A stretch of 56,792 bases of DNA from a virus: the IMG/VR virus record IMGVR_UViG_3300045146_000225, positions 64,001 through 120,792 of that record. The stretch is one strand, 5' to 3'. Every line of letters starts with the position of its first letter. The stretch's first letter is position 1. The notes under the pieces are model-generated. The model worked only from the letters and a program-made list of their open reading frames with translations, ran no database searches and was not told the origin of the DNA. The position numbers and the translations under genes are program-made. Shown piece after piece: positions 1 through 56,792 of the stretch.

Positions 1-2
1 AG

Positions 3-305
3 TACAAGAGCGGTGCATCTAACTCCAAGGGTGAATCCCTTAAAACGGATTCTTGGACAAAGGATGGTGTGGAGTACGTGTGTGTCCTTAACCCCAACGC
101 TAGGACGCTGGCTGTAAAGGACACGTGTAGCAACGAGAATCCCAACGATATCTTCACCGGCAAGGTGTTCACGTATAACACCTTGGTTATGCTCAACGAG
201 AAGGTTATCAGACCCATGTTCAAGTACAGTTCGCACGACGATACCGCTGAGGATATAGCCGAACTAGTCAAGTCTTCCGAGTGTACTCCTGAAACAAATG
301 AATAA
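3..305 (+). CDS. C-terminal part of an unknown phage protein (5' end outside window)
   Basis: The reading frame is open from base 3 to the TAA at 303-305, so this is the last ~100 codons of a gene that starts upstream. A GTG at 69 could act as a start, but the frame continues upstream without a stop, so I treat the gene as truncated by the window edge. The visible part is hydrophilic and ends in an acidic stretch (DDTAEDIAELVKSSE). I recognise no family. A strong hairpin follows it, so it probably closes a transcription unit. Confidence 0.6.
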   Translation, partial: YKSGASNSKGESLKTDSWTKDGVEYVCVLNPNARTLAVKDTCSNENPNDIFTGKVFTYNTLVMLNEKVIRPMFKYSSHDDTAEDIAELVKSSECTPETNE

Positions 306-323
306 ATTGCATTTATTTTAACA

Positions 324-365
324 ACAGCTTGGTCGCTTTGTGTTTGTGACCAAGCTGTATTTTTC
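324..365 (+). terminator. Rho-independent terminator
   Basis: An 11-bp perfect stem (ACAGCTTGGTC at 324-334 with GACCAAGCTGT at 348-358) has a 13-base loop and is followed by ATTTTTCT. It lies just after the partial first gene and before the groES promoter. Confidence 0.8.
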
Positions 366-388
366 TAATACCTAAATTATCTTGAAAG

Positions 389-484
389 ATGGAAGTTGTT
401 AAAATTAAATTCGATGATGGTTCGGTGAGCGGCTCAACACCGTGTGAAAAAATAACACGGCGTTGTACAACATGTTGTTTTTAA
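389..484 (+). CDS. possible 31-aa leader ORF
   Basis: An ATG at 389 opens a 31-codon frame ending at 482-484, just before the groES promoter -7 element. The product is Cys-rich at its end (CTTCCF). Part of the DNA can also fold (CCGTGT with ACACGG), so this could be untranslated sequence. It lies in the only gap between the first terminator and groES. Weak support as a gene. Confidence 0.25.
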   Translation: MEVVKIKFDDGSVSGSTPCEKITRRCTTCCF

Positions 485-495
485 TGATATATTTG
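463..495 (+). promoter_or_regulatory. Bacteroidetes-type promoter for the groES/polymerase unit
   Basis: A -7 element TATATTTG at 488-495 fits the Bacteroidetes consensus TAnnTTTG, with a TTG at 463-465 as a possible -33 element. The groES-like start codon is at 517, giving a short AT-rich leader. Confidence 0.55.
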
Positions 496-516
496 TGTTA
501 ATAAAAAATAAATGAT

Positions 517-1065
517 ATGGGTGAAGTAGTTATAAGACCTTTGCATGACAGGATTATAGTCAGGATGGACGAGTGTGCCAGCGTGACGAGTGGTGGTATA
601 TTATTGACGGAAGATTCCGCTGATGTCCCCAACACGGCTACCGTTGTTGCTGTGGGTAACCTCGTTAACAGGGAAGGTTCTGACCTTAAACCCGGCGATA
701 GGGTCATGTTGATGGAACGCTGTGGGTTTAACGTCAAGGATGGTACCACTATAATCACGTGTAATGATGTTATAGGTGTTATCGGTGAATCTAGTTTCAA
801 ACCGATGCACGAGCGCGTGCTGGTGCTGATGGACGATGTTAATGACGTGACCGCAGGTGGCATCATATTGCCCGAAGATGGTGTCGATATAGTCAATACC
901 GGCACGGTGAAGGCGTATGGCTCGCTCGTGAACAAGCAGGGTGAAGACATTGAAGTGGGTGATACCGTTATGGTCACCAAGTACGCCGGGCTTAACGTCA
1001 ATGTCGGTGGTGTTGACCACAAGTTATTGTTGTGTAATGATATGATTGGTGTTATAGAACAATAA
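517..1065 (+). CDS. Tandem two-domain GroES-like co-chaperonin
   Basis: A 182-aa protein made of two consecutive cpn10 domains, about residues 4-88 and 89-182. Each starts with the GroES-type strand (RPLHDRIIVRM; KPMHERVLVLM), carries a mobile-loop GG-I-L motif (TSGGILL; TAGGIILP) and ends NDVIGVI or NDMIGVI. Normal GroES is ~95 aa. The tandem form resembles chloroplast Cpn20 in plan. Phage GroES analogues such as T4 gp31 cap the host GroEL so that the capsid protein can fold, and the same role is inferred here because a gp23-type capsid gene is present. The start at 517 is preceded by an A-rich leader. The polymerase gene follows 3 bases after the stop, so the two are probably co-transcribed. 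Confidence 0.88.
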   Translation: MGEVVIRPLHDRIIVRMDECASVTSGGILLTEDSADVPNTATVVAVGNLVNREGSDLKPGDRVMLMERCGFNVKDGTTIITCNDVIGVIGESSFKPMHERVLVLMDDVNDVTAGGIILPEDGVDIVNTGTVKAYGSLVNKQGEDIEVGDTVMVTKYAGLNVNVGGVDHKLLLCNDMIGVIEQ

Positions 1066-1068
1066 TAT

Positions 1069-2466
1069 ATGCTTGTAGGTGTTGATTTAGAAGAAGACAA
1101 GTTGCGTGTATCGCATTACGATAGCGACGGAAGGCTGAAGTTCATAAAGAAGCAGATTAATGCTGACGACATGTTCAAATGGAACGTGACGGAACAGCCA
1201 ACAAGGTGGAAGACGTGGAACAACGCGTATATTTACCCGTCAATGACCAACAGGTTATCTAGGTTCAGGTTGGAGGAGCTGATGTTGAAGTACATCAAGG
1301 GTGATAGCCTCATGGTGCTAAATGAATTCAACAAGCCAAAGATAGCGTACCTCGATATAGAGAATTACGTTAACCAGAACAATGATTTTACAAAGCCGGA
1401 GCTTGCCGAGTTCCCTATAAACATCATATCCGTCCTTGTCGAGAATTGCGTGTACGTGCTGACTACATTGCCACAGATGTCGCCTGACGATATACGTAGG
1501 ATGGAATGCGAACTGAACGCTTACTTCAAGAAATACAACACGGCGTACACCATAAACTACCAGTTCTTCCAGAAGGAACTGCACTTGCTAACTTTTTTCT
1601 GCCACCACATGTTGCCTAAGCTTGGGTTCATCACCGGGTGGAACGTGCTAAACTACGACTGGCAGTATATAACCAACAGGTGCCAGAAGCTGGATATTGA
1701 TTTGACCAAGAAGTTACCATCGAGTGATCTCGGTATAAACAGGATACCGACGCATACAGCCATGATAGATTACATAGAGGCTGTCATGACGATGCGTTCA
1801 GTAAAGGACTTGGAGAACATGTCTCTGGAAACCGTGTCTAACAAGGTGCTCGATGTGGCCAAGTTGCACAACCCACATAAGTCGTTCTACGACTTCATCA
1901 ACGACACGTACATGTTCACGCTGTACAACATGATAGATAGCTGCCTTATACAGCTGATAGAGAACAAGACATCCACGCTAGACAGGTCTTTCGCAATAGC
2001 CAAGATAGCCAACATAGAGTTAAGCAGGACGTTCTCTTCGGTGTATATGACCGAGATGTTCCTTTGCCGGCAGTTCTACAACAACGGTATATTCTTGCCT
2101 GACATAAGGAAGAAGAAGGTGCAGAAAGACTTCAAGTACTCTGGTGCGTATGTCAAGCAGCCTATACCCGGGTTCTACGAGTACGTGTCGTGCTTCGACT
2201 TCAACTCGATGTACCCTAACATAGCGGTACAGTTCAACATATCGCCGGAGACGTATCTAGGCATGTGGGACAAGATAGATAAATCGACTTTACCTGCCAA
2301 TTACACGAGGACTGTAAAGGGTACCACGTTCGATAACACATATGATTCGGCAACTAGGTCGTTGCTCATAAAGTATTACGACACGAGGAAGATGTTCCAG
2401 AAGAACATGGCTGGTATAGAGGATGAGTTGAAGGAATTGCGTTCAAAATTACAGTGTGTGTCGTGA
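1069..2466 (+). CDS. Family-B DNA polymerase, N-terminal exonuclease half (split gene)
   Basis: The 465-aa product carries the three 3'-5' exonuclease motifs of family-B polymerases: YLDIEN (Exo I), GWNVLNYD (Exo II) and YNMIDS (Exo III). It also carries polymerase motif A, FDFNSMYPNI. It stops in the start of the fingers helices, before motif B (KxxxNSxYG) and motif C (DTD). T4 gp43 is ~900 aa, so about half is missing, and no frame in this window supplies the rest. Splits at this position are known for some T4-like phage polymerases and one archaeal enzyme, so the C-terminal half probably lies elsewhere in the genome. It follows groES by 3 bases. Confidence 0.85.
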   Translation: MLVGVDLEEDKLRVSHYDSDGRLKFIKKQINADDMFKWNVTEQPTRWKTWNNAYIYPSMTNRLSRFRLEELMLKYIKGDSLMVLNEFNKPKIAYLDIENYVNQNNDFTKPELAEFPINIISVLVENCVYVLTTLPQMSPDDIRRMECELNAYFKKYNTAYTINYQFFQKELHLLTFFCHHMLPKLGFITGWNVLNYDWQYITNRCQKLDIDLTKKLPSSDLGINRIPTHTAMIDYIEAVMTMRSVKDLENMSLETVSNKVLDVAKLHNPHKSFYDFINDTYMFTLYNMIDSCLIQLIENKTSTLDRSFAIAKIANIELSRTFSSVYMTEMFLCRQFYNNGIFLPDIRKKKVQKDFKYSGAYVKQPIPGFYEYVSCFDFNSMYPNIAVQFNISPETYLGMWDKIDKSTLPANYTRTVKGTTFDNTYDSATRSLLIKYYDTRKMFQKNMAGIEDELKELRSKLQCVS

Positions 2467-2532
2467 ATATCTGCATAATTGGTATGGCATAATGTAAAAA
2501 TATCATATATGTTAAAAAAAATAAAATCTATT

Positions 2533-3168
2533 ATGGATGGTTTCGGGTTTAATTTAAGGTCTGTCGAGAAGCAGTACGTTGGTAAGAATTTCAAGCACAA
2601 GGTCGATACCAGTTACGATAAAGCCGGTAGTTACAACAAGTGTTCTGGTATTAGCAAGGGTGAACACGGGGAGTACATGTTGCAGATGGTTAACGGTGAA
2701 CCGATACCGTTGCGTAACGTCGATTACTACCTGGAGCCAATCAACTTCGACCCCGGTGAAGTTCCTGTTCTTGATGATTTCCAGTTCTCGGATGAAGAAA
2801 CAAAGCGCGAGTACGAGGTTGCTAAAATGAAGAAACTTGGTGTTGTCGCGCCACAGGAAATGTCACCGAACGTGCTTCTTGGTACACCAGTTGCCATTAC
2901 CAAACAACCTGTTGTTAATGCCGTAAGCGATGTTAAACCGATAGACATGTTCGGGAATCTAACGACATCCAAGACTAGCTTCAAGATGGCTGTCGATGTT
3001 GATATGCCCGACTTCATGCTAGTCAAGATGCTTTACAAGAACTCTGCAGATAAGGATAAATTCATAAACGACTTGTCTATCTACATAAAGAACGCTATGA
3101 CGATTGATGATATCAAGAGTTGCGTCGTGGCTAAACTAGGTGATTCGCAAGGCAAGAAGAGTATATAA
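2533..3168 (+). CDS. Unknown phage protein between polymerase and helicase
   Basis: A 211-aa protein of unknown family. I place the start at the ATG at 2533 because it is preceded by an A-rich tract typical of this genome; an ATG at 2509 and a TTG at 2479 are in frame upstream. The N-terminal half is polar and charged and the C-terminal ~60 residues look helical (DMPDFMLVKMLYKNSADKDKF). Its place between the polymerase half and the replicative helicase suggests a replication accessory role, for example helicase loading or ssDNA binding, but no motif proves this. Confidence 0.65.
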   Translation: MDGFGFNLRSVEKQYVGKNFKHKVDTSYDKAGSYNKCSGISKGEHGEYMLQMVNGEPIPLRNVDYYLEPINFDPGEVPVLDDFQFSDEETKREYEVAKMKKLGVVAPQEMSPNVLLGTPVAITKQPVVNAVSDVKPIDMFGNLTTSKTSFKMAVDVDMPDFMLVKMLYKNSADKDKFINDLSIYIKNAMTIDDIKSCVVAKLGDSQGKKSI

Positions 3169-3202
3169 TCATTTTTGTATTAACCTTTAATTTAGAAAAA
3201 TA

Positions 3203-4810
3203 GTGGTAACATTTTCGGAGAACATAGAGGTGTTCGAGAAGGCTATTCTCAAGTACTTGATAACGCAGGACGACGACTACGTTCTTGTTGATGAATTGAA
3301 CGTTGATGTTGATAAAGCTAGTATAATAAACCACATCCAGCCGTCGTTTTTCTCGATACAGGCGCACGCTGATTTGTTCAAGTGCATAAAGGACTTCTAC
3401 AAGTCGTACAATAACATCCCGAATAAGGACGAGTTGTTGAAGATGGTTGAACTGAAAGGTATAACAGTAGACCATAACGAGTTCAAGGAAATGATGCTGA
3501 TATCGCTGCACAAGTACTCCCCGGAATTCTTGTTCAAGTACTTGAAATCTTTCATACTCGTAAAGACGCTTAACAACCAGATTTCTAAGGTTGCCATCAA
3601 GTTGAAATCTACCAAGATAAACCCCGATAACATTAACGCTATATTCGATTACGTAAGGACATCGCTCGGTGAGGAAATTGACGTTGACTTGACCAATTCG
3701 AGCGATGGTCTCGATATATACGACCCCAAATCGCACATACAGCCTATAAAGAACACCAAATCGACAGGGTTCATGTACCTCGATACCGTTCTAGGTGGTG
3801 GGTGGGAGCCGAAGACATTCGTCGTGTTCGCTGGTCCACCCAAATGCGGTAAGTCTTTAACCCTTAGTAACCTGGCTGTACGTGCTGCTAACCTTGGTAA
3901 CAACGTCGGCGTGTTCACTGTGGAGCTTGGTGACAGGAAGTACACTAAACGTTTAGGTTCTAACCTTTTCAGCGTTCCGTACACCGAGTACAAGAATTAT
4001 TACGACGATAATAACCTCGGTAGCTTGAGGATGGCTATAAGCAGGTACAAGGAAGAGAACCCCAATGCAGGTGTCATCGACGTTAAGGAGTACCCGACTG
4101 GTTCGGCTAGTGTCATAGACATAGAGAACTACTTCTTGAAGATGCAGAAGAAGAAGAACATAAAGTACGACCTCGTAGTTGTTGATTATGTCAACCTTCT
4201 CAAACCAGAGGAGAACGACGAGGGTATGTACATGAAGATCAAGAAGATTTGCGAGGGATTGAGGAAGATAGCGCAGAGGAATAACTGGTGTGTTGTATCC
4301 GCGACGCAGGTTAAGCAGCAGTTCTTCACATCTAGTGATATGACTATGGATGCCGTGGCTGAATCGGCTGGTCTTGTCGCCACGGTCGATAGCTTGTTCA
4401 TGATAAGCGGTGATGAGCTTGGTTTGAAGTTCAAGAACGTCGCCAACCGGGACGAGGGTTACATGAATTCTTATGCTAATTACAAGAAGGTGTTCGATTA
4501 CTACAGGCTGGTTGAAGATGGTGATGGTTATTCGCACATGGAGCTTGGTTTATCATCTACGATAGATAAGTACAACCAGACCTATAACATAGGTGGTAAT
4601 ATTGGTAATGTTGGTAATACTAGTTTGAATTTAAACTTGAACTCTACTTCTACTGCTAGTGTTAATGTTAACGGTGGTGTCTCGAATCAACTATTGCAGC
4701 ATGCAGTGCAGCAACCAGTGATGCCTCAACAACAACCTATGTTTAATAACGGTGGTCACATCAACGTGAATGATGTTCTAAATAATATATCTTTGTCCCC
4801 GGTGAAATAA
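3203..4810 (+). CDS. DnaB/gp41-type replicative DNA helicase
   Basis: A 535-aa protein. The N-terminal ~160 residues are helical, as in DnaB N-domains. A RecA-fold ATPase follows, with Walker A GPPKCGKS (residues 211-218), a VELGDRKY stretch where DnaB has its Walker-associated glutamate, Walker B VVVDYVNLL and the sensor-like VVSATQVKQQ. The last ~100 residues are low-complexity Asn/Gly/Gln-rich and probably disordered. It should unwind the fork with the split polymerase upstream. The start is GTG at 3203. T4 gp41 is 475 aa; the extra length is the C-terminal tail. Confidence 0.9.
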   Translation: MVTFSENIEVFEKAILKYLITQDDDYVLVDELNVDVDKASIINHIQPSFFSIQAHADLFKCIKDFYKSYNNIPNKDELLKMVELKGITVDHNEFKEMMLISLHKYSPEFLFKYLKSFILVKTLNNQISKVAIKLKSTKINPDNINAIFDYVRTSLGEEIDVDLTNSSDGLDIYDPKSHIQPIKNTKSTGFMYLDTVLGGGWEPKTFVVFAGPPKCGKSLTLSNLAVRAANLGNNVGVFTVELGDRKYTKRLGSNLFSVPYTEYKNYYDDNNLGSLRMAISRYKEENPNAGVIDVKEYPTGSASVIDIENYFLKMQKKKNIKYDLVVVDYVNLLKPEENDEGMYMKIKKICEGLRKIAQRNNWCVVSATQVKQQFFTSSDMTMDAVAESAGLVATVDSLFMISGDELGLKFKNVANRDEGYMNSYANYKKVFDYYRLVEDGDGYSHMELGLSSTIDKYNQTYNIGGNIGNVGNTSLNLNLNSTSTASVNVNGGVSNQLLQHAVQQPVMPQQQPMFNNGGHINVNDVLNNISLSPVK

Positions 4811-4824
4811 TCCATATAGTGTTA

Positions 4825-4851
4825 TTGGTATCATAGATATTTGTATATTTG
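4825..4851 (+). promoter_or_regulatory. Bacteroidetes-type promoter before the aminopeptidase gene
   Basis: TTG at 4825-4827 and TATATTTG at 4844-4851 are separated by 16 bases, matching the -33/-7 pattern. The start codon is at 4879. Confidence 0.6.
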
Positions 4852-4878
4852 TCGTGTAGTTTTTAATTTATAATTTAT

Positions 4879-6315
4879 ATGGTTAAAATTGGGTTTATAT
4901 CGAAAGTAGATGCTATTGGTAATATTCTGTATATAACAACAAAAGAGCTTGGGTTGCCTATTGAACTCACGGATGTTGAGCGATCATGGGTCGGGTCACA
5001 ATTTGAGCACAACAAGGATTTGGTGCATATTAACAGGTACGATAAACAAATTTATATCCTCTCTGTACCATCAAAGAAACAAGCGTGGCAAACATCAGAA
5101 TCATTGCGGTGTAGCGGTGCTGATGTGTTAAAGATGCTTAATACCTTGAAACAAGGATCTGTTTCAGTCGTCAACATGACTGGTGATTCTGGGGTGTTGG
5201 TTGATGTTGTCGAGGGTATGTACCTAGCTTCGTACCAGTTCATAAAGTATGTATCAGAGTATGACAAGAAATTAAACAGTGTTAAATTAATCAACGTCGT
5301 TGATGCAGATACTGATATATTTAATGGGTTGATAAATCTGTGGGATTCTGTTGGTGAAGTTAAAACTCTTGTTAATGAACCTGCCATATCATTATCAACC
5401 GTGGATTACGTGGATTATCTGCGTAAAATGTGTGGTAATTGTGGTATCACCCTCGATGTATTTGATAAGGAATGGCTCGTTGATAATGGTATGGGTGGTA
5501 TACTATCTGTAAATATGGGTAGTGTTGACCCGCCGTATTTATGTTCTATGGAGTGGAAGCCAGATGGACACATTAACAGTAAACCAATCGTTCTTATCGG
5601 TAAGGGTATCATGTACGATACGGGTGGATTAAGCCTCAAACCGTCTTCTTCTATGGAGACTATGAAGTCTGACATGGGTGGTTCAGCCGCTGTTACTGGT
5701 GTTATGAGGGCAATCGCGTTAAATAATATCCCACTAAACGTAATAGCTTTAATACCTATGACGGATAATATACCGGGTCCAAACGCGTATGCACCTGGTG
5801 ATGTTATAAAGATGCATAGTGGTATTTTTGTTGAGGTTCTTAATACTGATGCCGAAGGGAGGATGTTGCTTGCAGATGCGTTGAGTTTTGCTAAGAAATT
5901 CGACCCGCATATAGTTATTGATATTGCTACACTCACTGGTTCTGCTAGAGCTGCTGTTGGTGAAAATGCTTCTGTAATTATGGGTACTGCCGAGCAGAAG
6001 TATATAAACGACATCATCGAGTGTGGTCTATCCGTCCATGAGAGGCTTGTTCAGTTCCCATTATGGTATGATTACGGAGATATGATTAAATCTGATATTG
6101 CCGATATCAATAATACGGGTGGTCTTCTCGCCGGTGCGATTACTGCTGGTAAATTCCTAGAGAAGTTCACGTCATACCCTTGGATGCATATAGACATCGG
6201 TGGGTCAGCGTATAACACCAAGGGTGGTGATTACCGTGGTAAAGGTGCCACAGGAATGGGCGTTCGTCTCTTGTATTCATTCTTGAATACATGTGTTAGT
6301 GGTTTAAAAGGTTAA
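4879..6315 (+). CDS. pepA: M17-family leucyl aminopeptidase
   Basis: A 478-aa protein close to the usual ~480-500 aa of the family. The catalytic C-domain has the metal and catalytic signatures GKGIMYDTGG (K242), SDMGG, and NTDAEGRMLLADAL (from N322, the M17 hallmark), then IDIATLTG. The N-terminal macro-like domain is divergent. M17 enzymes are di-metal hexameric peptidases of the cytoplasm that release N-terminal residues; PepA can also bind DNA and act in site-specific recombination. In a phage it may recycle peptides or act as a DNA-binding factor, which is inference. It has its own promoter and ends at a large inverted repeat, so it is a single-gene unit. Confidence 0.93.
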   Translation: MVKIGFISKVDAIGNILYITTKELGLPIELTDVERSWVGSQFEHNKDLVHINRYDKQIYILSVPSKKQAWQTSESLRCSGADVLKMLNTLKQGSVSVVNMTGDSGVLVDVVEGMYLASYQFIKYVSEYDKKLNSVKLINVVDADTDIFNGLINLWDSVGEVKTLVNEPAISLSTVDYVDYLRKMCGNCGITLDVFDKEWLVDNGMGGILSVNMGSVDPPYLCSMEWKPDGHINSKPIVLIGKGIMYDTGGLSLKPSSSMETMKSDMGGSAAVTGVMRAIALNNIPLNVIALIPMTDNIPGPNAYAPGDVIKMHSGIFVEVLNTDAEGRMLLADALSFAKKFDPHIVIDIATLTGSARAAVGENASVIMGTAEQKYINDIIECGLSVHERLVQFPLWYDYGDMIKSDIADINNTGGLLAGAITAGKFLEKFTSYPWMHIDIGGSAYNTKGGDYRGKGATGMGVRLLYSFLNTCVSGLKG

Positions 6316-6322
6316 TTATATT

Positions 6323-6378
6323 TTAAGATGCTATTGGTATGTTATTGTGAAATACTATAATAGCCAATAGCATCTTAA
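6323..6378. terminator. Long perfect inverted repeat, probable terminator
   Basis: TTAAGATGCTATTGG at 6323-6337 is the exact reverse complement of 6364-6378, giving a 15-bp stem with a 26-base loop. It starts 7 bases after the aminopeptidase stop. There is no strong T-run, so it could alternatively be an operator or an RNA-processing structure. Confidence 0.55.
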
Positions 6379-6463
6379 TATTTCTCGGTGTATTAATTAT
6401 CTTTGTGTATCGCGCGTTCTTATATAAGAAATGGTGTAACCAGTTCAAAATAATTAAAAGCAC

Positions 6464-6940
6464 GTGACGCGTAAGAATAGCAAGAAGATACTAAATAACT
6501 CGTACACTAAGGGTGAAAACCTCAAGGGTGACGAATACGAGTTCGGTACAAAGTTGATTGTTGATGAGTCCCTTGTGTCGATGTACATGAAGGATACGTG
6601 TGGTATAAATGACATATTGTATTCGGATCTTGAATGTATTGTAGATGGTATAATGTGTTCTGACGATAGGGTCAAGACGATTGTTAATTCTGATGTTAAA
6701 GTGACGAGGATCGATATCAACTACGTGTTCGATGTCGTGTACGGTAAGTTCTCGACTGACATGAAGCTTGTTTCGAGTATAAATATATCGTACTTGTTCG
6801 ATATAATGGTTGGTTATCTTAGTATATCGCATGACTATATGTTCTCAATGTTGTCTTACCGCAATAAGGAAATAGTCGTATCATTGCTTATCAACGATGC
6901 TGATAATGATATAACTCGTAATGTTAAATTCATGGTTTAA
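6464..6940 (+). CDS. Unknown 158-aa phage protein
   Basis: The frame opens at GTG 6464. The N-terminus is basic (TRKNSKKI), and the rest mixes short hydrophobic segments with acidic stretches (YVFDVVYGKFS, ISYLFDIMVGYLS). No family is recognised. A weak TATCTTTG element lies at 6398-6405, upstream of the start. It overlaps or directly precedes the next small ORF, suggesting co-transcription towards the gp47-like gene. Confidence 0.6.
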   Translation: MTRKNSKKILNNSYTKGENLKGDEYEFGTKLIVDESLVSMYMKDTCGINDILYSDLECIVDGIMCSDDRVKTIVNSDVKVTRIDINYVFDVVYGKFSTDMKLVSSINISYLFDIMVGYLSISHDYMFSMLSYRNKEIVVSLLINDADNDITRNVKFMV

Positions 6941-6953
6941 AAATCGTGTATTC

Positions 6954-7127
6954 ATGGAAAATGTTGAATTTATTGATAGTATGTTTTATGGTGTCGGTAC
7001 TACTTTGTATTGGCTTGGCAAGTACCAGTTCACGCTAGACGAACTCGTGAGGGATAACGAGGGTAAACGTATTGTCGTCAATAAGAACTCGTTACCGGAG
7101 GTTTATTTTTGTATTATAAATGATTAA
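6954..7127 (+). CDS. Unknown 57-aa phage protein
   Basis: The ATG at 6954 starts a 57-codon frame; an upstream TTG at 6921 is also in frame but would overlap the previous gene. The product contains two short hydrophobic runs around a Trp/Tyr-rich core (YWLGKYQFTLDELV). No family recognised. Confidence 0.5.
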   Translation: MENVEFIDSMFYGVGTTLYWLGKYQFTLDELVRDNEGKRIVVNKNSLPEVYFCIIND

Positions 7128-7139
7128 CACGTAAAGTAT

Positions 7140-7259
7140 ATGTCGCGTATTTATAAATTATTATCCAAATTTAGTGATTTACATATAGTTGATTTGTATA
7201 TGGTTTACATGGTAATGATTGTTGTTTTGGTTTGTGTTCTTTATGCGTGGACTTATTGA
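7140..7259 (+). CDS. 39-aa single-span membrane peptide
   Basis: ATG at 7140 to TGA at 7257-7259. After a basic N-terminus (MSRIYKLLSK) there is one hydrophobic segment (MVYMVMIVVLVCVLYAW) long enough to cross a membrane, ending almost at the C-terminus. It sits directly before the gp47-like gene. Phages often encode such peptides for lysis control or host takeover; nothing here selects between these. Confidence 0.5.
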   Translation: MSRIYKLLSKFSDLHIVDLYMVYMVMIVVLVCVLYAWTY

Positions 7260-7268
7260 TTTTATATA

Positions 7269-8357
7269 ATGTTTAAAAACTGGCGCAGGATATACTTGGT
7301 ATCCGATTTGCACCTGGGGGTGCGTAACAATTCATTGTTCTGGAAGGACTCTATGGTTGGGTTCTTCGGTTGGTTCGTTGACGATATACGGTCTAAGGGG
7401 TTCGACCCCGACAAGGATGTTCTTTTCGTCCTCGGTGATGTGTTCAACTCGCGCGAGTCGGTGAACCTGATGCTTCTCGAAGAGTCCATAAACATATTCA
7501 CCAGGTTGTCGTCTGTTTTCAAGAACGGTGTGCATATAGTTGTGGGTAACCACGACACGTATTACGTGGACCACAACACTATTAATTCGGTTTCGTTCCT
7601 TAGCAGGATGGTGGATGGTGTCACGTGTTACCAGGACTCGTGTGTCCTCGATGTGAACGGTGTATCATTGAGGATATTGCCTTGGGTAACGTCGTTCGAT
7701 TCTATACATTCTACCCTCGGTGATGACACTTCGGACTACCTTTTCTGCCACATGGATATAAACGGCATGAAGTATTCTAGCGGTGTGGATATAGACAAGT
7801 GCGTAAGGCGTGACGTGCTTGATAAATACAAGGGTGTGTACTCCGGGCATATACACGTCAGGCAGTACAACGGTAACGTTGCCTATGTTGGTACACCTTA
7901 CCAGTTGGATACTGGCGATATAGGCAATTCAAGGGGGTACCATTACATTGATACCACGTGTGGTTGGGAGTTGAATTACGTCGAGAACACATTTTCGCCC
8001 AGGTTCACCATAATCACCATGGATAAGATGCTCGAGTTGTCTGTACCCGAGTTGAATGTGCTTATAGGTAACTCGTTCGTGGATGTGATATGCAATTCTA
8101 GGTTGTTCAACAAGATGGACCTTGTGCTTTTCAGGAAGAACCTATCCGAGCTGGGTGTATCTTTCTTGAAGATGGAGTTCACGGAACGCATGGATACGGA
8201 AGGCGTGGATACTGTCGAGGATATGCTAGGCAAGTTCACGTTCGATATATACGATTCCAGCATCTCCCTGTTGAAATCTAGCAAGAAGACGGATTCAGAG
8301 ATAGAAACCGTTATGGGTTACTTCGATATCCTGTACAAGAAGGTAAAAATGCAATGA
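7269..8357 (+). CDS. gp47/SbcD/Mre11-like nuclease
   Basis: A 362-aa calcineurin-type metallophosphoesterase with all expected metal motifs in order: DLHLG, GDVFNSRES, GNHDTYY, HMDING and SGHIHVRQ. This is the Mre11/SbcD/T4 gp47 pattern. With gp46/SbcC it forms the ATP-driven nuclease that resects DNA ends for recombination-dependent replication. T4 gp47 is 339 aa. Its partner here is at 32478-35042, about 24 kb away, whereas 46 and 47 are neighbours in T4; the foreign island lies between them. Confidence 0.93.
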   Translation: MFKNWRRIYLVSDLHLGVRNNSLFWKDSMVGFFGWFVDDIRSKGFDPDKDVLFVLGDVFNSRESVNLMLLEESINIFTRLSSVFKNGVHIVVGNHDTYYVDHNTINSVSFLSRMVDGVTCYQDSCVLDVNGVSLRILPWVTSFDSIHSTLGDDTSDYLFCHMDINGMKYSSGVDIDKCVRRDVLDKYKGVYSGHIHVRQYNGNVAYVGTPYQLDTGDIGNSRGYHYIDTTCGWELNYVENTFSPRFTIITMDKMLELSVPELNVLIGNSFVDVICNSRLFNKMDLVLFRKNLSELGVSFLKMEFTERMDTEGVDTVEDMLGKFTFDIYDSSISLLKSSKKTDSEIETVMGYFDILYKKVKMQ

Positions 8358-8358
8358 T

Positions 8359-8667
8359 ATGGCTGAATATAATTTCCAACACGGTAGCTTCATAGTCCCC
8401 GATAATAATATAGGTTCTGGTTTCATATATTCGAGCGATTCTGTTTTATATGATGGAGTCGATTACAGGTTAGGTACACTTGACGAGTACTCGGTATTCT
8501 TCAAGACGGTCATGTCTGATATAAGGGAGACAAGCAACATGAACAAGTACATACATGATGGCATGAAGGTGGCGTCTGAACATACGAAAAGCAGGCAGAA
8601 GGAAGTCAATTATATCAATAAGATGTCTAATGTAGGTAAAAGAGTGGGCGGCGATGGAAAAAAATAG
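8359..8667 (+). CDS. Unknown 102-aa phage protein
   Basis: It starts 1 base after the gp47-like stop and overlaps the next gene by 14 bases, so it is part of the same operon. The C-terminal half is basic and helical (KSRQKEVNYINKM...VGKRVGGDGKK). No recognisable domain. Position next to a recombination nuclease hints at DNA metabolism only by association. Confidence 0.6.
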   Translation: MAEYNFQHGSFIVPDNNIGSGFIYSSDSVLYDGVDYRLGTLDEYSVFFKTVMSDIRETSNMNKYIHDGMKVASEHTKSRQKEVNYINKMSNVGKRVGGDGKK

Positions 8668-9079
8668 AGTTGTCATGATTCCATCTGGATTCAGCAAAGG
8701 TAGGGAATCAATGGTGTTCTTCACATCCATACGCAGGATTATACGGGAGTACGAGGTGGAGTTCGGTATACATCCAGACACCATAATATGTAAAGGTAAC
8801 AGGTCTGATTTGATAGCTGGTACCATACGGAGTTTAATGAGTAATTACAACGTGTCGAACGCTGATGGTGATTATGATACTATAACATTGAAGTGTTCGA
8901 GTAAACCTACCATTAAGTGCATTGACAACGGTGGGGATATTCCGATGGGCAACTCGTTTGACGGTATGGTATGTAACGGTATACAACCACCAGATGTATC
9001 CAAGTATATGGACAGGTTTTCATATTTTATAGAACGAATGGTCAGTACCGATATGGAATTTGACGTGCTGGTGTTTTGA
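8654..9079 (+). CDS. Unknown 141-aa phage protein
   Basis: The ATG at 8654 lies inside the 3' end of the previous gene, implying translational coupling. The product has a predicted alpha/beta mix with a basic segment (SIRRIIREYEVEFG) and an acidic C-terminus. I do not recognise the family. It closes the short operon that begins with the gp47-like gene. Confidence 0.6.
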   Translation: MEKNRVVMIPSGFSKGRESMVFFTSIRRIIREYEVEFGIHPDTIICKGNRSDLIAGTIRSLMSNYNVSNADGDYDTITLKCSSKPTIKCIDNGGDIPMGNSFDGMVCNGIQPPDVSKYMDRFSYFIERMVSTDMEFDVLVF

Positions 9080-9106
9080 TTAAATAAATAACAATAAACT
9101 TAACAT

Positions 9107-10381
9107 ATGCTTCGTGGGTATCCAGAAGGTATATACGTGTCGTTCAATCTCGATTTATTCAGCGATGTCCCCCGCAACAAGATAGCCAACATGGTGGCTG
9201 CTTCGACCAAGATGAACACTACCTACACGTCATCGTATAAGCCAAACGATGTTAAAGAAGGGTTCAGGGTATGCATGAACGAGGTCGGTGGTAGCAAGAT
9301 GTCGCAGTTACAATCGCAGTTCTTCAATTACGCCGAGGCTGTAAACGTTATGTTCAAGTTGTTCGATGTCATTTATTCTTGCGGGTACACAACGTCGAAG
9401 TGCGTTGCCGAGATGAGGGTTGTCTTCGATGGCGATATAACTAAACTAACAAAGTTGAAGGATATAAACACGATACGCCTCGTTAATGCAGTCGACGAGT
9501 GCTGTGTGAACAAGAGGTATTCTAGCGAGAAACACGTGTCCGAGTACGTCGGCAACTTGAAGTACATGCGCCGCAAGATGTCTGGTGTCGTGCCTAGTGG
9601 TGTTGGTTTCCACAACGAGTATTCTTTCCCAGCCAACAGGAAAACGCCGTTATACGTGCCTGATTTAGAGTCCAACGTGTTGACTATACGGTATAATAAG
9701 AACACTAACTACCAGAAGGAGAAACGAGGTGCGAGTGCTTTCCTGTCCGGTGTTATAAACGCCACCACATCAATACTCGGCTCCAACAACAAGTACAGCG
9801 TGGCTGAGATGTCAAAGGTAAACGATGTCGCGGTGGCTCAGAAACGGGTTGCCGACCTAGCGCATTCGTTCGATTTGTTCTCTGTTAAATTCCCCAACAT
9901 AGAGATATCGGTTGATTTGAAACAAGACGAGGCTGTTGTTAAATCAAGGTACAATGAATTCAGAGGCAAGTTGTTTGACCTCGTGTACTTCTGTGGTGTT
10001 GAGGATTGCCAGGTGAATTACGATTCTGAACGGGGTGCTTTACAGGTAAAGGAGGCTCATATCAAGAACGGGATGTTCATAAGCGACATGGAGATGTTCT
10101 ACTGCGACATAAGCGGTGATATCTCTGGGTGCGTATTGGTAGAATGTAACGTGAGTAAATCGAACATTAAGGATTGCGAGTTGATGTACGGGTGTGCTAT
10201 CAACGATTCCATAATAGAGAACACTTGGTTCCACGGCGTTGGTATTACCGTGTCAAACTCGTTCATCCGTAACCCTAATGATAAGCTCGTCGAAGCTGAA
10301 TTGAGGAACACCAAGGTTGCCGGTGTTGTTAATTATGGTTCCATCGTCGATGGTGGATGTGAGGTTTTCGCAGTCGTTTAA
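9107..10381 (+). CDS. Unknown 424-aa protein with a repeat-like C-terminal third
   Basis: The start at 9107 follows an A-rich leader. Residues 1-300 match no family I know and contain a basic segment (KYMRRKMSG). From about residue 310 the chain becomes a series of short beta-type units with repeated Cys/Ser/Asn/Ile steps (FYCDISGDISGCVLVECNVSKS and onward), resembling a pentapeptide-repeat or right-handed beta-helix fold. Such folds can mimic DNA or form fibres. The location between recombination genes and small unknowns gives no firm role. Confidence 0.65.
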   Translation: MLRGYPEGIYVSFNLDLFSDVPRNKIANMVAASTKMNTTYTSSYKPNDVKEGFRVCMNEVGGSKMSQLQSQFFNYAEAVNVMFKLFDVIYSCGYTTSKCVAEMRVVFDGDITKLTKLKDINTIRLVNAVDECCVNKRYSSEKHVSEYVGNLKYMRRKMSGVVPSGVGFHNEYSFPANRKTPLYVPDLESNVLTIRYNKNTNYQKEKRGASAFLSGVINATTSILGSNNKYSVAEMSKVNDVAVAQKRVADLAHSFDLFSVKFPNIEISVDLKQDEAVVKSRYNEFRGKLFDLVYFCGVEDCQVNYDSERGALQVKEAHIKNGMFISDMEMFYCDISGDISGCVLVECNVSKSNIKDCELMYGCAINDSIIENTWFHGVGITVSNSFIRNPNDKLVEAELRNTKVAGVVNYGSIVDGGCEVFAVV

Positions 10382-10402
10382 AAAAAAATATTATTTTTGT
10401 TT

Positions 10403-10429
10403 TTGCGTTTAATTTTTTTTATACATTTG
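10403..10429 (+). promoter_or_regulatory. Bacteroidetes-type promoter
   Basis: TTG at 10403-10405 and TACATTTG at 10422-10429 with a 16-base spacer, in a very T-rich stretch. The next start codon is at 10471. Confidence 0.55.
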
Positions 10430-10470
10430 TACACGTAAAACTCATTTTTTAATTATAAAAAATAATACAG

Positions 10471-10731
10471 ATGCCCAAGTATAGGATGTATCTTGACCGT
10501 AAGGTCGTTTTATGGCAGCGTGATTACCTCAACATAGAGGCTGCTTCTAAGAAAGACGCTCAGAAAGAGATGGAGAAGTTCATAAAGTCTGGTTTGGTTA
10601 ACGACTCTCGGATATTTGATACCGATTTCTCCGATATAGAGAGTGTGGTTGAAGTCGGTGTTGATAACGAACCGACGGTGTTGTTGTATGATTCTGACGG
10701 TAATGAGCTTATTACCAACAGTGAAATGTGA
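10471..10731 (+). CDS. Small 86-aa phage protein, source of the island-edge duplicate
   Basis: A charged protein beginning PKYRMYLDRKVVLWQ and ending with an acidic half. No known domain. A degenerate second copy of its first ~45 codons lies at 11668-11795, exactly at the left edge of the foreign island, so this gene or its sequence was involved in the insertion event. It has its own promoter. Confidence 0.65.
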   Translation: MPKYRMYLDRKVVLWQRDYLNIEAASKKDAQKEMEKFIKSGLVNDSRIFDTDFSDIESVVEVGVDNEPTVLLYDSDGNELITNSEM

Positions 10732-10988
10732 TGGATTGTTCATATTAACCGTCTTTTATATGTAAAGTAAATGATGAAAACAAAGCCATTAAGTATGTGA
10801 CTAAATTTAATACTATACTTGAAAAATGGAAGGAATATTACAGTCGGTTTGAAAAAAAATGACGAGCATGTTGAGAAACATTTCGGCCGGTGGTATAGTT
10901 TGAGCCGTGTGACAAGATGCTCCTACGATGTAGTTGATGTACGTTAAATTAAAAATATATTATTCATGGACATTTAATATTATTAAAA
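10732..10988 (+). other. Intergenic stretch with decayed coding sequence
   Basis: No intact gene. One frame from about 10769 reads VNDENKAIKYVTKFNTILEK and ends KWKEYYSRFEKK-stop, but lacks a start codon. A second short piece (FEPCDKMLL) follows in another frame. This looks like a small gene eroded by stops and shifts. AT-rich sequence (TTAAAAATATATTATT) precedes the next gene. Confidence 0.35.
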
Positions 10989-11600
10989 ATGGCATCAATT
11001 GATAAAACATATATAGACTCTTATAAAGATTATAAAGAGTTTAAAACTTGGGCAGACACCCAGGTGTTGACATTTTTCGATGGACATCAAAAATGTATAG
11101 GTGATTATGTTTGGCTATGCGAGGAAGAAGATTTTGAACATGGTGAGATTCCAATTATGAACACACCGACGTGGCTGGATATCTATCTGATTCAGAATTG
11201 CAAAAGTGAATTCGTCTTAGAACGAATGAAATGTATTTATGGTGATGAGCATTATGAAAAGTTTAAAACTGTTGATTTGACTTCTAAACCACCTGAAACG
11301 TTTAAACGAAAAAGGAAGATTTCTATCACTAAAAGCAAACCAACTAGCTTTGAATTTCATTCGAAACCTTACGGTGGTGGCGCGTGGTGGTTGCAATGTG
11401 ATGGCGATTTCTGGTATAACAGTGATACTAAGAAATGGGTACATCGTGATAGTTATTATCCACGTAATACGAATACTGCACACATAGCGAGCATTAAAGC
11501 ACTCATGAAACATCTAAGGAGACAATATTTACCAGCAGGTGTCGTGTTCACGCTCAAAGGGAGGTATATAGATGAAAATTATACCGTGAGTGTTTATTGA
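10989..11600 (+). CDS. Unknown 203-aa protein
   Basis: ATG at 10989 after an AT-rich leader. The protein is rich in Trp, Tyr and Lys, with a basic middle (KRKRKISITKSK) followed by PYGGGAWWLQCDGDFWYN. No family recognised. Codon use is more AT-rich than the neighbouring replication genes, so it may itself be a recent acquisition. It is the last intact gene before the island. Confidence 0.6.
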   Translation: MASIDKTYIDSYKDYKEFKTWADTQVLTFFDGHQKCIGDYVWLCEEEDFEHGEIPIMNTPTWLDIYLIQNCKSEFVLERMKCIYGDEHYEKFKTVDLTSKPPETFKRKRKISITKSKPTSFEFHSKPYGGGAWWLQCDGDFWYNSDTKKWVHRDSYYPRNTNTAHIASIKALMKHLRRQYLPAGVVFTLKGRYIDENYTVSVY

Positions 11601-11667
11601 TGTTGCTAATTTGTGATTGCGTATGGAAATGGCAACACCTGCTGAATATTAACATAAATGTACGCTG

Positions 11668-11795
11668 GTATAGGATGTATCTTGACCGTAGGGTCGTTTT
11701 TATGGTAGCGTGATTACTTCAACATAGAGGCTGCTTCTAAGAAAGACGATCAAAAAGAGATGGAGAAGTTCATAAAGTCTTGTTTGGTTAACGAC
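11668..11795 (+). pseudogene. Degenerate partial copy of the 10471-10731 gene
   Basis: Bases 11668-11795 closely match 10482 to about 10609 (GTATAGGATGTATCTTGACC and onward to GGTTAACGAC). One extra T and several substitutions break the frame, and the start codon region is altered. The similarity stops abruptly at 11795, where murE-like sequence begins. This marks the left phage-bacterium junction. Confidence 0.8.
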
Positions 11796-11949
11796 CAACT
11801 GTGCTGGCTGCCAAGACACTCACCATCCCGGCGACATCATCCTCGTAGCAGGTAATGGACACGAGACATACCAGGAGGTGAACGGTGTGAAATCGCATTT
11901 CGATGACCGCGAGGTGGTGGTAGAACAATTTAATGGGAAAATTAAATAG
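11796..11949 (+). pseudogene. murE: 3' end of a bacterial murE (UDP-MurNAc-tripeptide ligase)
   Basis: In the frame ending at TAG 11947-11949 the DNA reads [18 protein letters not shown], then a FDDREVV motif and a short tail. This is the conserved C-terminus of MurE, the enzyme that adds the third stem-peptide residue in peptidoglycan synthesis. Only about 50 codons remain, with no start, so the fragment cannot be functional. In bacteria murE precedes mraY in the dcw cluster, and a mraY start occurs at 13225. Confidence 0.82.
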
Positions 11950-11972
11950 TATAGAATAATTCTGAAAACATT

Positions 11973-12746
11973 ATGAATATCAATATACTAACTTGGAATA
12001 TCAACAAAAATGAATCTAAGTCTTTCTATGAGGAATTGCATAAACAACTTCTTATAGATGATATTCATATTGTTGTACTACAGGAGTGTTTTTATGATTT
12101 TTCTTCAAACGAGTTTGCCGAATTTGATGAAACAATCGATTATTTGTCTAAAAAAGGAAGGCGTTCGGTACGCATATTTATTAGAAAGTCAAGCGAATTA
12201 TCAACAAGTGATTTGACATATCATGCTGATGTTGACAACAAATTGGTTTGTATGAAAATTCATACTAAGAGTGGATGTATGTTCAACCTTGCAGGAATTC
12301 ACTTGTACAGTATATCTAATGTCACAAAAGAACAGCAAAACTATCTCAACAGCAAATTTCCTGAACTTATTTTCAGGTACGAGTCACGTATTAAAGAGAA
12401 AAAAACAATTATTGTTGGAGATTTTAACTACGGACCGTTTGATGATTTTTTTCAAAATCCAAAAATGTTTTTCACAAATAGTGATAGACGATTTGTTCGT
12501 CAATTTCCGGAGTTACAAAAGAAAGGAACCATGCGATTGTTTTATAACCCGATGTGGAATTTGGTTGATGGTGTAATTGGTAGTCCAGAGATCATGGATT
12601 GTATAGATGTAGGTTCAATTAAAATACTTGAATCATTAAACGGTAAACCATTAATCAAGCAGAGAATCAATAAATTATCAGAGTCATTTCTAGCAAATGG
12701 CTATTCAGACCATTTACCAGTTTCATTTACACTAAAATTAAATTAA
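11973..12746 (+). CDS. Endonuclease/exonuclease/phosphatase (EEP) family protein
   Basis: A 257-aa protein with the EEP pattern: an N-terminal strand LTWNIN, the metal-binding glutamate in VVLQEC, GDFNYGP with the catalytic Asp/Asn, and a C-terminal SDHLPV with the catalytic His. The family includes DNase I-like nucleases and phosphodiesterases. No signal peptide, so it is cytoplasmic. It is followed 6 bases later by a 140-aa gene, and the pair sits between a murE end and a mraY start, a place where extra genes are unusual. A nuclease with a small partner would fit a defence or toxin module, but that is inference. Confidence 0.8.
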   Translation: MNINILTWNINKNESKSFYEELHKQLLIDDIHIVVLQECFYDFSSNEFAEFDETIDYLSKKGRRSVRIFIRKSSELSTSDLTYHADVDNKLVCMKIHTKSGCMFNLAGIHLYSISNVTKEQQNYLNSKFPELIFRYESRIKEKKTIIVGDFNYGPFDDFFQNPKMFFTNSDRRFVRQFPELQKKGTMRLFYNPMWNLVDGVIGSPEIMDCIDVGSIKILESLNGKPLIKQRINKLSESFLANGYSDHLPVSFTLKLN

Positions 12747-12752
12747 AAAAAT

Positions 12753-13175
12753 ATGGAAAAAGATGTTTGGTTATATGCTGATGGCACAGAAGATACAAGC
12801 AAAACCCCCTATGATTATTTGTTTGATTATTCCTCGAAGCTTGAAAAATTTACAAACGGAGACATTATAGGTGTTGTATCTGAATGGAGACCGGAACGGG
12901 AAAAAGAGGTAATCTATGGATTTACATTAGTTGCTCCAGCGTTAAATAACTACAGTTATAAATTGTTTGAAGTTGTTCAAAAAGATGCTTTTTCTCCATT
13001 TCCCGTAACGATGAGATTGTTTCGTGTAGATACTGAAGCGCCAGAGGAAAAGAATAATGTTTCAGAGCAAGATTTCGAGCAAGAACTAATAAAATTTATC
13101 CAGCATTCTTCAACACGAAGAGCATTAACTGCCTTGAAAACTCTTATTGGAAAAAAAAGACAATACGAGGTGTAG
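12753..13175 (+). CDS. Unknown 140-aa partner of the EEP protein
   Basis: The ATG at 12753 is 6 bases after the EEP gene stop, so the two form an operon. The product is acidic in its first half (DGTEDTSKTPYDYLFDY) and ends in a basic helix (RRALTALKTLIGKKRQYEV). No family recognised. It could be an inhibitor or substrate adaptor for the EEP enzyme. Confidence 0.6.
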   Translation: MEKDVWLYADGTEDTSKTPYDYLFDYSSKLEKFTNGDIIGVVSEWRPEREKEVIYGFTLVAPALNNYSYKLFEVVQKDAFSPFPVTMRLFRVDTEAPEEKNNVSEQDFEQELIKFIQHSSTRRALTALKTLIGKKRQYEV

Positions 13176-13224
13176 GTGTATTTAAAAAAACAGGTTTTTA
13201 TTTCGTAATAAACTCAAAACTACT

Positions 13225-13272
13225 ATGTTGTTCTACTTGTTCGAATTCTTAGAAAAACACCACGTTGCTTGA
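13225..13272 (+). pseudogene. mraY: 5' start of a bacterial mraY
   Basis: ATG at 13225 gives MLFYLFEFLEKHHVA and then a stop. This matches the usual N-terminus of Bacteroidetes MraY (MLYYLF..LEK), the membrane enzyme making lipid I. The similarity ends after ~14 codons, so a junction lies near 13267. It is short, but its position after murE supports the call. It overlaps the TTG of the next ORF by 4 bases. Confidence 0.6.
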
Positions 13273-13499
13273 CCTGCGTTGAAGCAATTGCATTAAAGTA
13301 TGTACATAGAAAAGCTTTAAGCTATTTGATAACTTTAGAGGAAAATGAAGCAAAAAGCGTAAAGGCAAAAATTAAAAGTGGAGATGTAATCTGTCTTGAT
13401 AACGTAATTGTTGCTACGAGTTCTGAATTTGATGAGCTTATCGCTGATTTAAAGAAATTTCAATTATCTGAACGCCATATCAACCGCAGTGTTGTATAA
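13269..13499 (+). CDS. 76-codon ORF, probably a C-terminal fragment
   Basis: The only start available is TTG at 13269, right at the mraY junction, so the frame is likely the tail of a longer gene whose 5' part is lost. The product is helical and charged (ITLEENEAKSVKAKIKSGD, FDELIADLKKFQLSERH). No family recognised. Confidence 0.4.
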   Translation: MTCVEAIALKYVHRKALSYLITLEENEAKSVKAKIKSGDVICLDNVIVATSSEFDELIADLKKFQLSERHINRSVV

Positions 13500-13580
13500 C
13501 GATTGTAGATATGAAACTGTTTCATCGTACAAACCTTAACACGTGATTGCATATATTTTTTATTGATAAAACGTAAAAAT

Positions 13581-13718
13581 ATGCCAAGAGAACGACTTCC
13601 ATTAAAAAGAGAAAACAAAGGTGTTGTGATTGTGAACATCGCTGACATTTTCAGGAATGAAGACATACAGAACGAAGTTATAAGTGCGTGTAAAAAACTA
13701 AAACCACGCAAAAAGTGA
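13581..13718 (+). CDS. Small 45-aa ORF
   Basis: ATG at 13581 follows an A-rich leader (AAAACGTAAAAAT) and runs to TGA 13716-13718. The product is basic at both ends (PRERLPLKRENK; KKLKPRKK) around a hydrophobic core (GVVIVNIADIF). A nucleic-acid-binding role is possible from charge only. Confidence 0.45.
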   Translation: MPRERLPLKRENKGVVIVNIADIFRNEDIQNEVISACKKLKPRKK

Positions 13719-13938
13719 TGATATTTTTAAATACATAACTCTATGGTTAAATACGAACACGACGGTTAAACAGTTTCGTGGTTGTATAATATCATAAAAA
13801 AAATTATCATTGATATTATAAAATAATCGTATATTTGTGTGTTGTTTCTTTACACCTATGGTTTTAAAAATATCGTTTTTAAAATCACTAGAAACATGTA
13901 TTGGATACGCAGTTTTAGTTAGTATTAACATATTTAAT
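13719..13938 (+). other. Gap with a promoter and an ORF cut by an insertion element
   Basis: A good promoter lies at 13810-13837 (TTG, 17-base spacer, TATATTTG). An ATG at 13858 then opens a frame (MVLKISFLKSLETC...) that enters the left end of IS30-type copy 1 and stops there at 13951-13953. I read this as a small gene whose 3' part was lost when the element inserted. Nothing else is visible here. Confidence 0.4.
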
Positions 13939-14370
13939 CTTAGATTCAAGTAGTAAATGCAACTTTGTGAAGGGTAATAAAAATCAAATATATCCATCAA
14001 AACAAAGATGGTAAGAAATTACCGCTTTGTCTTGATGGATATATTTGCTAAATTGCCCCCTAAGTCTCCCAAAACAAGTTGCGCTTTGGATCATATAACC
14101 GAACAACAAAGGTATCAAATTTCTTGTTTAGTACAAGCAGGGAAATCTCAGACTGAGATAGCTCAGCTAAAATGAGAATATGAATGGCTTGATTCGGTAG
14201 TATTTTCCCGAGAAACCATCTTTTGAAAATATCACTGATGAGGATATTAAGCGTGTTAAGGATAAACTTAATACACGACCGCGAAAAAAAACATAAATTT
14301 TCTTCGTACATTTAATTTTTAAATTATAAATTTGCACTTACTAAAGTTGCATTTGCAGCTTGAATCCGCC
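13939..14370 (+). mobile_element. IS30-type remnant, copy 1 (keeps HTH end)
   Basis: Ends are imperfect inverted repeats: GATTCAAGTAGTAAATGCAA at the left and its near reverse complement ending GCTTGAATC plus CCGCC at the right. Inside, one frame reads ITEQQRYQISCLVQAGKSQT, the N-terminal helix-turn-helix of IS30 transposases. The C-terminal end follows (NENMNGLIR, FENITDEDIKRV, NTRPRKK) with stops and a large central deletion removing the DDE core. It cannot encode an active transposase. A strong hairpin (13986-14007 with 14025-14046) lies inside this copy only. Confidence 0.8.
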
Positions 14371-14427
14371 AAGGATTAACTATCGAACAAGCGAACAAAG
14401 CTATCGAGGTGCTTTTTTACGGTTGCA

Positions 14428-14484
14428 CCTAACGGTGGGGCTAAACCGTCGTTTTAATGCGGTTTTAGCCCGTGGTAGTAGCCG
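14428..14484 (+). repeat. attC-like palindrome 0 (short)
   Basis: CCTAACGGTGGGGCTAAACC pairs with GGTTTTAGCCCGTGGTAG. The R'' half (GCACCTAACGG) belongs to a cassette whose start was lost at IS30 copy 1. The R' side (GTAGTAGCC) opens cassette 1 and matches the R'' of attC 1 (GGCTACTAAC) except for one base. Confidence 0.6.
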
Positions 14485-14512
14485 TTTTTTATTCATCTTT
14501 TAATTGATTTAT

Positions 14513-15136
14513 ATGATAGTATTGATAACACACGAAGAAAGCCAAACAGTAATGGAAGCGTTTTTAAATGCTGGACATGACGCATATAGTTGTGATTTAT
14601 TACCACCAAGCGGAAAGTACCCAGATAGACATTTACAAATAGATTGCTTTGAAGCAATAGAACTTATTAAGCCAGACTTTTTAGGGATGCACCCTGAATG
14701 CACGAGGTTAACAGTTGCAGCGAATAAGTATTATAAGCCTGAATATGCTGAACGCTTCCCAAATATACACGAACAAAGAGCCGAAGCAGTTGAACACTTT
14801 TTGAAATGTGCGGAAGCATTAGTGAAAGTTGGTAAAGGTTATATTGAAAACCCGATAGGGATAATGAGTAAACTCTATAAAAAGCCCACTCAAATAATAC
14901 AACCTTACCAATTTGGACATAAAGAACGCAAAAGCACTTGCTTATGGATTGAAGGATTATCAAAATTACAACCTACAAATATTGTAGAACCTGACATTAT
15001 AGTACATAAAAGCGGAAGAACTGACAGTAGATTGCACTATGAAACATTTAAGCTACCAAAAGAAGAACGAAGAAAAGCCCGTTCAAAAACCTTTACCGGA
15101 ATTGCCGAAGCGATGGCGTTGCAGTGGGGTTCTTAA
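14513..15136 (+). CDS. C5-cytosine methyltransferase-like protein (cassette 1)
   Basis: A 207-aa protein; the start is taken at ATG 14513. The N-terminal strand-loop LITHEESQTVMEAFLNAGHD and SCDLLPPSG resemble the SAM-binding start of small phage-type cytosine methylases. HPECTRLTVA stands where these enzymes have the PC catalytic cysteine, and IENPIGIMSK matches the ENP motif. It is shorter than typical C5 methylases and lacks a clear target-recognition domain. As a lone cassette gene it could protect DNA from restriction. The alternative is a related non-methylating protein. Confidence 0.6.
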   Translation: MIVLITHEESQTVMEAFLNAGHDAYSCDLLPPSGKYPDRHLQIDCFEAIELIKPDFLGMHPECTRLTVAANKYYKPEYAERFPNIHEQRAEAVEHFLKCAEALVKVGKGYIENPIGIMSKLYKKPTQIIQPYQFGHKERKSTCLWIEGLSKLQPTNIVEPDIIVHKSGRTDSRLHYETFKLPKEERRKARSKTFTGIAEAMALQWGS

Positions 15137-15144
15137 AATGGCTA

Positions 15145-15273
15145 CTAACGGTTGCAGGTATGGTTAGTGGCGGATTTGAAACCACAGACCTATCAAGCAG
15201 TACAAAAGTAAATGAATAGTAGAAATTTAATATTAACCACAGCACCCGCCATTAACTATACATATTGTTATGG
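15145..15273 (+). repeat. attC-like site 1
   Basis: CTAACGG opens and TTGTTATGG closes an imperfect palindrome whose arms are ATGGTTAGTGGCGG and CCGCCATTAACTAT. Its R'' (GGCTACTAAC) is the reverse complement, with one mismatch, of the first bases of cassette 1, the pairing expected for one excisable cassette. Confidence 0.75.
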
Positions 15274-15297
15274 TTTCGTGCTTTAATTCAAATAATT

Positions 15298-15591
15298 ATG
15301 ACAATTCAATTTTATTTAAACAACGAAGAAGAAACTCACATATACTCTTTGTATGATATGAGTTCAAATCCATTTAAAATCGGTGATGTTATTAATTTAT
15401 CGGTTGATGATATTCCTCCAGTAAAATTAAAAGAATATAAGCCTGAATTTGCTAAAAAACTTGTCGAAGATAATAAGCAACAAAGAGCGATGTTTCATAA
15501 TAAAAAAATTAAAATTATTCATGAATGGAAATATATCGACATTGAAAGTGATATATTTACCATTGAATATCATTGCGATTTGGTTTCTTAG
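15298..15591 (+). CDS. Unknown 97-aa cassette protein (cassette 2)
   Basis: ATG at 15298 follows an AT-rich leader after the attC core. The protein is acidic at the N-terminus (NNEEETHIYSLYD) with beta-type segments and a basic middle (HNKKIKIIHEW). No family recognised. It lies between two attC-like sites in the cassette orientation. Confidence 0.6.
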   Translation: MTIQFYLNNEEETHIYSLYDMSSNPFKIGDVINLSVDDIPPVKLKEYKPEFAKKLVEDNKQQRAMFHNKKIKIIHEWKYIDIESDIFTIEYHCDLVS

Positions 15592-15598
15592 TATGAAT

Positions 15599-15730
15599 CA
15601 TAACGGTCGGGTGTAGCACAAGTAAGGGATTGCGGAGTGCGAACCTATCAAACTACACAGACATAAAAGCGGACTACAATGCTTCAAAATTGTAGCAACC
15701 CCTTATTGGTGCTACACTTTGTTAGCCACC
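15599..15730 (+). repeat. attC-like site 2
   Basis: Arms GTGTAGCACAAGTAAGGG and CCCCTTATTGGTGCTACAC form a long imperfect stem, bounded by CATAACGG and TTTGTTAGCC. R'' (GAATCATAAC) pairs with the start of cassette 2 (GTTATGGTTTC) with one mismatch. Confidence 0.8.
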
Positions 15731-15768
15731 GTATTTTATTGAATGTTATACTTTTAAATTATAAAAAT

Positions 15769-16077
15769 ATGTACACAAAAACTGAAAACAAATGGAGATA
15801 TTCGCAGGAATATCAAGAAGTAACTACCAGCAAAGATGGTATAATTGAAGGTTCAAAATCAATATGTGCAATTTCAACTTTTGACAAATCAAAAGAAGAA
15901 ATAGAATCAAATGGAAAACTTATTTCTGCTGCTCCTGAAATGTTTGAAGCATTAAAAAGAGTTGAAGCATATTTAGTAGCAAATGAAGATGTTTTAGCAC
16001 CATTTCCAACTCGAAGTGAGTTAGATAATATTCGTGCGGCAATGTTTAAAACGGGGCTGTACCAATATGGTGGCTAA
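15769..16077 (+). CDS. Unknown 102-aa protein, sister of the 19273 gene (cassette 3)
   Basis: The start is at ATG 15769 after an A-rich leader. The C-terminal half contains NGKLISAAPEMFEALKRVEA, a motif common in small phage and mobile-element proteins of unknown function, which recurs as AKLVSTAPELLEACQRALEV in the ORF at 19273. The N-terminal half is hydrophilic. The two sister genes carry nearly identical attC sites, so the cassette seems to have been duplicated and then diverged. Confidence 0.65.
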   Translation: MYTKTENKWRYSQEYQEVTTSKDGIIEGSKSICAISTFDKSKEEIESNGKLISAAPEMFEALKRVEAYLVANEDVLAPFPTRSELDNIRAAMFKTGLYQYGG

Positions 16078-16148
16078 CTTACTTATATGCGTACCAAAGG
16101 TACGTATATACTACAGACGTTTGTTGTATATGCGTACCTTTTGTTGCC
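16071..16148 (+). repeat. attC-like site 3 (twin of site 10)
   Basis: Bounded by GTGGCTAACTTAC and CTTTTGTTGCC, with arms AAGGTACGTATATA and TATATGCGTACCTT. R'' (GGTGGCTAAC) is the exact reverse complement of the first ten bases of cassette 3 (GTTAGCCACC). Most of its sequence is repeated at 19564-19640. An IS30-type remnant follows within ten bases. Confidence 0.8.
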
Positions 16149-16155
16149 TAATATA

Positions 16156-16457
16156 GCTTAGATTCAAGTAGTAAATGCAACTTTGGGAATGGTAATAAAA
16201 ATCAAATGTTTTTCAAAACAAAGGGGTAATTTCTTACCATTCATGGGAACGTGGAACAAATGAGAATATGAATGGCTTGATTCGGCAGTATTTTCCCAAG
16301 AAATCATCTTTTGGAAATATTACTGATGAGGATATTAAGCGTGTTAAGGATAAACTTAATACGCGACCGCGAAAAAAAACATAAATTTTCTTTGCATATT
16401 GAATTTTTAATTATAAATTTGGACTTGCTAAAGTTGCATTTGTAGCTTGAATCCGCC
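16156..16457 (+). mobile_element. IS30-type remnant, copy 2
   Basis: A 302-base element from GCTTAGATTC to GAATCCGCC with the same imperfect terminal repeats as copies 3 and 4. It encodes only the transposase tail (WERGTNENMNG, ITDEDIKRVKDKLNTRPR) with frame damage. Non-autonomous, MITE-like. Confidence 0.85.
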
Positions 16458-16463
16458 TTTGTT

Positions 16464-16618
16464 GTTAGCAAATCGTTTTAATGTTTGCTAACGGTTTGGC
16501 GGTATGAAACGGCAGGGATTAAGTGTGAAACTCTATCAGCCGAAACGAATGATGAATAGTAGCACAACGGTTAATTACGGCACATCAGCCCTGCTGTTTT
16601 ATACCGCTTGTTAGGGGC
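16464..16618 (+). repeat. ORF-less cassette with attC-like site 4
   Basis: GTTAGCAAA at 16464 is followed after only ~11 bases by TTTGCTAACGG, its reverse complement, then an attC palindrome (GGCGGTATGAAACGGCAGGG with CCCTGCTGTTTTATACCGC) ending TTGTTAGGGG. The matching ends show a complete cassette with no gene. Confidence 0.7.
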
Positions 16619-16637
16619 TGGTATTTATACAAATTTT

Positions 16638-16904
16638 ATGAATTTTTCTCAAGCATTAGAAAGCCTAAAATTAGGTAGTAAAGTTCAGCGTGGAGGCTGG
16701 AATGGTAAAGGAATGTATATTTTCCTTATCGGTACAGATTTGTCAAAAGTCGGCACAGGTGGATGGACTTACACAAATGGAGTAAACGATAATTATGAAT
16801 TACTTCCATTTATTGCAATGAAAACAGCCGATGAAAAAGTTGTTCCGTGGCTGGCTTCTCAAACAGATATTTTAGCAGAGGATTGGTGTATTCTTTTAGG
16901 CTAA
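16638..16904 (+). CDS. tad2: DUF2829 / Tad2-like anti-Thoeris candidate (cassette 4)
   Basis: An 88-aa protein; the ATG at 16638 is chosen because homologues begin MNFxxALExLKxG. It has the family signatures KVQRGGWNGKGMYIFL, PFIAMKTADEKVVPWLASQT and a C-terminal LAEDWCIL. DUF2829 includes Tad2, a phage protein that binds and sequesters the cyclic ADP-ribose-type signal of Thoeris defence. Length and motifs match well; activity is inferred. It is carried as a single-gene cassette between two attC-like sites. Confidence 0.85.
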   Translation: MNFSQALESLKLGSKVQRGGWNGKGMYIFLIGTDLSKVGTGGWTYTNGVNDNYELLPFIAMKTADEKVVPWLASQTDILAEDWCILLG

Positions 16905-16937
16905 ATTATCAAATGGGGTATGCCGTCTTATGCTTGT

Positions 16938-17069
16938 CCCTAACGAATGGCGGTATGGGCAGTTGGGGATTAGAAACCACTACACTATCCGCAAGTATAA
17001 ACTTAATAAAATGCAGAAATGATAAATGAACAGATAATACCCCAATTGCCTATGCCCGCTTGTTATGCA
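16938..17069 (+). repeat. attC-like site 5
   Basis: Arms CGGTATGGGCAGTTGGGG and CCCCAATTGCCTATGCCCG, bounded by CCCTAACG and TTGTTATGCAC. R'' (GTCCCTAAC) nearly pairs with the start of cassette 4 (GTTAGGGGC). The start codons of the next methylase lie inside this site. Confidence 0.75.
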
Positions 17070-17825
17070 CAGGTTATTTTAGGCGATTGCTTGGAGTTGT
17101 ATAAAAATATTGAACCTAAAAGCATAGACTTAATTTTAACCGATTTGCCTTATGGTACGACTGCGTGTAAATGGGACACTATAATTCCATTTGATAAACT
17201 TTGGGAAATGGTAAATTACTTACTAAAACCAAATGGAACATTTATTACAACAGCTTCACAACCTTTTACAAGTGCTTTAGTAATGAGTAACCCGAAAATG
17301 TTTAAGTATGAGTGGATTTGGGATAAAGTGCAACCTACTGGGGCATTTAATGCAAGCAAACAACCAATGAAGTTACATGAAAATATATTAGTGTTTTATA
17401 ATAACCAGCCTATTTATAATAGGCAAATGACAGATAGACCGCTAAAGGATTTAAGACCAAACCAAATAAAAACTACAAAAGAATTGGATAGGGTTGAATA
17501 TGAATATTTAGGAGGACAAAAGAAACAGTATTCATCAAATTGGGATTACACAAAAGTAAATCCGAAAACAATTATTCAGTTTCAAAAATCTGCCGAAAGA
17601 TTTAAAGAATTTAAACACCCCACCCAAAAACCAGTAGCATTATTTGAGTACCTACTTAAAACATACAGTAATGAAGGAATGACAATATTTGACCCTTGTA
17701 TGGGTTCTGGAACAACTGGAGTAGCATGTAAAAATCTAAACCGAAACTTCATCGGAATAGAAAAAGACGAGAACTATTTCAAAATAGCAGAGCAGCGAAT
17801 AAATGCACGGACGCTGTTTTCTTAA
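17019..17825 (+). CDS. Beta-class DNA N4/N6 methyltransferase (cassette 5)
   Basis: A 268-aa methylase with the beta-class order: catalytic motif IV DLPYGTTACKWD (D42) first, then KHPTQKPVALFEYL and SAM-binding motif I FDPCMGSGTTGVA (F224). The core is complete. The first ATG (17019) and a second (17052) both fall inside the preceding attC-like site; the conserved part begins at VILGDCLEL. No nuclease partner is next to it, so it is probably an orphan modification enzyme that could shield DNA from restriction. Dam/DpnA-like relatives are the closest that I recognise. Confidence 0.9.
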   Translation: MINEQIIPQLPMPACYAQVILGDCLELYKNIEPKSIDLILTDLPYGTTACKWDTIIPFDKLWEMVNYLLKPNGTFITTASQPFTSALVMSNPKMFKYEWIWDKVQPTGAFNASKQPMKLHENILVFYNNQPIYNRQMTDRPLKDLRPNQIKTTKELDRVEYEYLGGQKKQYSSNWDYTKVNPKTIIQFQKSAERFKEFKHPTQKPVALFEYLLKTYSNEGMTIFDPCMGSGTTGVACKNLNRNFIGIEKDENYFKIAEQRINARTLFS

Positions 17826-17830
17826 CTTGT

Positions 17831-17926
17831 GCATAACGGGCGAGTGTAGCCATCAGTAGGCTAACGCACCGACCTGTTAATTTAGTAATAACTTTCCGCC
17901 TATTGTGGCTACACTTTGTTAGCAAC
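17831..17926 (+). repeat. attC-like site 6
   Basis: Arms GAGTGTAGCCATCAGTAGG and CCTATTGTGGCTACACTTT between GCATAACGG and TTTGTTAGCAAC. R'' (GTGCATAAC) is the exact reverse complement of the first bases of cassette 5 (GTTATGCAC). Confidence 0.85.
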
Positions 17927-17948
17927 TTGGCGGGTAAAATAGAACGAA

Positions 17949-18161
17949 ATGACAATAGAAAACATTAAAAAAGAGATGCTAAAATACCGTGATTTTTACG
18001 GTGGCAATTTGCTTGAAGTAGGCGAAATCGAAAATGCAACTACAAAAGAAGAGCTTGAAAAAATTATTGAAAACCATAGAAGCCACATGGAAGCAATGTT
18101 AAGTGACGCTAATGGGCATCTCGATAATTTGAAAAGGAAATGCAAGTTAGGGTACTGTTAG
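17949..18161 (+). CDS. Unknown 70-aa helical protein (cassette 6)
   Basis: ATG at 17949. The product is almost wholly helical and charged (NATTKEELEKIIENHRSHME), ending in a Lys/Cys-rich tail (KRKCKLGYC). No family recognised. It is flanked by attC-like sites 6 and 7 in cassette orientation. Confidence 0.6.
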   Translation: MTIENIKKEMLKYRDFYGGNLLEVGEIENATTKEELEKIIENHRSHMEAMLSDANGHLDNLKRKCKLGYC

Positions 18162-18167
18162 TAGCCT

Positions 18168-18268
18168 TGTTGCTAACGTTCGAGGCTATGAGTAGTGCAG
18201 CCTTTCAAACCGTATCAATTTAGCACTACATTAAGTGGCTGCATTACTTATAGCCTTTGTTAGCCACA
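18168..18268 (+). repeat. attC-like site 7
   Basis: Arms GAGGCTATGAGTAGTGCAGCC and GGCTGCATTACTTATAGCC, bounded by TTGCTAACG and TTTGTTAGCCAC. R'' (GTTGCTAAC) is the exact reverse complement of the start of cassette 6 (GTTAGCAAC). Confidence 0.85.
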
Positions 18269-18301
18269 TGTTTTTATTAATCATTTTAAAATTAAATAGA
18301 T

Positions 18302-18646
18302 ATGAGTACAATTTCAATTAATGGTAATACTTATTCAGGCAATAGTATTGTAGTGATAAATGGAAAAGTTATTGTAAATGGCAATGATGTTACACCTGAT
18401 AGTAAGGAAATAAACATTAAAGTTGATGGGAATATTAACAAATTAGAAGTTGATGCTTGTAATAAAGTAGAAATTACTGGAGATGTTTCAAGTATTAAAA
18501 CACAAAGCGGAGATGTTGAAATTACGGGAAATGTTACTGGTTCAATTCAAACAATGTCAGGCGATGTTGATTGTGGAACAGTCGAGGGTTCAATTTCAAC
18601 AATGAGTGGTGATATTAAGCACAAGCGTTCTCAAACTTGTGGCTAA
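18302..18646 (+). CDS. Beta-repeat 114-aa protein (cassette 7)
   Basis: The protein is a run of short beta-type repeats (SGDVEITGNVTGSIQTMSGD, then VEGSISTMSGD), resembling the DUF4097-like or adhesin-type beta-helix ladders, after an N-terminal ISINGNTYSGNS motif. No signal peptide is visible. The stop codon TAA is part of the R'' core of the following attC-like site, a common arrangement in tightly packed cassettes. Confidence 0.65.
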   Translation: MSTISINGNTYSGNSIVVINGKVIVNGNDVTPDSKEINIKVDGNINKLEVDACNKVEITGDVSSIKTQSGDVEITGNVTGSIQTMSGDVDCGTVEGSISTMSGDIKHKRSQTCG

Positions 18647-18774
18647 CGTTACGTATATGGTAAGTTGGGGGATAGAATGCACAAACCTATCAACTTGCAA
18701 GAACTAAATAAATTGTGCTAATATAACAAGTTGGAACGACACCCCCAATTTGCTATATACATTGTTAGGGTGCG
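18640..18774 (+). repeat. attC-like site 8
   Basis: Arms TATATGGTAAGTTGGGGG and CCCCCAATTTGCTATATA, bounded by GTGGCTAACG and ATTGTTAGGGTGC. R'' (GTGGCTAAC) is the exact reverse complement of the start of cassette 7 (GTTAGCCAC). Confidence 0.85.
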
Positions 18775-18789
18775 TTTATTTTTATCAAA

Positions 18790-19095
18790 ATGGAAAATTA
18801 CACACGAGTAAGAGTAGAATTAGATGTTATGGCTCAAAAATTAATTAGTCAATACATGATTAATAATGAACGAATTGAAAAAGATATTGAAGCTGGGATA
18901 AACCGAGCTTTTGAAACAATTGACTTAGAAAAAGAAGTTGAACGCTCCGTTAAAAATGCTATTGAAAAAGCAATAAAAGATTCCTCGGAATGGGGTAAAA
19001 TTCGAGATGCTGTAAAAAAGAAAACCGATGAAATTGTCGAAAGTTATATTGAAAAATCAATTTCTAAATTTAGACAGGATTTTCAAACGGAGTAA
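18790..19095 (+). CDS. Unknown 101-aa helical protein (cassette 8)
   Basis: ATG at 18790. The protein is strongly helical and charged throughout (FETIDLEKEVERSVKNAIEK, then KKKTDEIVESYIEKS), likely a coiled coil. No family recognised. The attC-like sites on both sides match its cassette ends. Confidence 0.6.
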   Translation: MENYTRVRVELDVMAQKLISQYMINNERIEKDIEAGINRAFETIDLEKEVERSVKNAIEKAIKDSSEWGKIRDAVKKKTDEIVESYIEKSISKFRQDFQTE

Positions 19096-19106
19096 AGTGT
19101 TTAAAT

Positions 19107-19244
19107 GCACCCTAACGGTGTCGCAGCTATGCAATGTGCGGGTGTACGAAGTGCTTTCGTATCCCACGTTACAGAACTTAGCTACGAGCTGAAAAGATTG
19201 CGTTTGCAGCACCCCGCATAGTGTATAGGTGCTGTTATAAACAG
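19107..19244 (+). repeat. attC-like site 9
   Basis: Arms GTCGCAGCTATGCAATGTGC and CATAGTGTATAGGTGC and an inner CGGGGT/CGGGTG pairing lie between GCACCCTAACGG and CTGTTATAAAC. R'' (GCACCCTAAC) is the exact reverse complement of the start of cassette 8 (GTTAGGGTGC). Confidence 0.8.
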
Positions 19245-19272
19245 GCTTTTATTAACTTTCTAAATATAAATT

Positions 19273-19560
19273 ATGAAAAAAGAAAAACACACAGAAGGAA
19301 ATTGGAAATATAGACCAGATATAGTAGGCAATAGTTTTTATATTGAAACGGTTGACCAATCTCACGATAGAACATTTATTGGGGAAATAGGTGGAGGACT
19401 TCAATCTAAAATAGAAATTGAAGCTAATGCAAAACTTGTATCTACCGCACCCGAACTTTTAGAAGCATGTCAACGAGCTTTAGAAGTTTTTGAATCTGAA
19501 AATATAACAGGACAAGCAAGATTGTTGCTGGCAGTCGCTATCAAAAAGGCGGTTTTTTAG
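19273..19560 (+). CDS. Unknown 95-aa protein, sister of the 15769 gene (cassette 9)
   Basis: ATG at 19273. It contains HTEGNWKYRPDIVGNSFY and AKLVSTAPELLEACQRALEV. The second motif is shared with the cassette 3 protein, and both resemble small ubiquitous phage proteins of unknown function. Its attC-like site is nearly identical to that of cassette 3 and is likewise followed by an IS30-type remnant. Confidence 0.65.
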   Translation: MKKEKHTEGNWKYRPDIVGNSFYIETVDQSHDRTFIGEIGGGLQSKIEIEANAKLVSTAPELLEACQRALEVFESENITGQARLLLAVAIKKAVF

Positions 19561-19563
19561 CTT

Positions 19564-19640
19564 GTTTATAACTTACGTATATGCGTACCAAAGGTACGTA
19601 TATACTACAGACGTTTGTTGTATATGCGTACCTTTTGTTG
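19564..19640 (+). repeat. attC-like site 10 (twin of site 3)
   Basis: R'' (GTTTATAAC) is the exact reverse complement of the start of cassette 9 (GTTATAAAC). The palindrome ATATGCGTACCAAAGGTACG to TTGTATATGCGTACCTTTTG repeats that of site 3 almost base for base. Confidence 0.8.
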
Positions 19641-19642
19641 CC

Positions 19643-19942
19643 CTTAGATACAAGCAGTAAATGCAACTTTGGGAAGGGTAATAAAAATCAAATGTTTTCA
19701 AAACAAAGGGGTAATTTCTTACCCTTCATGGGAACGTGGAACAAATGAGAATATGAATGGCTTGATTCGGCAGTATTTTCCCGAGAAACCATCTTTTGAA
19801 AATATCACTGATGAGGATATTAAGCGTGTTAAGGATAAACTTAATACGCGACCGCGAAAAAAACATAAATTTTCTTCGCACATTGAATTTTTAAATTATA
19901 AATTTGCACTTGCTAAAGTTGCATTTGCAGCTTGAGTCCGCC
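19643..19942 (+). mobile_element. IS30-type remnant, copy 3
   Basis: About 300 bases with left end CTTAGATACAAG (one change from the other copies) and right end CTTGAGTCCGCC. This copy keeps an open frame (from 19669) for the transposase tail (WERGTNENMNGLIRQYF through LAKVAFAA) but lacks the HTH and DDE core. It directly abuts a truncated gene at 19943. Confidence 0.85.
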
Positions 19943-20062
19943 TTGGCTAATCTTGTAACCACTTTGCGCGAAGAAGATAAACTTTGCATCATTAACACAG
20001 GCGATGAAGAACACCGAGAACCACAAATTATTTGTTCAATGGGATTAACTAATGTTCAATAA
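19943..20062 (+). pseudogene. C-terminal fragment of a gene upstream of the type IIG-like methylase
   Basis: Immediately after IS30 copy 3 an open frame reads LANLVTTLREEDKLCIINTG, continues EEHREPQIICSMGL and stops at 20060-20062, 2 bases before the methylase start. The 5' part is missing at the element. The tight spacing suggests the lost gene was in an operon with the methylase; a helicase partner would be typical, but the 39 residues do not prove it. Confidence 0.5.
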
Positions 20063-20064
20063 GT

Positions 20065-23000
20065 ATGGCTAAGTTAAATATAGAAAATACACGAAAAGCA
20101 TTACAGTCATTCGACTTTAAAACCTTGTTTATTGAGGAATTGGGATGGAGTAACCCTTCTTCTTCGAAAGTAATTAATGAAACGATAAAGGATATTGTTA
20201 TAATTCGTAAACCCATTGCCGAATTGAGCGGTGCTGTGGTTTTTGAGATTACAACACCAACTGGTATTGTTCCCGAACCAAAAGAACGGGCAGCGATTGC
20301 AAAAGAAATACAAAAACAGCATTTTGAACATGTTTTGATTTTTGTTGACAGCGACCGTAAACAAAGCATTTGGTACTGGCTGAAACATCAGGACAAAAAA
20401 CTGTTGAGTAGGGAGCATTTTTATTTCCGACACCAACCAGGCGATGTGTTTATTGCCAAAATAGCCTCTTTGGTTGTTGACATAAGTGAATTCGACCGTG
20501 AAGGGAATATTGCTATTGCCGAAGTAGCAAGCCGTATAAAATCGGCTTTGGATATCGAACGGGTGGTTAAAAAATTCTTCCGCGAATACCAACAGGAATA
20601 TATTGTTTTTCTCGACCTTATCGAAGGCATTGACAATGAAGCCGACCGCCGCTGGTATGCATCGGTTATCCTTAACAGGCTCATGTTTATATATTTTCTA
20701 CAAAAGAAATTGTTTGTTGACAATGCTAACGCTAACTACCTTAACAGCAAACTTGAATTCTCGAAAAAAGAACTGGGTAAAAACAAATTTTACGAGGTTT
20801 TCTTAAGTAAATTGTTTTTCGAAGGTTTTGCCAAAAACGAAAGCCAGCGAAGCCCCGAAACCAATAAGCTGATAGGTAAGATTAAATACCTTAATGGTGG
20901 CTTGTTCATGAAACATAAAATTGAGATAAAGTACGATGGTAAAATAAAAATTGCTGACGAAGCATTTGTAACCATATTCGATTTATTCGACCGTTACAGC
21001 TGGACATTGAACGATACGCCCGGTGGTGCCGACAACGAAATGAACCCCGATGTACTTGGTTATATTTTTGAAAAATACATTAACCAAAAAGCATTTGGGG
21101 CATATTATACACGAACAGAGATTACCGAATACCTCTGCGAACAAACGGTTTATAAACTTATTCTTGATGCTATAAATGAACCCGAAATCGACCCTGAATT
21201 ATTTAAAAAAACAGGCTTGGATAAATTTGGAAACCCCAAACGTTACGATTCTATAGCTGAACTTTTACTGAACCTCGATGCTGCCAATTGCAAAAAGTTG
21301 GTTATGGGCGATGATGCTATTTTGCCAAACCTTAGTTTGCTCGACCCTGCCTGTGGTTCGGGTGCATTTTTGGTGGCAGCTATGAAAACGCTTATTAACG
21401 TATATGCTGTCGTGCTGGGCAAAATTGATTTTCTGGGCGATAAAAAGCTAACCGAATGGAAACAACAAATTGAAACCGACCACCCGAGCATTAACTATTA
21501 CATTAAAAAACAAATTATTACCAACAACCTGTATGGGGTTGACCTGATGGAGGAAGCTACCGAAATAGCCAAACTACGCCTGTTCCTTGCATTAGTGGCA
21601 AGTGCCGACACGGTTGACCAGTTGGAACCCCTGCCCAATATTGTTTTTAATATAATGAATGGCAACTCGCTTATAGGATTGATGCGGGTTGATGCCGGAA
21701 GATTTGAAAAACATCAGGGACAAAACCTCTTCCGTAAAAGTTATGCCGACTTGTTACGTGAAAAAAACATTGCTATTCAGTTGTACAAAAACCCGAAAGG
21801 TATTGACGATATACAACTGTTGAAAAACAATATTGAACGCCACCGCGAGGAAGTCATACCCATTCTCGACGATATGCTCATGAACGAGTTTGGAAACCTT
21901 GGTATTAAATATGAACAGATAACCTGGGACGAGAATAAAAACAAGGAAGGCAAGCCCGTTAAACGCAGCCTGAACATTAACGACATAAAAGCTCTTGAAC
22001 CTTTCCATTGGGGTTACGAGTTTTCTGAAATTTTCAGGAAAAAGGACGGGTTTGATGCTATTATTACAAATCCACCTTGGGAGGTGTTTAAACCAAACTC
22101 AAAAGAGTTTTTTCTTGCCTACTCAAATATTGTTTCGAGAAAAAGAATGAGCATTAAAGATTTTGAGCAGGAACAGGAAAAAATTTTACAAGACCAGGAA
22201 ATAAAAGAAGCATGGATAAATTATTTAAGCAGCTATCCCCATGTGAGTTCATATTTCAGAAGTGCAAAGCAATTCGAAAATCAAATATCAATAGTTAATG
22301 GTAAAAAAGCTGGTTCGGATATAAACCTTTACAAACTTTTCACAGAGCAATGTTTTAATTTGTTAAGGAAAGGTGGTTATAGTGGAATTGTTATACCAAG
22401 TGGAATTTATACTGATTTAGGTACAAAGCAATTACGAAAATTATTATTTGAACAAAATAAAGTAACAGGCTTGTTCTGTTTTGAAAACCGTAAAGAAATT
22501 TTTGAGGGTGTTCACCGTAGCTTTAAATTTGTTGTTTTAAGTTTTGAGAAAGGAGGGAACACTAAATCATTCCCTGCTGCTTTTATGCGCCACGATGTGG
22601 ATGAATTAACTAGCTTTCCAAAATATGGAGCTTCGGAGATAAGTCTTAATTTTATCACAAAACAAAGTCCTGAAAGTCTTTCAGTTACAGAAGTGAAAAA
22701 TGATATTGATTTTAGTATTTTACAAAAAACCATATCATTCCCCTTTGTAAGTGACAAAATATATGGCACATGGAACATTGAGTTGGGTAATGAATTTCAC
22801 ATGACAAACGATAGTAAAATATTTTTAACAAAACCAGATAAGAACGCATTCGCATTATATGAGGGTAAAATGATATGGCAATTTTATCATAGATATAGCG
22901 AACCAAGATATTGGATTAATGAAAATACGGGAAGGAAGTCAATTTTAGGTAAGCAAAAAGATGATGGTCAGATTTTAAATTATCAAAATTATAGACTTGC

Positions 23001-23544
23001 ATTTAGGGATATAACTTCACCAACAAATGAGCGGTCGATGATTAATACAATTGTTCCCAAAAATATCTTTGCCGGTAATACTCTTGTTTTATCAAAAAAC
23101 AATATTTCATCAGCAGATTTGTTATGTATTACTTCATTTTTAAATGGATATACAAATGATTATTTAATTCGTCAAAAAATTACTTCACACTGTAATTTAT
23201 TTTATGTCTATCAACTTCCCGTACCTCGCCTCAAACCCACCGACAAATGGTTCAAGCCTATTATTGAACGTGCAGCCAAACTTATTTGCACCACCGAAGA
23301 ATATGCCGATTTATGGGAAGAAACCATGCAAACCAAATGGAGCGAAAAAGTTGCAGCAACCAATGAATATGAACGTAACAAACTACGGGCAGAACTTGAT
23401 GGCATTATTGCCCATATTTACGGGCTTACCGAAGAAGAATTTACTTACATTTTAAGTACATTTCCTATTGTACCACAACCACAGAAAGTGGCAGTACAGA
23501 ATGCTTATAGGGATGTGATAAATGGGTTTATTAAACCTGAATAA
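20065..23544 (+). CDS. Type IIG-like restriction-modification / Eco57I-type methylase
   Basis: A 1159-aa protein. SAM-binding motif I is LLDPACGSGAFLVAAM (D427) and catalytic motif IV is AIITNPPWEVF (N669), the gamma-class adenine methylase order. The ~200-residue gap between them, and a long C-terminal half that would recognise DNA (…NLFYVYQLPVPRLKPTD), match Eco57I/type IIG-like and phage-defence methylases. The N-terminal ~200 residues may hold a nuclease-like domain, but I see no certain PD-ExK motif. The start is ATG 20065. It is complete, although its upstream partner is truncated, so any multi-gene defence system here is probably broken. Confidence 0.82.
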   Translation: MAKLNIENTRKALQSFDFKTLFIEELGWSNPSSSKVINETIKDIVIIRKPIAELSGAVVFEITTPTGIVPEPKERAAIAKEIQKQHFEHVLIFVDSDRKQSIWYWLKHQDKKLLSREHFYFRHQPGDVFIAKIASLVVDISEFDREGNIAIAEVASRIKSALDIERVVKKFFREYQQEYIVFLDLIEGIDNEADRRWYASVILNRLMFIYFLQKKLFVDNANANYLNSKLEFSKKELGKNKFYEVFLSKLFFEGFAKNESQRSPETNKLIGKIKYLNGGLFMKHKIEIKYDGKIKIADEAFVTIFDLFDRYSWTLNDTPGGADNEMNPDVLGYIFEKYINQKAFGAYYTRTEITEYLCEQTVYKLILDAINEPEIDPELFKKTGLDKFGNPKRYDSIAELLLNLDAANCKKLVMGDDAILPNLSLLDPACGSGAFLVAAMKTLINVYAVVLGKIDFLGDKKLTEWKQQIETDHPSINYYIKKQIITNNLYGVDLMEEATEIAKLRLFLALVASADTVDQLEPLPNIVFNIMNGNSLIGLMRVDAGRFEKHQGQNLFRKSYADLLREKNIAIQLYKNPKGIDDIQLLKNNIERHREEVIPILDDMLMNEFGNLGIKYEQITWDENKNKEGKPVKRSLNINDIKALEPFHWGYEFSEIFRKKDGFDAIITNPPWEVFKPNSKEFFLAYSNIVSRKRMSIKDFEQEQEKILQDQEIKEAWINYLSSYPHVSSYFRSAKQFENQISIVNGKKAGSDINLYKLFTEQCFNLLRKGGYSGIVIPSGIYTDLGTKQLRKLLFEQNKVTGLFCFENRKEIFEGVHRSFKFVVLSFEKGGNTKSFPAAFMRHDVDELTSFPKYGASEISLNFITKQSPESLSVTEVKNDIDFSILQKTISFPFVSDKIYGTWNIELGNEFHMTNDSKIFLTKPDKNAFALYEGKMIWQFYHRYSEPRYWINENTGRKSILGKQKDDGQILNYQNYRLAFRDITSPTNERSMINTIVPKNIFAGNTLVLSKNNISSADLLCITSFLNGYTNDYLIRQKITSHCNLFYVYQLPVPRLKPTDKWFKPIIERAAKLICTTEEYADLWEETMQTKWSEKVAATNEYERNKLRAELDGIIAHIYGLTEEEFTYILSTFPIVPQPQKVAVQNAYRDVINGFIKPE

Positions 23545-23554
23545 TGGAAAGATT

Positions 23555-23856
23555 GCTTAGATTCAAGTAGTAAATGCAACTTTGGGAATGGTAATAAAAA
23601 TCAAATATTTTTCAAAACAAAGGGGTAATTTCTTACCCTTCATGGGAACGTGGAACAAATGAGAATATGAATGGCTTGATTCGGCAGTATTTTCCCGAGA
23701 AATCATCTTTTGAAAATATTACTGATGAGGATATTAAGCGTGTTCAGGATAAACTTAATACGCGACCACGAAAAAAACATAAATTTTCTTCGTACATTGA
23801 ATTTTTAAATTATAAATTTGCACTTACTAAAGTTGCATTTGCAGCTTGAATCCGCC
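23555..23856 (+). mobile_element. IS30-type remnant, copy 4
   Basis: A 302-base element from GCTTAGATTC to GAATCCGCC, starting 10 bases after the type IIG-like gene and ending 6 bases before leuS. Same transposase tail and terminal repeats as copies 2 and 3, with scattered substitutions. Confidence 0.85.
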
Positions 23857-23862
23857 AGATAA

Positions 23863-26643
23863 ATGGAATACAACTTCAAAGAACTAGAGCCAAAGTGGCG
23901 TAAATACTGGGCACAGAACAAGACCTACAAGGTAGAGATAGACCAGAATAAACCGAAATACTACGTGCTCGACATGTTCCCCTACCCTAGTGGCGCAGGT
24001 TTGCACGTAGGTCACCCGCTCGGGTACATTGCCGGCGACATTTTCTCGCGTTACAAACGGATGAACGGTTTCAACGTGTTGCACCCCATGGGCTACGATG
24101 CATTCGGGCTTCCGGCAGAACAATACGCCATCCAAACAGGTCAACATCCCGCTGTTACTACCGAACAGAATATCAACCGCTACCGAGAACAACTCGACAA
24201 AATCGGCTTTTCTTACGACTGGGACCGCGAGGTTCGTACCTGCGACCCTGCTTATTACCATTGGACTCAATGGGTGTTCATCAGGATGTTCAACCACTGG
24301 TACAACAATAAAACCCAGAAAGCAGAACCAATTTCCGAACTCGTCAAAACATTCGAGAACCTCGGTAACGCCTCCATCGATGCCCCAAACAACCAGCCGG
24401 AAATCTTCACGGCAGAGCAGTGGAACTCGATGAACGACCATGCCAAACAAGGAACTCTCCTCAACTACCGCCTGGCATACTTGGCGAATATGATGGTGAA
24501 CTGGTGCCCTAAACTCGGTACCGTATTGGCCAACGACGAAGTGAAAGATGGACTCTCCGTGCGAGGAGGTCACCCTGTCGAACAGAAAGAGATGAGCCAG
24601 TGGTGTTTGCGTATTTCTGCCTATGCACAACGCTTACTCGATGGTCTCGACACTATCGACTGGAGCGAGAGTATCAAGGAAGTTCAACGCAACTGGATAG
24701 GTCGCTCAGAAGGTACCGAGATGAAGTTCCCGGTTAAAGGGTCTAGCGAGGTAATCGAGATTTTCACCACCCGTGCCGACACTGTTTTTGGCGTCACCTT
24801 CATGGTTCTTGCCCCAGAAAGCAAGCTCGTGGATCAACTTACAACACCCGAACACCGTGCTGCCGTCGACCAATACATCGAGGAAACCAAGAAACGAACG
24901 CAACGAGAACGAATGTCCGATGTCAAGCGAATATCAGGCGTTTTCACTGGTGCCTACGCTATCAACCCGCTCACCAACAAAGAAATCCCCGTGTGGGTAA
25001 GCGATTACGTGCTGGCATGTTACGGAACTGGCGCTATCATGGCTGTGCCTGCTCACGATAGCCGCGACTTCGCCTTCGCAAAACACTTCAAACTTCCCAT
25101 AACCCAAGTGGTTGTTCATCCTGGCGAAGAAGCCAGCAACCCGCTAGACTGGAGCGAATCCAAAGGCTCCAAGGAAGGGACCATGATAAACTCTGGCTTC
25201 ATCACTGGTATGGACGTGAAAGAGGCTATCGAGAAGACAAAACAATTTGTAAAGGAACAAAACATAGGTCAAGTTAAGGTCAACTATCGCCTGCGCGATG
25301 CAATTTTCAGCCGCCAGAGGTACTGGGGTGAACCCTTCCCAATTTATTTCAAAGATGGACTGCCACAAGTTATCGCCGACGAAAATCTCCCCCTCGAACT
25401 GCCTGCGGTCGACAAATACCTCCCAACCGAAGACGGGCAACCTCCTCTCGGACGTGCCAAGAACTGGGCTTCCCTCGATGGCTTCCCCTTCGAGATGAAC
25501 ACCATGCCCGGGTTTGCAGGCTCCAGCGCATACTATTTTCGCTACATGGACCCCAAAAACCCGAATGCCCTCGCATCTCCCGAAGCCCTCGACTACTGGA
25601 AAGATGTTGACCTGTACCTTGGTGGCAACGAACACGCTACCGGTCACCTCATTTACAGCCGTTTCTGGTGTAAGTTCCTCTTCGACATAGGCATAGCTCC
25701 CGTGCAAGAGCCGTTTAAGAAGCTCATTAACCAAGGTATGATACAAGGGCAATCGAAGTTCGTGTACCGTATCATCAACACGAACACATTCGTTTCATAC
25801 AACCTTCGCAAGCAATACGACACCCAGGAGCTTCACGTTGATGTAAATATCGTCGAGAACGACACCCTCGATACCGACGCCTTCCGCAAATGGCTACCCG
25901 ACTACCACAATGCCGAGTTTATCCTCGAAAACGATAAATATATTTGTGGCACGGCTGTCGAGAAAATGTCTAAGTCTATGTACAATGTGGTGAACCCCGA
26001 TATGATAGTCGACAAATACGGTGCCGACACTCTCCGCATGTACGAGATGTTCCTAGGTACTCTCGAGATGAGCAAGCCCTGGGATACGCAAGGAATTGAC
26101 GGTGTGTTTAAATTCTTGCGCCGGTTCTGGAACCTGTTTTTCAACGGTGGAACATTCTCTGTTAGCGATGCGCAACCCACTGCCGACGAGCTTAAAGTTC
26201 TCCACAAAACCATCAAGAAAATAACCAACGACATAGAGCAATTCTCGTTCAACACCTCGGTAAGTGCCTTCATGATTTGCCTCAACGAGCTTCAAGTCCT
26301 AAAGTGCAACAAGAAAATCATACTCGAACAAGTTGTTGTTCTCCTCGCTCCATTTGCACCCCACATCTCCGAAGAATTGTGGCAGCTTCTTGGAAATACT
26401 TCAACCATCTGCGATGCACCATGGCCCGTATTCGACGAGAAATACCTTGTCGAGAACTCGGTGAAATACCCCGTTTTTTTCAATGGGAAAGTTCGTTTCA
26501 CGCTCGAGGTTGCTGCCGACACCAACGCAGTGGAAGTAGAAAAACTCGCTCTTTCAAACGAACAGACTACCAAATATTTGGATGGGAAGACCCCGAAAAA
26601 AATCATCGTCATACAAGGCAAAATTGTTAACGTGGTGTTTTGA
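23863..26643 (+). CDS. leuS: Leucyl-tRNA synthetase
   Basis: A 926-aa complete class I synthetase that charges tRNA-Leu. It has the HIGH-type signature HVGH (from H48), [12 protein letters not shown], the editing-domain patterns [20 protein letters not shown] and [16 protein letters not shown], the KMSKS loop (K701) and a C-terminal anticodon-binding helical part. Length and sequence look like Bacteroidales LeuRS, with an insertion of the type found in that group. Codon use is bacterial and GC-richer than the flanks. It directly follows IS30 copy 4, so its native promoter is gone. A full synthetase is very unusual in a phage; host DNA carried by the island is the simplest reading. Confidence 0.95.
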
Positions 26644-26723
26644 TAAACCAAATGAAATAAAATCTTTATCAATGAGTTTTTAATTACTCATTTTCAAGAA
26701 CAAAAACTATTACAGTATTTATT

Positions 26724-28238
26724 ATGGTAATGTTAGCAGAAGCAAGGAAATATCAAGCATTTTACACCAAATCAACTCCAATAGTTGATTATATGGTTCG
26801 TAAACTAAATCTTAAAACAACTGATAAGATTTTTGAACCCTGTGGTGGTGACGGTGTTTTCATTGATGCAATTGTTTCTGACAATGAGTTTGCAAACATA
26901 GACGTTTGCGAATTGAATGAAAGTGCTTTTAAAACGTTGATTAGTAAATTCTCATCTTACCATACAATAAAAGTTAGGCAATGTGATACTTTACTTGACA
27001 ACGATTTAATATTTAATTCAGGTTTTGGAGGAGTTTACGATAAAATAATTGCCAATCCACCATACGGTGCTTGGCAGGAATTAGATAAAAGAGCCGCTCT
27101 AAAAAAAATATACTCTGACCTTTACGTAAAAGAAACATATGCTTTGTTTTTATATCGTTGTATTGAACTGTTAAAAGATGACGGAATTTTAAGTTTTATA
27201 ATTCCTGATACTTTCTTGAACCTTCATATGCACAAGGCTATAAGAAAACATATTCTCACTAAGGCAAGAATATTAGAGCTTGCTTTGTTTCCTTCTTCAT
27301 TTTTCCCTGGTGTTAATTTTGGCTATGCAAATCTTTCTATTATTACACTTCAAAAGACAAAAAATCTTAATGACAATTTGAATAATGAATTTAAAGTTCT
27401 CAATTCATTTAAGACTGTTGAGCAATTGGCAAATATAAACGAGAACGAACTGAAAGTTTTCAGTTTCACTCAAAAAGAAATATTATCTAATCCAGACCAC
27501 GCCTTTTTAATTTCAGACAACACTGATATTGCGTTAGCTATAAATAATTCAAAACTAAAAGTTGGTGATATAGCCAATTGCGTTACTGGCTTTTATTCGG
27601 GCGATGATAAAACATTTTTACAAGTTAATAGTCCAGATTTAAAGAATGGTAAAAACTACGACTTGGTAGAAGTTAATTCTGTAAATAGAAACTACGAAAA
27701 TATTTCCGACATCTTAGACGGAATAGAAGGAGAAAAACACTTTCTGCCTATTGTAAAAGGCGGAAATGTGAAATTCTTGAAACCCGAAGGTTGGTTTATG
27801 AATTGGAGTAAGAAAGCTGTAACTCATTATAAAAGGGACAAAAAATCAAGGTTTCAAAATTCTCAATATTATTTCAAATATGGAATTGGTGTTCCTATGA
27901 TTAGTTCATCAAGTATTACAGCTTCATTAATTGAAAACAAATTATTTGACCAATCAATAGTCGGCATTTTCCCTAAGGACAAAGCGTTAACTTTTTACTT
28001 ACTTGCATTTTTCAATTCACCGACTTGCAATAAATTAATTAGGACGATTAATCCCTCGGTAAATAATCCTGCTAACTATATTAAAAAAATACCTTTTTTT
28101 CAACCAACAGACAAACAATTAAAACACATTGATAAAACAGTTGGTGAAATAATAAACAGCATTAAAAAGACAGGTAGTTATAACGAAGAACTTGAAAAAG
28201 AATTAAACGAAATAATAAAAACAGTTTACGGATTTTAG
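26724..28238 (+). CDS. Gamma-class adenine-N6 DNA methyltransferase (TaqI-like)
   Basis: A 504-aa protein with YQAFYTKSTPIVDYMV (the N-terminal FYT motif of gamma-class methylases), motif I FEPCGGDGVFIDA (E38), and catalytic IIANPPYGAW (N111), then a C-terminal target-recognition half ending in a helical tail, as in M.TaqI-type enzymes. It lacks a nuclease partner in the next frames. The stop is followed by a short palindromic stretch (AGCCAACGC, TTGGCTGGT) that resembles cassette ends. AT-rich codon use differs from leuS upstream, so the two come from different sources. Confidence 0.85.
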   Translation: MVMLAEARKYQAFYTKSTPIVDYMVRKLNLKTTDKIFEPCGGDGVFIDAIVSDNEFANIDVCELNESAFKTLISKFSSYHTIKVRQCDTLLDNDLIFNSGFGGVYDKIIANPPYGAWQELDKRAALKKIYSDLYVKETYALFLYRCIELLKDDGILSFIIPDTFLNLHMHKAIRKHILTKARILELALFPSSFFPGVNFGYANLSIITLQKTKNLNDNLNNEFKVLNSFKTVEQLANINENELKVFSFTQKEILSNPDHAFLISDNTDIALAINNSKLKVGDIANCVTGFYSGDDKTFLQVNSPDLKNGKNYDLVEVNSVNRNYENISDILDGIEGEKHFLPIVKGGNVKFLKPEGWFMNWSKKAVTHYKRDKKSRFQNSQYYFKYGIGVPMISSSSITASLIENKLFDQSIVGIFPKDKALTFYLLAFFNSPTCNKLIRTINPSVNNPANYIKKIPFFQPTDKQLKHIDKTVGEIINSIKKTGSYNEELEKELNEIIKTVYGF

Positions 28239-28316
28239 CCAACGCTTCGTAATCAAGCACATTGGCTGGTCGCACAAAAAGCCAACACACGACCAAAACC
28301 AGCCAAAGAGCTTGCC

Positions 28317-28355
28317 TACCATTCCCAAAGTTGCATTTACTACTTGAATCTAAGC
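28317..28355 (-). mobile_element. Inverted IS30-type left end at the right island edge
   Basis: Bases 28317-28355 are the reverse complement of the element's left terminus (GCTTAGATTCAAGTAGTAAA and onward to GGGAATGGTA). The rest of the element is absent. Phage sequence begins immediately after, so this marks the island's right boundary. Confidence 0.8.
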
Positions 28356-28394
28356 TGTCTCACACCATTACAGTTTAAAGTTTCCTCATAAGTA

Positions 28395-29045
28395 TCACTC
28401 GTTGTATCCCCACTCGTGTATGCTATTGCCATCGGTGTATAATTTGTCGGCTGTCGTTTTCTTAGAAAGAATTTTGAACATACCGTTTAGTACATGTACA
28501 CCGTGTGACACAGCATAGTCTTTAGTTAAAGTAACCCAATCTCCATTGTTGATCGTGTCGATCTCTTTTAAATTGGAGTTTTTTAATTCCTCTATGTTGT
28601 TCTTAATGATGTCATATGTTTTCTGTCCTACCTCTTCGTAGTTCATACCGCTGTCTAGCAACGAATACAAGATACTCCTTGATATTTTGTCTTTCATAGG
28701 GAAGGAGCCGAACTTGTCGTAGTACAATAGTATCTTTTTAAGCTCGTTTATCTTCTTCTTGTTTTCAATGTTCTGTTTTGGTACCGGTACAGCCCTGTAC
28801 ATTGTGACGTTAAACTTTGGGTTGTTGCGTGCTGCTCTGATTATGTACAACGCTTGATCATCGCTGTAATCGTTGCTATGGTCTCCGTAATATGATGCAG
28901 CTTTACTAGAGTAAATATCTTCTTGATATGCCCCCGATAAATTGTATAACGGTGCGGTGTTTTCTTTCCCAGGTGCGGTGTGTCCTGTTTGATAAGATTC
29001 TTGTTCTAATATCATCTCGAACAAGTTATCGTTGAGTAATTCCAT
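28395..29045 (-). CDS. ADP-ribosyltransferase-like protein
   Basis: A 216-aa protein with the sequence pattern of the ART-like domain common in polyvalent phage proteins: APLYNLSGAYQEDIYSSKAA, then TMYRAVPVPK (the Arg strand), INNGDWVTLTKDYAVSHGV (the Ser/Thr strand) and a C-terminal SIHEWGYNE with the likely catalytic Glu. This R-S-E order suggests NAD-dependent ADP-ribosylation. Located downstream of the baseplate gene in a late operon, it may be packaged and injected, as T4 Alt is. That is inference. Confidence 0.65.
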   Translation of the reverse strand: MELLNDNLFEMILEQESYQTGHTAPGKENTAPLYNLSGAYQEDIYSSKAASYYGDHSNDYSDDQALYIIRAARNNPKFNVTMYRAVPVPKQNIENKKKINELKKILLYYDKFGSFPMKDKISRSILYSLLDSGMNYEEVGQKTYDIIKNNIEELKNSNLKEIDTINNGDWVTLTKDYAVSHGVHVLNGMFKILSKKTTADKLYTDGNSIHEWGYNE

Positions 29046-29047
29046 GT

Positions 29048-29293
29048 CTAGTTAAATCTTTTGTCGTTTTTATCCCTCGATATACCGTAAAAACCACGGA
29101 TTGTTTTTATGTTCTCGAACCCGTTGTATATTATGTTGTCTAGTTTGACCAGGTAATCGTGTAATAGCTCGTTGCTCGTGAACATCTTGGACGACATTGT
29201 TTTCTTCAATATCTTGCCCTTGTAATCGAACCCCCTGTGCTTGTTGGTGTTGTTTGATTCAAGCGGCTTCCTGAACACGCTATCGGGGTGCAT
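29048..29293 (-). CDS. Unknown 81-aa phage protein
   Basis: It lies 2 bases from the ART-like gene and shares one base with the Nudix gene upstream, so all three are one operon. The protein is basic (NNTNKHRGFDYKGKILKK) with a short helical middle. No family recognised. Confidence 0.6.
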   Translation of the reverse strand: MHPDSVFRKPLESNNTNKHRGFDYKGKILKKTMSSKMFTSNELLHDYLVKLDNIIYNGFENIKTIRGFYGISRDKNDKRFN

Positions 29294-30075
29294 TACTTAG
29301 CATATTTTTTTATGATGCTCGGGTCGTTCATGAACAGCAGCTTTATACCGAAGTGTATGTCGTCACTCTTTATATCCTCGATGTCTTTAAGGCTGAACCA
29401 CTTGCTTTCGGTGTGTTCACTGTTGAGCATAGGTTCGAACTCGTTCTCGAAAAGACCGATGAAGTTGTAGAACTTGAACGTGCCGTTGGGGGTGGCGTAC
29501 ACGTAAGTCGGTACTATGCTGTAATAGTCCTTGAACGCTGTTTCCTCGCAGAACTCGCGCTTGGCTATCTCCATCACGTCTTCCTCCGATTCGCCGTACT
29601 TCTCCTCTAGTTTACCGCCGAAACCAGCCCACACGTTCGGTTGGCTTATGTTGCCGGCACGTTTTGCCATCAGTATCCTCCCCGTGTTCTTGCATATCGG
29701 TAACACGCCAGCACCTATCTCTATCTTGTCCCTCTGCGTGTTTATGTAGTTGACGTAAGTGCTGAAATATACGGCACTATCGAGTGATTCCCGTATCGTC
29801 TTCTTCTTCTTGTTGATGATATCCGTGTAGTATTTCGGGTTCTCCCTCAAGTTGCCTATGACGAGCTTCAATGTAGGTTGTGGTTGGTCGCCGGTAACGT
29901 TCACGTCGTTGCCGTGCTTGGAGCCGTGTTTAGTTTCGACGCGCATACCAAGTATGACGTTCTTGTAGTCGTACTTGGATAGATTTATGCCTATGTCGTT
30001 TGCGGCACGTATTATGTCCTCACGCGTGAACTTGCCAACCATCTTCTTCTCCAGTATGTAATCTACGAAATCCAT
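29293..30075 (-). CDS. Nudix hydrolase with an N-terminal DUF5661-like domain
   Basis: A 260-aa protein. The C-terminal half has a Nudix fold: GAGVLPICKNTGRILMAKRA, then a Nudix box reading GGKLEEKYGESEED to AKREFCEET, which keeps the REFCEET metal site but has extra residues before it. The N-terminal ~100 residues contain GINLSKYDYKNVILGMRVET and ENPKYYTDI, resembling a small domain (DUF5661-type) found in phage proteins. Nudix enzymes cleave nucleoside diphosphates linked to other groups; possible targets include NAD, modified nucleotides or RNA caps. Its neighbour is ART-like, which would link both to NAD chemistry. Confidence 0.85.
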   Translation of the reverse strand: MDFVDYILEKKMVGKFTREDIIRAANDIGINLSKYDYKNVILGMRVETKHGSKHGNDVNVTGDQPQPTLKLVIGNLRENPKYYTDIINKKKKTIRESLDSAVYFSTYVNYINTQRDKIEIGAGVLPICKNTGRILMAKRAGNISQPNVWAGFGGKLEEKYGESEEDVMEIAKREFCEETAFKDYYSIVPTYVYATPNGTFKFYNFIGLFENEFEPMLNSEHTESKWFSLKDIEDIKSDDIHFGIKLLFMNDPSIIKKYAK

Positions 30076-30080
30076 CTCGC

Positions 30081-31703
30081 TTATTTTTTTATTATAATGT
30101 TCACGGCACCTATACCACCGTCTGTCCTGTACGTCGTGTCGTAGTGGTTGCCGTACCTGTCGCCCCAGCCACCGCGTATAACGGCGAGTTCGTTTTTCGA
30201 TATTATGATGTCGTTCATGTCGTCAACGCCAATGTCGGGGTTGTTTATGTTCTTCTTCTTGGATATCTCGTTCTTTTCAGATACCACCCTGACGTTCACA
30301 GAATCTACACCTTCCACGTCTTCCAGTATCCTGATGATGTCGCTCCTTGGTATCCTGTCCTGCCTCGACGTGGTGAGGAAGTAATTGCTTATGGCAGATA
30401 TGGCATCCTTGCGTATGTTGTTGTCGTCGTGATCGCCTATCTTTATGATGGTGATGTTCAGTATGTATTTACTTATTATCGGGTCTATCGCCTTTATATC
30501 AGACGATATTGTCTTTGTACCCATCTTCTCCATGTAGCGCAGCAGCTCGTTCTTCTTCTTCTCCGACATCGTGAACTTGTCGAGCGGTATGCTGAAGTAA
30601 TCCATGTTGCCGCTTATGAGGACGTTGATGTCGGGTATCAGGAACATGTTGAACACCCTGTCGTTGGTTGAATCCCTGAAGACACGCACCATGGAGAACA
30701 CCTGCATCCTTCTCAGCAGAAGTTCGTAATCGGTTTCGGTCATCAACCTGTCGTTCGATTTAGATAGCATCAACCTCGTCAACTCTATCGGTTCAGGGTT
30801 CGACCCGAAGTTCGGTATTACAACCGTCGTTATGTCGAACACCTCGTTTAGGTCAACCTCGTTCCCGACTGCATCGTATCCAGTTTCCGAGAACTCCCAC
30901 TGCACGTCGTCGGGATTAGACGAGTTGACGTTGCCGGAATAGCCGTCCGTGACAAGGTACTCGACCTTCACTTCAGCACCTAGCTGCGGGTAGCTACCGA
31001 ACTTGCCGTTACCGAAGAATATGTCTATACCTGACGTTATCCCCGATTTAACCATGCAACCGGGTGAACCAGCCGGCACTTTGAGCAGGTTATCGTACAG
31101 CGGTTGTATCACGTTGTTGACGTACACCTTCACCCACTTGTTATCTATGTGGTAGTTCTTGGGGAAGTTCACGGCGTAGCTCGCGTAAGGTGTGCCGTAG
31201 CCCTTGTCAAGTATCTGGTCTTCGACGTAACCCTGTGTCACGTTTATGTTCGTGTTGGATGAACTCGACACGTCTAGTTTTATATCGTCCCTCGTGAGTT
31301 CCACTATGAATGAAGCGTTGTTGTTTATGCACTTAAGCCTGGTGTAATTGGGGATGTTGACCACGTTGCCGACTATCTCGGCGGTTACTGATGGTTTAAC
31401 CCTCAGAGATACCTGCCCCATTGCGGCGACAGCCCTCGATGGCCTGTACCCGGCGAGGTCGGCTAGACCGTACACGGATGAATCACGGGACGCTTCCCTT
31501 GCCGATAGCTCGGTTATAGAATCCTCTATGTAGTAGTTGTTTAACTGCTGTATGTTCTCCTGTACGAAAAGGGTCTGCCCGTAGGGGGATGATATCGTGA
31601 ACAACTTGTTCGACTGCGCGAACTTGTCGGTAAGGAACGTGATCGTGTCCCTTAGCAACTCGTTTGTGCGTATCCTGTTAAGAGAGAATATGTTGAGTTT
31701 CAA
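30081..31703 (-). CDS. Baseplate wedge protein, T4 gp6 / baseplate-J type
   Basis: A 540-aa protein, shorter than T4 gp6 (660 aa). The C-terminal part has the baseplate-J pattern: DAISAISNYFLTTSRQDRIP, then RSDIIRILEDVEGVDSVNVR, plus helical segments around IDPIISKYILNITIIKIGD. The middle contains beta-rich sequence with the ITSGIDIFFGNGKFG motif typical of gp6-like proteins. It should form part of the wedge around the baseplate hub. It opens the minus-strand operon, preceded by a late-promoter-like motif. Confidence 0.8.
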   Translation of the reverse strand: MKLNIFSLNRIRTNELLRDTITFLTDKFAQSNKLFTISSPYGQTLFVQENIQQLNNYYIEDSITELSAREASRDSSVYGLADLAGYRPSRAVAAMGQVSLRVKPSVTAEIVGNVVNIPNYTRLKCINNNASFIVELTRDDIKLDVSSSSNTNINVTQGYVEDQILDKGYGTPYASYAVNFPKNYHIDNKWVKVYVNNVIQPLYDNLLKVPAGSPGCMVKSGITSGIDIFFGNGKFGSYPQLGAEVKVEYLVTDGYSGNVNSSNPDDVQWEFSETGYDAVGNEVDLNEVFDITTVVIPNFGSNPEPIELTRLMLSKSNDRLMTETDYELLLRRMQVFSMVRVFRDSTNDRVFNMFLIPDINVLISGNMDYFSIPLDKFTMSEKKKNELLRYMEKMGTKTISSDIKAIDPIISKYILNITIIKIGDHDDNNIRKDAISAISNYFLTTSRQDRIPRSDIIRILEDVEGVDSVNVRVVSEKNEISKKKNINNPDIGVDDMNDIIISKNELAVIRGGWGDRYGNHYDTTYRTDGGIGAVNIIIKK

Positions 31704-31718
31704 GTTAACGAGTGTTTA

Positions 31719-31733
31719 CATTATTTATTTAAA
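31719..31733 (-). promoter_or_regulatory. Candidate late promoter
   Basis: On the minus strand this reads TTTAAATAAATAATG, containing an AATAAATA core close to the T4 late promoter TATAAATA. It lies 16 bases before the gp6-like start codon. The same motif occurs before the prohead-protease and tail-tube genes. The site also sits in a small inverted repeat (31717-31726 with 31734-31743). Confidence 0.45.
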
Positions 31734-31755
31734 AAATAATGTATGTATTGGATGC

Positions 31756-31781
31756 TTGTTTATTAAAAATTGTTATATTTG
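31756..31781 (+). promoter_or_regulatory. Bacteroidetes-type promoter
   Basis: TTG at 31756-31758 and TATATTTG at 31774-31781, followed by GCGG, are spaced by 15 bases. It reads towards the two small genes before the gp46-like gene. Confidence 0.55.
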
Positions 31782-32043
31782 CGGTGATCGTACATTTACT
31801 GGTCGTGTTTACATTGATGATAAGAACTTTGAGAAAATAGGTAGTTGCCAATATGTTAGACTGCCATTCAAACCCAATACATTTTATGTTGATGTCGTCG
31901 ATGTTCTTATTTCAAAAGAAGATGCTGAACAAAGGGGAATAGATTACTATGAAGGTGATGATGGTGTGTGTTATTACACTGTTTTGAAAGACCCGGCGCA
32001 ATTGGATGAGGTTTTCAAATATTACGATAGGTTTTATGTTTAA
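31756..32043 (+). CDS. Unknown ~95-aa protein, start unclear
   Basis: The frame reads FTGRVYIDDKNFEKIGSCQY and continues to TAA at 32041-32043. The part after about 31800 looks like a real acidic protein (ISKEDAEQRGIDYYEGDDG). There is no ATG, GTG or TTG after the promoter; the nearest starts are TTG 31756 or ATG 31690, which overlap the promoter or the opposite gene. Either the start is non-standard or the 5' end is eroded. No family recognised. Confidence 0.45.
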   Translation: MFIKNCYICGDRTFTGRVYIDDKNFEKIGSCQYVRLPFKPNTFYVDVVDVLISKEDAEQRGIDYYEGDDGVCYYTVLKDPAQLDEVFKYYDRFYV

Positions 32044-32054
32044 TTTGTTTGGTT

Positions 32055-32456
32055 ATGAAATGTAAAAAAAATAAGGTGGAGGTAGGTGATACTGTTTATA
32101 TGGTCGATTCCAAAAATGACGTTATAAATCCGTACACCGTGTCTAATGTGCAAAAAAACATTGCCGAACTTTCTAACTCCCCTATTATAATTAAATCTAT
32201 ACCGAATGGTGATGGTGTTCTGCATATAGTTAATGCAGACGAATTGGATGGATTTTATAAAGATATTAAACGGTGTTACTTTGTGTTTGAAGATATGGAA
32301 GTCTTGGGCAAGATTATGAAGCGCAATATTATACGTAGGATAACATGGTATTATAATCTGGAGAATATTTCCGTCGAACATCTTGTCGAGATAGATGTTC
32401 TAATGTGTAAATACATGGATGAAGCTAAACATGATGCTAAAAATATAGTATATTAG
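32055..32456 (+). CDS. Unknown 133-aa phage protein
   Basis: ATG at 32055 is chosen over the in-frame TTG at 32049. A basic N-terminus (MKCKKNKVEVGDTVYMVDS) leads into a small beta-domain resembling an SH3-type fold, then a helical C-terminus (SVEHLVEIDVLMCKYMDEAK). No family assigned. It directly precedes the gp46-like gene. Confidence 0.6.
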   Translation: MKCKKNKVEVGDTVYMVDSKNDVINPYTVSNVQKNIAELSNSPIIIKSIPNGDGVLHIVNADELDGFYKDIKRCYFVFEDMEVLGKIMKRNIIRRITWYYNLENISVEHLVEIDVLMCKYMDEAKHDAKNIVY

Positions 32457-32477
32457 CACTATCATAAAAAATTTAAA

Positions 32478-35042
32478 ATGGGTAAGATAAAGAGTCTTAA
32501 ATTCAAAAACATCAGGAGTTACGGGAACACTATGTCGGAGCTACCGTTCGACGGTGATAGTGGTCTCGTGCTTATAACAGGCGAGAACGGTCACGGCAAG
32601 ACATCAATAGAAGAGGCTCTTGAGTTCTCGATATACGGTAAGTCAACGCGTGTAGCGACTAAGGACCTAGCCAACTGGTTCAATGATAACGGTTATACGG
32701 AGGTGGAGTTCGATACAAGCGACGGTAGGTCTGTTAAGGTTTGTCGTGGTATAGCACCAGAGTTCTACGATCTGGAAGTTATGTCAGGTGACGGTTCTAA
32801 AATACGCGAGAACAAGAAGGAGAACAAGGCTAACAAGGTAAAGGTAGACCAGATGGTCGAGGACGAGCTGTTCGGCATCCCGCACGAGGTTTTCTCTAAC
32901 AACATACTTCTGTCGATACATGATTTCAAGTCGTTCATAAAGATGAAGTCTGCCGACAAGCGCAAGATTATAGACAAGATATTCCAGACCGACGTTTTCA
33001 ACGACATGAACGAGTTGTTGAAGAAGGATTTGAAGGAATACAGAGACAAGCTGATGGTTCAGGATTCTCTATACAATTCTAAGAAATCCAGTTTAGATTC
33101 GATTATAGCCCGTATAAACGAGTTAAAATCAACGATAGATGATGGTATCGACAACAAGATAGATTCGCTTAAAAACGACCTCCTTTCGCTATCTCAGGGG
33201 TTAATAAACAAGGATGCCGAGTACACATCAATAACGACACAGCTTGCATCTTTGAACAAAGAACTAACCGAGTACTTGTCAAAGGTCTCTGGTGTCGAGT
33301 CGATGGTCATGACAGAGTACAACACGCTCGTCTCTAATATAACCTATAGTGACAAGGCGACAAGGAATTCGGTTGTATCCAGCATGGTGGGTAAGCGTGA
33401 TGCCGGCGTCAAGGAATTGAACGATACATTATCCGCTTATATAGCTAGTCTTGGTGATGTGATGTCTGGTGTGAAGCAAACCGTTTCGGTACTGCAATCA
33501 GAGATAGATGTTTTGACCGCATCAATCAACACGGAAAAGGCAAACCACGACAAGATGCTTAACTATAGCCTAGAGTCGTTGAAAGCAACCCACGATTCAA
33601 ACATGAAATTGTTGCACGATAAGTACAAGTTGGACTTGGGTGTTATAAATGACAAGATATTGTCGAACTCGTTAGAGGTAAATAGGCTGAATGCCGAAAT
33701 GAAGGTAGGGTCGGACGAGTACATAAGCGTGTCATCGGCTTTATCTGTTTTGAAGAACAAGCTGTCGCTGTACGATAACGATAAGTGCGTGTCGTGTGGT
33801 GTCGATTTGAAGCACACCGAGTTCCACGTCAAGGAACACGAGAAACTCGTAAATGATGTAGCGTCTACCGAGTCGAAGCTCGCGTATATAACCAGCACGT
33901 GTAATGCTTTATCCGAGAGTTTAAAGACTTTCAACGTCAACGCCATGTCCTTGTCTAACGAGTTGCGTGATCTGGATACCAAGTGTAACAACGATTCTAA
34001 CACATTGTTGATAATATACAACGGTGACGTTTCTTCTGAACGCAACAGGGTGGGGACACTTCTCAACAACAGGGTTAACGAGATTAACAACGAGATATCG
34101 CGGCGAAAAACTGACATAATCGCCGCAGAAAGCGCGGCTAAAACGAGGTACGATGGTCTCGTCAACACGGAGAGGGAGAAATGCACGTCTGGTATCAACA
34201 AGCTGTATTCCGACCACGATGCTTTCTTGTCAGGTTACAACGCCTCGTGTGATGCCGAGTTAAATAATAAGCTATCCGCTGCTAGATCCGACATGGATGC
34301 CAAGATGGCGGCTATCAATGCTAAATCAGAATCGAAGATAACATCGTTGAATACCTCTATAGAGTACTCCGGTAGCATGTTGCAGGTTGTCGAGTCTGGT
34401 AGGAAGGTGATACGTGATTCCATAAACGAGTGTAACGTGAAGATAGCGGAGTTGTCCAACGGTGATATCCTGAAATCAATAAGCGAGCTTGAATCAATGG
34501 CAAACGTGTACGAGTCGGAGATAAGCGTGTTGTACGCGGATAAGCTAGTTCTCGAAGGACAAGTCAAGAAGTGCGAGGACACGCAGTTCCTCATAGGTGA
34601 GAACGGGTTGAAGCGTTTGATAATGAACAAGGTCATACCTTCTTTCAACGCCACCATACAGCAGATAACGTCTATGTTCGACTTCAAGTACAGGTTCATG
34701 TTCGACAACAACTTCGATGTCGAGCTGTACTATTGCGGCAGGCAGATACCGATAACAGTGTCGAGGGGCGAGGGTAGTATCATGGACATAATCGTCATAC
34801 TTGCGACATTGCAGATAATACTCATGAAGCACCAGAACATAAACGTCCTTTTCCTAGACGAGATATTCAGCAACTTGGACGTTAACAACATAGCGAAAGC
34901 CGTGGCTATCTTGAAGGAATACTCGAGGAAGTACAACCTCACCATATTCGTCATGTCGCACACGCAGGTACCGTACGAGCTTTTCGACAAGATAATAGAT
35001 GTGAAAAACGATGGTAATTTTTCAACGCTTTGTGTTAGGTGA
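32478..35042 (+). CDS. gp46/SbcC/Rad50-like recombination ATPase
   Basis: An 854-aa ABC-type ATPase. Walker A GENGHGKTS is at residues 35-43, followed by long coiled coils with a central zinc hook CVSC (C437, C440), and then a C-terminal lobe with signature-like VSRGEGSIMDI, Walker B INVLFLDEIFSNLD and the switch His in MSHTQ. This is the SbcC/Rad50/T4 gp46 architecture; T4 gp46 is 560 aa, so the coils here are longer. It partners the gp47-like nuclease at 7269-8357 in end resection and recombination-primed replication. Confidence 0.93.
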   Translation: MGKIKSLKFKNIRSYGNTMSELPFDGDSGLVLITGENGHGKTSIEEALEFSIYGKSTRVATKDLANWFNDNGYTEVEFDTSDGRSVKVCRGIAPEFYDLEVMSGDGSKIRENKKENKANKVKVDQMVEDELFGIPHEVFSNNILLSIHDFKSFIKMKSADKRKIIDKIFQTDVFNDMNELLKKDLKEYRDKLMVQDSLYNSKKSSLDSIIARINELKSTIDDGIDNKIDSLKNDLLSLSQGLINKDAEYTSITTQLASLNKELTEYLSKVSGVESMVMTEYNTLVSNITYSDKATRNSVVSSMVGKRDAGVKELNDTLSAYIASLGDVMSGVKQTVSVLQSEIDVLTASINTEKANHDKMLNYSLESLKATHDSNMKLLHDKYKLDLGVINDKILSNSLEVNRLNAEMKVGSDEYISVSSALSVLKNKLSLYDNDKCVSCGVDLKHTEFHVKEHEKLVNDVASTESKLAYITSTCNALSESLKTFNVNAMSLSNELRDLDTKCNNDSNTLLIIYNGDVSSERNRVGTLLNNRVNEINNEISRRKTDIIAAESAAKTRYDGLVNTEREKCTSGINKLYSDHDAFLSGYNASCDAELNNKLSAARSDMDAKMAAINAKSESKITSLNTSIEYSGSMLQVVESGRKVIRDSINECNVKIAELSNGDILKSISELESMANVYESEISVLYADKLVLEGQVKKCEDTQFLIGENGLKRLIMNKVIPSFNATIQQITSMFDFKYRFMFDNNFDVELYYCGRQIPITVSRGEGSIMDIIVILATLQIILMKHQNINVLFLDEIFSNLDVNNIAKAVAILKEYSRKYNLTIFVMSHTQVPYELFDKIIDVKNDGNFSTLCVR

Positions 35043-35105
35043 GATGGTAAACCGCCGTTAAGGTTCCCGGCATTTAAAACAGTAATTAGTTAAATATTTT
35101 TATAT

Positions 35106-35339
35106 ATGGGTGAAGTTTTTAACCACGTTAACAGGAGTGAGCGCAGGAAGTACAGCGACAGGAAGTCGATGAAGGGTCTATCTTTGAGCAAGCGTGCCGA
35201 GATAACAAGCAAGAACATAGAACAGGGGTTGAAACGGCACATGTTGTTCTGCGAGGAGGTGAAGCTGATTCAAGATGAATCGCGATCATCAAAGATGGAT
35301 GGTGGGTCGCTGGCGGATGCAGGTGGCGATGTGATATAG
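35106..35339 (+). CDS. Unknown 77-aa basic protein
   Basis: ATG at 35106 after an AT-rich leader. The N-terminal two thirds are strongly basic and helical (NRSERRKYSDRKSMKGLSLS), ending in an acidic Gly-rich tail. It may bind nucleic acid. It sits between the gp46-like and Pnkp-like genes. No family recognised. Confidence 0.55.
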   Translation: MGEVFNHVNRSERRKYSDRKSMKGLSLSKRAEITSKNIEQGLKRHMLFCEEVKLIQDESRSSKMDGGSLADAGGDVI

Positions 35340-35364
35340 TGGTTTAATTAAATATAGTAATATC

Positions 35365-36756
35365 ATGGTTGATTTAAATTTCAAGTTAAAATCTATGGTG
35401 TTGACCATCGGTCCATCTCATTGTGGTAAAACGTATTTCTGCAAGAATGTGTTGCTACCTTCATTGAAGAGTGACCCTTCGCTCAACGTCCAGTACATTT
35501 CATCCGACGATACACGAAGGGAACTCCTAGGTGTTGACTTGTCAAATATGGATAAGAAGATGATGTACGTGTCTGAACCGGCTTTCAGGTTCATGGAATA
35601 CAAGGTCGCATCTATGATGAAGTTCCCTGTAATGGCTGACTTCATCGTTGTTGATGCGACATTGTTGGATGAGAAGACACGTGATGCTTTCATCAGCGTG
35701 GCGCGTGATAACTGCTACAACGTGTACGCCATAAAGTTCGATTACGATAGCAGGGATGAGTACATGTCCTTCGTCCCGGATTCAAAAGAGATTGTTCGTG
35801 TCGTTAATAACCACGTGACTAAGTTCAAGAAGGAACTGAGGTCTATATCTAGGATAAGCAAGCACGGTGTCCTGTACAGGATTAAATCGCGTGACTTGTC
35901 CGGTGTTAGTGTTTCTATCGACCCGTGTGATGTTAAGAAGCGAGACGAGACCACGTTGCCAGATGATGATGTCGTCGTTATATCAGACATACACGGGTGC
36001 TACGATTCATTGGTAGAGTTGTTGTACAAGTGCGGGTTCGGTATATCGGGTGGTAAGATAGTTGATAATTCAGGTTACAAGAGGACGCTCGTCATAAATG
36101 GTGATTTCATAGACAAGGGGGATAAGGTACTTGATGTCGTTGGGTTGTTGTACGACAACATCGGTAACGACATCGTCAAGGTCATCAAGGGGAACCACGA
36201 GAATTTCGTGTACAAGTACCTTAAAGGTGAAATAGACGAGTCTGGTGATATGCTTGATTACTTCGATTCTATAAACATGTACAAGGATGCAGGTTGTGGT
36301 GAAATCGGTAAGTTCTTCTCCGTTATAGAATCGTGTGTTGATTTCTGTCACAATAACTTCGTGTACGTTACGCATGCACCTTGTCGGAACAAGCATGTTG
36401 GTAAGTTCGACATCAAGTCGATACGGGGCATGAGGTCGTTCTCTTACAATATAGATGGTAGTGTTGAGGATAAGGACAAGCACCTAGAGGGTATGCTGTC
36501 GTTCATCGTTGATGAATCTGTTTGCAGGCAGCCGTACCATTGCTTCGGGCATATAGCCGTGAGCAACCCACGTGCTTTGGGGAACAAGGTGTTCCTCGAT
36601 GGTGGTGCAGTGTACGGCGGTAAGCTTGTGGCCGCCACGTTCACGCCTGATATGCGTGTCAAGTTCGCCAGCGTGCGCTGTGATGTTAAGCGAGAAGGTA
36701 GGTTGTACGATTTGTTCGGGGTTGATAACTGCATGTTAAATAATATACATTATTAG
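35365..36756 (+). CDS. pnkp: Pnkp-like polynucleotide kinase / 2',3'-phosphatase (5' part of pnkp)
   Basis: A 463-aa protein with the first two domains of bacterial Pnkp. The kinase has P-loop GPSHCGKT (16-23), SSDDTRRELLG and VVDATLLDEKTR. The metallophosphatase has DIHGCYDSL (D208), NGDFIDKGD (N245), GNHENFVYK (G276), THAP and GHIAV. In Pnkp these heal RNA ends by adding a 5'-phosphate and removing the 2',3'-phosphate. The third, ligase domain is not in this frame but a Pnkp-type ligase end lies at 38116-38988, on the far side of a TnpB element. Next to hen1, this is an RNA-repair operon. Confidence 0.88.
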   Translation: MVDLNFKLKSMVLTIGPSHCGKTYFCKNVLLPSLKSDPSLNVQYISSDDTRRELLGVDLSNMDKKMMYVSEPAFRFMEYKVASMMKFPVMADFIVVDATLLDEKTRDAFISVARDNCYNVYAIKFDYDSRDEYMSFVPDSKEIVRVVNNHVTKFKKELRSISRISKHGVLYRIKSRDLSGVSVSIDPCDVKKRDETTLPDDDVVVISDIHGCYDSLVELLYKCGFGISGGKIVDNSGYKRTLVINGDFIDKGDKVLDVVGLLYDNIGNDIVKVIKGNHENFVYKYLKGEIDESGDMLDYFDSINMYKDAGCGEIGKFFSVIESCVDFCHNNFVYVTHAPCRNKHVGKFDIKSIRGMRSFSYNIDGSVEDKDKHLEGMLSFIVDESVCRQPYHCFGHIAVSNPRALGNKVFLDGGAVYGGKLVAATFTPDMRVKFASVRCDVKREGRLYDLFGVDNCMLNNIHY

Positions 36757-36807
36757 AAGAAATTGGAAAAAATTACCAACTTTTATAAACTAATAGGAAA
36801 GCAGGAA

Positions 36808-36921
36808 ATGAAACGAATGAAAGTAGTGCGTGTAGAGGATATGCTTACATTGATGGCTTCATTCTCTGCTAAAATATACGGCAAGTGTAGTCACAAAACA
36901 AAGAAGTCAGTGAGAAAATAA
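36808..36921 (+). CDS. 37-aa basic ORF upstream of tnpB
   Basis: ATG 36808 to TAA 36919-36921. Basic and helical (RMKVVRVEDMLTLMASFSAK, then CSHKTKKSVRK). It lies in the left part of the TnpB element, 13 bases before tnpB. It may be part of the element or a remnant; no family recognised. Confidence 0.4.
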   Translation: MKRMKVVRVEDMLTLMASFSAKIYGKCSHKTKKSVRK

Positions 36922-36934
36922 ATAGCTCGAGGAA

Positions 36935-38119
36935 ATGAAATACACCAGATCATCAAAATGCCATTTCAGCAAGTGGATAACAGAATCGAAGTTGACTTCG
37001 ATCCGTGAATTCATATCTGAGATGCATAGAGTTGTGACCTGGGCTATCGAGCATCACGAATCTGATATATTGGGTGGAATGAAGAGACCATCTTTGTTGT
37101 TAGCAGAGAATCTATCCAGATGTGAATCGTGGTTGACAGCTAGAGCAAAGAAGAATGCATTCGCTGAAGCACATGCTTTGGTTCTGGGAACCAAACGCAG
37201 TGCTGATGAATTGAACAAACCATATTCACGACCGCATCATAATTCGAGTCGTATTCTACTTAGCTGTACGAATGTAGATATTAAACTGAATCCAGAACTG
37301 AAAGGATTCGATCTGTTGGTTGATTTGCGTTGTTTTGATTCACGTGAGAGAGCAGTTTCTGTGGCAATTCCATTGAAAAAGAACAAGATGTTCAACAAAT
37401 GGAAATCTAAAGGGACGCTGTGTACATCGGTTATATTGACAGATAAATATGTCCAGTTTTCATTTGAATGTGAAAAAGGAAAGAATACGGAAGGAAACAT
37501 CATTGGTGTAGATCCCGGTGCTGTACATGTCGTCAATGACGATGAAGGAAACCACTACGGGTCAAAAATGATGTCACTGCTTCAAAAACTGAAACGAAAG
37601 AAACGAAATTCAACAGCATGGAATGCGTGTAGAGAGGAGATCCTTGAATACATAGATCATTCCATAAAGCAGATTCCATTTGATACTTTACGGTTGCTTG
37701 TCCTAGAGGACAACAGGAAAATCAAAAACAAGAGTAAACTAAAAAACAAGAGTAAACTCAGAGGTCGCCTGAGTAAAAATATGCGGTCTGTTCTCACTGG
37801 TTGGTCTATTGGTAGAATAAACAGCAGGATTCAAATGCTAACTGAGGAGAACGGTGTCTCTCTTCGGAGAGTTCCCGCTTATGGTAATTCTATTACATGT
37901 CCATACTGTAGCCACAGTGAGAAGGCGAACCGAGCAAGTCAGGGAGAATTTGTTTGTGTGAAGTGTGGTGTTTCACTCAATGCCGATACTGTCGGTGCGA
38001 CAAATTCACTGGCTCGGTTCGCTTTGGGTACTTACGGTTCCCAATACAAACAAATGTTCTTGGTGAAACATCCTTATTACCACTCAGGTGATAAGGTAAT
38101 TTCTTCCAATTTCATTTGA
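36935..38119 (+). CDS. tnpB: TnpB RNA-guided nuclease
   Basis: A 394-aa protein with the RuvC-type catalytic triad in order: IIGVDPGA (D193), LLVLEDNRK (E258) and NADTVGA (D351), and a zinc ribbon CPYC...CVKC between the second and third. This is TnpB, the IS200/IS605-family ancestor of Cas12, which cuts DNA guided by an omega-RNA encoded at the element's 3' end. All catalytic residues are present, so it may be active. A GAGGAAATG context gives an unusual SD-like sequence at the start. It overlaps the following ligase frame by 4 bases. Confidence 0.92.
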   Translation: MKYTRSSKCHFSKWITESKLTSIREFISEMHRVVTWAIEHHESDILGGMKRPSLLLAENLSRCESWLTARAKKNAFAEAHALVLGTKRSADELNKPYSRPHHNSSRILLSCTNVDIKLNPELKGFDLLVDLRCFDSRERAVSVAIPLKKNKMFNKWKSKGTLCTSVILTDKYVQFSFECEKGKNTEGNIIGVDPGAVHVVNDDEGNHYGSKMMSLLQKLKRKKRNSTAWNACREEILEYIDHSIKQIPFDTLRLLVLEDNRKIKNKSKLKNKSKLRGRLSKNMRSVLTGWSIGRINSRIQMLTEENGVSLRRVPAYGNSITCPYCSHSEKANRASQGEFVCVKCGVSLNADTVGATNSLARFALGTYGSQYKQMFLVKHPYYHSGDKVISSNFI

Positions 38120-38988
38120 ACGGTTTGATTGAACGTGATTTCATAGGGTATTCGTCGGCTATACGCAACGAGAGCATGCTTCTTCACGAACATGGTTACA
38201 ACAACGCGGTGCTTAAAGTGCTTGACGGTATCAAGGCGGCTAGTGGTTTCGGGGCTATGTCGAAGGAGCAAGGTGTATCCGAGCTTGGTAATGCGGTGTA
38301 CAACACGTTCTCGTCAACCATGTCGTTCGGTGTTGATAACATGATGGTGGACCACCACGGCACGATGCGTGGTTTACATTTGTTCGATAAGCAGGTTGAG
38401 CTGTATGGTTCGGAAGGTGAACTCGGTATACAGGCTTTCGATATATTGAAGCTCGTGTATAAAGATGGTACGGAACGTGTCAATTACGATAACAGTTGTT
38501 TCTCGAGCATTAACGATAACTTGCACCTCGTGGTTGATTTCGATAAACCTAGCATCGCGTACAGGTCGCGTGGATGTAATGATATCACCGTGGCTTTGCG
38601 TAATGCTGACGATATACTGGCACACGTGAACGAGTTTTACATTAGGTTGACACGCATTAACATGATGGAAGGTGTTGTTATAAAACCCCTGAACGATGAG
38701 GTATGCTTGACGAGCAATATAGCCCCTTGTTTGAAATGCAGGAACACGGAATACTTGCGTATCATCTACGGTCACGATTACGATATGGGGGAGAAGTACG
38801 ATGCCCTCATCAAGAACAAGAGTATATCTAAGAAGGTGCGATTATCTATAAGCGAGTTCAGGTTGGGTCACGACATGTTGAATATACCGTATGGTTCGCT
38901 TGATGGTGGTGATGAGTCGCAACTCGTTAAGGTATGCAAGTTGATAGGCGAGGTTGAGTCGGAGAAGGAATTGGACCCAAGATTATAA
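38116..38988 (+). CDS. Pnkp-type RNA ligase, C-terminal part
   Basis: A 290-codon frame opening at TTG 38116 right at the tnpB stop. It carries the C-terminal ligase signatures of bacterial Pnkp: MEGVVIKPL (E185), then APCLKCRNTEYLRIIYGHDY, SEFRLGHDML and an end ESEKELDPRL, all in Pnkp order. I find no KxxG motif I, the lysine that accepts AMP; in Pnkp it lies roughly 160-180 residues before the EGVVIKPL motif. The missing part was probably lost or displaced when TnpB inserted, so this may be a remnant or a piece that needs a partner. It is followed by hen1 after 18 bases. Confidence 0.75.
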   Translation: MNGLIERDFIGYSSAIRNESMLLHEHGYNNAVLKVLDGIKAASGFGAMSKEQGVSELGNAVYNTFSSTMSFGVDNMMVDHHGTMRGLHLFDKQVELYGSEGELGIQAFDILKLVYKDGTERVNYDNSCFSSINDNLHLVVDFDKPSIAYRSRGCNDITVALRNADDILAHVNEFYIRLTRINMMEGVVIKPLNDEVCLTSNIAPCLKCRNTEYLRIIYGHDYDMGEKYDALIKNKSISKKVRLSISEFRLGHDMLNIPYGSLDGGDESQLVKVCKLIGEVESEKELDPRL

Positions 38989-39006
38989 TATTTAAAAAAT
39001 ATTTTT

Positions 39007-40251
39007 ATGGCAACTATAGTAATAAAATCTAATAACCCGGATATATCGTACGTCCTGTGTAAAAATCCTAACGGTATGCCGCTCGTCAAGAGTATCAGAG
39101 ATGGTATAGGTGTTGGCTGGTACAGCGACGATACGACTTACTGCATCAATTTCAGGGATGGTAAGAGGACCATATCGTTCAAGGAATACGAGGGTCAGCA
39201 GCACGAGTACCTCACGTACACGTCGTATAACTCTCCGTTTGCGTACCTGTCATTACTCAACGAGTTCTTGAGGGTTAATTCTACCCATAAGGATGATGTT
39301 AGCGGTTACGAGTACGAGATGTATTTCTCGTGTGTCAGTATAAAGGGTAAGATGTGGTTGGGCATGTTGATATCCTTTATCAAGGATGCTACCGTTGAGC
39401 TAGGTGAGGTATCAGTTGGTAATTATTCTGTGCGTGTTAAATCGACGCTTGGGTTCAATGTCCTGTTGAGCATATCCCAGTTCATTATATTCATGGTTTC
39501 GGTCAGGAACGGTGATGACATGTACATAGATGTCAATTTGAAGCGCAAGTACATCAATTTGATGAGGAAGTTGCGTGTCCCGTATTCCGTCAGGAACATA
39601 TTCAAGTCCAACCTCCTTGTTGAAGGTAGTGGTCAGCTCATAAAGGAATTGCAGGAAGATTGCGATGATGTGCTATTGTTGCAGCCGGGTAATTCTAATA
39701 GCAGCAGGATGTCGTTCGTGATGGGCAACAGGTGGTTGTGTGAACGTGATGTTGTCGATATAGGTTGTGGTGAGGGTAAGTACAGTTTTAAAATAGCCGG
39801 TAGGACAGAACGTACGGTACACGCTGTTGATATAGACGAGGATGCCATCGCTTATGTATCCACTAAAGCCAAGAACGCGAAATACGGTAATGTGGTCACG
39901 TATGATTCTGTTGAGTCGTGTGTCGATAACATGTCAACGGAGTTCGACGTGCTTGTTGTCGAGGTTATAGAACACATGGAGTACGATGACGCGGTGGATA
40001 TGGTAAGAAGATTGACGTCTAACAATCTTGTAAATAAAATAATATTAACTACACCGAACAGGATGTTCAATGTTTATTACGGTATGGTTGATGGTGAGAT
40101 GCGGCATGATGATCACAAGTTCGAGTTGTCACCCGGCGAGTTTGATGATTTCATTAAATCTGTACGTGGTGATATGAATTTTAGCCACCACGGTGTAGGT
40201 GATAAAGTGAATGAAGAATACACGACTCTCGGTTGTATATTGTACCGGTGA
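39007..40251 (+). CDS. hen1: Hen1 RNA 3'-terminal 2'-O-methyltransferase (full length)
   Basis: A 414-aa protein with both halves of bacterial Hen1. Residues 1-~230 match the ligase-activating N-domain (starting with a TIVIKSNNPDISYVLCKNPN strand). The C-terminal methyltransferase has SAM motif VVDIGCGEGK (249-258), the Mn-binding VEVIEHM (E319) with RHDDHKF (H367, H370), and ILTTPNRMFNVYYG. Hen1 methylates the 2'-OH at the broken 3' end so the repaired site resists re-cleavage, and its N-domain activates the Pnkp ligase. It lies just downstream of the Pnkp-like pieces on the same strand. Confidence 0.92.
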   Translation: MATIVIKSNNPDISYVLCKNPNGMPLVKSIRDGIGVGWYSDDTTYCINFRDGKRTISFKEYEGQQHEYLTYTSYNSPFAYLSLLNEFLRVNSTHKDDVSGYEYEMYFSCVSIKGKMWLGMLISFIKDATVELGEVSVGNYSVRVKSTLGFNVLLSISQFIIFMVSVRNGDDMYIDVNLKRKYINLMRKLRVPYSVRNIFKSNLLVEGSGQLIKELQEDCDDVLLLQPGNSNSSRMSFVMGNRWLCERDVVDIGCGEGKYSFKIAGRTERTVHAVDIDEDAIAYVSTKAKNAKYGNVVTYDSVESCVDNMSTEFDVLVVEVIEHMEYDDAVDMVRRLTSNNLVNKIILTTPNRMFNVYYGMVDGEMRHDDHKFELSPGEFDDFIKSVRGDMNFSHHGVGDKVNEEYTTLGCILYR

Positions 40252-40264
40252 TTTGTTTTTTTGG

Positions 40265-40272
40265 TATATTTG
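40265..40272 (+). promoter_or_regulatory. Bacteroidetes-type -7 element
   Basis: TATATTTG at 40265-40272 precedes the ATG at 40297. The -33 TTG is not well placed (TTG at 40253 or 40233), so the call is weaker than for the other promoters. Confidence 0.4.
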
Positions 40273-40296
40273 GTTCACTTATAAAAAAATAATTAA

Positions 40297-40812
40297 ATGA
40301 TGGACGGGTTAAATGTATATGAGGATGATTTATACAGTGTCGATGTAATTGATTGTTGTGATGACGATGAATACACTCGTATCGGTTGTAAATCAACAGA
40401 AAGGGAGTGTAAGAAAATAAAAGTACATTTCGCTACTAGTATAAAGCACATAATAAACAAAACAAGGTTGAAGCAAAGGAGCGATTACGTTCTGAGTGTC
40501 GATCTTATTATGAGGAACAAGATGGAAAAGATGCCATCTGTTCTTAACTCCATGCAGCTGCTGTTGTTGAATTACGAGGTGAACAAGTTGATAAACAAGG
40601 TCATATCAAGTAACACCACCAACTATACCGACATAATGCATATAAACTCGAACATGTCTGTTACCAGCGTTTTGAACACGGCATCCTTGCTGCGTAGTAC
40701 TTACAAGAATGTCAACTTCACGTTTACCGTTTACCATGATCTGGAAGAAGAGGATATGGCGGAGTCTATTTGCTCTCACGATAGCGTGTTTAGTAAAGTG
40801 ACTGTTTTATGA
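40297..40812 (+). CDS. Unknown 171-aa phage protein
   Basis: ATG at 40297. The N-terminus is acidic (VYEDDLYSVDVIDCCDDDEY), followed by helical basic segments (RLKQRSDYVLSVDLIMRNKM). No family recognised. It ends at a strong bidirectional terminator and is the last gene of the plus-strand block. Confidence 0.6.
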   Translation: MMDGLNVYEDDLYSVDVIDCCDDDEYTRIGCKSTERECKKIKVHFATSIKHIINKTRLKQRSDYVLSVDLIMRNKMEKMPSVLNSMQLLLLNYEVNKLINKVISSNTTNYTDIMHINSNMSVTSVLNTASLLRSTYKNVNFTFTVYHDLEEEDMAESICSHDSVFSKVTVL

Positions 40813-40814
40813 TA

Positions 40815-40853
40815 AAAACAAAAGCCTGTTTGATTTAAACAGGCTTTTGTTTT
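40815..40853. terminator. Bidirectional Rho-independent terminator
   Basis: AAAACAAAAGCCTGTTT and its complement AAACAGGCTTTTGTTTT form a near-perfect stem of about 17 bp around a short loop, with A-runs and T-runs on both sides. It lies between the convergent genes at 40297-40812 and 40852-41328. Confidence 0.9.
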
Positions 40854-41328
40854 ATTTTATATCGTTGATGTCGAACGGTCCTTCCAGCCCGAACATCCGG
40901 TAGTTGTTGCCGAATATCTCGTGCATGAACAACTCGTGACGCTTCGCCTTTAGCTTGTGCTTGGCTATCGGGTCGTTGTTCTTGTCGAATTTTATGACTT
41001 TTGAAACGTTGTCGAACACCTTGCTGAAATCCTCGAATGATGTCAGAGCGTTTCTCGTCTTGAGGTCATATGTCGACATCTCGTACACCATCTTCACGTA
41101 GTCTTCTTGCTCCTCGTTGACTGCTTGTACTTTGTTAAGGAACTCGAACTGGTCTTTGTTCGTAACGTCTATGGAGTTGTCCTTGATGTAGTCCTGTATG
41201 CTCTGCATTGCGTCAGCCTGTGTTATGTCATCCTTGAACGGGAACGGCACATCACCGGCGTTATCCACGCGAAGCACGTACATGTTGTCAAGCACGTCAA
41301 TTACTGCTGTATTCTTGAAATCTGACAT
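40852..41328 (-). CDS. Unknown 158-aa protein in the virion block
   Basis: An acidic, helical protein (ITQADAMQSIQDYIKDNSID, EEQEDYVKMVYEM). It lies directly downstream of the tail-tube gene in the same operon and could be a tail-completion or chaperone factor, but no motif shows this. Its stop codon is inside the shared terminator. Confidence 0.6.
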   Translation of the reverse strand: MSDFKNTAVIDVLDNMYVLRVDNAGDVPFPFKDDITQADAMQSIQDYIKDNSIDVTNKDQFEFLNKVQAVNEEQEDYVKMVYEMSTYDLKTRNALTSFEDFSKVFDNVSKVIKFDKNNDPIAKHKLKAKRHELFMHEIFGNNYRMFGLEGPFDINDIK

Positions 41329-41346
41329 ATAGCGTGGTGTATGTTT

Positions 41347-41940
41347 TTAGATAATGTCCGATAGGTCGTATGCACCGTTGCGGAGTTCTTCCCAGTTGTC
41401 TGAAACGAATTTAGCGGTGAGGGAATATATACCGTCCTTGCTGCCGTAATCGAGATCCATAGAGTTCAATGGATCCATCATGAAAGCGGTCTTGAAGTTG
41501 AACGAGCGGTATATTTCCTGTGCCTTGTTCGAGATCGCGACGTATATGGACCCGGCGTAATCGCGTTTAAGGCCCTGCGACCCCCTGTTAGGGTTGTAGT
41601 GTATGTTAGCCCACTGGCGCAACGTGTTGTACGTGTACATCGAGTTAGAATCGTCCAAGTTCACCTCGAATTCTATCGTGAATTCGGCGTGTGTTTTCTC
41701 TGGTGCTGCGTTAGCGTACACGCGTTCCGCGAACTTGTACTTCTGTGTCACTATACCAGTAGGTGTTATCTCTGGTAAACCTTTAACCGTTTTAACTTGT
41801 TCTAGTAACAGGTCAACGCCACCGATTACAGCGGGTGGTGTGAATATAACCTCGTACTGGTTCAAGTACAATGGTTCCCAGTTGTTCACGGCTGCCGCAG
41901 AGTTAGAGAAGTGGGGCAATCCGCTAGTTAATCTTGCCAT
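41347..41940 (-). CDS. Tail tube protein, T4 gp19 type
   Basis: A 197-aa protein. ATG at 41940 is chosen over an in-frame TTG two codons upstream. T4 gp19-like features include a beta-rich N-terminus (NNWEPLYLNQYEVIFTPPAV), a central TIEFEVNLDDSNSMYTYNTL, and a C-terminal pattern ending GIYSLTAKFVSDNWE, matching the gp19 end. It would polymerise into the inner tail tube. A late-promoter-like motif lies 15 bases upstream. Confidence 0.7.
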   Translation of the reverse strand: MARLTSGLPHFSNSAAAVNNWEPLYLNQYEVIFTPPAVIGGVDLLLEQVKTVKGLPEITPTGIVTQKYKFAERVYANAAPEKTHAEFTIEFEVNLDDSNSMYTYNTLRQWANIHYNPNRGSQGLKRDYAGSIYVAISNKAQEIYRSFNFKTAFMMDPLNSMDLDYGSKDGIYSLTAKFVSDNWEELRNGAYDLSDII

Positions 41941-41954
41941 GTTCAATCTTTTTT

Positions 41955-41964
41955 TTTATTTATT
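41955..41964 (-). promoter_or_regulatory. Candidate late promoter
   Basis: The minus strand reads GAATAAATAAA here, sharing the AATAAATA core seen at 31719 and 48745. It lies 15 bases before the tail-tube start codon. Confidence 0.4.
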
Positions 41965-41989
41965 CGAGGTTGTGTGTTAACATGTTGTG

Positions 41990-42943
41990 TTATAACACTA
42001 CCTTCAACTTTATACTAGGTAAGAACACCTTCAGGAATCCCATTTCCTCTTTTGGGCGTAACTCGACGTTGTTCACGATTATCTTACCCTTCTTGGCTTC
42101 CGTGTGTGATATCAATGTCTCCTCGATGAACTTGGGGTCTATGTTGAACACCACATCTTCACCGGTGAACTTTATGGTCTTGTGGAGTATAAGGTTGTTT
42201 ATTATCACGGATACCTCTGATGTTTCCGAAAACTTGTTTATGTTCTTGAACAAAGATATTTCCCTTCCCTTGTAGATGTCATCCGATTCGATGTTATCTG
42301 GTTTCGTTCTCCTCACGCTCACCTTTTGTTCTGGAACATCCTGTATGTCATCTAGCTCTATGCCGGCTTTCTTGATGAACACGTTGAAATTGCCGTTGAA
42401 CACGTCGTTGCTAGATGCTTCCACTTTCTTGACCATGGTTTCGGTAACGTCGCTGCGTACCTCCGACGGGTCTATCATCCCTTTCTTGACGACGAACGCG
42501 TTCTTGGATGGTCTGTAAACGGTGAAGCCCGTGTACTCGTTGTTGTTTATGTTGGACACGAGGAAGTAATCGCCGTCCAACATCTTGTACACGCGGTTCT
42601 TTTCTATTTTAGATGGTTTCTCACCTTCTTCCTGTATGTCGTTATCTACACCCGCACCTTCCTGTATCAGCTTGTTCATCTTATCCCGTGCTTCGCCGAG
42701 AGCATCGTCGACTGTCTTGACTATATCGTCGCCGTCGTGATCGCATAGTATATCTATCTGTTTGAAATTCAAAGCAGGGAATACATTGAATCCACTCAAC
42801 GATGCTTTCTGGTTGTGCTTAACGTAATAAAGCCTACCACCCGACAAAGTGAAGTTGAAGTTCACGTTGACCTGCGTGTTCAACGTGACCAGGTTGTGTG
42901 CCGAATTATACCTCGAAATCTCCTCTATCTCGCGTGTTTCCAT
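41990..42943 (-). CDS. Unknown 317-aa virion-block protein
   Basis: A 317-aa protein with an acidic central stretch (NDIQEEGEKPSKIEKNRVYK) and a beta-rich C-terminus (LKVFLPSIKLKVVL). It may be a structural or head-completion protein by position. It starts 3 bases after the upstream gene's stop. No family recognised. Confidence 0.6.
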   Translation of the reverse strand: METREIEEISRYNSAHNLVTLNTQVNVNFNFTLSGGRLYYVKHNQKASLSGFNVFPALNFKQIDILCDHDGDDIVKTVDDALGEARDKMNKLIQEGAGVDNDIQEEGEKPSKIEKNRVYKMLDGDYFLVSNINNNEYTGFTVYRPSKNAFVVKKGMIDPSEVRSDVTETMVKKVEASSNDVFNGNFNVFIKKAGIELDDIQDVPEQKVSVRRTKPDNIESDDIYKGREISLFKNINKFSETSEVSVIINNLILHKTIKFTGEDVVFNIDPKFIEETLISHTEAKKGKIIVNNVELRPKEEMGFLKVFLPSIKLKVVL

Positions 42944-42946
42944 ATG

Positions 42947-44332
42947 CTATTGTTTTGGTGGTGTCTTTTTCTTGCGACCGCCTTTGGGTACCATCTTGTT
43001 CCCTTCGTGCGAGCCTGTCCTGAACTGCGACATCACGTGGCTTTGTAATTTAGACAAGAACCCGCTGACTATCGCGTTGAATATAGGGCAAGAACTCCCC
43101 ATGAACGATACGAGACCGATGTAATAGCCCCTTTCGTCTTCGTCCATTGATTTTATCGAGCTTGCTATGGAACCTAGGTCACCGACGTCAAGGTCATCGC
43201 CTTTTGATTTACCGACGAGTTCCTTCAAACCACCCTTACCGTTATCCCTTTCGATACGTATGGCTGCCTTCGTAGCGCTATCGTAGCTGTTGCCCTTGCG
43301 TTCTGTTATGCTCGGTACAGGTACTTCGGGGTCGGGTATGCCGTTCAGTTTAAGCATGTCGTTGAAATCCATGTCGCTTGGTTCCCTGTCCAACAGCGAG
43401 TGGTCGTAATCGGCTATATCGTTATCGATGTTTGCTATATCAAGGTCTGACAACCTGCTTAGAACCGATGCGATAACCTTCACGAAATCCTCCATGTTGA
43501 GGTACCCGATAGCCTTCTTTATTTTGGTCCGTGTTTCAGATTGTCCGCCACCGATTGTTTCGGCTGGTATCTGTATATCCGGTCTGCTTGGCTGGATGAA
43601 TGACGTGACGTTATCCTCGGTGAGTACATCGACACTATCATCGAAGAACTCTATCCTGTGTGCTAGTTGTAATTCTGGCACGACATCCTTGTCGTTTGCA
43701 GTTTCCTTTCCTTGTTTCTTTGACGGTGATACGGCCTTGAATGGCTTCGCTTCTACCGTCTGTTTCTTTTCTGGTTTTGGTTTAACCTCCTTCTTGGGGT
43801 TGAACGTGCGTTTCGCTTGTCTCCTGTATTCATTGCCGAGCTTGTTGACGAGGTACTTCTGCATCCAGCATGACGTGCTGAGGAAGTTCATCATGCCGAC
43901 GTAATCACGCTTGTTGTATCCTTCCATGTCGGCTATTATCTCGCCAACACGCTTCCAGTCAGTTGTGGTTATGTCGGTTGAATCTCCCGATTTACCGATT
44001 AGTTTTTTAAGCGAATCCTTGCCGGTGGAGTTTGCTATCTTGGTGTCATTGTATCCCTTGTTGAACTTGTTGCCTGACCACTCGTTTATGCTGTGTAACA
44101 CACTCTCGTTAACAGTGCCTTCCTTCACCATCTCGTGTTGTGCTATCGCATCTATAACGTAGCCGTAATCGAGAGTGTTCTGTATGCACTGGCACAACGT
44201 CTCGTCGCTTGCTTTATCGATGACCATATTAAAGATTAATGCTGGGTCTTCGTGTTCCAGCATTAATCTAAGAATATCTAACCTACATAGCCCTGATTCG
44301 TCGATTGTGTTATTGAATTCAGCAATGTACAT
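42947..44332 (-). CDS. Unknown 461-aa protein with an internal duplication
   Basis: Two related helical segments of about 75 residues occur: around TGKDSLKKLIGKSGDST and KRDYVGMMNFLSTSCWM in the first half, and around NGKGGLKELVGKSKGDD and ERGYYIGLVSFMGSSCP near the end. They share the KKLIGKS/KELVGKS and Y-G-M/L-x-FLS-SC patterns. The middle is charged and probably flexible; the C-terminus is basic (GGRKKKTPPK). Likely a virion or assembly protein by position. Confidence 0.6.
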   Translation of the reverse strand: MYIAEFNNTIDESGLCRLDILRLMLEHEDPALIFNMVIDKASDETLCQCIQNTLDYGYVIDAIAQHEMVKEGTVNESVLHSINEWSGNKFNKGYNDTKIANSTGKDSLKKLIGKSGDSTDITTTDWKRVGEIIADMEGYNKRDYVGMMNFLSTSCWMQKYLVNKLGNEYRRQAKRTFNPKKEVKPKPEKKQTVEAKPFKAVSPSKKQGKETANDKDVVPELQLAHRIEFFDDSVDVLTEDNVTSFIQPSRPDIQIPAETIGGGQSETRTKIKKAIGYLNMEDFVKVIASVLSRLSDLDIANIDNDIADYDHSLLDREPSDMDFNDMLKLNGIPDPEVPVPSITERKGNSYDSATKAAIRIERDNGKGGLKELVGKSKGDDLDVGDLGSIASSIKSMDEDERGYYIGLVSFMGSSCPIFNAIVSGFLSKLQSHVMSQFRTGSHEGNKMVPKGGRKKKTPPKQ

Positions 44333-44409
44333 AGTGTTGTTGTTTTTGAATCGTTTCTATATTGACTGCCCGATGTAGGTTGTTTTGTTTCTATTTCGGT
44401 TAGGGTGTG

Positions 44410-44568
44410 TTACTTGCCTTGCATCTCTACCTTGCCAACAGGTCTGTCGGTCCCCTTGGCATCATTAGCCTTTGGTGAATCTTCAGTTTTTGGTGTAGAT
44501 AGTTCAGCGTTAGCCGAGATAAACTCCTTGAATGTCTTTGCTTTGCTAGTGAATGTCTTGATTTCCAT
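44410..44568 (-). CDS. Small 52-aa protein between capsid and structural genes
   Basis: An ATG (complement 44566-44568) opens a 52-codon frame ending TAA (complement 44410-44412). The product is MEIKTFTSKAKTFKEFISAN followed by a hydrophilic Pro/Lys/Asp-rich tail. It lies between the major capsid terminator and the 461-aa gene. No family recognised, but the A-rich leader supports translation. Confidence 0.5.
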   Translation of the reverse strand: MEIKTFTSKAKTFKEFISANAELSTPKTEDSPKANDAKGTDRPVGKVEMQGK

Positions 44569-44594
44569 ACTAACACTTATATTTTTTTTTAAAA

Positions 44595-44627
44595 AAGAAA
44601 GCAGGAGTTTAATCCCCCTGCTTTCTT
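44595..44627 (-). terminator. Terminator after the major capsid gene
   Basis: AAGAAAGCAGG at 44595-44605 pairs with CCTGCTTTCTT at 44617-44627, an 11-bp stem. On the minus strand it is followed by TTTT and an A-run, 17 bases past the capsid stop. Confidence 0.7.
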
Positions 44628-44644
44628 GTTAGAGATTCATGTTA

Positions 44645-46381
44645 CTAAACAGATGCAACAACGTTTTGCAAGCCACTCACATTAAGTGTGATGTACTGTG
44701 TCTCTGGGTGCCATCCTGCGTCAACTACTTTGTAGCGTGACTTGATGAATAATTTTGGAGAACCAGTTGACTCGCTGGTAGTCTGGATGGTTTCTGCCAT
44801 GATGTAAGGCATGAACTTGATACCGGGTTCTTCGTCTTTACCACGACGACCTATAACTATCTTGCTGTCACCCCACTTAGCGTTAGGATCAACGTACACT
44901 TTCATACCGTACACTTCGCAAGATGGGAACAATTGTCCACCAGTTGCGGGTGCTTTGATGTTGAAAGGCGAGATAGAATAGTTTGATATGTCAGCCAAAG
45001 CAGCAGCTACGCGACCGTTTGTAACAACATATTCACCTGACCCCCAACGTGACCTGTGGTAAATCAAGTTGGACATCTCTGCAAGCTTGGTACCGAGTCT
45101 GCGTTGTAGTGTAGACACATTATCGAAAGTTCCACCTGCAACTGCACCAAGATTTATTGATGCGACGTTAGCACCTTCAACGCGGTTGATGTTAGCGGTG
45201 TGTACTGATCCGAGTTCGGTAATACGTGCGGTGATTTTCTTAGACATTGTTTGTGCAAGCTCGTTGATACCGAGGTTTTCCAACATCTTGATAGCATCGA
45301 AGTTCATTACTCTGTTGAAGTCTTGAATCTGCTCAACAGTTGCCGATAGACCAACCTGGTCGGTTTCTGCCTCAACGAACTTGGTGAACATCTTGATACC
45401 CATCTGACGGTATTGTGCTTTCTCACCTTCAGCTCTGTTCATTGACAAAGGTAGGTTGATAGCATCAGTTGTAGGATCAGGGTCTGGTGTGTAGTTTCCT
45501 ACCCATGGGTGTGTTTCGTTGCTAGTGGTGAAGCCAGAGATGTGGTTCTCCAATGCAGATGTCAATTGTGCTTTGTGGATATCTGCATCGACAGTTATTG
45601 CATATCCTGCAACAGGCACGCCTGCAACATTTATGGGTGTATCAGTTACGGCTTGGATTGAATATCCATCTCCCAACGCAGCATTAATAGTGGTTGCTGA
45701 AATATCATTAACACGGAATATAGCGTTACCATCTATACGTGACCATCCAACGAAACGTAAATCCAATTGTTCAACTGGAGTAGTAGCAGTATTGTACACT
45801 ATAAAGCGTTGGTTCTTGCTGATTGCGCCAGTAGAAATAGCTGTACCGAAAGTAACACCTGTTGCAGTTGCAATAATGGTATTAGCGTTGATGCCGTTGA
45901 TTGTGATGGTGAACGGAGCGAAATCAGTATCAACATTACCTCCTTGGTACACATAGTCAAGGTAAGGGATGAATCCAACTGGTGAATCCATATTGATTGT
46001 TGATACTAGGTCGAATGCTATTGTTTTAGCAGCTGCCTGGATAGAGATAGGTAACAACGATGGGAACCTGTCGCCTGAACCCGAATTAGCAACTGTTGTT
46101 TTAACAACACCGTTGTAAGGAGTTTGAAATGGTGTTGGGGCTATTGGTGCACCCATAGCAGAGATTGAACCAGGTTGTTGGAAGAACATACCGGGTGTTG
46201 TAGTCGCCTCTGTAAGGTATGTGTTGTCGAACATAGCTTGGTTATGAGCCATCTCGGCTAGGAATTTGTACTTGTCAGCACTGGTGTTGCTTTCGGTAAT
46301 ACCGTACTCTGATAGGAATCCAGCCCAATCCGAGAGCATCTGCCTATCTTCACTTTTTTGAAAAATTTTCATACCTGCCAT
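44645..46381 (-). CDS. Major capsid protein, T4 gp23 type
   Basis: A 578-aa protein, a little longer than T4 gp23 (521 aa). The gp23-like C-terminal part contains YRQMGIKMFTKFVEAETDQV, RVMNFDAIKMLENLGINELA, GSGEYVVTNGRVAAALADIS, YGMKVYVDPNAKWG, GIKFMPYIMAETIQT and SRYKVVDAGWHPE. The N-terminal segment FLAEMAHNQAMFDNTYLTEA may contain a prohead cleavage site. The middle ~150 residues are a Thr/Ala/Ile-rich beta insertion not typical of gp23, perhaps an extra capsid domain. It forms the head shell. Confidence 0.9.
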   Translation of the reverse strand: MAGMKIFQKSEDRQMLSDWAGFLSEYGITESNTSADKYKFLAEMAHNQAMFDNTYLTEATTTPGMFFQQPGSISAMGAPIAPTPFQTPYNGVVKTTVANSGSGDRFPSLLPISIQAAAKTIAFDLVSTINMDSPVGFIPYLDYVYQGGNVDTDFAPFTITINGINANTIIATATGVTFGTAISTGAISKNQRFIVYNTATTPVEQLDLRFVGWSRIDGNAIFRVNDISATTINAALGDGYSIQAVTDTPINVAGVPVAGYAITVDADIHKAQLTSALENHISGFTTSNETHPWVGNYTPDPDPTTDAINLPLSMNRAEGEKAQYRQMGIKMFTKFVEAETDQVGLSATVEQIQDFNRVMNFDAIKMLENLGINELAQTMSKKITARITELGSVHTANINRVEGANVASINLGAVAGGTFDNVSTLQRRLGTKLAEMSNLIYHRSRWGSGEYVVTNGRVAAALADISNYSISPFNIKAPATGGQLFPSCEVYGMKVYVDPNAKWGDSKIVIGRRGKDEEPGIKFMPYIMAETIQTTSESTGSPKLFIKSRYKVVDAGWHPETQYITLNVSGLQNVVASV

Positions 46382-46412
46382 TTTGTAAGAAATGTTTTTT
46401 TAAATTTGCATT

Positions 46413-48725
46413 TTAATGTATCGCAGCGTGGCGTGTCAACGACTTGATGTAGTCAAGTGAGTAACCGCGCTTGTAATCGACGAATTGGCTCTGGGTTATT
46501 ATTCCTTCTGTACTTTGGCATTGTTTACCCTCGGTTATTATCGTTTGTCCTTGTTCTAGTTTTTCTGCGTGTTCGTTTAGAGTCGCTAGGTCTAAGTTGA
46601 GCGAGTTCCAAAAAGTCCTTACTTGTGGGGCTGTGTTCAACTTGTAGAACCCTTTGGCTGCTTTCTTACCTATCTCCGCTTTCTGTGCTTCGCTGAGAAC
46701 ACTGTAAGCTTTCTTGTACATGTCTGGCATGAACTTGATGTAGTTAGGTAATTCCTTGTGTTTGCTTTCCATTATACCTTGGATGGTGTTGATCACATCA
46801 CCCTCGCTGAAGTAAACACCAGCGTTCAATGTGTGTACAATTTCCTTCTTCAACTCGTTGTCCAGCCCGTAGAACAAGTTCTTGTTGTTCTCGCTTAGTA
46901 GTTGTAGGAATGGGTATTTAGATTCCAACACGGTTGTGTTAGCACGCTCGTTTACTTTTGTCAGAACCTTGTCCAAGTCTGCCATCAACGTGTCTACGCC
47001 TTCTGTGATGCTTGATATGTTAGAAGATAGGTTCCTATCTTCAACGCCGCTTACTTTACCTGTCTTGAAGTCCTCGGTGTTTATCACGTTTGCCAACATG
47101 TTGGTGTGCCCGATGTGCTCGTTGATTATCTCCGCGTTGAAGTCGATAGCCTTGATGGCTTGCTCGGTTCTCTCTGAAATCACGTTCGAGTGTTGTATGC
47201 TCTCGTTTAGTGTCTTGCCCAGCAGCTTGGTGTATTTGATAACGCTCTCGGTAACTATACCGTTCTCGTTTATTACCCTAGCTAGGTCGTCAGAGTGGCG
47301 GATCGACTCGTTGATTGCCTTTGATTGCACGTTAACGAAGTTCACCAGCTCGTTTGTTGTTTGCCCTAGGGTCTCGGCGTACCCGATTAATCTGTTGTGT
47401 TGCTCTGTCATGATAGACGAGTGGTTCATCACTGTTTGCAGTTGTTTTGCCAACACGTTGATGTACTCGATGAGCGATGCTATCGTGGCTGCTTGGTCAC
47501 CTGCTGGCTGTGCTGCTGAAACCTGTTGCGTTGGTATCAATGGTGATGTTGGTTGTGCGAGCTGGTTACCCAGACCACCGCTTACTGGTTGTACCAGACC
47601 ACCGCTTACTGGTTGTGCCATGGCACCGTCTGCTGTTACACCAGGTACGCCTGCTGCTTGCGCTGCTACACCAGAAGGTTGTGTTGCACCAAGTGTCGAT
47701 ACCGCTGGTTGTGCTTGTACTTGTGGTTGAACCTCAATCTGAACTTGAACCTGAGCTTGTGCCTGTGGTTGAACTTGTGCTTGTGCTTGTACCTGTGGTT
47801 GAACCTGAGCTTGCTCCTGTGGTTGAACCTGTGCTTGTACCTGCGCGGCTTGAGCTTGTACATGCTGTGCTTTCTTCTCGAGAACCGCTTTTGTCTCGTG
47901 CTGGATACCCTCGAGAATACCCCTCAGTTCGCCGAATTGCTTCTGCATCATCTTGCTGTACTCATCGAATTCCACTTTAGAAATCGAACTCATCCCGTCA
48001 TCATTATTTTTATTAGGTGTGTGCTTGTTGAGCACTTTCTCGAACGATGCTAGATCGCTCTCATTTACTTTATATATCTTAGCTTCTCCACCGAAAAAAT
48101 TAAATTCGTCAACAAGCATCATCGTGTTGGTGATGTTGTTCACTCTTATGTTATCTAGCGATTCGGTTAACATCGAGAAATTCTCCTGCATCTTCTCCGG
48201 GATGTTGTTCTGCAACACGGCTTGCGAGAAACCTGGTTCGGCAACGAGGTCGAACGTGAATATCTTGAACAGCGTGACGCGACCTTGACCGTCGACCTTG
48301 CCAGCGCTCCTCGATGATGTTGATAACTGGACACCCGAATCTATTAGCGTCCTCGCTATGTTTCCGTAAGGGGTGTTGAGTACCTCTATCTTTATCTTCA
48401 CCGTGTCGTCGGTCTCGTCGTACCATATGTCGGTGATTATGTGCGAGACGTTCTTTAACGACGTGTCGTACCCCTGCGGGTGGTCGAGTTCGCCCATCAG
48501 TTGCCTTCTGTCTATCCTTTTCTTAAGTTCAGGTATGTGCTTGATGTAATCCTCGCGCATGTACTCCCTGCCGTTGTTGTTGGTTATGCCGAATTTTGCA
48601 ACAATGGCTATGAACTCGTACTTGGTGTTGTTCTGCGGTGCTTGTATCAATGGCGAGTTGATGCTCTCTACAATGAACACGTAATCACCACCTACCGTAC
48701 CGTTTATGACCTTGGGTGAACCCAT
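46413..48725 (-). CDS. Prohead protease fused to a scaffold-like protein
   Basis: A 770-aa protein. The first ~200 residues are a gp21-type maturation protease: NNNGREYMREDYIKHIPELK, GELDHPQG (78-85, with the catalytic His), and the serine-containing VQLSTSSRSAGKV (132-144). A Gln/Val/Ala low-complexity tract follows (about 285-345), then long helical segments with repeated ESIRHSDDLA/ESIQHSNVIS/EHIGHTNMLA units and a helical C-terminus, as expected of a scaffold such as gp22. T4 encodes protease and scaffold separately. It is the first gene of the capsid operon. Confidence 0.8.
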   Translation of the reverse strand: MGSPKVINGTVGGDYVFIVESINSPLIQAPQNNTKYEFIAIVAKFGITNNNGREYMREDYIKHIPELKKRIDRRQLMGELDHPQGYDTSLKNVSHIITDIWYDETDDTVKIKIEVLNTPYGNIARTLIDSGVQLSTSSRSAGKVDGQGRVTLFKIFTFDLVAEPGFSQAVLQNNIPEKMQENFSMLTESLDNIRVNNITNTMMLVDEFNFFGGEAKIYKVNESDLASFEKVLNKHTPNKNNDDGMSSISKVEFDEYSKMMQKQFGELRGILEGIQHETKAVLEKKAQHVQAQAAQVQAQVQPQEQAQVQPQVQAQAQVQPQAQAQVQVQIEVQPQVQAQPAVSTLGATQPSGVAAQAAGVPGVTADGAMAQPVSGGLVQPVSGGLGNQLAQPTSPLIPTQQVSAAQPAGDQAATIASLIEYINVLAKQLQTVMNHSSIMTEQHNRLIGYAETLGQTTNELVNFVNVQSKAINESIRHSDDLARVINENGIVTESVIKYTKLLGKTLNESIQHSNVISERTEQAIKAIDFNAEIINEHIGHTNMLANVINTEDFKTGKVSGVEDRNLSSNISSITEGVDTLMADLDKVLTKVNERANTTVLESKYPFLQLLSENNKNLFYGLDNELKKEIVHTLNAGVYFSEGDVINTIQGIMESKHKELPNYIKFMPDMYKKAYSVLSEAQKAEIGKKAAKGFYKLNTAPQVRTFWNSLNLDLATLNEHAEKLEQGQTIITEGKQCQSTEGIITQSQFVDYKRGYSLDYIKSLTRHAAIH
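47690..47880 (-). repeat. Low-complexity VQ/AQ-coding repeat
   Basis: A tandem array of short degenerate units (CTGAACTTG, CTGTGGTTG, CTGAGCTTG on the plus strand), encoding Val/Ala/Pro-Gln dipeptide repeats in the protease-scaffold protein. It probably forms a flexible linker. Confidence 0.75.
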
Positions 48726-48744
48726 TATCGTCAGAAATTATTTA

Positions 48745-48760
48745 CATTTATTTATTTAAA
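48745..48760 (-). promoter_or_regulatory. Candidate late promoter of the capsid operon
   Basis: The minus strand reads TTTAAATAAATAAATG, matching the motif before the gp6-like gene (TTTAAATAAATAATG). It lies 20 bases before the protease-scaffold start codon. Confidence 0.45.
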
Positions 48761-48794
48761 GTGTCGTGTTGTTTTTTTAAAAAAAAAATGCTTT

Positions 48795-48820
48795 TTGTTT
48801 TAATTTTTTTTGTATATTTG
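48795..48820 (+). promoter_or_regulatory. Bacteroidetes-type promoter
   Basis: TTG at 48795-48797 and TATATTTG at 48813-48820, spacer 15 bases, in a T-rich stretch. Downstream is only a 24-codon ORF (48839-48913), so it may drive a small RNA or a lost gene. Confidence 0.5.
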
Positions 48821-48838
48821 CAGTGCATATTGGATTGC

Positions 48839-48913
48839 ATGAAGCATGGTGGGAGTCCTGTACTTTCATATATCCTCTGTGTACAGATCCTTGATGACAA
48901 TGTTGTTTCTTAA
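48839..48913 (+). CDS. Possible 24-aa peptide
   Basis: ATG at 48839, 18 bases after a good promoter, gives a 24-codon frame (MKHGGSPVLSYILCVQILDD and four more). It could be a leader peptide or part of an untranslated RNA. No other gene uses this promoter in the plus direction until 49327. Confidence 0.25.
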   Translation: MKHGGSPVLSYILCVQILDDNVVS

Positions 48914-48926
48914 CACGAGTTAGGGT

Positions 48927-49163
48927 CTAGCGTGGCTTGGTGTTGCAGACACTAGCGTTTTCTACATAGATATCCGTCCTGTCTATATGCGTTATATCCT
49001 CGTTCTTCTTGAAATAAGCCCACGTGAAATCAGGTCTCATCTTCGCCGAGAAGTATGACCCGTGGATGTCGTCGTCAATGGTTATCTCGGCGTAAAGCAA
49101 CTTCTATATGAAGCCGCTGCTCTTCGACTTGTATAAATCGTGTAAACTCTTTATCCCGCTCAT
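48927..49163 (-). pseudogene. Phage gene interrupted by a single amber codon
   Basis: The minus-strand frame from ATG (complement 49161-49163) reads MSGIKSLHDLYKSKSSGFI, meets TAG at complement 49104-49106, and continues KLLYAEITIDDDIHGSYFSA and onward to a TAG at 48927-48929. The frame on both sides of the amber codon is otherwise intact with phage-like codon use. TAG is a normal stop elsewhere in this genome, so I read a recent nonsense mutation. No family recognised. Confidence 0.6.
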
Positions 49164-49244
49164 AAGTGTTATTTATTCTTTCGTATGTAACGCTTTACGA
49201 TGTTATCCCCGTATTATTTTAAGAGAAATATTAACATCGTTGTA

Positions 49245-49274
49245 TTGCATTTCAAAAAAAAGGTTATATATTTG
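49245..49274 (+). promoter_or_regulatory. Bacteroidetes-type promoter of the LRR gene
   Basis: TTG at 49245-49247 and TATATTTG at 49267-49274, spacer 19 bases, followed by CGG. The LRR protein starts at 49327. Confidence 0.6.
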
Positions 49275-49326
49275 CGGTGTTATTGAAAGTATAATTGTAA
49301 AATAACCGTTAAAAAAATTTAAAATT

Positions 49327-50394
49327 ATGGGCGTGTTTGGTGATTGTAGTGAAGTAATCGTAATGGCTGCGCGTAGAGTTGTTAGTAATGTATTTAAATC
49401 ACATTTTAAATCTAAAACTGTCAAAGTTGGCGATCTCGTGTTGAGCTGGGATAAAAAGACTCTTATTGGTGTAAGTAATAAAAATATAGAAACAGTTACC
49501 ATCCCTAGTTATGTAACTAGGATAGGTGATGATGTTTTCGATTATTGTGTTTGTTTAAAATCAATAACTATACCGTATTCTGTTACCAGTATAGGTAAAT
49601 GTGCTTTCTATAATTGTTATAGTTTAACATCTATTGTTATTCCTGATTCGGTAAAGAGTATAGGTGATTTTGCTTTCTATAATTGTTATAGTTTAACATC
49701 TATTGTTATTCCTGATTCGGTAAAGAGTATAGGTGGTTTTGCTTTTTATGGATGTAAAGGTTTAACATCTATAACTATTCCAGATTCTGTAACTAATATA
49801 GGCGGTTGTTCTATTGTTTGTGGTAAAGTTTTTCATGGATGTAAAGGTTTAACATCAATCACTATACGTGGTATCAAGTACAAAACTGTTATGGGTGATG
49901 ACGGTGATTTATGCGTTTATGACAAGTCATACAAACATGCTGTTGACCATGAAGTATTTTCTAAAATAAAAGTATATACTGGTGTAAGGTGGTTTTATGG
50001 TGTTGAAGATGGTAAAATAAAGCTATCCGATGAACTTGTAATGGTATGTGATGAATTTAGGTCGTTGTGTGCACATGCTGATACGCTTGAACAAGCGATA
50101 GAAGATTTGATAAGGAAATACGATACACTTAAACAAGATGTATCAAATCTTGAAGTATTAACATTAGATACAATCATAACAGAGCAAATGTATATGGATT
50201 ATACGGGTGCTTGTTCTGGTGGTGTTGATAGTTTCAAGAGGTTATACAAGGAAAGGTACAAAGATGATATCAAACATAAATTAACTCTAAGAGAACTCCT
50301 ACCTCTTTTGAAATCAATAAGAAACTACAACATGCCGAGGTTGTTGTGCTGTATGGATGATGAAGCCGTGAAATTCTGGAATGAATTGGCATAA
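49327..50394 (+). CDS. BspA-type leucine-rich-repeat protein
   Basis: A 355-aa protein. From about residue 57 it has five 23-residue BspA/LRR_5 repeats with the pattern [23 protein letters not shown] (units begin VTIPSYVTRIG, ITIPYSVTSIG, IVIPDSVKSIG twice, and ITIPDSVTNIG). The C-terminal ~170 residues are not repeats and are charged and helical (DTLEQAIEDLIRKYDTLKQD). No signal peptide. BspA-like LRRs occur in Bacteroidetes surface proteins and some large phages, often as protein-binding ladders. A second, truncated LRR gene lies at 56446. Confidence 0.85.
   Translation: MGVFGDCSEVIVMAARRVVSNVFKSHFKSKTVKVGDLVLSWDKKTLIGVSNKNIETVTIPSYVTRIGDDVFDYCVCLKSITIPYSVTSIGKCAFYNCYSLTSIVIPDSVKSIGDFAFYNCYSLTSIVIPDSVKSIGGFAFYGCKGLTSITIPDSVTNIGGCSIVCGKVFHGCKGLTSITIRGIKYKTVMGDDGDLCVYDKSYKHAVDHEVFSKIKVYTGVRWFYGVEDGKIKLSDELVMVCDEFRSLCAHADTLEQAIEDLIRKYDTLKQDVSNLEVLTLDTIITEQMYMDYTGACSGGVDSFKRLYKERYKDDIKHKLTLRELLPLLKSIRNYNMPRLLCCMDDEAVKFWNELA
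49495..49870 (+). repeat. 69-bp tandem repeats coding for LRR units
   Basis: Five 69-base units. The third and fourth are nearly identical (TAGTTTAACATCTATTGTTA to GTAAAGAGTATAGGTG), indicating recent duplication. The last unit has extra codons. Confidence 0.75.
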
Positions 50395-50540
50395 TTAATT
50401 TCATTGGTGTAACCAAATAATGAACGAGCCAACAATACATAAGTGCATGGTTTGGTATGCGCAAGGCGTTGAAACTTTCTAACGACATGAATAAGAACAT
50501 AGAATTGTGGTACTTGTACAAATAGTAAAAATGCGGTAAC
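50395..50540 (+). other. Short gap with a decayed ORF
   Basis: No intact gene. A frame ending at 50523-50525 reads MRKALKLSNDMNKNIELWYL from ATG 50457, and another reads MNEPTIHKCMVWYAQGVETF from ATG 50420. The two overlap out of frame, as expected for one small gene with a frameshift. Confidence 0.3.
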
Positions 50541-50801
50541 ATGGAAGAATTTTTCATTAAAATATTCAGTTGTTTATCATCTAGTAAACCAAACTCGTGT
50601 GGTGATGTATTGTACACCAACAGTGATGGTAGTCTAGTGTACGTTTACAACATGTACGAAGATGACATCACGTACTCGTACATAGGTGTGTATTCCTTGT
50701 TCGAGAAGGAGTTCGGTATACCCTACAACGATATACGTGATTTCATATCCTCGATGGAGGAGAAGTACTTGAACGTTGATAAGTTTAACTTTAACGAGTA
50801 A
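50541..50801 (+). CDS. Unknown 86-aa phage protein
   Basis: ATG at 50541. A small acidic protein with Tyr-rich core (YVYNMYEDDITYSYIGVYSL). No family recognised. It precedes the J-domain gene and may share its transcript. Confidence 0.55.
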   Translation: MEEFFIKIFSCLSSSKPNSCGDVLYTNSDGSLVYVYNMYEDDITYSYIGVYSLFEKEFGIPYNDIRDFISSMEEKYLNVDKFNFNE

Positions 50802-50818
50802 AAAAAAATACAGTTTGG

Positions 50819-51709
50819 ATGAATCATTACGAGGTTCTCGGTGTTAGCGATTATGCGGTGGTTGAAGATGTCAAGAAGGCGTACAAGACGCTCGCTAAGA
50901 AATACCACCCCGATGCTAACATTGATGTCGACGCTTCAACAAAAGCGGCGAATGATGTTAAGATGAAGGAAATAAACGATGCGTACTCGGTGCTTAGTGA
51001 CGAGGGTAAGAAGAAGCAGTACGACCATAATCTGAGGCATGGTTTCCAGAACCCGAACAATTTCAACCCGTTCGATGGTACTGGGTTCAACTTCGGCGGG
51101 TTTAACTTCACGTTCGGCAACATGCGGAACCAGACCGCCGTCATCGAGTACAGGTTCCACATACAGGAGTTGAGGGATCTCGATGTGAGGAAGGAGTTCT
51201 ACGTGTCTGATGTGACTAACAACAAGCGTATATCCGACACGATAGACATAAAGATGACGTATGATAATATAATAACGAAGGACATACGCATACACCAGGC
51301 AAACCACAGGATGTACGTAATGTCGCAGAGCCATATCCCCGGCAAGGGTCATAGCTACAACGGCACTCGTGGTATGCTTGAACTGGTGTTGTTGTTCGAG
51401 TTGCCTAGTAATGTTATCATGGACGAGCGTGCCAACATCATCCACTCTGAATCCGTGAGCCTGCACGATGTTGTATGTGGTGATGGTATCGAGTTGAAGA
51501 CTTGTTTCGGCAACACGTACAAGGTTAAGGTGAACAAGATGTCTTCGTTGAGCGATGTCAAGTGCGTGCTTAAAGATAAGGGTCTTGGTTTTAACGGAAC
51601 GTCTAGGCGCGATTATGTGTTCGATTTGAAAGTTAACGCCCCGGATATATCCAAGTTGAACGAGAGCGAGAAAGCCGAGTTGTCTAATTTGTTGTTGAAA
51701 TGTAAATGA
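50819..51709 (+). CDS. J-domain (DnaJ-type) co-chaperone
   Basis: A 296-aa protein. The J domain is at the N-terminus: MNHYEVLGVSDYAVVEDVKK, with the HPD motif in KKYHPDAN and the helix IV region DAYSVLSDEGKKKQYD. A Gly/Phe/Asn-rich linker follows (GTGFNFGGFNFTFG), then a divergent beta-rich C-domain with CVLKDKGLGFNGTSRRDYVF, as in DnaJ substrate-binding domains. It has no zinc finger, so it is class B/CbpA-like. It would recruit host DnaK to phage targets, complementing the tandem GroES in controlling host folding machinery. Confidence 0.9.
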   Translation: MNHYEVLGVSDYAVVEDVKKAYKTLAKKYHPDANIDVDASTKAANDVKMKEINDAYSVLSDEGKKKQYDHNLRHGFQNPNNFNPFDGTGFNFGGFNFTFGNMRNQTAVIEYRFHIQELRDLDVRKEFYVSDVTNNKRISDTIDIKMTYDNIITKDIRIHQANHRMYVMSQSHIPGKGHSYNGTRGMLELVLLFELPSNVIMDERANIIHSESVSLHDVVCGDGIELKTCFGNTYKVKVNKMSSLSDVKCVLKDKGLGFNGTSRRDYVFDLKVNAPDISKLNESEKAELSNLLLKCK

Positions 51710-52284
51710 TGTTTATGGGAAATTCGAGATGCAAGGTGTATGCGCATGGTGAAGATGTGTCTGGTGATGTGCTGGTGTCAACCGGCTTGTTCGATGCTAA
51801 CGGTGTCGAGATATTCGATGGTGATATCATACGGTGTGATGGTGTTGGTGACTTAGATGTGATCATGGATACCGATATCGGGTCGTGGGTGATAGGTGGT
51901 CGGTTGTTGTTTAATGAATTATCTAGGTATAATTGCGTCGTCATTGGTAATTCTTTCGAAAATAGTAGTGGTTGTCACGAGCGTGCTTGCGCGAGCGGCC
52001 ACATAAATACACACACTTTACGTGCGGCTATCGACAAGTGGGGTGTCGACGCGCAGGTGGAGATGGTCGAGGAGGAATGCATCGAGTTGGCCCTCGCCAT
52101 ACACAAGTTGAGGCGCAAGAGAGGTGATTTCGTTGAGAAGACGAACGCCGTTATAGACGAGATAGCCGATGCCATCATAATGTTGGAGCAAGCCAAGTTG
52201 ATATTCGATATTGACGCTATAAACGCTAGGGTTTGTTTCAAGATGGACCGGTTGAAATCGAGGATAGAAGAAGGTGTTGCTTAA
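51706..52284 (+). CDS. YopX-like / MazG-like fusion protein
   Basis: A 192-aa protein overlapping the dnaJ stop by 4 bases (ATGA). Residues ~15-90 resemble a YopX-type domain (TGLFDANGVEIFDGDIIRCD). Residues ~105-175 match a MazG-type nucleotide pyrophosphohydrolase helical bundle: EMVEEECIELALAIHKLRRK, then DEIADAIIMLEQAK, with the E-x-x-E and E-x-x-D metal residues. MazG enzymes hydrolyse NTPs or (p)ppGpp-like alarmones and are common in phages. Joining both parts in one chain is uncommon. Confidence 0.75.
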   Translation: MMFMGNSRCKVYAHGEDVSGDVLVSTGLFDANGVEIFDGDIIRCDGVGDLDVIMDTDIGSWVIGGRLLFNELSRYNCVVIGNSFENSSGCHERACASGHINTHTLRAAIDKWGVDAQVEMVEEECIELALAIHKLRRKRGDFVEKTNAVIDEIADAIIMLEQAKLIFDIDAINARVCFKMDRLKSRIEEGVA

Positions 52285-52312
52285 TATAACAAACTGTATT
52301 TTTTTATAATTT

Positions 52313-52804
52313 ATGAAAATTCTTATTATAGGACACGCGAGGCACGGCAAGGATACGGTCGCGGGTATCATCGGTGGTTTAACTGGCATGAGGTTCGAGA
52401 GTTCGTCAATGGCGGCTTGCCGGATATTCATATTCGACATGTTGAAGCACAAGTACGCGTACAGGAACGTCGCGGAATGCTTCGAGGACAGGTTCAACCA
52501 CAGGTCTGAATGGTACGAGCTTATATGCTGGTACAACAGGAATGACAGGGCAAGGTTGGCAAAGAACATACTTGCTGAAAACGATATCTACGTCGGTATG
52601 CGCGACAGGGAAGAGATACGCGAGTGTATCAAGCAGGGCGTGTTCGATGTCGTGGTTGGTGTTTTCGACCCGAGGGAGGAACTGGAACAAAGCGACTCTT
52701 TCAACATAGACGTGTGGGAAGAAAGTGATATAGTCATAATGAATAATTCAACGCTCGATGACCTCGAGAAGCGCGTTAAGCTTCTGGTCTGTGGCATGGT
52801 GTGA
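52313..52804 (+). CDS. Deoxynucleoside monophosphate kinase-like P-loop protein
   Basis: A 163-aa protein with an N-terminal P-loop in the form GHARHGKDTVAGIIG, which is typical of phage dNMP kinases (T4 gp1 family) and related enzymes. The lid and substrate segments follow (YRNVAECFEDRFNHRSEWYE, VGMRDREEI). It is shorter than T4 gp1 (241 aa). It should phosphorylate dNMPs for phage DNA synthesis, alongside the MazG-like neighbour in nucleotide metabolism. Confidence 0.7.
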   Translation: MKILIIGHARHGKDTVAGIIGGLTGMRFESSSMAACRIFIFDMLKHKYAYRNVAECFEDRFNHRSEWYELICWYNRNDRARLAKNILAENDIYVGMRDREEIRECIKQGVFDVVVGVFDPREELEQSDSFNIDVWEESDIVIMNNSTLDDLEKRVKLLVCGMV

Positions 52805-52831
52805 TATAAATAACAAAAACATCACGGTTGT

Positions 52832-53365
52832 ATGTATTTAGGTGAGTTCAAGAAACACGTCCCGAGTTTAAAATCATATCTTAGCGAGAGCTTGTTCCGC
52901 GATAACTGGAGGAATTACGCCAACGATACGTATCTGACAACAGATTCGCCATCCAAGGAAACGCTGTCGGTCATGGAGGTTATGGTGAAGATATTCGGTG
53001 TAGGTGGTGCGGATGAACTCATATTCACGACCAACGACATCTCTTTCGGTGAGGATTACCTTCAGATAACCGACAAGGTCAAGATGTTGCAACCTAAGAT
53101 TGTCAAGACAGTCAACCTACCCGGTCGTTACATCCTGTACATAACGCTTTACGATCTGGAAGGTGTTACAGTGTCTTGTGTTGATATGGTGTCAGATGAA
53201 AGCACAAACGGTTTCGTGTTCATAAAGGATGTCGATTTCGACAAGATAAGCGGTGAGGAAGATGACGAGGACATAGATGTTGACGATGATGGAGCAACCG
53301 AGGGAGCAGATGGAGGTGGTACGGGAGAAGATACTAAGGCTCAGGATGATTTCTCTGATTTGTAA
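52832..53365 (+). CDS. Unknown protein with an acidic C-terminal tail
   Basis: A 177-aa protein. Residues 1-~135 form a mixed alpha/beta domain. The last ~40 residues are highly acidic (SGEEDDEDIDVDDDGATEGA) and end DDFSDL. Acidic tails that end in a short hydrophobic-acidic motif are typical of ssDNA-binding proteins (SSB, gp32), but I see no OB-fold signature, so this remains a suggestion. It ends at a terminator. Confidence 0.55.
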   Translation: MYLGEFKKHVPSLKSYLSESLFRDNWRNYANDTYLTTDSPSKETLSVMEVMVKIFGVGGADELIFTTNDISFGEDYLQITDKVKMLQPKIVKTVNLPGRYILYITLYDLEGVTVSCVDMVSDESTNGFVFIKDVDFDKISGEEDDEDIDVDDDGATEGADGGGTGEDTKAQDDFSDL

Positions 53366-53373
53366 ATTTATTA

Positions 53374-53406
53374 AACCCAACTAGTTATAATAAGATTAGT
53401 TGGGTT
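53374..53406 (+). terminator. Rho-independent terminator
   Basis: AACCCAACTA at 53374-53383 pairs with TAGTTGGGTT at 53397-53406, a 10-bp stem, followed by GATGATTTTTA. It closes the nucleotide-metabolism operon. Confidence 0.75.
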
Positions 53407-53435
53407 GATGATTTTTACACTAAAAATATCTCGAG

Positions 53436-53459
53436 TTGTTGTTTTTTTGTGTAAATTTG
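53436..53459 (+). promoter_or_regulatory. Bacteroidetes-type promoter of the vWA gene
   Basis: TTG at 53436-53438 and TAAATTTG at 53452-53459 precede the vWA start at 53495. The spacer is short (13 bases), so the -33 assignment is uncertain. Confidence 0.5.
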
Positions 53460-53494
53460 TAAAGTTGATAATTCTAATATTAATTTAATCATAT

Positions 53495-55687
53495 ATGAAA
53501 ACGACATTAAATGGACTCTATTCGCAGAGTATTGAAAAGCAGCAAGCATTGCCACAGGTAACGGGTGTTAATTACTACGTTGTTGTTGACGTTAGTGGTA
53601 GCATGTCCGGCGAGTTGCATAAAATCCGCGCGCAGTTAAAGAACAAGGTGTCTTCGTTGCTCCGTGATGATGATACACTAACAATAGTGTGGTTCTCTTC
53701 AGATTCACAATGTGGTGTGTTGAAGGAGAACGTGAAGGTTACAAACCTGGTACAGCTTAATGATTTACACGCTGCGATCGACAGGTTCTTGAAGCCAATG
53801 AGTTGCACCGCGTTCAGGAAACCTCTTGAACTTGTCAAGAGCATCATAGACAATTACGGTTCTAGTAATCCCAACGTGCTTATATTCCTAACGGACGGGT
53901 ACAACAACGATTGTAGCTGGAAGGACGTGATGCAAAACCTGTCCGTGTTGAACGGTAGCCTTGCATCTTCGATGTTCGTCGAGTATGGTTATTACGCTGA
54001 TTCGTCTAGGCTGTCTGAAATGGCATCGCTTGTTGGTGGCGAGAAGGTCACTTCATCGTCGTTCGATGATTACGATAGTGCCTTTACTAGGAAATTATCA
54101 ACGCCGCTGTTGTCAACGAAGAAAATCAAGGTTGCCTTGGATAAAACACCGTCACGTGATTTCGTTTATAGCATCGACAACGGCGAGGTTATACTGTACA
54201 GCATCGTTGACGGGCATGTGCTGGTTGGGCAGGATATTGATAAGGTTTATTACACTATTGATGGTTCTGGTAATACAAATGCACCACAGGCTATGTACGC
54301 GCTGGCTTTCCTGTTGTCAGACAAGATGCGCGTCGAGGATACCGAGGACGTGTTGTCCAGTATAGGTGATGTCAGGATGATCAACATGTACGCCAACGCG
54401 TTCGGCAAGCAAAAGTTGTTCGAGTTCAAGTCAGAGCTGAAGAAGTGTATTTACGATGATTCGTATCGTTTCAATGAAGGTATGAACACGAGTCACATGA
54501 TAGATGACGAGAAGTACTGTGTTGTTGAACTCATAGAGGATTTACAGGATCACGGTGCATTGTTCCACCCGTTGAGTGAGCATTTCGAGTACAACAGGAT
54601 TTCAGCCGCCATGGAGGACAAGGACGAGTTCACGGATGAACAGAAGCAGCTCGTGGAGAATGCAAGTTCGGTTAATGAGCTTGAGGCTATATTGGAGAAA
54701 ATCAAGAAGGAGAACTTCAAGTTGAAGTTCGTACCTAACAATAAGAACAAGGGGTACACGTTCGACGACCTTGTTTACCATGAGGATAGGGCTAATATAT
54801 CGGTTCGTGTCAGGATTGATGGTCACGTCATGCTTCCAAATAACGAGTATGGTATAGATATCGTCAACACGTTCGTGTACCGCACGTACAACATCATCAA
54901 GGATGGTATCGTTAACATAACCAAGATACCTGTATCTTTTGTCGGTAACATCGGTTTCAATTTATCATCGAGGTTGTTTTCGAACGGTGTTATGGTTTTT
55001 GTCCCAGACCCCAATTCAAATATAATGGTTATTGATTTCAGCAGTTTGCCGACTATAAACCGTTCGATGTACAAGAATATGTCCGCTGTTAAACTTGCTA
55101 AATTATCGTTCGATTTGTGCAGGATGCAGGCGATGAACAAGGTGTTCAAGGCATCTAAGGATAGTAAGAGCGTATCGATGGTGGAGAAATACGGGGAGGA
55201 AGCCACTAACTGGTTGAACGGTCTAGGGTTCACCGATTTCTCTGGTTTCTCGCCTAAGTTGAAGAAAGCTGAACCTAAAGATTCATACGTTGCCATCGAG
55301 TTGCTCGTTAAGATTAAAGGGTTGTCAAGCCTTCCGAAGGTCGATGATGTTGTGAAGAAAGTTGCCACCGGTAAACCGCTCACCATATCAGAATCGTTGA
55401 TTAACGAGGCTATATTTGATTATAACACGATGATCCGACTGACAGAATCGCTCAAAAAGTCTAACCCTGGGGTTTGTGATGATTTTATAGCAGCGAAGGT
55501 CAAGGAGGTTAACGACAATAAGAAGAATCTCATGAGGGAGATATCCAAGCAGAAGTTCTCTATGATACTGTCTAGGAAATGGTTCCACGAGTTTAAGTCT
55601 ATGGACGAGAATACCATTGATATCGTTGTTGATGGTAAGACGGTTGCTGTTACATTTGAATATGCGGAAACTACTATCGAAATTTAA
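53495..55687 (+). CDS. vWA-domain protein
   Basis: A 730-aa protein. The N-terminal ~200 residues form a von Willebrand A domain with a complete MIDAS site: [11 protein letters not shown], the Thr in [11 protein letters not shown] and [11 protein letters not shown]. The remaining ~500 residues are not recognised, with helical parts ([20 protein letters not shown]) and beta-rich parts. vWA proteins usually act with partners such as MoxR-type ATPases; none is seen nearby. It ends 1 base before the primase-like gene and likely works with it or is co-expressed. Confidence 0.82.
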
Positions 55688-55688
55688 T

Positions 55689-56369
55689 ATGAATTACGAG
55701 ATTATTAAAGACGAGAAACTCCTTCTGGAGTTCATAGACTGGTTGCCTGAATTGGAGGAAGGAGAGTGTTATTACTGTGGTTTGTTCGCTAGGTCGAAGT
55801 ATTGCAAGGATGTGTTGCATATCAATTCAGACAAGCAACAGCTCAAAAGGTTCACGACAACCAAGGAGTTCTTGTTCGAGAAGATTCAGCAACTTGAATG
55901 TGAAGTTGGTACATATTACCAGAAACACGTTAAAATACCACAGGAAGCACTCGCGTTGTATATCAACATTAACCCCAGAAGTTATGAAAAGGCTGCCAAG
56001 ATGTGCTTGGTTAAACTTGCCGAATTAATCACGAGACCTTACGGTGGGTATAACCCACACCAGGAGATGTTGAGCTGTATCCACAAATCAATTAGCAGGA
56101 AGGTTTTCTTCGATGTTGATTTCGATGGTGTTGATTTCGATACCGTGAGTGGTAAGGTTGAGGATGTGCTTAACAAGGATTGTGTCAGCTACTTGAAAAC
56201 ACGTGGTGGATTCCACGTGCTTGTCGATATCGGCAAAATACAGGATGAGTACAAGAAAACATGGTACAAGGGTATAACTTCGATAGAAGGTGTGGATTGT
56301 AAAGGTGATAACATGATTCCTGTACCAGGTACGTACCAAGGTGGGTTCATTCCACATTTCATCCGTTAG
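55689..56369 (+). CDS. AEP primase-like (Prim-Pol) protein
   Basis: A 226-aa protein; the start is set at ATG 55689, one base after the vWA gene stop. It has hallmarks of the archaeo-eukaryotic primase fold in order: [14 protein letters not shown] (metal-binding DxD), [10 protein letters not shown] (the sGGxH strand) and [15 protein letters not shown]. The N-terminal half has two CxxC-like cysteines ([14 protein letters not shown]) and helical sequence. It may prime replication or repair. It is shorter than complete Prim-Pols, and no helicase is fused. Confidence 0.6.
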
Positions 56370-56445
56370 TGTTTCTTGTATTATGTTATTGATGTTAAAC
56401 GTGTTGAGTTATAGGTTTAAATAAAAATACTTTCAAAATAAAATT

Positions 56446-56730
56446 ATGGAAATGGTAAAAGGTATTGACTTTAAATTAAGTGAAGATGGTAAAACATTGT
56501 TGCGTGTTGATAAAGATGTTGTCGAGTTTGTAATCCCAGATTCAGTAACGAGTATAGGGAATTATGCTTTTATGGATTGTGCTAGTTTAAAATCAATAAC
56601 TATCCCTAGTTCTGTAACGAGTATAGGGTATAATGCTTTTAGTGATTGTTCTAGTTTAAAATCAATAACTATTTACCACCCCCGAAGGTCATGTAAATCA
56701 TACAACAAAAACCAGACAATCTCGTACTAG
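56446..56730 (+). CDS. Second BspA-type LRR gene, interrupted
   Basis: The 94-codon frame has BspA-type repeats ([20 protein letters not shown], then [20 protein letters not shown]) and stops being LRR in mid-repeat after SLKSITI, near 56673. The rest of the frame (YHPRRSC...) is unrelated sequence read by chance. The gene is therefore truncated by a junction, real or artificial. It is preceded by an A-rich leader. Confidence 0.6.
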
Positions 56731-56743
56731 GAGAAAAAAAGCC

Positions 56744-56792
56744 ATGACAACAACGCCCAAATCGATAGAAGAAGCAATACAGTCAGAATTGA
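56744..56792 (+). CDS. Start of an unknown gene at the window edge
   Basis: ATG 56744 opens MTTTPKSIEEAIQSEL, running off the window. An AGGAG at 56730-56734 gives a Shine-Dalgarno-like site, unlike the phage genes here. The same frame is open upstream to about 56675, so it could also be the middle of a longer gene. It lies beyond the LRR junction and is probably foreign to the phage sequence. Confidence 0.35.
   Translation, partial: MTTTPKSIEEAIQSEL

Follow-up and report, generated by a model that had tools for sequence, protein, structure and literature searches.

The window analysed here, 56,792 nucleotides of viral DNA (positions 64,001 to 120,792 of IMG/VR record IMGVR_UViG_3300045146_000225), contains a row of single-ORF units that all point the same way, with an imperfect palindrome framed by TAAC and GTT between neighbours (14,426–19,645). 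It raises the question of how a phage could carry and exchange gene cassettes when its record shows no gene for an enzyme to move them. The record is an incomplete contig of 120.8 kb from which genes may be missing; no recombinase related to the family described below was found in it, in agreement with a sequence-only reading that had seen excisable cassettes without a recombinase gene. Here we report that the window very probably carries two short integron-like cassette arrays of a kind native to the Bacteroidia, lodged in a MITE-bounded island of a huge Bacteroidales phage and served by a host recombinase in trans.

Anatomy of the cassette arrays

The analysis confirmed the cassette array as real. 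The sequence-only reading had described nine units in a single array, each followed by an imperfect palindrome. The shared orientation, the TAAC/GTT boundaries and the extent of the row all held, but a MITE (copy 2) at 16,158–16,457 (+ strand) interrupts it, so that there are two arrays, and each palindrome belongs to the next ORF. Nor are the palindromes uniform: they comprise eight attC bodies, a degraded body at 14,434 and two near-identical elements of a different type at 16,076 and 19,570. The latter were rejected as attC sites; they represent an attI-like end, whose motif is fused to the last R'' in arrays, and mark where an array ends.

All array features lie on the + strand. The first array opens with the degraded attC body (14,426–14,484), in which, as read from the sequence, R'' is CACCTAAC and R' is altered to GGTAGTAGCC in place of GTTAGTAGCC. 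Cassette 1 (14,434–15,149; ORF 14,504–15,136) encodes a predicted DNA methyltransferase (phrog_757, E 1.6e-55) and shares 81% DNA identity over 619 b with a cassette of Flavobacterium phage mymlan6-1. The remaining cassettes each consist of an attC body, located by a covariance model (R1) built from window-type sites, and an ORF. Cassette 2 (15,150–15,604; R1 site 15,140–15,276; ORF 15,298–15,591) is without an assigned product, and cassette 3 (15,605–16,078; R1 site 15,595–15,730; ORF 15,769–16,077) matches phrog_1273. The attI-like terminal site 1 (16,076–16,151), consisting of AACTTACTTATATGCGTACC plus an inverted repeat, closes the array.

Beyond the interrupting MITE lies what reads as a micro-cassette remnant devoid of an ORF (16,464–16,492; GTTAGCAAA ... 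TTTGCTAAC), followed by cassette 4 (16,493–16,944; R1 site 16,483–16,619; ORF 16,638–16,904), whose Tad2-like product (PF11195, E 6e-27) is predicted to counter Thoeris defence. Cassette 5 (16,945–17,837; R1 site 16,935–17,071; ORF 17,019–17,825) encodes a predicted N6_N4 DNA methylase (E 3.6e-33) and its ORF starts within its own attC body; the predicted products of the window cassettes thus include two methyltransferases and one Tad2-like protein. Cassettes 6 (17,838–18,177; R1 site 17,828–17,927; ORF 17,949–18,161) and 8 (18,648–19,116; R1 site 18,638–18,773; ORF 18,790–19,095) have no assigned product, cassette 7 (18,178–18,647; R1 site 18,168–18,268; ORF 18,302–18,646) matches phrog_3163 and cassette 9 (19,117–19,572; R1 site 19,107–19,243; ORF 19,273–19,560) again phrog_1273; a phrog_1273 cassette searched against phage records was unmatched. 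The array terminates at a second attI-like site with the same motif (19,570–19,645). Further cassettes are present in the same virus record at 35.2–36.7 kb and 52.7–53.1 kb, one of them in the phage backbone without a MITE. With at least two attC sites and no intI, the record falls within the definition of a phage-borne attC cluster.

The match between the R' and R'' of each unit, which the sequence-only reading had regarded as the signature of gene cassettes, withstood permutation. Contiguous matches of 6, 10, 3, 7, 10, 9, 10, 10 and 10 bases, the shortest belonging to the MITE-interrupted unit, add up to 75, against a permuted mean of 45 and maximum of 73; none of 200,000 permutations reached 75. 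In each cassette R'' is situated just 3' of the ORF and pairs with the R' of that same unit, so that an excised circle would restore the hairpin site. The R' cores (GTTATGG, GTTAGCC, GTTAGGG, GTTATGC, GTTAGCA and GTTATAA) depart from GTTRRRY without exception, as had been noted.

In a set of ten sites, eight from the window and two from elsewhere in the record, the named attC pairs form in 92.8% of cases, and two-sided changes number 47 compared to 14.5 in shuffles and 5–12 when the sites are slid. This strong covariation indicates that hairpin structure rather than sequence is conserved. Folded single strands are the presumed recombination substrate; a point against is that one window site, at 15,140–15,276, folds poorly as bottom-strand DNA. 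The window gave no match with Rfam or ARAGORN.

Cassette movement and polarity

One and the same cassette occurs in three genomes with 98–100% identity in the body and 97–98% in the ORF; the neighbours share 56–70%. Virulent Muminvirus isolates (Flavobacterium phages) are 99.9% identical apart from exact single-cassette indels, whose ends fall precisely on unit boundaries at TAAC with only ~7 b of shared sequence. Because the body travels with the downstream ORF both in these genomes and in the phage indels, each palindrome is assigned to that ORF, and assignment to the preceding one was rejected. It follows that the ORFs point at attI, the opposite of classical cassettes. An attC-like structural model accommodates the sites, and in relatives the units occur in varied contexts with exact gain or loss; these are the two points on which the sequence-only reading had proposed to be judged.

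Sites and recombinase across the Bacteroidia

R1 sites occur in 255 of 395 Bacteroidia genomes, and a tyrosine recombinase family lacking the IntI patch in at least 196 of the 395 (best eight candidates per genome). Sites and recombinase co-occur with an odds ratio of 9.4 (p 8e-22; 395 genomes, shared ancestry ignored). The recombinase lies on the 3' side of the array in 20 of 20 cases, and all four recombinase loci picked without regard to sites proved to have them. In phage and bacterial arrays alike the attI-like motif is fused to the last R'', and in hosts it mostly lies 99–116 b from the recombinase gene. Bacterial arrays show a 9–10-base R'/R'' match in 53 of 64 consecutive pairs (mean 8.8, versus 4.4 for random pairs). 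At the strict cut-off, 84 of the 255 site-bearing genomes have no recombinase match among their best eight candidates, and 25 of the 196 recombinase-bearing genomes have no detected site; draft genomes and the limit to eight candidates may explain these mismatches, but another enzyme may be involved. No member of the family was found in the phage records searched.

The catalytic R-K-HxxR-H-Y residues are present in an alignment of 24 family members. The array-linked recombinases score 186–208 bits on TIGR02249, and the patch insertion is absent from their alignment; true IntI (TIGR02249 above 265 bits, with the insertion) was detected in one of the 395 genomes, in which no R1 site reaches the cut-off. 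On NF040815, the XerA/integron-integrase group, one member (L225) scores 230 bits and passes the curated cut-off of 220, whereas three others score 213, 217 and 200. The best structural matches are IntI4 (2a3v) and XerA (4a8e). An additional conserved N-terminal domain, and the link to cassette arrays found here, set the family apart from that group; the domain shows weak similarity to DUF5710 (9 of 18 members, best E 0.0017), a weak lead to HARP 4o66 (Foldseek E 1.2) and no VIA match with Z of at least 5. We infer that this family catalyses cassette movement.

A MITE-bounded island in a phage backbone

The arrays are part of a larger island. Its left edge is a full IS30-family MITE of ~430 b (copy 1, 13,940–14,370, + strand), recognised by inverted terminal repeats and homologous copies and including a transposase C-terminal fragment among its ORFs; the outer left end adjoins phage sequence. 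Following the arrays on the + strand are MITE copy 3 (19,644–19,942), a large restriction-modification-type methyltransferase protein (20,065–23,544; TIGR02987/PglX-like, below cut-offs), MITE copy 4 (23,557–23,856), an intact bacterial leucyl-tRNA synthetase (23,863–26,643; TIGR00396, 948 bits) with its nearest relative in Carboxylicivirga at ~71% identity, and an Eco57I/PglX-like methyltransferase (26,724–28,238). The right edge is a truncated MITE left end of ~37 b (28,317–28,353, − strand), the outer end of which adjoins phage sequence. Both edges therefore bear the same element end in inverted orientation, the arrangement looked for in an IS30 composite island; reading the two edges revealed no direct repeat as a target-site duplication, and the exact MITE end is absent from the genome and viral collections searched.

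Phage genes flanking the island on both sides are colinear with two 250-kb relatives. These were reached via known relatives, the viral-contig search having returned none for two phage-flank proteins, and the cassette-site model gave no match with E ≤ 1 in their ~506 kb. A right-flank 30-mer retrieved no independent contig across the island junction. A 25.8-kb contig with an identical capsid begins, judged by capsid position, near 37.7 kb of the window and so would not reach the island.

Alternative origins of the arrays

The arrays could be a classical integron remnant (CALIN), much as the sequence-only reading had it, with IntI-type cassettes whose integrase was lost or never carried and which IntI would move in trans. 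The cassette logic is identical and phage CALINs have been published (PMC9892861), among them that of Polaribacter phage P12002L, whose attC2 was recombined by IntI1 in E. coli. R1 detects sites in P12002L too, which may or may not be the tested ones. Only this one published experiment has addressed phage sites that may be related, and its enzyme was IntI1, so IntI-type enzymes may also act on them. Nevertheless, we consider a classical remnant very unlikely: true IntI is almost absent from the hosts and does not coincide with R1 sites, the arrays are adjoined by a different, patchless recombinase family, the ORFs point at the attI-like site and no R' fits the classical core.

Slightly less probable still are inert repeats, with units shifted by homologous or illegitimate recombination and no dedicated recombinase. 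Bodies of the same lineage are similar enough for recombination, yet exact TAAC boundaries with so little shared sequence in otherwise near-identical phages, the per-cassette R'/R'' match, the two-sided pair changes and a recombinase at near-constant distance from a shared site are not expected of passive repeats. An assembly chimera, in which repeated MITEs joined bacterial cassette DNA to phage DNA, strikes us as the least credible account. The island does hold bacterial genes such as that for LeuRS, its bounding repeats occur several times in the record and the searches yielded no independent junction-spanning contig; against this stand the colinear flanks, edges that carry one MITE end, oppositely oriented, with a right copy of ~37 b, unlike simple one-repeat mis-joining, the cassette in the backbone and the same kind of array in isolated phages.

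Phage arrays served by a Bacteroidia-native system thus remain our preferred reading. Each cassette pairs a single attC-like body with the ORF downstream of it, and the bacterial host array terminates at an attI-like site beside a tyrosine recombinase related to IntI and XerA. During infection this host enzyme most likely acts in trans, cassettes being cut out and inserted at TAAC/GTTA; the phage, presumably using the host enzyme, would retain sites only. For the phage, the cassettes would amount to a stock of predicted counter-defence genes open to exchange, whose products may act against host defences.

Relation to known systems and significance

The system resembles IntI integrons, both mobile and sedentary chromosomal, in its single-ORF cassettes, R'/R'' matching, hairpin attC with R and L arms, long co-oriented arrays and an attI-like insertion end adjoining a tyrosine recombinase. 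It differs in the patchless recombinase with its extra N-terminal domain, in attC bodies 5' of ORFs that face attI, in the divergent cores and, in the sites studied here, in an L stem whose 4-bp step is flanked by two invariant mismatches (G.T at the top, C.A at the bottom). The phage CALINs of Qi et al. (2023; PMC9892861; TJE1, P12002L, PH101) are likewise integrase-less attC clusters in virulent phages with methyltransferase cassettes, but they were described as classical attC and not tied to a Bacteroidia recombinase family, an attI-like end or reversed polarity, and the main text leaves Flavobacterium unmentioned. In the inverted-intI integrons of Treponema (PMC3607928) the recombinase gene is transcribed towards attI, as in most arrays here; however, the Treponema enzyme is a true IntI, and the cassette genes there share the direction of intI and lead away from attI, whereas those described here lead towards it.

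IntegronFinder 2 recorded one complete integron in the Bacteroidota, in Salinibacter (PMC9024848), and integrons are thought to be near-absent there. According to passages of PMC8138268, the insertion is not conserved throughout the integron-like YR subgroup; a description of such arrays was not found in those passages. An integron-like Bacteroidia system with its own recombinase family seems to be undescribed in the literature searched, in which no paper on such a cassette system was found (open-licence papers, bioRxiv being outside the scope, hence weak evidence). We think it likely that the Bacteroidia possess a class-wide integron analogue, with a patchless IntI/XerA-like enzyme, an attI-like site and a 5' attC, tapped by virulent phages that swap counter-defence genes.

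If this is true for more than half of the Bacteroidia, a major pathway for exchanging genes has gone unnoticed, and the system would offer a natural comparison for hairpin recombination without the IntI patch. Methyltransferase and Tad2-like phage cassettes would render counter-defence genes modular and exchangeable. Plating differences among Muminvirus isolates track a methyltransferase (PMC7077304), which makes the question directly testable in cultured virulent phages.

Cassette arrays in the phage record

The window corresponds to positions 64,001–120,792 of a virus record 120,792 bases long. Between positions 14,426 and 19,645 it carries co-oriented single-ORF units, with palindromes bounded by TAAC and GTT lying between them. 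The sequence-only reading had claimed that the arms R′ and R″ match cassette by cassette, and this is borne out: contiguous matches of each R′ to its own R″, summed over the units, amount to 75 bases, which exceeds the maximum of 73 (mean 45) obtained in 200,000 permutations. Ten sites, eight of them in the window and the other two outside it but in the same record, can be aligned to a common plan. After the TAAC/GTTA pairing come three stems, of 6, 4 and 6 base pairs, with a fixed mismatch (G/T on the top strand) at each of the two breaks between them. The named pairs form in 92.8% of the cells of this alignment, and two-sided changes number 47, compared with 14.5 after shuffling and 5–12 after sliding by 1–3 columns. 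When rebuilt as in an excised circle most sites form a closed hairpin on both strands; the site at 15,140–15,276 forms none on the bottom strand.

The cassette products include a phrog_757 methyltransferase, a Tad2-like protein (PF11195, 6e-27), an N6_N4 methylase, two copies of phrog_1273 and one of phrog_3163, while three lack any assignment. Along 619 bases the phrog_757 gene has 81% DNA identity with one from Flavobacterium phage mymlan6-1. Judged by these family names, a role in counter-defence is predicted.

Phage backbone and island

The capsid protein of the record shares 31–34% identity with Prevotella Lak megaphages and about 48% with IMG/VR phages, several of 250–270 kb; across most of its length the record is colinear with two IMG/VR relatives. 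The arrays lie in an island (13,940–28,353) with an exonuclease gene to its left (7269–8357) and an SbcC-like gene to its right (32478–35042); in the relatives only about 1.6 kb separates the counterparts of these two genes. MITE copies start at 13,940, 16,158, 19,644 and 23,557, and a truncated MITE left end at 28,317–28,353 is inverted, so that both island edges show the same end outward. The MITEs are a plausible vehicle of the island; no target-site duplication was found for them. Apart from cassettes the cargo comprises a large methyltransferase-type protein and an Eco57I/PglX-like methyltransferase. A full-length bacterial leucyl-tRNA synthetase is also encoded in the island (23863–26643; nearest Carboxylicivirga, about 71%).

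Beyond the window array the record has a second cassette region at 35.2–36.7 kb and a lone cassette at 52.7–53.1 kb, the latter within phage backbone and free of any MITE. A simple assembly chimera, in which bacterial arrays had been joined to phage sequence, is disfavoured by this backbone cassette together with the arrays of isolated phages described below.

Several further features were noted, the ORFs among them being named by eye. Window 36935–38119 and L010 13603–14805 hold a near-identical pair of IS605 OrfB/TnpB-like ORFs with a zinc-finger motif. The second island of the record, on locus L011, encodes a restriction-modification-like ORF of 1054 aa (11541–14705), adjoined by a Dam-like ORF (9939–10847). 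Also on L011, an NAD-dependent DNA ligase-like ORF (7741–9768) immediately precedes the MITE end that lies at 29,786 of the record. An ORF with internal repeats at window 49509–49865 resembles a leucine-rich-repeat surface protein. The phage sequence also contains a 128-base direct repeat, 95% identical (window 10479–10605 and 11668–11795).

Cassette turnover in isolated phages

R1, the covariance model built from the ten sites, has eight or more hits in mymlan6-1 (Muminvirus), where they lie among genes for methyltransferases and hypothetical proteins, and it also detects sites in Polaribacter phage P12002L. Some R1 hits in phages are weak singly and are supported by their position and R′/R″ matching. 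In mymlan6-1 five of the seven consecutive site pairs match at 10 of 10 positions. Qi et al. reported an attC cluster in P12002L and observed recombination by IntI1 at one of its sites (PMC9892861), which may differ from the R1 sites. Six of 15 viral contigs, chosen by a 17-base core, also carry R1 sites. A phage-labelled IMG/VR contig of 47.9 kb (L300) bears an array of about a dozen, all on one strand, at 3104–10542. The two relatives of the record, together about 506 kb of sequence, gave no R1 match at E ≤ 1.

Closely related isolates differ by whole units. Mumin6-1 and mumin6-3 are 99.89% identical apart from one 506-base unit, and filifjonk9-1 and mumin6-1 are 99.99% identical apart from units of 1581 and 412 bases. 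The 506- and 1581-base units have TAAC at start and end; the 412-base unit is bounded at CTTATAAC and is the 3′-terminal one of its array. The phages compared here are virulent, and the poorer plating of some on strain LMO6 tracks the absence of one methyltransferase (PMC7077304).

Arrays and polarity in Bacteroidia

Integrons have been reported to be nearly absent from Bacteroidetes (PMC9024848). Among 395 Bacteroidia genomes, many of them drafts and not independent of one another, R1 matched at least 255 at E ≤ 0.001, with scores of up to 108 bits (eight candidates scored per genome; E-values rough). The fetched loci are long arrays with sites on the same strand; that of G121 has 14 within one 20-kb stretch and three more in the next. 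A curated integron integrase model exceeded its cut-off in a single genome, G166, which is outside the 255. Near its IntI locus (L306, G166:C40) the best R1 score is a weak 17 bits.

In the bacterial arrays the mean match between an R′ and the next R″ is 8.8 bases, and random pairs give 4.4. One cassette is common to three genomes: the body preceding the ORF is 98–100% identical and the ORF 97–98%, whereas identity falls to 56–70% in the flanks and in the body that follows the ORF. Another, shared by two genomes, has an attI-like site after it in one and an attC body in the other. The body therefore belongs to the ORF downstream, and the ORFs face the attI-like site. This overturns the earlier definition of the unit as an ORF followed by its palindrome, and the order of body and ORF is opposite to that of classical cassettes.

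At the end of the array the last R″ is fused to a common attI-like motif, AACT[TA][GA][TC]TTATA, after which an inverted repeat follows in many arrays. In most, a convergently oriented recombinase gene has its 3′ end 99–116 bases from the motif.

A patchless recombinase at the arrays

Searching array-adjacent ORFs with tyrosine recombinases yielded four arrays with such an enzyme nearby. These proteins can be aligned to IntI but are missing the patch insertion. The integron model (cut-off 265) gives them 186–208 bits and the XerA/integron-integrase model (cut-off 220) 200–230 bits; the nearest structures to one that was predicted are IntI4 (2a3v) and XerA (4a8e). The catalytic residues are common to 24 members, as is an N-terminal domain of 60 residues in which W38, S39 and W45 are invariant. 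Fold and family comparisons of this domain gave weak leads, DUF5710 in nine of 18 members (best E 0.0017) and HARP 4o66 (Foldseek E 1.2), and no VIA match with Z of 5 or above. Larger relatives of 482–677 aa (L197, L198, L199) seem, by eye, to repeat this domain.

A profile search places the family in 196 of the 395 genomes, 171 of which also have sites (odds ratio 9.4, p 8e-22, ignoring shared ancestry). In all 20 genomes where sites and recombinase gene share a contig, the gene lies 3′ of the array, and four of four loci selected by recombinase only had sites, on the same side. No family member was found in the 120,792 bases of the phage record, and the attI-like motif occurs in the window palindromes at 16,076 and 19,570 and in three further places in the record; hence the phage retains the attI-like end and, within this record, no recombinase of the family.

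Treponema integrons likewise have intI transcribed toward attI, but they encode a true IntI and their cassette genes run away from attI (PMC3607928). We found no prior description of the Bacteroidia system in the open-licence library searched. From its association with the arrays and its position there, the host patchless recombinase is on the best reading the enzyme that would act on phage DNA in trans, excising and inserting cassettes at TAAC/GTTA. New cassettes would, again on the best reading, join at the attI-like end, as the 412-base insertion at the end of the array suggests.
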